Part shown: one piece after another, positions 1-20,733 of the stretch
How positions within the stretch are numbered: position 1 is the stretch's first letter
Layout: each line of letters opens with the position of its first letter
Source of the DNA: JAWLHK01 sp041690355 [NCBI: bacterium]
GTDB lineage: Bacteria > J088 > JAWLBW01
Assembly (NCBI GenBank): GCA_041690355.1
Contig: JAWLHK010000035.1
Span: 1-20,733, forward strand
Length of the DNA stretch: 20,733 nucleotides
Direction: 5' to 3'
Notes under the pieces: generated by a model
What the model was told of the DNA's origin: nothing
The model's input: only the letters and a program-made list of their open reading frames with translations
Database searches by the model: none
Translations under genes and position numbers: made by a program

Positions 1-137
1 CACGCGAATCCGTGCAAACCGATCTCCCCCGCCTCCTCCATACCACGCGCGCAGGTGCACCACGTCGAACCCCACGGGCCCAAGCCCCGCGCGGGCTGAA
101 GGAGGAGGGGGAGAAAAATCGGATCAGATAGATTGCT
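1..137. other. Left-edge intergenic DNA with a purine/pyrimidine hairpin
   Basis: No gene can be named here. Plus-strand frame 1 is open from the edge to a TGA at 97-99 with mostly G or C in third positions, so it could be the last 32 codons of a gene cut by the window, but the peptide is not recognisable. CCTCCTCC (32-39) can pair with GGAGGAGG (101-108), extended by a bulged C/G run, which would suit a terminator between convergent genes. Confidence 0.25.
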
Positions 138-192
138 CCCCTTCTCCCTCCAACCGGTCCGCCGAGCGGACGTCGTATGGAGGGAGAAGGGG
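138..192. repeat. Nested inverted repeat (14-bp outer stem, 6-bp inner stem)
   Basis: CCCCTTCTCCCTCC at 138-151 is perfectly complementary to 179-192. Inside the loop GTCCGC (157-162) pairs with GCGGAC (166-171) around CGA. It lies about 85 bp beyond the stop of the minus-strand lipoprotein gene. It could act as a terminator or cruciform; a T-rich run follows only some distance further on the minus strand, so the role is uncertain. Confidence 0.6.
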
Positions 193-218
193 ATGGGGGA
201 AGTGGGTGGCACGCACCC

Positions 219-250
219 TCCCCCTCTCTCCCCCTCCCCCACTCCCCCCC
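219..250 (-). other. C-rich tract; possible G-quadruplex on the minus strand
   Basis: The plus strand is almost pure C and T with several runs of five or more C. The minus strand, which is the sense strand of the adjacent lipoprotein gene, therefore carries at least four G runs with short loops just past its stop codon. Similar C-rich tracts occur near 7470-7490 and 20353-20388. Confidence 0.4.
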
Positions 251-276
251 TCCGCGAGAGAGCACGTGACCTCACG

Positions 277-3200
277 TCACGGCCACACCACCGCCCGCGG
301 CGTCTCGGTCCACGCCTTACCGTCCCCCAGGTTCCCCGCACCCCAGCAATGGAGGGTCTGATCGGTCTTCGTGGCGCAGGAATGCGAATAATTGACCGAG
401 ACATCGGCCCAATCGGTGTCGCTGCCGACCTGCGTGAGCTGCGCGCGAGCCGTCTTGTCCCCCGTCCCCAGCTCGCCCGAGCCGTTGTAGCCCCAGCACC
501 AGAGGGCGCCGTCGGTGCCCACGGCGCACTGGTGACCACCGGGAGAGGCGCGCACGAGAGCCCAGTTCACGCCGCCGCCCGGCTCCTGCAGGGGAACGTT
601 GCTCGACGTGGATCCCCAGAGGTAGCCGGCCCCCCAGCACCAGAGCGTGCGGGCGCCGGCCGTGTCGCGGATGCCGCAGGTCATCGCGCTGCCCGCCGTC
701 ACCTCGACCCAGTCGGTCGCCGAACCGGCCTGCTGCGGGCTCTTGGCGCAGGCCATGCCGAAGCAGTCGTCTGGCGAGGTGGCGCCGATGCCCAGCTGCC
801 CCTGGTCGTTGCGCCCCCAGCACCAGAGGGTGCCATCGGTTTTGATGCCGCACGCGTGTTCGTGTCCGGCCGCCGCGCGCAGCCAGCCGGTCCCGGTTCC
901 GACCTGCGTCGGTACGAGCACCCGCAGACTGGGCGTCGTACCGGCCCCGGCGTAGTTGTTGTAGCCCCAGCACCACAGCGACGTGTCGGCACGCACCGCG
1001 CAAGCCAGATAGCGCGTCAGCGAAAGGTCGGTCCACAGCGAGTTGGTCTCTTCGCGCAGGAAGTCGGGAGAAGAATACCAGGGCGACGCGCTGTTTCCGA
1101 CAGTACCGTAGTTGTTGTAGCCTGCGCACCAGATCTCGCCGGCCTGCAGCCCGCACGTGACGCCCGACCCGGTCTCGACGGCGGTCCAGCCGGTGCCCGT
1201 CCCCGTCTGCAACGGAACGGATCGCGCGATGGTCCCGCCGTCTCCAAGCTGCCCGTAGGAATTGTCGCCCCAGCACCAGAGCGTCCCCCCCTGCAGACCG
1301 CAGTTGTGCCCCTGGCCCGCGCTGAACCCGCTCCACAGGCTGCTGTTCACCGGAGCGGGCGTGGAGTGATCGGGCGTGGCGCCGGCCCCGAGCACGCCGC
1401 CGCTGTTGTCGCCCCAGCACCAGGCCGCCCCCGCCATATCGCGCGCGCAGGAGGAAGAAGACATGACGCCGACGCCGGAATAGGTTCCGCCCACGGGCTG
1501 GGGAAGGTACGTGCCCGGACCATTGGCAACCCCGAGCTGCCCCTGGCCGTTCGCGCCGAAACACGAGATGGCGCCCGACGTATCGATCGCGCAGGTGTGA
1601 CCGCCGCTCACCGCGACATCGGCCCAGTTCGTCGCCAGCCCGACCAGCTTCGGTGCGTACTCGATGGGGAAGCTTGCGGGATCGTACCCGAGCGTCCCCT
1701 CGGTGTTGTAGCCCCAGCACCAGAGCGTGCCGCCGGTCTTCACGGCGCACGCGGTGGAGCCGCTGTTGGCAACGGTGCTCCAGTCACTGTCGGCGCCGAT
1801 GCGCAGGGGGATGTTGGAGTCTCCGCCGAAACCGAGCAGGTAACCGCCGTTGCTCCCCCAGCACCAGAGCGTGCCGTCGCGCTTCACACCGCACATGTTC
1901 GACGTCGATCCGCTGATCGACCGCCAGCCGTCGCCGGCAGAATCCACGTGCTGCGGCGTGGCGAAGGTCTGCCCGTCGACATCCCCCAGGCCCAGCCGGC
2001 CGGATTGCGCGGAACCCCAGCACCAGAGCACGCCCGCGACGTCGATGCCACACGTGTAATCGGCGGGGGCCACGACGGCCGCCCATCCCGCGCCGACGAA
2101 GACGGGCTGATCTTCCCAGGCGTTGACCGAAGCGGGGCCGAGCTGGCCCGACCAGTTTCCGCCCCAGCAGTGGAGTTCGAAGGCGTCGTTGATCAGGCAG
2201 CCGTGTTGACCGCTCGTCGCGACAAAGGTCCAGTCGGTCGCCAGCGTCCCTTCGCGCACGGCGGTCGTCGCGGGGTTGGCCGACTGCGGACCCGGTGGCC
2301 CATAGCCCCAGCAGGCGGCGGCCCCCAGGTTGTCGATGGCGCAGGCGCCCCACGGGCTCGCGCCGAGGAGCTGCCGCGCGTAGACCTCGACGGTCACCAC
2401 GGTCCACGCCGAAGCAAGCGCCTGATCGTCGGTCGCCCGCACGGCAAAGGTGGCGGCGCCGGCGAAGCCGGCAGCCGGCGTGAACGTGAAGGTTCCGGCG
2501 GCGGCGTCGACCCACGTCACCGTCCCCCCGCCCGGCAGAACGGCGGATTCCCAGGTCACCGCATCCCCTTCGGCATCCGAAGCCGTCACCGTGCCCGCAT
2601 ACGTCTTCGCCTCGAAGACAGCGATCGGGCGCGGCCAGACCACCGGCGCGTCGTTCACGGCGTCGACGGTGATCGAGACGGTGGCGGCCGCAGAGTGAAC
2701 CGTACCGTCGCGCGTCGTGAAGGTGAAGCTGTCGGCGCCGTTGTAATCCGCATCCGGCGTATACGTGAACGAGCCGGCGGACGCGAGCGCGAGCGTGCCG
2801 TGGGCGGGTCCAGTCGCGACGTGAAAGGTCAGCGCGTCGCCGTCGACGTCGCTCCCCGCGAGCGTACCCGCGTGGGGCACGTCTTCGTCGGTGCTGAAGC
2901 TGTCGCCGTCCGCGGCTGGGGCGTCATTGACCGGGCGCACGGTGATGTCGATCGTGATCGTCTCACTCTTCACGCTGCCGATTTCCGCATGCACCTGCAG
3001 GGAATCGGAGCCGTGGAAGTCGGCGGCGGGCGTGTACGTCCACGTCGGGCCATTGCCGCTCAGCGTACCCTCGGCAGGCGCGGCGTCGACGACGAACACC
3101 GGCGCGTCGTCGGAATTCTTCACCTCGGCCGTCACCGTCACGTCGATACTTCCGTCCTCGTCGACCGTCACGGCGGCGGCGGTCAGCGTGATGGCGACCG

Positions 3201-3336
3201 TGGCGGTCGTGTCGTCATCATCCGTCGTGTTGTCGGTGGTGCGCCGGGGGCCCGGATCCGAGCTCGTGCAGGCCAACGCGGCCAGCAGGGGAAACAGCAG
3301 TGCGATACGCGTCAGATGCTTTCCGTGGGTACGCAT
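277..3336 (-). CDS. Surface lipoprotein with Ig-like domains and 14 RCC1-type propeller blades
   Basis: The 1019-residue product starts with a short basic segment, a hydrophobic stretch and LAALAC, so Cys23 is a likely lipidation site; Ala rather than Leu at -3 is off the commonest lipobox. A Thr/Asp-rich linker follows. Residues ~45-325 hold about three Ig/cadherin-like modules with VNDAP boundaries and TYTP-D-G-DSFT motifs. The rest carries 14 RCC1-like repeats, each with the signature C-x(8-13)-CWG (one CFG, one CAG) followed by a G-Q-LG-like segment. Fourteen blades equals two seven-bladed propellers, and the recurring Cys pair suggests one disulfide per blade outside the cytoplasm. The start is fixed by AGGAGG at 3345-3350. 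Ligand or adhesion function is inferred from the architecture; no partner gene is adjacent. Confidence 0.9.
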   Translation of the reverse strand: MRTHGKHLTRIALLFPLLAALACTSSDPGPRRTTDNTTDDDDTTATVAITLTAAAVTVDEDGSIDVTVTAEVKNSDDAPVFVVDAAPAEGTLSGNGPTWTYTPAADFHGSDSLQVHAEIGSVKSETITIDITVRPVNDAPAADGDSFSTDEDVPHAGTLAGSDVDGDALTFHVATGPAHGTLALASAGSFTYTPDADYNGADSFTFTTRDGTVHSAAATVSITVDAVNDAPVVWPRPIAVFEAKTYAGTVTASDAEGDAVTWESAVLPGGGTVTWVDAAAGTFTFTPAAGFAGAATFAVRATDDQALASAWTVVTVEVYARQLLGASPWGACAIDNLGAAACWGYGPPGPQSANPATTAVREGTLATDWTFVATSGQHGCLINDAFELHCWGGNWSGQLGPASVNAWEDQPVFVGAGWAAVVAPADYTCGIDVAGVLWCWGSAQSGRLGLGDVDGQTFATPQHVDSAGDGWRSISGSTSNMCGVKRDGTLWCWGSNGGYLLGFGGDSNIPLRIGADSDWSTVANSGSTACAVKTGGTLWCWGYNTEGTLGYDPASFPIEYAPKLVGLATNWADVAVSGGHTCAIDTSGAISCFGANGQGQLGVANGPGTYLPQPVGGTYSGVGVMSSSSCARDMAGAAWCWGDNSGGVLGAGATPDHSTPAPVNSSLWSGFSAGQGHNCGLQGGTLWCWGDNSYGQLGDGGTIARSVPLQTGTGTGWTAVETGSGVTCGLQAGEIWCAGYNNYGTVGNSASPWYSSPDFLREETNSLWTDLSLTRYLACAVRADTSLWCWGYNNYAGAGTTPSLRVLVPTQVGTGTGWLRAAAGHEHACGIKTDGTLWCWGRNDQGQLGIGATSPDDCFGMACAKSPQQAGSATDWVEVTAGSAMTCGIRDTAGARTLWCWGAGYLWGSTSSNVPLQEPGGGVNWALVRASPGGHQCAVGTDGALWCWGYNGSGELGTGDKTARAQLTQVGSDTDWADVSVNYSHSCATKTDQTLHCWGAGNLGDGKAWTETPRAVVWP

Positions 3337-3368
3337 GGAGGCGCCCTCCTATGACATGGCATTTTGCA

Positions 3369-3422
3369 GTGCACCGTACCACTCGGGGGAACGATAAGCA
3401 AATGCTGCACCGCACGGTGCAC
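3369..3422 (-). promoter_or_regulatory. Inverted repeat bracketing a possible promoter of the lipoprotein gene
   Basis: GTGCACCGT (3369-3377) and ACGGTGCAC (3414-3422) are perfect 9-bp arms. Between and over them the minus strand reads TTGCTT, 17 bp, TACGGT, a weak sigma-70-like match placed suitably for the gene starting at 3336. A third partial site, GCACCG (3407-3412), lies against the distal arm. It could be an operator. Confidence 0.35.
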
Positions 3423-3631
3423 GCTGCTCGCCGGCGCTCGCGGGAAGGGCAAAAACAGAAAGGGGGGGAATACCCTTCCGCAACCCAGGGCTCTGCCCTG
3501 GGCAGAATGCGAATCGCCCCTTCAGGGCTCTTCCTCAAGCGGGCCTGCACGTCGCGGAACTTCGGCAGGGCGCTGAGGAGCCCGGTGCTTGCCGGATGAT
3601 CTGCCATTTGCGATCTGCCATCTGTCATTCG
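3422..3631. repeat. Dispersed ~200-bp repeat, copy 1
   Basis: This stretch matches 4211-4409 in the same orientation. Shared blocks are CGCTCGCGGGAAGGGCAAAA, then CCCTTCCGC and a perfect 8-bp hairpin CCCAGGGC-TCT-GCCCTGGG (3484-3502), then CGCCCCTTCAGGGCTCTT, then CTTGCCGGAT running into a 7-bp-period tract. The middle part diverges. No ORF explains the conservation. With the second copy it brackets a DoxX gene. Confidence 0.8.
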
Positions 3632-3633
3632 CG
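3599..3633. repeat. Heptad repeat tract (5 units)
   Basis: Units read ATCTGCC, ATTTGCG, ATCTGCC, ATCTGTC, ATTCGCG with an exact 7-bp period and degenerate sequence. The tract forms the right end of repeat copy 1. Confidence 0.75.
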
Positions 3634-3709
3634 GAGCCCAGGAGAGCACGTGCCCTCACGGTAACCGCCCACCGTGACCGTGCGTACACGCCACGTGCAT
3701 GCTGGAATC

Positions 3710-4150
3710 ATGGAACCCTCGGCCCGCTGGGACGACATCGGAAAACTGGTGCTTCGCTGGACCGTGGCGGCGCTCATGCTTTTCCACGGCGTCTACAAGA
3801 TCGAACACGGCATCGCCTGGATGGCGGAACCGCTGAGGCAGTTCGGCCTCCCGTTCTTCATCGGCTACAGCGTTTACGTGGCAGAGGTCGTGGCGCCCGT
3901 GCTGCTGATCCTCGGGCTCTTCACCCGACTGTCGGCGCTCGCCATCGCCTTCGACATGGTCATGGCGGTTGTCCTGGTGTTGCGCGATCAGGCCTTCACC
4001 CGCAAGGAGATGGGGGGCGGCTGGGCCATCGAGCTCGAAGCGTTCTTCTTCTTCGCCTCTCTCGCCATCGTCTTTCTCGGCGCGGGCCGGTATGCGATCG
4101 GACGACGGACTGACAGCGGACGCCGGACGTCGGACGCCGGACGTCGGTAA
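3710..4150 (+). CDS. DoxX-family small membrane protein
   Basis: The 146-residue product has the DoxX pattern: a first helix ending in FHGVYKIEHG, then two hydrophobic helices around residues 50-95 with the AEVVAPVLLILGLFTR motif, a polar loop, and a last helix rich in Phe and Ala. DoxX-like proteins are inner-membrane proteins associated in several systems with quinone- or thiol-linked redox enzymes; no catalytic residue can be assigned here. ATG 3710 is preferred because an upstream in-frame ATG at 3674 would add a basic tail before the first helix; the ribosome site is weak. The gene stands alone between two copies of a ~200-bp repeat. Its last ~15 codons, rich in RRTSDAGRR-like residues, are written by a 7-bp repeat and look acquired rather than conserved. 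Confidence 0.75.
   Translation: MEPSARWDDIGKLVLRWTVAALMLFHGVYKIEHGIAWMAEPLRQFGLPFFIGYSVYVAEVVAPVLLILGLFTRLSALAIAFDMVMAVVLVLRDQAFTRKEMGGGWAIELEAFFFFASLAIVFLGAGRYAIGRRTDSGRRTSDAGRR
4117..4147 (+). repeat. Heptad repeat tract inside the 3' end of the DoxX gene
   Basis: CGGACGC and CGGACGT alternate for four units followed by CGG, all at 7-bp spacing. The tract encodes the Arg/Asp/Ser-rich tail and abuts the TAA stop at 4148-4150. Confidence 0.8.
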
Positions 4151-4210
4151 GAACGAGAAAACCCGGTTGCTCCCCCGGGGGGCCTTGTCCCGCAAGGATT
4201 GCCAGGCGGG

Positions 4211-4409
4211 CGCTGCTTGCCGACGCTCGCGGGAAGGGCAAAACAAAAGAGGTATCCCTTCCGCTACCCAGGGCTCTGCCCTGGGCAAAAAGCGCATCGC
4301 CCCTTCAGGGCTCTTTCTCAGGCGGGAACGCGGCGCCCGTTCGGCAATGATCGACGGCAACCGGCACTTGCCGGATAATCTGCCATCTGCAATCTGCCAT
4401 CGGTCATTG
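4211..4409. repeat. Dispersed ~200-bp repeat, copy 2
   Basis: Same orientation and block order as 3422-3631, including the hairpin CCCAGGGC-TCT-GCCCTGGG (4267-4285) and the terminal heptad tract. Just upstream, at 4172-4197, are a CCCCCGGGGG palindrome and a small CCTTG/CAAGG hairpin that copy 1 lacks. No gene lies between 4151 and 4590. Confidence 0.8.
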
Positions 4410-4432
4410 TCGCAACTCGTCACTCGTCACTC
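4377..4432. repeat. Heptad repeat tract (8 units, unit changes midway)
   Basis: Units run AATCTGC, CATCTGC, AATCTGC, CATCGGT, CATTGTC, GCAACTC, GTCACTC, GTCACTC. The 7-bp phase is kept while the unit drifts from an ATCTGC type to a CACTCGT type. Confidence 0.8.
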
Positions 4433-4438
4433 GGGTAT

Positions 4439-4466
4439 AGCGCCAAGCGCTGAGCACTGAGCGCCA
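4439..4466. repeat. Heptad repeat tract (4 units)
   Basis: AGCGCCA, AGCGCTG, AGCACTG, AGCGCCA at exact 7-bp spacing, between two other heptad tracts of different sequence. Confidence 0.7.
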
Positions 4467-4468
4467 AA

Positions 4469-4503
4469 CCGGCAAGGACGAAGTGTTCCAAGGTCCTTGC
4501 CGG
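4469..4503. repeat. Perfect 11-bp inverted repeat (hairpin)
   Basis: CCGGCAAGGAC (4469-4479) pairs with GTCCTTGCCGG (4493-4503) around a 13-nt loop. No T-run follows on either strand, so a terminator is not well supported. It is sandwiched between heptad tracts. Confidence 0.65.
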
Positions 4504-4505
4504 AA

Positions 4506-4540
4506 ACTCGTCACTCGTCACTCGTCACTCGTCACTCCCC
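4506..4540. repeat. Heptad repeat tract ACTCGTC x4, upstream of the phytochrome
   Basis: Four identical ACTCGTC units plus ACTCCCC end 50 bp before the phytochrome start, the only tract here with perfectly identical units over four copies. I see no convincing promoter in the C-rich DNA between it and the gene. Confidence 0.85.
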
Positions 4541-4590
4541 GGCCCCCCGCCGTCCACCCCCAACCACCCTCCATGCCATGCTGACACCAA

Positions 4591-6861
4591 ATGCTCGATC
4601 TCACGAACTGCGATCGCGAACCGGTACACATCCCGGGCTCCATTCAACCGTTCGGCGCCCTGCTTGTGCTCGACCGCGACGGCCACACCGTGCGCCGCTG
4701 CAGCGCCAACGTCACCGCCATGATGGACCTGCCGCAGCCGCCCGGCCGGCCCTTTCGCCTGGCCGCCCTGTTCGTGCCCGAGGCCCTCGCCGACATTCAG
4801 GACGCGATTGCCGCCCTGGGCGGTGAAGAAGGTATCGGCCCCACCCTGCGGGTGCGGGGCCACGCCGGCCGTTTCGAGGTTACCCCGTGCCGCAGCGGCC
4901 GCGATCTGATTCTCGAGGTCGAGCCCGAGCCGCGCCCCGGGCCCGACCCGCAGCCTGGCGACCGCTTTCAGACCGCCGCGATGGCCGCGCTCGAGGGGGC
5001 CGACAGCGTGGCCGATCTCTGGGCCGTGGCCGCCCGCGAACTGCGCCGGCTGAGCGGCTACGAGCGCGTTCTGGTCTACCGCTTTCACCCCGACGATCAC
5101 GGCGAAGTTGTCGCCGAAGACTGCGACAGCGCCCTCGAACCGTATCTGGGCCTGCACTACCCGGCCTCCGATATTCCCGAGCCCGCGCGACGCGTGTTCC
5201 TCCTGAACCGGGTGCGGATGATTCCCGACGTCGCGTACGAGCCGGTCTCGATCATGCCGCTCGCCGGCGAGACGACGCCGGTGGATCTGACGCGGTCGAT
5301 GCTGCGCAGCGTTTCGCCCATCCATCTGGAATACATGCACAACATGGGACAACGCGCTTCGCTCACCCTCTCGCTCGTCGTCGGCGGGCGCCTGTGGGGG
5401 CTCATCACCTGCGCACACCACTCGGGACCCCGCTTCGCCCCGCCCGCCCTGCGCGCCGCCTGTGAAGCGATCGCGCGCTTCGTGGCGACGCTGATACCCG
5501 TCAAGGAATACATGGAAGACCTGCGCGAGCACAACCGGATCCGCACGACCTACGCGACGCTGCTGCGGCAGATGGAGAGCGAACGGGAATTTCTGCAGAG
5601 CCTCACCCGGTCGCCGGTGAACCTGCTGTCGCTGATTCCGGCCCATGGCGCGGCCACCTTCATCCGGGAGGAGAACCATTGGCGCACGTTCGGCGCCACG
5701 CCGCCCCCTGACGTACTCGACACGCTCGCTGTCTGGCTCGCGCGCAAAGGAGACCAGACGATGCAGTCCGAGGACGCGCTCCCCCGGACGTTCGCGCCCG
5801 CCGAGGAGCACGGGGCGACGGCGGGGGGCATGCTCGCGATCGGGATCCCCGATCTGGCCGGAACGCTCGTGCTCTGGTTTCGCCCCGAGGTCGTGCGCAC
5901 GGTCACCTGGGGCGGCGATCCGCGCAAGGCGGCCGAAGGCGAGGGGATGCGCCTCCATCCGCGCAAGTCGTTCGAGGCGTGGAAAGAGGATGTGCACGGC
6001 CGCGCCGAGCCGTGGCCCCGCTGGACGCTCGAAGCCGCGCGGGAGCTGCGCATCGGCCTGCTCACCGTCGACCTGCGCCGGCGCCTGCAGCGGGAGCGCA
6101 GCGCAAGAAGCGAGGCCGAGCAGGCGAACCGGATCAAGGAGGATCTGATGGCGTTCGTCTCTCACGACCTGAAGAATCCCATCGGCGCCATCCGGCTGAA
6201 CGCCGAGATTCTGCGCCGCCTCGTCTCACCCGCCGACATCGCCGAAGCCGACCGCCTGCTCGAATCGATTGAACGCACGTCGGAGCGGATGCGCGAACTC
6301 ATCGACGAGCTGCTCGACGTCGCGCGCATCGAGGCGGGCCGCATGGTGTTTCACTTCAGCAGCTGCCGGGCCGCCGACCTGGTCGCCGACACGTTCGAGG
6401 TCCTGCGCCCGCACGCCGACGCCAAGGGTATCGTCCTGCGGTTCGAGCCGGCAGGCGAAGCGATCTGCGTGCACTGTGATCACGGGCGCATGCTGCAGGT
6501 GTTGGCGAACCTCGTCGGCAACGCCATCAAGTTCACCGGTTCGGGAGGCGAGGTCAGGGTTGCGGTGCGCGAAACCAGTGACGGCACCGAATGGGCCATT
6601 CAGGACACGGGAGCCGGGATACCGCCCGAGCACCTGCCGCACATCTTCGATCGCTACTGGCACACGAAGCAGGGGCGGGCAGGCGGCACCGGACTCGGCC
6701 TGGCCATCGCGAAGGGGATCGTCGAAGCCCACGGCGGCGCGATTCACGCCGAGAGCCGCCCGGTTGAAGGAACGACCTTCCGATTCACGCTGCCGCGGGA
6801 CGAGGATGCACCCAGACCTTCGCGGGAAAACCATGCCGGGCATCACGCCCACAACGCATAG
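4591..6861 (+). CDS. bphP: Bacteriophytochrome sensor histidine kinase
   Basis: The 756-residue product is a full-length red/far-red photosensor kinase of usual size. The N-terminal PAS-like region has Cys7 before PGSIQPFG, the expected biliverdin attachment site in bacteriophytochromes. The GAF domain carries SDIP (Asp194) and HLEYMHNMGQRAS. The PHY domain has the tongue motif PRKSFEAWKE. The kinase follows: H-box SHDLKNP with His525 as likely phosphorylation site, N-box around NLVGNAIKF, G1 DTGAGIP and G2 GGTGLGLAI. No response regulator is fused or adjacent. ATG 4591 gives the expected Cys position; the only in-frame upstream ATG (4573) meets a stop at once, and no good ribosome site is visible. 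It overlaps the heme oxygenase that would supply its chromophore. Confidence 0.95.
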   Translation: MLDLTNCDREPVHIPGSIQPFGALLVLDRDGHTVRRCSANVTAMMDLPQPPGRPFRLAALFVPEALADIQDAIAALGGEEGIGPTLRVRGHAGRFEVTPCRSGRDLILEVEPEPRPGPDPQPGDRFQTAAMAALEGADSVADLWAVAARELRRLSGYERVLVYRFHPDDHGEVVAEDCDSALEPYLGLHYPASDIPEPARRVFLLNRVRMIPDVAYEPVSIMPLAGETTPVDLTRSMLRSVSPIHLEYMHNMGQRASLTLSLVVGGRLWGLITCAHHSGPRFAPPALRAACEAIARFVATLIPVKEYMEDLREHNRIRTTYATLLRQMESEREFLQSLTRSPVNLLSLIPAHGAATFIREENHWRTFGATPPPDVLDTLAVWLARKGDQTMQSEDALPRTFAPAEEHGATAGGMLAIGIPDLAGTLVLWFRPEVVRTVTWGGDPRKAAEGEGMRLHPRKSFEAWKEDVHGRAEPWPRWTLEAARELRIGLLTVDLRRRLQRERSARSEAEQANRIKEDLMAFVSHDLKNPIGAIRLNAEILRRLVSPADIAEADRLLESIERTSERMRELIDELLDVARIEAGRMVFHFSSCRAADLVADTFEVLRPHADAKGIVLRFEPAGEAICVHCDHGRMLQVLANLVGNAIKFTGSGGEVRVAVRETSDGTEWAIQDTGAGIPPEHLPHIFDRYWHTKQGRAGGTGLGLAIAKGIVEAHGGAIHAESRPVEGTTFRFTLPRDEDAPRPSRENHAGHHAHNA

Positions 6862-7435
6862 CCTGCATCAGCGACTGCGCGCAGACACGGCCGAACTGCA
6901 TCGGCTCTCCGAGCGCGCGGTCGCCGTCGACGCCGTAGAGACCGTCGACGCCTATATCCGGCTGCTCGAAGGCTACCACGGCCTCTATGCCCGCCTCGAG
7001 CCCGCCATCGCCGCACGCCTTCCCGAGATCGACGCAGACGCCGGGGGGCGCGCGCACCGCAAGCTCTCCTGGCTGCGGGCGGATCTTCGGCATTTCGGCC
7101 TGGCGGATGCGGATCTGCAACGCCTGCCGCTTCTGCCCCACCCCGCCTGGCTGGGGGGAGGTGCCGAGGCCCTGGGCGCGGCCTACGTACTCGAAGGCGC
7201 GACCCTCGGCGGGAGCGTCGTCGCGCGCGTCTTCGGCGATCGGTTCGGGCTCGTGCCCCGAGCGGGCCTGCGCTTTTTTCACGGCTACGGCGCACAGACG
7301 CGAAGCCGGTGGAAGACGTTTCTCGCGTTCCTCGAGACGCGCGCCCGGGACGAGGACGTGCACGCGGCGGTGATCGGAGGCGCCGAGCGCACGTTTGAGG
7401 AATTCATCCGCTGGTTCGGCGTCCGGAAGCCATAG
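6833..7435 (+). CDS. bphO: Heme oxygenase (biliverdin-producing, BphO type)
   Basis: The 200-residue protein fits the bacterial heme oxygenase family. LRADTAELH near the N-terminus gives His23 as proximal heme ligand, the distal-helix motif is YVLEGATLGGSVVARVF, and FHGYGAQTRSRW is typical of the family. Heme oxygenases open heme to biliverdin, CO and iron, and biliverdin is the chromophore of the phytochrome encoded just upstream. The start overlaps the phytochrome end by 29 bp, implying translational coupling. An in-frame ATG at 6806 with GAGG directly before it would add nine residues and cannot be excluded. The order kinase-then-oxygenase is the reverse of some known bphO-bphP operons. 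Confidence 0.92.
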   Translation: MPGITPTTHSLHQRLRADTAELHRLSERAVAVDAVETVDAYIRLLEGYHGLYARLEPAIAARLPEIDADAGGRAHRKLSWLRADLRHFGLADADLQRLPLLPHPAWLGGGAEALGAAYVLEGATLGGSVVARVFGDRFGLVPRAGLRFFHGYGAQTRSRWKTFLAFLETRARDEDVHAAVIGGAERTFEEFIRWFGVRKP

Positions 7436-7517
7436 CCAGCCGCCGGTAAGCACGCCTCAACGCACGGTCCCCTCTCCCCCACTCTCCCCCGCGCCCCTGC
7501 TCCGCAGAAAATCCCGC

Positions 7518-7551
7518 TTGCACCACCGGAAGCGCTCCGCTAAGATAGCGG
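7518..7551 (+). promoter_or_regulatory. Predicted sigma-70 promoter of the DUF2167 gene
   Basis: TTGCAC (7518-7523), 17 bp, TAAGAT (7541-7546). The -10 lies in a perfect short palindrome CCGCTA-AGA-TAGCGG (7537-7551) that might bind a regulator. The predicted transcript start is about 25 nt before ATG 7578. Confidence 0.5.
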
Positions 7552-7577
7552 TACACATATCGCTGCGAGGTGCGTCC

Positions 7578-8558
7578 ATGCGTTGGGGAATTCTGCTCCT
7601 GGGAATGATGCTGGTCCTGTCCGGAAACGCAGAGGCGCAGTCGGCGCCCGGAGCCGAGGCCGCCGAGCCGGGAGGCGCCGCGGATCAGGTCCTCGAAGAG
7701 GCCGCCGGAGAGGCCGATTCCGCCGATGCGGCTGACGCGTCGGAGGGGGACGCGCCGGTCGAAGAGCCGCAGCTCCCCTTCGAATACATTACCGGCCCCG
7801 CGACCGGAGCCATCGGCGACCTTGCCGCGATTGCCGTTCCCGAAGAGTATCTGTTCGTCGACCGGGCCAACGTCGGCGCCTTTCTCGAAAGCAGCGGCAA
7901 CATGGCCGACGGCGACGAACTCGGCATCCTGCTGAGCTCGAGCGAGTCCGGTGAATACTGGGCGCTCTTCGTCTTTGACGACATCGGCTACATTCAGGAC
8001 GCCGATAAGGAAGAGTTGAACGCCGACGAGATGCTCGAGTCGATGCGCGAAGGCACGGCGGCCAGCAACGAGGCCCGCCGCGAGCGCGGCCTTGCCGAAA
8101 TGGAGCTGCTCGGCTGGCACACGCCCCCCTTCTACAACCCCGAGACCCAGCGGCTCGAGTGGGGTCTGCGGTACCGGAGCGACAACGGCGAGACCGTGAA
8201 CTACCACACGCGCATTCTGGGCCGCCACGGCGTCATGCGCGTCATCATCGTCGCATCGCCCGAAGACCTCCCGATGGCCCTCCCCGCCGTCCAGCGCGAT
8301 CTCGCCGGCTTCACCTTCAACGACGGCCAGCGCTATGCGCAGTGGACGCAGGGTGACAAGCTGGCCAGCGTAGGGCTCGCGGCGCTCGTGGCCGGCGGGG
8401 CCGGAGCGGCCGTTGCGAAAGCCGGCCTGCTCAAGAAACTGTGGAAGGTGATCGTCTTCGGCGTCATCGGCCTCTTTGCCGCCGTTCGCCGCTTCTTCCG
8501 CAAAGAGCACGTGCCGCAGAACACCCTGCCTCCGGATCAGCCCGACACGACCGTCTGA
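7578..8558 (+). CDS. DUF2167 family membrane-anchored protein
   Basis: The 326-residue product has a signal peptide (residues 1-21, ending NAEAQ), an Ala/Glu/Asp-rich linker to about residue 65, a soluble domain, and a C-terminal membrane region (about 262-310) ending in a basic segment. The soluble part matches DUF2167: conserved stretches include GYIQDADKEELNADE, SNEARRERG, LLGWHTPPFYNPETQRLEWG, NYHTRILGRHGVMRV and TQGDKLASVGLAALVAGG. The family is found in many Gram-negative bacteria with unknown biochemistry. ATG 7578 is supported by GAGG eight bases upstream and by the signal peptide. The next gene starts 5 bp after the stop, so the two are probably co-transcribed. Confidence 0.85.
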   Translation: MRWGILLLGMMLVLSGNAEAQSAPGAEAAEPGGAADQVLEEAAGEADSADAADASEGDAPVEEPQLPFEYITGPATGAIGDLAAIAVPEEYLFVDRANVGAFLESSGNMADGDELGILLSSSESGEYWALFVFDDIGYIQDADKEELNADEMLESMREGTAASNEARRERGLAEMELLGWHTPPFYNPETQRLEWGLRYRSDNGETVNYHTRILGRHGVMRVIIVASPEDLPMALPAVQRDLAGFTFNDGQRYAQWTQGDKLASVGLAALVAGGAGAAVAKAGLLKKLWKVIVFGVIGLFAAVRRFFRKEHVPQNTLPPDQPDTTV

Positions 8559-8563
8559 TCGCG

Positions 8564-9448
8564 ATGGACGGAGCGTTGACCGCGGCGCTGCTGGCCGCCC
8601 TTTACCTGACGGAATGCCTGGCGCTTCTCCGCGACGGAGAGGCGGCGGTGCGCATTTCGTTCGGCCGTCGGGGCAGCCTGGTCACGGCGCCGCTCGTCCT
8701 CAAGCCCATCCTCCCGACCGGATTTTTCCTGCGCGCCCGCCGGTTCGGCCCCGGCGGGCCGGGCGGAATTCCGGCAATGGAGGCGCGCACGCAGGCGTGG
8801 AACGTCGCGGATGCCCGGGCCGAGTGGGATCGCGTGCGCAGCGCCGTCGCCCCGCTGCGCGTCTGGACGACCCTCTACGCCATCGCCTTTCTGTGCGCGA
8901 CGGGCCTGCTCGCCCTGTCGCCGGCGGCGCTGCTTGCCCTCGGAGCCGGGCGGGTGGGCGCGGTGCTGATCGGCTTGCACCTCGGCGCCATCCTGCTGAC
9001 GCAGATCGCCATGCGACGCCTGGGATCAGGCGGACGAGTACGGCAGGGGATTCTCACGGCGATCTCGCCGTTCCACGCCATGCGCAGCGTCGACGCGCTG
9101 ACCGGCGAGGCCCTGATCCGCTATGAACTTCCGGTGATCGCGCACGTGGCGGGACGCCCCCGCGAGGTTCGCCGCCTCGCCCGGCGCCTCTGGGCCGCGC
9201 TCGAAGAGCAGCCGGCCGATGGGGAACTCCCGCCGGCCGGCGGAAGGGAGACCCGCGAGGCGCGGCGGGGGGCCCTGCTCGCCTTTCTGGCGCAGGTCGG
9301 CCTGTCGCCGGCGGAGCTTCTGCAAGCGCCCCCTCCCGAATCCGGCGCCGACCGTTTCTGTCCGGCCTGTCACGCGGCGTACACGAGCGAAGCCGGCGAT
9401 CGCTGCAGCGATTGCGGCGTACCCCTGCGTGCCTACGGGCTCTCGTAG
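8564..9448 (+). CDS. Membrane protein with C-terminal zinc ribbon, unknown function
   Basis: I do not recognise a named family. The 294-residue product starts with a hydrophobic segment, has a polar region to about 105, then a hydrophobic region with roughly two or three helices (about 105-155), and a cytoplasm-like tail. The tail ends in a zinc ribbon CxxC-x11-CxxC (Cys266, Cys269, Cys281, Cys284). The middle also contains ISPFHAMRSVDALTGEALIRYELPVI. It begins 5 bp after the DUF2167 stop with a weak ribosome site, suggesting translational coupling and a joint role at the inner membrane. A small GC hairpin and heptad tracts follow. Confidence 0.7.
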   Translation: MDGALTAALLAALYLTECLALLRDGEAAVRISFGRRGSLVTAPLVLKPILPTGFFLRARRFGPGGPGGIPAMEARTQAWNVADARAEWDRVRSAVAPLRVWTTLYAIAFLCATGLLALSPAALLALGAGRVGAVLIGLHLGAILLTQIAMRRLGSGGRVRQGILTAISPFHAMRSVDALTGEALIRYELPVIAHVAGRPREVRRLARRLWAALEEQPADGELPPAGGRETREARRGALLAFLAQVGLSPAELLQAPPPESGADRFCPACHAAYTSEAGDRCSDCGVPLRAYGLS

Positions 9449-9449
9449 T

Positions 9450-9470
9450 CGCTGGGCGCTGGACGCTGGG
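9450..9470. repeat. Heptad repeat tract (3 units)
   Basis: CGCTGGG, CGCTGGA, CGCTGGG begin right after the TAG stop of the zinc-ribbon membrane protein gene. Confidence 0.65.
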
Positions 9471-9482
9471 CGGAAGAAAGAC

Positions 9483-9498
9483 CGAGCCGTCCGGCTCG
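9483..9498 (+). terminator. Short GC hairpin, weak terminator candidate
   Basis: CGAGCCG and CGGCTCG are perfect 7-bp arms separated by TC. No T-run follows, so termination is only a possibility. It sits between two heptad tracts after the DUF2167 operon. Confidence 0.3.
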
Positions 9499-9499
9499 T

Positions 9500-9569
9500 G
9501 CTCAGCGCTCGGCGCTCGGCGCTCTTCACTCGGCAAATCGTCAATCGTAAATCGTAAATCGTCAATCGC
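9500..9569. repeat. Heptad repeat tract (10 units, unit changes midway)
   Basis: Units are GCTCAGC, GCTCGGC, GCTCGGC, GCTCTTC, ACTCGGC, AAATCGT, CAATCGT, AAATCGT, AAATCGT, CAATCGC. The exact 7-bp phase persists for 70 bp while the sequence shifts from GC-rich to AT-richer units. Confidence 0.88.
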
Positions 9570-9591
9570 TTGACCGGGCGGCAGGCTTAAT

Positions 9592-9620
9592 TTGACCGAT
9601 CGTCAGGTAAATGATAAAGT
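9592..9620 (+). promoter_or_regulatory. Predicted promoter with overlapping palindrome for the acyl-CoA dehydrogenase operon
   Basis: TTGACC (9592-9597), 17 bp, TAAAGT (9615-9620). The palindrome TGACCGATCGTCA (9593-9605) covers the -35, a layout typical of a repressor operator; which regulator binds cannot be told. Confidence 0.55.
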
Positions 9621-9656
9621 GGTCTCTTCCCGAACCCCTCACGGGCAGGAGAGACC
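9621..9656 (+). promoter_or_regulatory. Inverted repeat spanning the ribosome site of the first acyl-CoA dehydrogenase
   Basis: GGTCTCT (9621-9627) and AGAGACC (9650-9656) are perfect arms, with CCCG/CGGG inside. The right arm overlaps the AGGAG ribosome site and ends exactly at ATG 9657. The left arm lies mostly upstream of the predicted transcript start, so it may be a DNA operator rather than an RNA hairpin. Confidence 0.35.
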
Positions 9657-10973
9657 ATGGCCAACTTCGCACAGGAAATGATGCGCTCGGGACTCAAGGT
9701 CCTCGGCAAGTTCGCGCAATCGAAATTTACCGATGATCCCGCCCGCCGCAAGGCGAGCGAGAAGGTCATCTTCGAGGCCACGCGCGCCGGATTCAAGCTG
9801 GCCGCCGCCGCCAGCCGCACGTTCGCGCCGAAGTCCAAAGCCGACAAGGCCGAACGCCCCGCGGCGACCCGCCGCGCCGACCTCTTCGATCTGAAGCCGA
9901 CCGAAGAACAGGCGATGATCCGCGAAGAGATGCGCAAGTTCGCCGCCGACCTGCTGCGCCCCGCCGCCCAGAAGGCCGACCACGAGTGCGCCACCCCCGC
10001 CGAGCTCTTCGCGCAGAGCGCCGGCCTCGGCACCGTGCTCATGAGCGTCCCCGAAGCCCTCGGCGGCGCGTCCTCTGAGCGTTCTCTCGTGACCCAGGCC
10101 CTCATCGCCGAAGCCCTCGGCCACGGCGACATGGGGCTCGGGGCCGCGTGCCTGGCCCCCGCCGGGGTCGCCGCCGCCCTGGCCGAGTGGGGTACGGCCG
10201 ATCAGCAGAGCCGCTACCTGCCCGCCTTCGCCGGCGAGAACCCGCCCGCCGCGTCCATCGCCGTGACCGAACCGCGCGTGCTCTTCGACCCCTTCCTGCT
10301 CAAGACCACCGCGCGCCGCGAGGGAAACGAGTATGTGCTCGACGGCGCCAAGTCCATGGTTCCCCTCGCCGCGCAGGGCGAGCTCTTTCTCGTGGCCGCG
10401 CAGGATGACCGGGGCCCCGCCGTCTTCATCGTGGAGTCGAGCACGCCCGGCCTGACCCTCGAAGCCGAGCCCGGCATGGGCGTTCGCGCCGCCGGCATGG
10501 GGCGCCTGATTTTCAAGGGGCTGCGCGTCCCGGCCGCGAACCGGCTCGGCGGCGACGAAGGCTTTCCCTACGCCGACATGATTCACCGCAGCCGGCTGGC
10601 CTGGTGCGCGCTCGCCGTGGGCACCGGACAGGCCGTGCTCGATTACGTGATCCCCTATGTGAACGACCGCGAAGCCTTCGGCGAGCCCATCAGCCACCGC
10701 CAGGCCGTCGCCTTCGCGATCTCGAACATCGCCATCGAAGTCGAGGGGATGCGGCTGCTCACCTGGCGCGCGGCGACGCGGGCCGAACGCGGCGACAACT
10801 TCGCCCGCGAAGCGGCCCTCGCGCGCAAGGCCTGCGCCGAGCACGGCATGCGCATCGGCAGCGACGGCGTGCAGCTGCTCGGCGGCCACGGCTACACGAA
10901 GGAACATCCGGTCGAGCGCTGGTACCGCGACCTGCGCGCCGTCGGCATCCTCGAAGGGGGCCTGCTGCTCTGA
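9657..10973 (+). CDS. Acyl-CoA dehydrogenase family protein with degenerate flavin motif
   Basis: The 438-residue product has the acyl-CoA dehydrogenase fold after a basic, helical ~75-residue N-terminal extension. The flavin signature normally written TEPGAGSD is TEPRVLFD here (Thr204-Asp211), so the Gly and Ser contacts are missing. The C-terminal region is well kept: QLLGGHGYTKEHPVERWYRDLR, and Glu433 in ILEGG sits where the catalytic base is expected in medium-chain types. The protein ends four residues after that glycine pair, without the usual QIQ-x-IAR tail. AGGAG precedes ATG 9657. A second dehydrogenase with a complete motif follows 62 bp downstream, suggesting a paired complex. It may still be active, as such variants exist. 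Confidence 0.88.
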   Translation: MANFAQEMMRSGLKVLGKFAQSKFTDDPARRKASEKVIFEATRAGFKLAAAASRTFAPKSKADKAERPAATRRADLFDLKPTEEQAMIREEMRKFAADLLRPAAQKADHECATPAELFAQSAGLGTVLMSVPEALGGASSERSLVTQALIAEALGHGDMGLGAACLAPAGVAAALAEWGTADQQSRYLPAFAGENPPAASIAVTEPRVLFDPFLLKTTARREGNEYVLDGAKSMVPLAAQGELFLVAAQDDRGPAVFIVESSTPGLTLEAEPGMGVRAAGMGRLIFKGLRVPAANRLGGDEGFPYADMIHRSRLAWCALAVGTGQAVLDYVIPYVNDREAFGEPISHRQAVAFAISNIAIEVEGMRLLTWRAATRAERGDNFAREAALARKACAEHGMRIGSDGVQLLGGHGYTKEHPVERWYRDLRAVGILEGGLLL

Positions 10974-11035
10974 GCGGCGGCCGCTTCGGTTTTCCCCCTT
11001 TTCTCTGCTGAACGAATTTTGAACGAGAGGCCCGC

Positions 11036-12247
11036 ATGTTGAACCTTGAAGTTCCCCGCAAGTTCGCGCCGTTCCTCGACCAGGCGCACCAGGTGGCCGA
11101 GCAGATCCTGCGCCCCATTTCGCGCAAGTACGACACCCTCGAGCACGAGTACCCCAAGGAGCTCGACGTCTTCGCCGCGCTCGCCGACGGCCTGAACGCC
11201 GGCAGCGAAACCGGGGCGGGGGCCGCGGGCGATCGCGGCCAGGGGGGCGAGAAGTCGGCCACCGGCAACCGCAACGGCGGCAACCTGTCGACGGCGCTGG
11301 CGATCATGGAAACCTGCTGGGGCGACGTCGCCCTCGTGCTCAGCCTGCCCCGCCAGGGTCTTGGTAATTCCGCCATCGCGGCCGTCGCCAACGACGAGCA
11401 GCTCGAGCGCTACAAGGGGGCCTGGGCCTCGATGGCCATCACGGAACCCGGCGCGGGCAGCGACTCGGCAGCCATCCGCACGACGGCCGTGAAGGACGGC
11501 GATGACTACATCCTGAACGGCGAGAAGATCTTCGTGACCTCAGGGGAACGATCGGATCACGTGGTCGTCTGGGCCTCGCTCGATCCGAGCCTGGGGCGCG
11601 CGGCCATCAAGTCCTTCGTCGTCAAGAAGGGTACGCCGGGCATGGAAGTCGTGCGCCTCGAGCACAAGCTCGGCATCCGCGCGTCCGATACGGCGACCAT
11701 CCAGTTCACCGACTGCCGCGTGCACAAGGACAACCTGATGGGGAGCCCCGAGATCGACACCGAGAAGGGGTTCGGCGGCGTCATGCAGACGTTCGACAAC
11801 ACGCGTCCCCTGGTCGCCTCCATGGCGATCGGCGTCGCGAAGGCGTCACTCGACGAGACGCGCCGCCTGCTGACCGAGGCGGGGGTCGAGATCGATTACG
11901 ATCGGCCGGCGAACAATCTGCACGCGGCGGCCTCGGCGTTCCTGCAGATGGAGTCGGACTGGGAAGCGGCGCGCCTGCTCACGCTGCAGGCGGCGTGGAT
12001 GGCCGACAACAAGATCCCGAATTCCATGCAGGCCTCGATGGCCAAGGCCAAGGCGGGCCGCGCGTCCACCGAGATCACGCTGCGCTGTGTGGAACTGTGC
12101 GGCTCCGTTGGCTATACGGAACACGAGCTGCTCGAGAAGTGGTCGCGCGACGCCAAGATCCTCGACATCTTCGAGGGCACGCAGCAGATTCAGCTCCTCA
12201 TCATCGCGCGGCGCCTCCTGGGCAAGAGCTCCAAAGAATTGAAGTGA
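11036..12247 (+). CDS. Acyl-CoA dehydrogenase
   Basis: The 403-residue flavoenzyme would oxidise acyl-CoA to trans-2-enoyl-CoA and pass electrons to electron-transfer flavoprotein. The flavin motif ITEPGAGSD is intact (Thr136-Asp143), as are NGEKIFVTSG and the C-terminal DIFEGTQQIQLLIIAR with Glu380 at the expected catalytic position. Unusual is a Gly/Ala/Ser-rich, charged insertion at about residues 52-82. GAGAGG precedes ATG 11036. It follows the degenerate paralogue in the same orientation with no promoter evident between them, and a strong bidirectional terminator lies after its stop. Chain length or substrate class cannot be read from the sequence. Confidence 0.93.
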   Translation: MLNLEVPRKFAPFLDQAHQVAEQILRPISRKYDTLEHEYPKELDVFAALADGLNAGSETGAGAAGDRGQGGEKSATGNRNGGNLSTALAIMETCWGDVALVLSLPRQGLGNSAIAAVANDEQLERYKGAWASMAITEPGAGSDSAAIRTTAVKDGDDYILNGEKIFVTSGERSDHVVVWASLDPSLGRAAIKSFVVKKGTPGMEVVRLEHKLGIRASDTATIQFTDCRVHKDNLMGSPEIDTEKGFGGVMQTFDNTRPLVASMAIGVAKASLDETRRLLTEAGVEIDYDRPANNLHAAASAFLQMESDWEAARLLTLQAAWMADNKIPNSMQASMAKAKAGRASTEITLRCVELCGSVGYTEHELLEKWSRDAKILDIFEGTQQIQLLIIARRLLGKSSKELK

Positions 12248-12305
12248 GCCGCGCGACACCGCGTGACCAGCCTGACCATGCCTGATTTGGACGAACCTTG
12301 AAAAT

Positions 12306-12335
12306 ACAGGGGCCCCGACCTCTCGGAGCCCCTGT
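12306..12335. terminator. Bidirectional intrinsic terminator between convergent operons
   Basis: ACAGGGGC pairs with GCCCCTGT, extended inside by CCGA/TCGG around CCTC. On the plus strand a pyrimidine-rich run follows; on the minus strand ATTTTC follows. It separates the acyl-CoA dehydrogenase from the FMN reductase. Confidence 0.8.
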
Positions 12336-12370
12336 CCCTTCTACTCTTCCCTTTGATATCAGATGCCGGC

Positions 12371-12976
12371 TCACGCAGCGCCGGACACCAGCGCTGCCGG
12401 CAACTCGCCGACCCGCAGCGGCCGCAGCGCCGCTGCCCACCGGTGCAGCTCATCCAGCATGGCCAGGGCCGACTCGTTGAGCCCGTCGCTCTCCCGCAGG
12501 TTTCCGTCGTGGCCGAGCTTTTCGTGAACGAACGGGATGGCCACCGCTTCGGGGATGGGCATCATCTTCAACGCCGTGGCGATCTGCTTGGTCATCTGCA
12601 CCGACCGCATTCCGCCCGAGAGTCCGCCGTAGCTCACAAAGCCCACCGGCTTGTAGTGCCACTCCCGGAAGAGATAGATGAGTGCGTTCGAGAGCGAAGG
12701 TGGAGTCGAGAAGTCGTACTCCGGCGTGACGAATACGAAGGCATCCGCCTGATCGACCGATGCGCTCCACCGCTGCGTATGCCCGTTCGCATAGTTGCCC
12801 TGCATCGGATGTCCGGCTTCGTCAAATACCGGCAGATCGAAAGAGGCCAGATCGACGAGCGCCACCTCGAACCGGCCGTGCGTGCGGGCAACTTCGGCCA
12901 TCCATCGGGAGACCCCCGGCCCCACCCGGCCGGGCCGGGTGCTTACGGCAATGACGTGCAATTTGAGCTTGTCCAT
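12371..12976 (-). CDS. NADPH-dependent FMN reductase-like flavoprotein
   Basis: The 201-residue protein has the flavodoxin-like fold of the NADPH-dependent FMN reductase family: strand-loop VSTRPGRVGPGV at the N-terminus for FMN phosphate, TPEYDFSTPPSLSNAL at about 85-100, and VGFVSYGGLSGGMRSVQ. Members reduce FMN, quinones, azo dyes or metal ions with NAD(P)H; the substrate here is unknown. ATG 12976 has GAGAGG upstream and lies 12 bp after the thioredoxin stop, so the two are co-transcribed. The gene ends a minus-strand set whose first gene is a copper chaperone under a CueR-type promoter. A role in copper or oxidative stress is inferred from that context. Confidence 0.88.
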   Translation of the reverse strand: MDKLKLHVIAVSTRPGRVGPGVSRWMAEVARTHGRFEVALVDLASFDLPVFDEAGHPMQGNYANGHTQRWSASVDQADAFVFVTPEYDFSTPPSLSNALIYLFREWHYKPVGFVSYGGLSGGMRSVQMTKQIATALKMMPIPEAVAIPFVHEKLGHDGNLRESDGLNESALAMLDELHRWAAALRPLRVGELPAALVSGAA

Positions 12977-12988
12977 GTGCTATTCCTC

Positions 12989-13342
12989 TCAAGTGTCCTG
13001 CCGGGACCGAAGCTTCGTGCCGAGAATGCGGCGGAGTTCCATCTCGAGCCCCCGGCGGGGAAGCGCGCCGCGTATGCGACCGGCTTCGACGCCGTTCTCA
13101 AACACGATGAGCGTCGGCAGCCCCTTGACGCCATAATGCGCTGACAGCGCGCCCTCCTCGTCGACGTTCACCGATACGATTTCAACCTGGTCGGCCCACT
13201 CGTGGGCAAGCGCCTCCAGGGTGGGTGCGATGGCCCGGCAGGGTGCGCACCAGGGTGCGCCGAAGTCTACGACCGTCGGGAGCGAAGACCTTTGAAGGCG
13301 ATCCTCGAATCCCCGCGCGTCGATTTCCTCTACGGTTGGCAT
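12989..13342 (-). CDS. Thioredoxin
   Basis: The 117-residue cytoplasmic thioredoxin has FGAPWCAPCR with active-site cysteines Cys32 and Cys35 at standard positions, and the cis-proline segment KGLPTLIVFENG. No signal peptide is present. The start at 13342 has a ribosome site AGGAACAGGA and fits the family length; a longer in-frame extension to 13429 would run back through the upstream terminator and is unlikely. It lies downstream of the copZ-like and His-rich genes but is separated from them by an intrinsic terminator, so it may be expressed by read-through. The FMN reductase follows 12 bp later. Confidence 0.95.
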   Translation of the reverse strand: MPTVEEIDARGFEDRLQRSSLPTVVDFGAPWCAPCRAIAPTLEALAHEWADQVEIVSVNVDEEGALSAHYGVKGLPTLIVFENGVEAGRIRGALPRRGLEMELRRILGTKLRSRQDT

Positions 13343-13393
13343 ATTCCTGTTCCTTTCGGTTGCTTCCGCGACCTTGCCGCGCGAAGCAAAAGA

Positions 13394-13419
13394 GCCGGCC
13401 GTCGCGATGGACGGCCGGC
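13394..13419 (-). terminator. Intrinsic terminator inside the copZ operon
   Basis: GCCGGCCGTC (13394-13403) pairs perfectly with GACGGCCGGC (13410-13419). On the minus strand the stem is followed by TCTTTTGCTT. It lies 11 bp after the stop of the His-rich protein and about 50 bp before thioredoxin; no good promoter is visible in the remaining gap. Confidence 0.8.
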
Positions 13420-13430
13420 AACGCGTCACC

Positions 13431-13859
13431 TCAGTGATGATGCAGGTTGTGTTTACCGCCGGGAGCGGAAGGGAGTGCGAGCGGCAACGGATAGACCGCG
13501 CGCCCCTCCTTTTCGCCGCCCCGGGCGGCGTCGAGGATCAGCTCGCCCTTGTCGGGCACCGATCCGCGGGGTGTTTCGCAGAAAAAGTGGTCGCTGTGCG
13601 CTGCGCACTGAAGCGCGACCACGCTGTCTCCGTTCACGATGCGGCCCCGGACCGAACCCCCCGAGACGCTTGGTTTCCCGAGCGCGATATCGAGCAGCAG
13701 GACCTTGAATCCGCCGTCGAGCGCCAGGACCTCGGTGTGAAAGGCGCCCGGCATTCGGATCACGCCTCCGTGAGGCCCGGGCCGGTCTTCGCCGTGGGCC
13801 CAGACCTGCGAGATCGGGCTCACGGCGAACATCAGAAGAATGAGCGCAATGGTTTTCAT
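13431..13859 (-). CDS. Exported His-rich protein, probable copper binder
   Basis: The 142-residue protein has a clear signal peptide with a cleavage site after QVWA, so the mature chain would begin HGEDRPGPHGG with histidine first. It then has MPGAFHTEVLALDGG, an all-beta-looking middle with two cysteines (QCAAHSDHFFC), and a C-terminal HNLHHH. Free N-terminal histidines coordinate copper in CopC- and LPMO-type proteins; that this one does is inference. It resembles uncharacterised small periplasmic proteins of proteobacteria with the same PGPHGG motif, a family I cannot name. GGAG lies upstream of ATG 13859, 12 bp after the CopZ-like stop, placing it in the CueR-controlled set. Periplasmic copper capture or delivery is the likeliest role. 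Confidence 0.75.
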   Translation of the reverse strand: MKTIALILLMFAVSPISQVWAHGEDRPGPHGGVIRMPGAFHTEVLALDGGFKVLLLDIALGKPSVSGGSVRGRIVNGDSVVALQCAAHSDHFFCETPRGSVPDKGELILDAARGGEKEGRAVYPLPLALPSAPGGKHNLHHH

Positions 13860-13871
13860 CGAGACACTCCT

Positions 13872-14081
13872 TCAGGCCAGCTTGCGCGAGCTCTTGACCG
13901 GGTAGCCGGCCTCTTCGATGAGGGCCTTGATGGACGCCTCGTCCCGGCCGCTCTTGACCCGGACGATCTGGCTCGGCACGTCGACCGAGACCTCGACCCC
14001 GGCATCGATCGAACGCAGTGCATAGGCGATGCTGTTCGCGCAGCTCGCACAGTCCATCCCTTCGACTTTCATTTCATACAT
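13872..14081 (-). CDS. copZ: CopZ-like copper chaperone (single HMA domain)
   Basis: The 69-residue protein is a single heavy-metal-associated domain with VEGMDCASCANSI, so Cys11 and Cys14 form the MxCxxC copper site. Such proteins bind Cu(I) in the cytoplasm and hand it to CopA, which is encoded nearby. ATG 14081 is chosen for family length and for GGAGA nine bases upstream. A MerR-type operator-promoter lies 36-66 bp upstream, predicting induction by the Cu(I) sensor encoded at 18341. Asp replaces the more common Thr or His in the metal loop, which may tune affinity or selectivity. Confidence 0.9.
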   Translation of the reverse strand: MYEMKVEGMDCASCANSIAYALRSIDAGVEVSVDVPSQIVRVKSGRDEASIKALIEEAGYPVKSSRKLA

Positions 14082-14116
14082 GGTCTTTCTCCGTGGTTGA
14101 TGTTGCGGACAAGTAC

Positions 14117-14147
14117 AGCCTGCTCCTTCCAACGATGGGAAGGTCAA
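14117..14147 (-). promoter_or_regulatory. CueR-type operator-promoter of copZ
   Basis: On the minus strand TTGACC (14142-14147) is followed by a 19-bp spacer holding CCTTCC-N7-GGAAGG and then CAGGCT (14117-14122), a poor -10. The over-long spacer with an inverted repeat is diagnostic of MerR-family activation, and the repeat closely resembles the E. coli copA CueR box. Confidence 0.85.
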
Positions 14148-14169
14148 GGCCGTTTGCAGAACAGTCGAT

Positions 14170-14673
14170 TCATGCGGCCACCGGGCTGCCGGCGATCCGC
14201 TGCCTTGCGTTGCGCCCGGCCCATCGGCGGGTCGCAATTCCATCGGCCGACCAGCGCCCGCCTCCGGAGACCAGAACGACAGCGGCAAGACCGATGGCAA
14301 GGATGTGGAACTCAAAACCTTCGCCGGCCTGGTTGCCGTACCAGTTCATGAAGAAGCCGTTTGCGAGATGGCTGGTGAGGGCTGCGACGGCCATGGTGAT
14401 GCCGATGGCGGCGGCGGCCAGTCGTGACGCTCCGCCGGCGATGAGCAACATCGCGCCGAGAGACTCGGCGAGTACGGCGGCGAGCGCCAGCGGCGCGGGG
14501 ATGCCCATGGTCTGGGTGAAGAAGCCCATCGTGGCGTCAAAGCCGTAGCCGCCGAACCAGCCGAAGACCTTCTGCAGCCCGTGCGGAAGGATGACGATGC
14601 CCAGCGCGAGCCGCGCCAGGAGGCCGACGAGCGAGGCGTCGGTGACGAGGGTACGAACGAGAGTGTTCTGCAT
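14170..14673 (-). CDS. DoxX-family membrane protein under a CueR-type promoter
   Basis: The 167-residue protein has about four membrane helices and DoxX hallmarks: [23 protein letters not shown], an [16 protein letters not shown] helix, a third helix ending before NGFFMNWYG, and [16 protein letters not shown]. Function in copper stress is not established; DoxX-like proteins elsewhere work with thiol or quinone redox partners. ATG 14673 has AAGGA upstream. A longer start at 14721 would fall almost at the predicted transcription start and is unlikely. It has its own MerR-type promoter back-to-back with that of copA, while copZ just downstream has another, so this gene is a separate unit of the same predicted regulon. 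It shares only family-level likeness with the DoxX gene at 3710. Confidence 0.85.
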
Positions 14674-14730
14674 GGCGTTTTCCTTTCGGTTCTTTCGTGG
14701 ATCCCGGCTCCATGCCGGCAACCGATTACA

Positions 14731-14761
14731 AGGCTATTCGTTCCAATGATGGGAAGGTCAA
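14731..14761 (-). promoter_or_regulatory. CueR-type operator-promoter of the DoxX gene
   Basis: On the minus strand TTGACC (14756-14761), a 19-bp spacer with CTTCC-N8-GGAA-type dyad, then TAGCCT (14731-14736). The -35 lies 15 bp from the divergent -35 of copA. Confidence 0.85.
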
Positions 14762-14776
14762 GAAGAATTTTTCCCC

Positions 14777-14807
14777 TTGACCTTCCAACGGTTGGAAGCC
14801 GTACGCT
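14777..14807 (+). promoter_or_regulatory. CueR-type operator-promoter of the copA operon
   Basis: TTGACC (14777-14782), exactly 19 bp, TACGCT (14802-14807). The spacer contains the perfect dyad CTTCCAACGGTTGGAAG (14782-14798). The predicted transcript start near 14814 excludes the in-frame ATG at 14809 and supports ATG 14839 for copA. Confidence 0.9.
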
Positions 14808-14838
14808 CATGTCAGACCCGAACGAAAGGAGTTCGAAC

Positions 14839-17291
<2,453 letters not shown>

Positions 17292-17295
<4 letters not shown>

Positions 17296-18344
17296 AAAAG
17301 GTGACTCTTGCCAATCCGGGACGTTATCAAGGCGCAGTTGCCGACCTGCCCGAGGGGTCGACCGTGCTGGACGCCGCTCTTCAGGCAGGCATCCCGTATC
17401 CGCACTCGTGTCGCGGCGGGCGCTGCGGTGCATGTAAATCGAGGCTCATCGAAGGGAGCGTCGAGCACCTGCCGAGTCTCCGCTTCACCCTGACGGAAGA
17501 GGAGAAGCGGGCTGACTACTTTCTCGCCTGTCGCGCAAGGGCCTTGAGCGACATTACGGCGGCCTGGCTTCGCGAGCAGGACGGGACGACACCGCCGCAC
17601 AGCTTCTCTGCCTTCGTGGCGCGCTCGGAGACCTTGACCCACGACATCCGGAGGCTTGAGCTCGAACTGGAGCGTCCCGCCGTGTTCCGTCCCGGGCAGT
17701 ATGCGCAGCTTCGAATCGGCGGATGTGCGGCGCGCAGTTTCTCCATGGCCAACCAGCCAGGTTCGCGGCGGCTCGTGTTCTATATCCGGCGCGTCGAGGG
17801 GGGCTGCGCAAGCCGCGCGGTCGAACGTCTTCGGCCGGGAGACGTTGTCACCGGAACGGGCCCGCATGGCGACGCCTTTCTGCACGGCGCACACAGCGGA
17901 CCGATTCTCGCCGTCGCCGGGGGCTCCGGGCTCGCTCCGATTCAATCGATCGTCGAAGGGGCCCTTGCGGCGGGCTTCCGGCAGCCGATCCACCTGTATT
18001 TCGGCGCGCGGAGCGGACGCGATCTCTATCTCCTCTCGCATTTCCTTACCCTGGAGCAGCAGTATGCCAACCTGCGGTTCGTACCCGTGATCGATGACGG
18101 CACGGGCTCTTCACTCGTGCGCCGAGGGCGAATCGCAGACGCCCTGGCGGCAGACTGGCCGACCTTTGCCGGAAACTGGCAGACTTATCTGGCGGGTCCG
18201 CCGCCGATGGTCGAGGCGCTGTCGAGGCTCGTGACCGAACGCGGCGTCGCCCCCGACCAGGTCTACAGCGACCCCTTTCTTACCACCGGCGAACTTGCGG
18301 CCGACGACCGGCCGCCCGTGCAGCATCAGGAGGCGCAGTCATGA
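17292..18344 (+). CDS. 2Fe-2S ferredoxin/FAD/NAD(P)H oxidoreductase fusion
   Basis: The 350-residue protein combines a plant-type ferredoxin domain (residues 1-~90; Cys40, Cys45, Cys48, Cys80, spacing Cx4CxxC-x31-C) with a ferredoxin-reductase module: FAD site RSFSMAN, then [10 protein letters not shown] and [12 protein letters not shown] for the pyridine nucleotide. This domain order matches reductase components of ring-hydroxylating dioxygenases and methane-type monooxygenases and AscD-like proteins, yet no oxygenase is nearby. Instead it overlaps copA (ATGA, with GGAGG upstream) and cueR (ATGA), so it is translationally tied to copper export. NAD(P)H-driven electron transfer to copper or to a copper-stress partner is an inference. 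All cofactor motifs look intact. Confidence 0.92.
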
Positions 18345-18730
18345 ACATCGGAGAAGCCGCGACACAGTCGGGGGTGAACGCGAAGCTCATACGCCACTAC
18401 GAGTCGATCGGAATCATCCCCAAGGCGGCGCGCACCGGTTCGGGCTATCGCGTCTACTCCTCCTCCGAAGTGCACATTCTGCGCTTTGTGAAGCGGGCGC
18501 GCGGCCTGGGGTTTTCCATGAAGGAGATCAAGAAGCTGGTGAGCCTCTGGCGCAACCGGTCACGGGCGAGCGCCAACGTGAAGGCCCTCGCGCTCGGCCA
18601 CGTCGAAGAGATGGAGCGCAAGATCGCCGAGATGGAGGCAATGGCGCGCACGCTGCGGCACCTGGCCGAGCACTGCCAGGGTGACGATCGGCCCGAGTGC
18701 CCGATTCTCGAAGATCTGGCCGGCTGCTGA
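18341..18730 (+). CDS. cueR: CueR-type Cu(I)-responsive MerR-family activator
   Basis: The 129-residue regulator has the MerR winged helix at the N-terminus ([26 protein letters not shown]), a dimerisation helix, and a metal loop Cys112-x7-Cys120 (HCQGDDRPEC) at exactly the E. coli CueR positions. Ser77 is present where divalent-metal sensors have Cys, so monovalent Cu, Ag or Au sensing is expected. CueR binds between -35 and -10 and untwists a 19-bp spacer; three such promoters lie at 14117-14807. The gene is last in the copA operon, its start overlapping the reductase stop with AGGAGG upstream, giving positive feedback rather than the separate regulator gene seen in E. coli. Confidence 0.95.
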   Translation: MNIGEAATQSGVNAKLIRHYESIGIIPKAARTGSGYRVYSSSEVHILRFVKRARGLGFSMKEIKKLVSLWRNRSRASANVKALALGHVEEMERKIAEMEAMARTLRHLAEHCQGDDRPECPILEDLAGC

Positions 18731-18774
18731 GCGCCAGCATGGAGGGTAAGGGGAAAAAACGCACGGCTCCCCCT

Positions 18775-18803
18775 TTGACAAAAGCGAACGACCGTGCGAT
18801 TAT
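18775..18803 (+). promoter_or_regulatory. Predicted sigma-70 promoter of the thiolase
   Basis: A consensus TTGACA (18775-18780), 17 bp, then GATTAT (18798-18803). It implies an unusually long leader of about 145 nt before ATG 18957. Confidence 0.65.
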
Positions 18804-18823
18804 AGAAGTGAAGCGACAAGTTT

Positions 18824-18870
18824 GCCTGCAGGCTGAAGGCGGGCCCATTTTCCGACGATGGCCCGCCTTC
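18824..18870 (+). promoter_or_regulatory. Strong hairpin in the thiolase leader
   Basis: GAAGGCGGGCC (18835-18845) pairs perfectly with GGCCCGCCTTC (18860-18870), and a 10-bp palindrome GCCTGCAGGC (18824-18833) lies just before it. No T-run follows. It could end cueR transcription, protect the mRNA, or act in leader regulation. Confidence 0.5.
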
Positions 18871-18890
18871 CAGTCGCCTGATAAAAGCAC

Positions 18891-18937
18891 GAACGTTCTT
18901 GCGTATCCGGAGGGGCCGGCTCTGCAGGGAACGTTCC
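18891..18937. promoter_or_regulatory. Two GAACGTTC palindromes upstream of the thiolase
   Basis: GAACGTTC occurs at 18891-18898 and, within the 10-bp palindrome GGAACGTTCC, at 18928-18937. Paired identical palindromes before a fatty-acid gene suggest operator sites for a TetR-like or similar regulator. No cognate regulator is encoded here. Confidence 0.45.
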
Positions 18938-18956
18938 TCATACGTGGGAGCTCGTC

Positions 18957-20192
18957 ATGGGACAGGCCTATTTGCTCGATGCCGTGCGCACGCCGCGCGG
19001 CCGTGGAAAAGCGGGAAAGGGAGCGCTCTCGGGCGTCCATCCGCAGGAACTCTTCGCGCAGGCGATCGCGCGCGTCGTCGACCGCAATGCGATCCCTCGC
19101 GGCGAGGTCGAGGATGTCATTGCCGGCGCCGTCTCGCAGGTCGACGAGCAGGGGTGCAACCTCGCGCGCAACGCCGTGCTGAGCGCCGGATTCCCCATCG
19201 AGGTGCCCGGCGTGACCCTGAACCGCTTCTGCGGATCGGGGTTGCAGGCCGTGCAGTTCGCGGCCGCCAACGTCATGGCCGGCGTGCAGGACCTTCTCGT
19301 TGCCGGCGGAGTAGAAAGCATGTCGCGCGTGCCCATGGGGAGCGACGGCGGCAACGGCGACGGCAACAACGATCATCTGCGGCGGCGCTACTTCCAGGTG
19401 CCGCAGGGGGTGAGCGCCGATCTCATCGCGACCGTCGAGGGGTTCACGCGGGAGGATGTCGATCGCTTCGCGCTCGAATCGCAACGCAAGGCCGCCGCCG
19501 CCGTGGCCGACGGGCGGTTCGCGCGCAGCCTGTTCCCCGTGACCGATCCGGCAACCGGCGACGTGCTGCTCGCGGCCGACGAAACGCCGCGCGCCGACAC
19601 CACGATCGACGGGTTGCTGTCGCTGCCGGCCTCCTTCGCCGCCGTCGGCGAAAACCAGGTGGGGTTCGCCGGGGAGACTCTCGACCAGCTTGCCCGGGTT
19701 CCCTACAGCGCGGTCGACGCCATCCGCCACGTGCACACGGCCGGCAATTCGAGCGGCCTGGCCGACGGGGCCGCCGCCGTGCTCGTCGCGTCAGAAGCCT
19801 ATGTCCGCCGCAGCGGTCACAGGCCACGGGCGCGCGTCGTTTCGATGGCGGTCGTGGGATCGGAGCCGATCATCATGCTCACGGCGCCGTCGGCGGCGGT
19901 CGAGATTGCCCTCCGCAAAGCGGGCATGCAGGCCGGCGACGTAGACCTGTGGGAGATCAACGAGGCCTTCGCGGCCGTCGCCCTGCAGGTCATGCGCAAG
20001 CTGAACCTCGACCCCGCCAGGGTAAACGTGAACGGCGGCGCGATCGCGCTCGGGCATCCGCTCGGCGCGACGGGGGCCATGCTGCTGGGGACGGCCATGG
20101 ACGAGCTCGAGCGCGCCGACAAATCGACTGCCGCCGTGACCCTCTGTATTGCGGGTGGACAGGCCGTCGCGCTGATCCTCGAACGCGTCTGA
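18957..20192 (+). CDS. Acetyl-CoA C-acyltransferase (thiolase)
   Basis: The 411-residue enzyme has all thiolase catalytic residues: Cys92 in [13 protein letters not shown], His367 in [15 protein letters not shown], and Cys397 in [15 protein letters not shown], plus INEAFA. It would cleave 3-ketoacyl-CoA with CoA, or run in the condensing direction. The segment around residues 120-160 ([31 protein letters not shown]) resembles the beta-oxidation type often encoded beside a 3-hydroxyacyl-CoA dehydrogenase; no such gene follows here. GGGAG lies upstream of ATG 18957. It stands alone behind its own promoter and long leader, although two acyl-CoA dehydrogenases lie about 7 kb upstream. Direction and chain-length preference cannot be read. 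Confidence 0.95.
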
Positions 20193-20228
20193 GCAGCACC
20201 CGACGGCCCCGTGGCCGCCAGGCACTGA

Positions 20229-20298
20229 CGTCCCCTCGGCGAGCGCGCACGACAGCGACGCGTGGTGCAAGAGCGATCGCCGCGCGATGCATTCCTGA
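20229..20298 (+). pseudogene. 3' remnant of a ribbon-helix-helix antitoxin gene
   Basis: Twenty-odd codons encode [17 protein letters not shown] and so on to the same TGA as the intact antitoxin downstream. No N-terminal part precedes it. Two of the three substitutions against the intact copy change residues (Ile to Ser, Arg to Cys), as expected without selection. The fragment may now serve only to carry a terminator behind the thiolase. Confidence 0.75.
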
Positions 20299-20312
20299 TT
20301 CTTGATTCCTGA
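20292..20312. repeat. Heptad repeat tract (3 units), copy A
   Basis: TTCCTGA, TTCTTGA, TTCCTGA at exact 7-bp spacing, overlapping the remnant's stop codon. Confidence 0.65.
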
Positions 20313-20315
20313 TCG

Positions 20316-20347
20316 ACAAGGGCCGCGTGGGTGCACGGGGCCCTTGT
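20316..20347 (+). terminator. Intrinsic terminator after the thiolase
   Basis: ACAAGGGCC (20316-20324) pairs perfectly with GGCCCTTGT (20339-20347), followed by TTCAT. The T-run is short. It lies about 125 bp after the thiolase stop and is part of the 137-bp repeat. Confidence 0.65.
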
Positions 20348-20352
20348 TTCAT

Positions 20353-20388
20353 CCCCCACTCTCCCCCTCCCCCACTCCCCCACTCCGC
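20353..20388 (-). other. C-rich tract with G-quadruplex potential on the minus strand
   Basis: Units CCCCCACT, CTCCCCCT, CCCCCACT, CCCCCACT follow each other with an 8-bp period. The minus strand has four runs of five G separated by loops of one to five bases, a canonical quadruplex pattern. Unlike the other short repeats here the period is 8, not 7. Confidence 0.5.
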
Positions 20389-20392
20389 CCTA

Positions 20393-20422
20393 TTGCGCCC
20401 CATGCATGCACAATGCTAGCAT
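20393..20422 (+). promoter_or_regulatory. Promoter with palindromic operator of the antitoxin
   Basis: TTGCGC (20393-20398), 18 bp, TAGCAT (20417-20422). The -10 sits in a perfect palindrome ATGCTAGCAT (20413-20422), fitting autorepression by a ribbon-helix-helix protein. Start of transcription would fall about at ATG 20430, suggesting a leaderless mRNA. Confidence 0.45.
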
Positions 20423-20429
20423 CATGGAC

Positions 20430-20666
20430 ATGGCCAACGTGACCATCCGTAATCTTCCCGAAGCCGTCGTCCGGCGCATCAAGCGGGCCGCCAGGGTCCG
20501 GGGCGTGTCCATGGAGCAGGAGCTCAGGGATCTGCTCGAAACCCGCTACGGCGCGCGCGAAAAACTGCTCGAGGATATCCGCAGCCGCTGGACATCCGTC
20601 CCCTCGGCGAGCGCGCACGACATCGACGCCTGGCGCAAGAGCGATCGCCGCGCGATGCATTCCTGA
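20430..20666 (+). CDS. FitA/VapB-like ribbon-helix-helix antitoxin, without an adjacent toxin
   Basis: The 78-residue protein opens MANVTIRNLPEAVVRRIKRAA, the strand-helix start of FitA-like ribbon-helix-helix antitoxins, followed by RGVSMEQELRDLLE as second helix and a toxin-binding-type tail ending [14 protein letters not shown]. In FitAB and VapBC pairs such a gene is followed, usually with overlap, by a PIN-domain RNase. Here a terminator hairpin lies about 18 bp after the stop and no toxin start is visible before the window ends 67 bp later. ATG 20430 is preferred over 20424 from family N-termini and promoter spacing; neither has a ribosome site. It may be an orphan remnant or a stand-alone regulator. 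Confidence 0.8.
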   Translation: MANVTIRNLPEAVVRRIKRAARVRGVSMEQELRDLLETRYGAREKLLEDIRSRWTSVPSASAHDIDAWRKSDRRAMHS

Positions 20667-20680
20667 TTCTTGATTCCTGA
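20660..20680. repeat. Heptad repeat tract (3 units), copy B
   Basis: Same TTCCTGA, TTCTTGA, TTCCTGA array as in copy A, overlapping the antitoxin stop. Confidence 0.65.
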
Positions 20681-20683
20681 TCG

Positions 20684-20715
20684 ACAAGGGCCGCGTGGGT
20701 GCACGGGGCCCTTGT
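20684..20715 (+). terminator. Intrinsic terminator after the antitoxin
   Basis: Identical hairpin to 20316-20347, ACAAGGGCC with GGCCCTTGT, 18 bp after the antitoxin stop. It would cut off any toxin gene further downstream unless read through. Confidence 0.65.
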
Positions 20716-20733
20716 TTCATCCCCCACTCTCCC

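What the first reader, a model, noticed from the sequence alone, without database searches (positions are those of the whole stretch)
12371..18730. Copper island that couples Cu(I) export to a set of redox proteins under one CueR
Three CueR-type promoters control CopZ, an exported His-rich protein, thioredoxin and an FMN reductase; a DoxX membrane protein; and CopA, a 2Fe-2S flavoprotein reductase and CueR. Known Cue/Cop regulons export and oxidise copper (CopA, CueO). This one has no multicopper oxidase but several reductants. Hypothesis: it keeps copper as Cu(I) for CopZ/CopA and repairs thiols damaged by copper.
Basis: partly seen in the sequence, partly recalled or inferred. Interest (0 to 1): 0.8.

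Follow-up and report, generated by a model that had tools for sequence, protein, structure and literature searches.

The report
Copper-export island with recurrent redox enzyme
This is a bacterial copper-defence gene island run by a copper sensor, and beside the usual copper pump it carries an electron-transfer enzyme that turns up next to the same pump and sensor in several other bacteria, so it is probably a real, little-noticed part of copper defence rather than a chance neighbour.

Summary
The gene list and three CueR-type promoters are real: three exact boxes with 19-bp spacers, none elsewhere in the window. The island codes for CueR, a P1B Cu(I) ATPase, a CopZ-like protein, an exported protein whose predicted fold matches Helicobacter CrdA, DoxX, and a 2Fe-2S/FAD/NAD reductase. 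One correction: a terminator-like hairpin separates copZ-hisP from thioredoxin and FMN reductase, so CueR control of those two is unproven. The reductase is the new part. It adjoins copper genes, or has its own CueR-like box, in 17 other loci: 12 of 15 plasmid places opened (12 of 12 at 42% identity or more; 0 of 3 lower) and 5 of 40 genome loci. Ten of 17 have glutaredoxin; copA-reductase-cueR recurs in 5. DoxX, Trx, FMN reductase and the CrdA-like protein occur in 0 of 17. CueR control of copper plus redox enzymes has a precedent (Bordetella copZ-prxgrx-gorB), but I found no paper on this reductase in open-licence PMC. Best reading: a CueR regulon variant with a dedicated NAD(P)H one-electron reductase that keeps copper as Cu(I) or supports thiol repair; the biochemistry is inferred.

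The parts
18341..18730 (+). cueR, Cu(I)-responsive MerR-family activator; ATG overlaps the reductase stop
   Evidence: TIGR02044 above cut-off; S77, C112, C120
17292..18344 (+). 2Fe-2S/FAD/NAD(P)H reductase (350 aa), overlaps copA stop by 4 nt and cueR start by 4 nt
   Evidence: Fer2, FAD_binding_6, NAD_binding_1; PDB best 5ogx, 4wqm, 1krh; recurrent in copper loci
14839..17295 (+). copA, P1B-1-type Cu(I) ATPase, two N-terminal HMA domains (818 aa)
   Evidence: TIGR01511 585 bits against cut-off 397 (scored on 14812-17292); CPCALG, YNTV and MAFSSVS motifs present; ATG after AAAGGAG
14777..14807 (+). CueR-type promoter of copA-reductase-cueR: box 14777-14797, -10 TACGCT
   Evidence: exact match, 19-nt spacer
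14731..14761 (-). CueR-type promoter of doxX: box 14741-14761, -10 TAGCCT
   Evidence: exact match, 19-nt spacer; 32-nt near-repeat of the copZ promoter, 84%
14170..14673 (-). doxX, small DoxX-family membrane protein
   Evidence: PF07681 60.8 bits; HvfX model 42.1 bits, below cut-off 80
14117..14147 (-). CueR-type promoter of copZ-hisP: box 14127-14147, -10 CAGGCT
   Evidence: exact match, 19-nt spacer; 22 nt lie between the doxX stop and the box, with no strong hairpin
13872..14081 (-). copZ-like HMA protein, MDCASC motif
   Evidence: PF00403; CopZ equivalog models below cut-off
13431..13859 (-). hisP: exported beta-sandwich protein with HHH tail, CrdA-like predicted fold, candidate periplasmic copper binder
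   Evidence: no Pfam or NCBIfam hit; model pLDDT 71; Foldseek CrdA E 8.5e-4; VIA Z 11.8, rmsd 2.2 over 93 residues, tied with DUF4426 at Z 11.3
13394..13419 (-). intrinsic-terminator-like hairpin between hisP and trx
12989..13342 (-). thioredoxin (CAPC); start of a likely separate trx-FMN reductase unit
   Evidence: PF00085 87.7 bits; TIGR01068 92.2 bits, just below cut-off 96.8
12371..12976 (-). NADPH-dependent FMN reductase family protein, 12 nt after trx, followed by a strong hairpin (folded stretch 12300-12345)
   Evidence: PF03358 116 bits; hairpin z -6.1

Best explanation
A chromosomal or mobile Cu(I)-detoxification island of the CueR type. Shown by sequence: CueR and three CueR-type promoters stand before doxX, copZ-hisP and copA-reductase-cueR. 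Inferred from the families: Cu(I)-CueR switches these on; CopZ buffers cytosolic Cu(I); CopA pumps it out; the CrdA-like exported protein binds it in the periplasm. Shown by comparison: the NAD(P)H-FAD-[2Fe-2S] reductase is a recurrent member of copper gene sets with CueR or CueR-like boxes in Alpha- and Gammaproteobacteria, often next to a dithiol glutaredoxin. Inferred: it is a one-electron reductase that protects the cytosol during copper stress. It most likely keeps copper as Cu(I), the form that CueR, CopZ and CopA handle, with glutaredoxin, thioredoxin or glutathione restoring copper-oxidised thiols. Thioredoxin and FMN reductase are probably a separate unit reached at most by read-through; DoxX is a local addition.
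For: Three exact boxes, 0 of 100 shuffles reach three. CueR and Cu-ATPase models above cut-off. 4-nt overlaps copA/reductase/cueR imply one mRNA. Reductase linked to copper genes or with its own CueR-like box in 12 of 12 plasmid places opened at 42% identity or more (12 of the 21 listed there) and in 5 of 40 genome loci. A box directly before reductase or grx-reductase apart from the copA promoter: L005, L007, L014, L075, L108, L148-L151 (1-2 mismatches, but 3 in L005, L150, L151). Only one box with 2 mismatches or fewer in 474,680 bases of 32 unlinked loci, itself before cueR-copA; four with 3 mismatches. 12 of 14 copper-linked reductases form a supported clade, 96/87. R44 in 14 of 15 and W296 in 15 of 15 copper-linked rows. 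Fold match of hisP to CrdA.
Against: No activity, partner or induction data. The window's reductase sits outside the supported clade on a long, weak branch (71/31); one clade of 14 is not rejected (p-AU 0.145) but not shown either. Most relatives found by sequence (35 of 40 genome loci) are not copper-linked, and 3 of 3 lower plasmid places serve aromatic-ring dioxygenase clusters, so the family is not copper-specific; those dioxygenase reductases also carry R44. In two gamma loci the reductase is impaired: L110 lacks the first cluster cysteine and L111 has a broken frame. Glutaredoxin is absent from the island here. Many of the 17 loci are related rhizobial islands.
Confidence: 0.6

Rival explanations
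1. The reductase is a dedicated Cu(II) reductase: electrons from NAD(P)H pass through FAD and the 2Fe-2S centre to Cu(II), feeding Cu(I) to CopZ and CopA.
For: One-electron 2Fe-2S chemistry suits Cu(II) to Cu(I). The review PMC7558416 (section 12 read) says CopZ and P1B ATPases handle Cu(I), that cytosolic reduction may be limiting, and that the cupric reductase CcoG, with two Fe-S clusters, worked in vitro with an artificial donor. Placement directly between copA and cueR in five other loci and the window. One His column separates the groups: 13 of 15 copper-linked rows have His at window position 62, unlinked rows mostly Tyr.
Against: The window itself has Ser at that column (it has a His three residues earlier), 6 unlinked or dioxygenase rows have His there too, and no other Cys or His column separates the groups. 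No copper site was recognised. The cytosol is already reducing. A separate glutaredoxin accompanies the reductase in 10 of 17 loci, which Cu(II) reduction alone does not need.
Confidence: 0.35
2. The reductase and glutaredoxin (or thioredoxin) form a thiol-repair path for copper-oxidised or glutathionylated proteins, functionally like PrxGrx-GorB in Bordetella.
For: Grx directly upstream of the reductase in 10 of 17 copper loci, CPDC dithiol motif in the three printed; Pfam Glutaredoxin confirmed in 5 of 6 sent, the sixth being the frame-broken L111; published CueR control of copZ-prxgrx-gorB (PMC7794356, sections 7, 8, 10 read).
Against: A plant-type 2Fe-2S carrier passes single electrons and is not known to me to reduce disulphides (recalled); 7 of 17 loci and the window's own copA operon lack glutaredoxin; the window's thioredoxin lies behind a terminator-like hairpin.
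Confidence: 0.25
3. The reductase supplies electrons to an oxygenase or Fe-S assembly and was captured by copper islands as a copper-tolerant replacement for a housekeeping ferredoxin reductase.
For: Nearest characterised families are BenC, T4MO and carbazole dioxygenase reductases; copper is known to damage Fe-S proteins (recalled).
Against: No gene annotated as an oxygenase near the reductase in the seven annotated copper-linked plasmid loci (the plasmid annotation is incomplete) or among the window genes scanned.
Confidence: 0.2
4. Chance neighbours: a standard copZ/copA/cueR island into which unrelated redox genes fell.
For: Trx, FMN reductase, DoxX and the CrdA-like gene do not recur in any of the 17 copper loci; sporadic distribution of the reductase.
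Against: For the reductase, chance is made very unlikely by recurrence, operon overlap and its own CueR boxes in several genomes. For DoxX, an exact CueR promoter argues for local recruitment.
Confidence: 0.1

Closest known systems
Enterobacterial Cue system (CueR, CopA, CueO)
   Same: CueR, 19-bp-spacer promoter, CopA
   Different: No CueO among the genes scanned in the window; adds reductase, DoxX and a CrdA-like protein
cupC/cupAR of Cupriavidus metallidurans and actP-hmrR
   Same: copA-cueR order; in cup a chaperone gene on the other strand (passages of PMC10304878; section 10 of PMC1526738)
   Different: A reductase lies between copA and cueR, and doxX between copA and copZ
copZ-prxgrx-gorB operon of Bordetella pertussis (PMC7794356)
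   Same: CueR control of a copper chaperone together with redox enzymes
   Different: Other enzymes: peroxiredoxin-glutaredoxin and glutathione reductase; no CopA in use; said to occur only in Bordetella and Achromobacter
Bacterial cupric reductases CcoG and RclA
   Same: A proposed job of making or keeping Cu(I); CcoG also uses Fe-S clusters (PMC7558416 section 12; PMC7527725 passages)
   Different: Different make-up: CcoG is membrane-bound with two tetranuclear clusters; RclA is MerA-like (as those papers describe them)
BenC/NdoR-type oxygenase reductases
   Same: Fer2-FAD-NAD architecture; about 38-40% identity to NdoR-type plasmid proteins
   Different: No oxygenase partner seen; CueR control; below the BenC model cut-off
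CrdA of Helicobacter pylori (for hisP)
   Same: Predicted fold, exported, sits in a copper gene set
   Different: 13% identity over the structural match; 9 His and a single Met after residue 21, whereas CrdA is Met-rich with no His (abstract of PMC9182242)
GIG/bufferin clusters with DoxX (HvfX, GigT)
   Same: A DoxX protein tied to copper response (passages of PMC5413113, PMC10304878, PMC12452194)
   Different: No DUF2282 or MNIO hit among the window genes scanned; HvfX model below cut-off

Membership tests
CueR regulon | Regulator matches CueR equivalog model | tested here: met
   TIGR02044 169.8 bits against 147.4; the stricter E. coli model NF007590 is not reached (105.8 against 244)
CueR regulon | Ser77 and the two Cu(I) cysteines 112/120 (positions recalled from E. 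coli CueR) | tested here: met
CueR regulon | CueR box in a promoter with 19-bp spacer before copA and copZ | tested here: met
   signal described in PMC1526738 section 10
CueR regulon | Copper induction and CueR binding | not testable with these tools
   needs RNA and ChIP or EMSA
P1B-1 Cu(I) ATPase CopA | Cu-ATPase model and CPC/YN/MxxSS motifs (motifs recalled) | tested here: met
   TIGR01511 585 against 397; E. coli CopA equivalog NF007952 not reached, 612 against 1316; CPCALG, YNTV, MAFSSVS
CopZ | CopZ equivalog model above cut-off | tested here: not met
   best 37 bits against 85; HMA domain PF00403 itself met
BenC-type oxygenase reductase | Fer2-FAD-NAD domain order | tested here: met
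BenC-type oxygenase reductase | Equivalog model cut-off | tested here: not met
   NF040810 173.9 against 430
BenC-type oxygenase reductase | Oxygenase partner nearby | tested here: not met
   none among the window genes scanned
HvfX/bufferin DoxX | HvfX model cut-off | tested here: not met
   42.1 against 80; the second DoxX at 3674-4150, away from copper genes, scores 42.6
HvfX/bufferin DoxX | Bufferin precursor and MNIO genes in the cluster | tested here: not met
   none among the window genes scanned
CrdA | Fold | tested here: met
   Foldseek E 8.5e-4, VIA Z 11.8, tied with a DUF4426 protein at 11.3, on a pLDDT 71 model from 3 sequences
CrdA | Met-rich copper motif | tested here: not met
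   one Met after residue 21; motif from the abstract of PMC9182242
Cupric reductase | NAD(P)H-dependent Cu(II) reduction | not testable with these tools
   needs enzyme assay
Bordetella-type copZ-redox operon | PrxGrx and GorB with copZ | tested here: not met
   thioredoxin and FMN_red instead, beyond a hairpin

The most novel reading that the evidence does not exclude
The reductase founds a CueR-controlled class of soluble NAD(P)H-dependent Cu(II) reductases (2Fe-2S flavoproteins) that, with glutaredoxin, hold copper as Cu(I) for CopZ and CopA. It would be an accessory copper-defence module spread by plasmids among Alpha- and Gammaproteobacteria.
Probability: 0.28. Interest if true: 0.72.

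Novelty: new variant of a known kind. Interest (0 to 1): 0.48.

Why it matters
How the bacterial cytosol guarantees that copper is Cu(I) for chaperones and exporters is an open point; [quoted passage not shown] A reductase fixed between copA and cueR, or carrying its own CueR-like box, in bacteria from two classes gives a concrete and easily tested candidate, in culturable rhizobia as well as in this organism.

Tried and rejected
Whole-genome checks of the window's own organism: not held, so neither the organism, the absence of CueO, nor chromosome versus plasmid could be settled. Its acyl-CoA dehydrogenase has 68-69% relatives in 5 of 150 genomes of the phylum, which does not name it.

The single genome-contig scan found 3 relatives, of which L001 is not copper-linked; L002 and L003 were scanned only for homologues of the window's proteins (L002 holds a thioredoxin and a split reductase hit, L003 the reductase alone).

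DoxX as a bufferin/HvfX protein: rejected as unspecific, since the second DoxX in the window, away from copper genes, scores the same. DoxX as a general CueR target: 0 of 21 relatives; two matches at 3 mismatches inside the DoxX reading frames of L133 and L134 were set aside.

FMN reductase-Trx-CopZ as a conserved set: 4 of 150 genomes hold a close FMN reductase, none with Trx, CopZ or a box within about 1.5 kb. The hisP gene: no plasmid hit better than E 0.6, 2 of 340 genomes, neither with a box or a homologue of the window's copper genes nearby.

Rows counted as unlinked although copper genes lie about 6 kb off: L087 (CopA-like) and L095 (CueR, CopA-like and a box). Ten of the 40 wide loci were cut short by contig ends (L078, L088, L090, L092, L093, L097, L098, L100, L104, L106), so linkage could be missed there. 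In the second tree near-copy L148 and the long rows L112 and L113 were left out, and L006, L150 and L151 were entered in neither tree. In the first tree L014 carried the label 'no' because its CueR box was recognised only later. Of 55 gamma genomes with a match (60 places), loci were given for 30 places and scanned, 6 of them at wide flank. The 9 plasmid places of the top 21 not opened are H4, H6-H9, H14, H16, H17, H19; of the lower 19 listed, three were opened (H22, H24, H26), and 744 further records were not listed.

Paper searches used: (open-licence PMC only). The Lactococcus copper-induced nitroreductase CinD is recalled; one search gave only a listing.
Full report
WHAT IS THERE. Eight genes occupy 12371-18730 as described. 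On the plus strand copA (ATG 14839), a Fer2-FAD-NAD reductase (17292-18344) and cueR (18341-18730) overlap by 4 nt each, so they are very probably one transcript. On the minus strand, reading leftwards from the shared promoter region, come doxX, copZ, a protein with a signal-like N-terminus and an HHH tail (hisP), thioredoxin and an FMN reductase. Acyl-CoA dehydrogenase genes lie on one side and a thiolase gene on the other. No RNA family at gathering score and no tRNA was found in the window.

PROMOTERS. TTGACCTTCC-N6-TGGAA occurs exactly three times in 20,733 bases, nowhere else with up to 3 mismatches, against 0.20 expected; 0 of 100 shuffles reach three. All three have a 19-nt spacer between TTGACC and a -10 of the form (C/T)A(G/C)(G/C)CT, the spacing that Permina et al. 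give for CueR/HmrR (PMC1526738, section 10). They serve copZ, doxX and copA. The doxX and copZ promoters are a 32-nt near-repeat, 84% alike, so doxX may have been recruited with a copied promoter (inference).

A CORRECTION. Eleven nt after the hisP stop comes a 10-bp, 9 G-C hairpin followed by TCTTTT, folding at -24.6 kcal/mol against a mean of -16.4 for shuffles, z -3.2, 1 of 200 shuffles as good. It is the only site that passes a strict scan of the window (two pairings of the one site are listed); 16 of 20 shuffles have none, 4 have one to three. The looser scan finds 5 terminator-like sites against 4.7 in shuffles, so the case rests on this site's strength and place, not on the count. Thioredoxin starts 51 nt beyond it. 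CueR control of thioredoxin and FMN reductase therefore rests on read-through and is unproven. Between doxX and copZ there is no such structure.

THE EXPORTED PROTEIN. hisP has no Pfam or NCBIfam match. Two weak relatives, 24% and 26% identical, gave a 3-row alignment and an all-beta model of pLDDT 71. Its best solved match is H. pylori CrdA (Foldseek E 8.5e-4; VIA Z 11.8, rmsd 2.2 over 93 residues). A DUF4426 protein at Z 11.3 is tied with it, and the copper-binding P19/FetP/FtrA group follows at Z 8.8-10.1. The Met-rich motif of CrdA is absent (abstract of PMC9182242), so it is CrdA-like in fold, not shown to be a CrdA. His30, His41 and Glu43 are invariant in the three rows and are candidate ligands (inference).

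THE REDUCTASE RECURS. tblastn found 784 plasmid records, all under 60% identity. I opened 15 places. All 12 opened among the 21 listed at 42% identity or more are copper-linked: H1, H2, H3, H5, H10, H11, H12, H13, H15, H18, H20, H21; H3 and H10 by a CueR-like box only. The three lower ones (H22, H24, H26) lie in dioxygenase or aromatic clusters. Forty loci were read at wide flanks, 34 of the 35 of the first class (the 35th is L001, unlinked) and 6 of the second; 5 of 40 are copper-linked: L074, L075, L108, L110, L111. Scanning the 30 gamma loci given at short flank added none.

ARRANGEMENTS in the 17 copper loci (several are related islands; L005, L150 and L151 share one, L014 and L148 another): copA-red-cueR in 5 (L004, L012, L110, L147, L152), as in the window; copA-grx-red-cueR in 2 (L074, L111); copA-grx-red-copZ in 1 (L006); a separate grx-red unit with a CueR-like box in 7 (L005, L007, L075, L108, L149, L150, L151; in L005, L150 and L151 the box has 3 mismatches); red alone with a box in 2 (L014, L148). 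In 32 unlinked loci (474,680 bases) the only box with 2 mismatches or fewer precedes a cueR-copA pair; four more have 3 mismatches. Window homologues of DoxX, HisP, Trx and FMN reductase were found in 0 of the 17 (phmmer E 1e-4).

PHYLOGENY. In the first tree (48 rows, 10 labelled) the copper label needs 3 changes against 9.2 for shuffles, 0 of 500 as low. In the second (51 rows), 12 of 14 copper-linked rows form a clade (96/87); the window and L012 fall outside on long, weakly placed branches; holding all 14 together is not rejected (p-AU 0.145). All 15 copper-linked rows of the alignment have Trp at window position 296 and 14 of 15 have Arg44 in the cluster loop, where the other rows mostly have Ala/Cys and Asn; the three dioxygenase reductases also have Arg44. 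His at window position 62 marks 13 of 15 copper-linked rows, but the window has Ser there. So the window's reductase is either an early branch of a copper clade or a parallel recruitment. The module is sporadic: of 299 genomes in a phylum-wide draw two (G456, G462) are known linked (13 of 299 match at 1e-80); 2 of 17 genomes match at 1e-110 in one family and 1 of 79 in another. With its plasmid carriage this suggests horizontal spread (inference).

RESULTS AGAINST. The reductase in L110 lacks the first cluster cysteine and that in L111 has a broken frame; draft errors or decay. 35 of 40 genome relatives are not copper-linked. Two of them, L087 and L095, have copper genes about 6 kb away and were counted as unlinked; ten of the 40 were cut short by contig ends. 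DoxX: 21 of 299 genomes have a relative at 1e-12, 0 of 21 with a CueR box at its promoter. The HvfX match is below cut-off and equal to that of a second DoxX in the same window.

HOW IT PROBABLY WORKS. Shown: gene order, boxes, recurrence. Inferred from family knowledge: CueR senses cytosolic Cu(I) and activates export (CopA), buffering (CopZ) and a periplasmic binder (hisP). The reductase moves single electrons from NAD(P)H through FAD and 2Fe-2S. The closest solved proteins are a P450 reductase (5ogx), toluene 4-monooxygenase and benzoate dioxygenase reductases. Cu(II) to Cu(I) is a one-electron step and CopZ/CopA take Cu(I), so Cu(II) reduction is the leading guess (0.35); thiol repair with glutaredoxin is next (0.25).

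WHAT IS KNOWN. CueR control of copper plus redox enzymes is published for B. pertussis copZ-prxgrx-gorB (PMC7794356, sections 7, 8, 10), where prxgrx induction by copper dropped markedly in a cueR mutant. The 2006 survey of CueR regulons names copA, cueO, a chaperone, cytochromes and GSTs (sections 10 and 14 read), and its main text holds none of the words ferredoxin, glutaredoxin, thioredoxin, reductase or DoxX. Word searches in PMC5552934 and PMC9948745 on copper genes of Rhizobiales and Methylorubrum turned up no such reductase. I found no report of this reductase in the searches, going by listings and the passages named; subscription papers are not covered.

VERDICT. A real CueR island and a new variant of a known kind.

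Noticed in passing
window 13394-13419 (-): Terminator-like hairpin that splits the supposed copZ-hisP-trx-FMN reductase operon.
   Followed up: yes
window 3674-4150 (+): A second DoxX gene away from copper genes, scoring the same on the HvfX model as the island's DoxX.
   Followed up: partly
window 3422-3543 and 4211-4326: Two similar repeats (71 nt at 92%, 42 nt at 86%) on either side of the second doxX; possibly a dispersed repeat element.
   Followed up: no
window 20229-20365 and 20597-20733: A 137-nt direct repeat, 98% identical, around a FitA-like antitoxin gene (20331-20666), reaching the window end.
   Followed up: no
window 4591-7435: Bacteriophytochrome histidine kinase overlapping a downstream heme oxygenase reading frame.
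   Followed up: partly
window 277-3336 (-): Large protein with bacterial Ig/cadherin-like domains and RCC1 repeats, probably a secreted beta-propeller (secretion is inferred).
   Followed up: no
L108 (unnamed gammaproteobacterial genome G456), 7997-9400 (-): CueR-like box, glutaredoxin and reductase as a stand-alone unit with no copA within about 8 kb; reductase frame intact.
   Followed up: partly
L007, L014, L148, L149: An RND efflux gene lies next to the grx-reductase or reductase unit, with a second CueR-like box (1-2 mismatches) facing it; possible further CueR targets. L075 has a box of the same sequence as that in L014.
   Followed up: no
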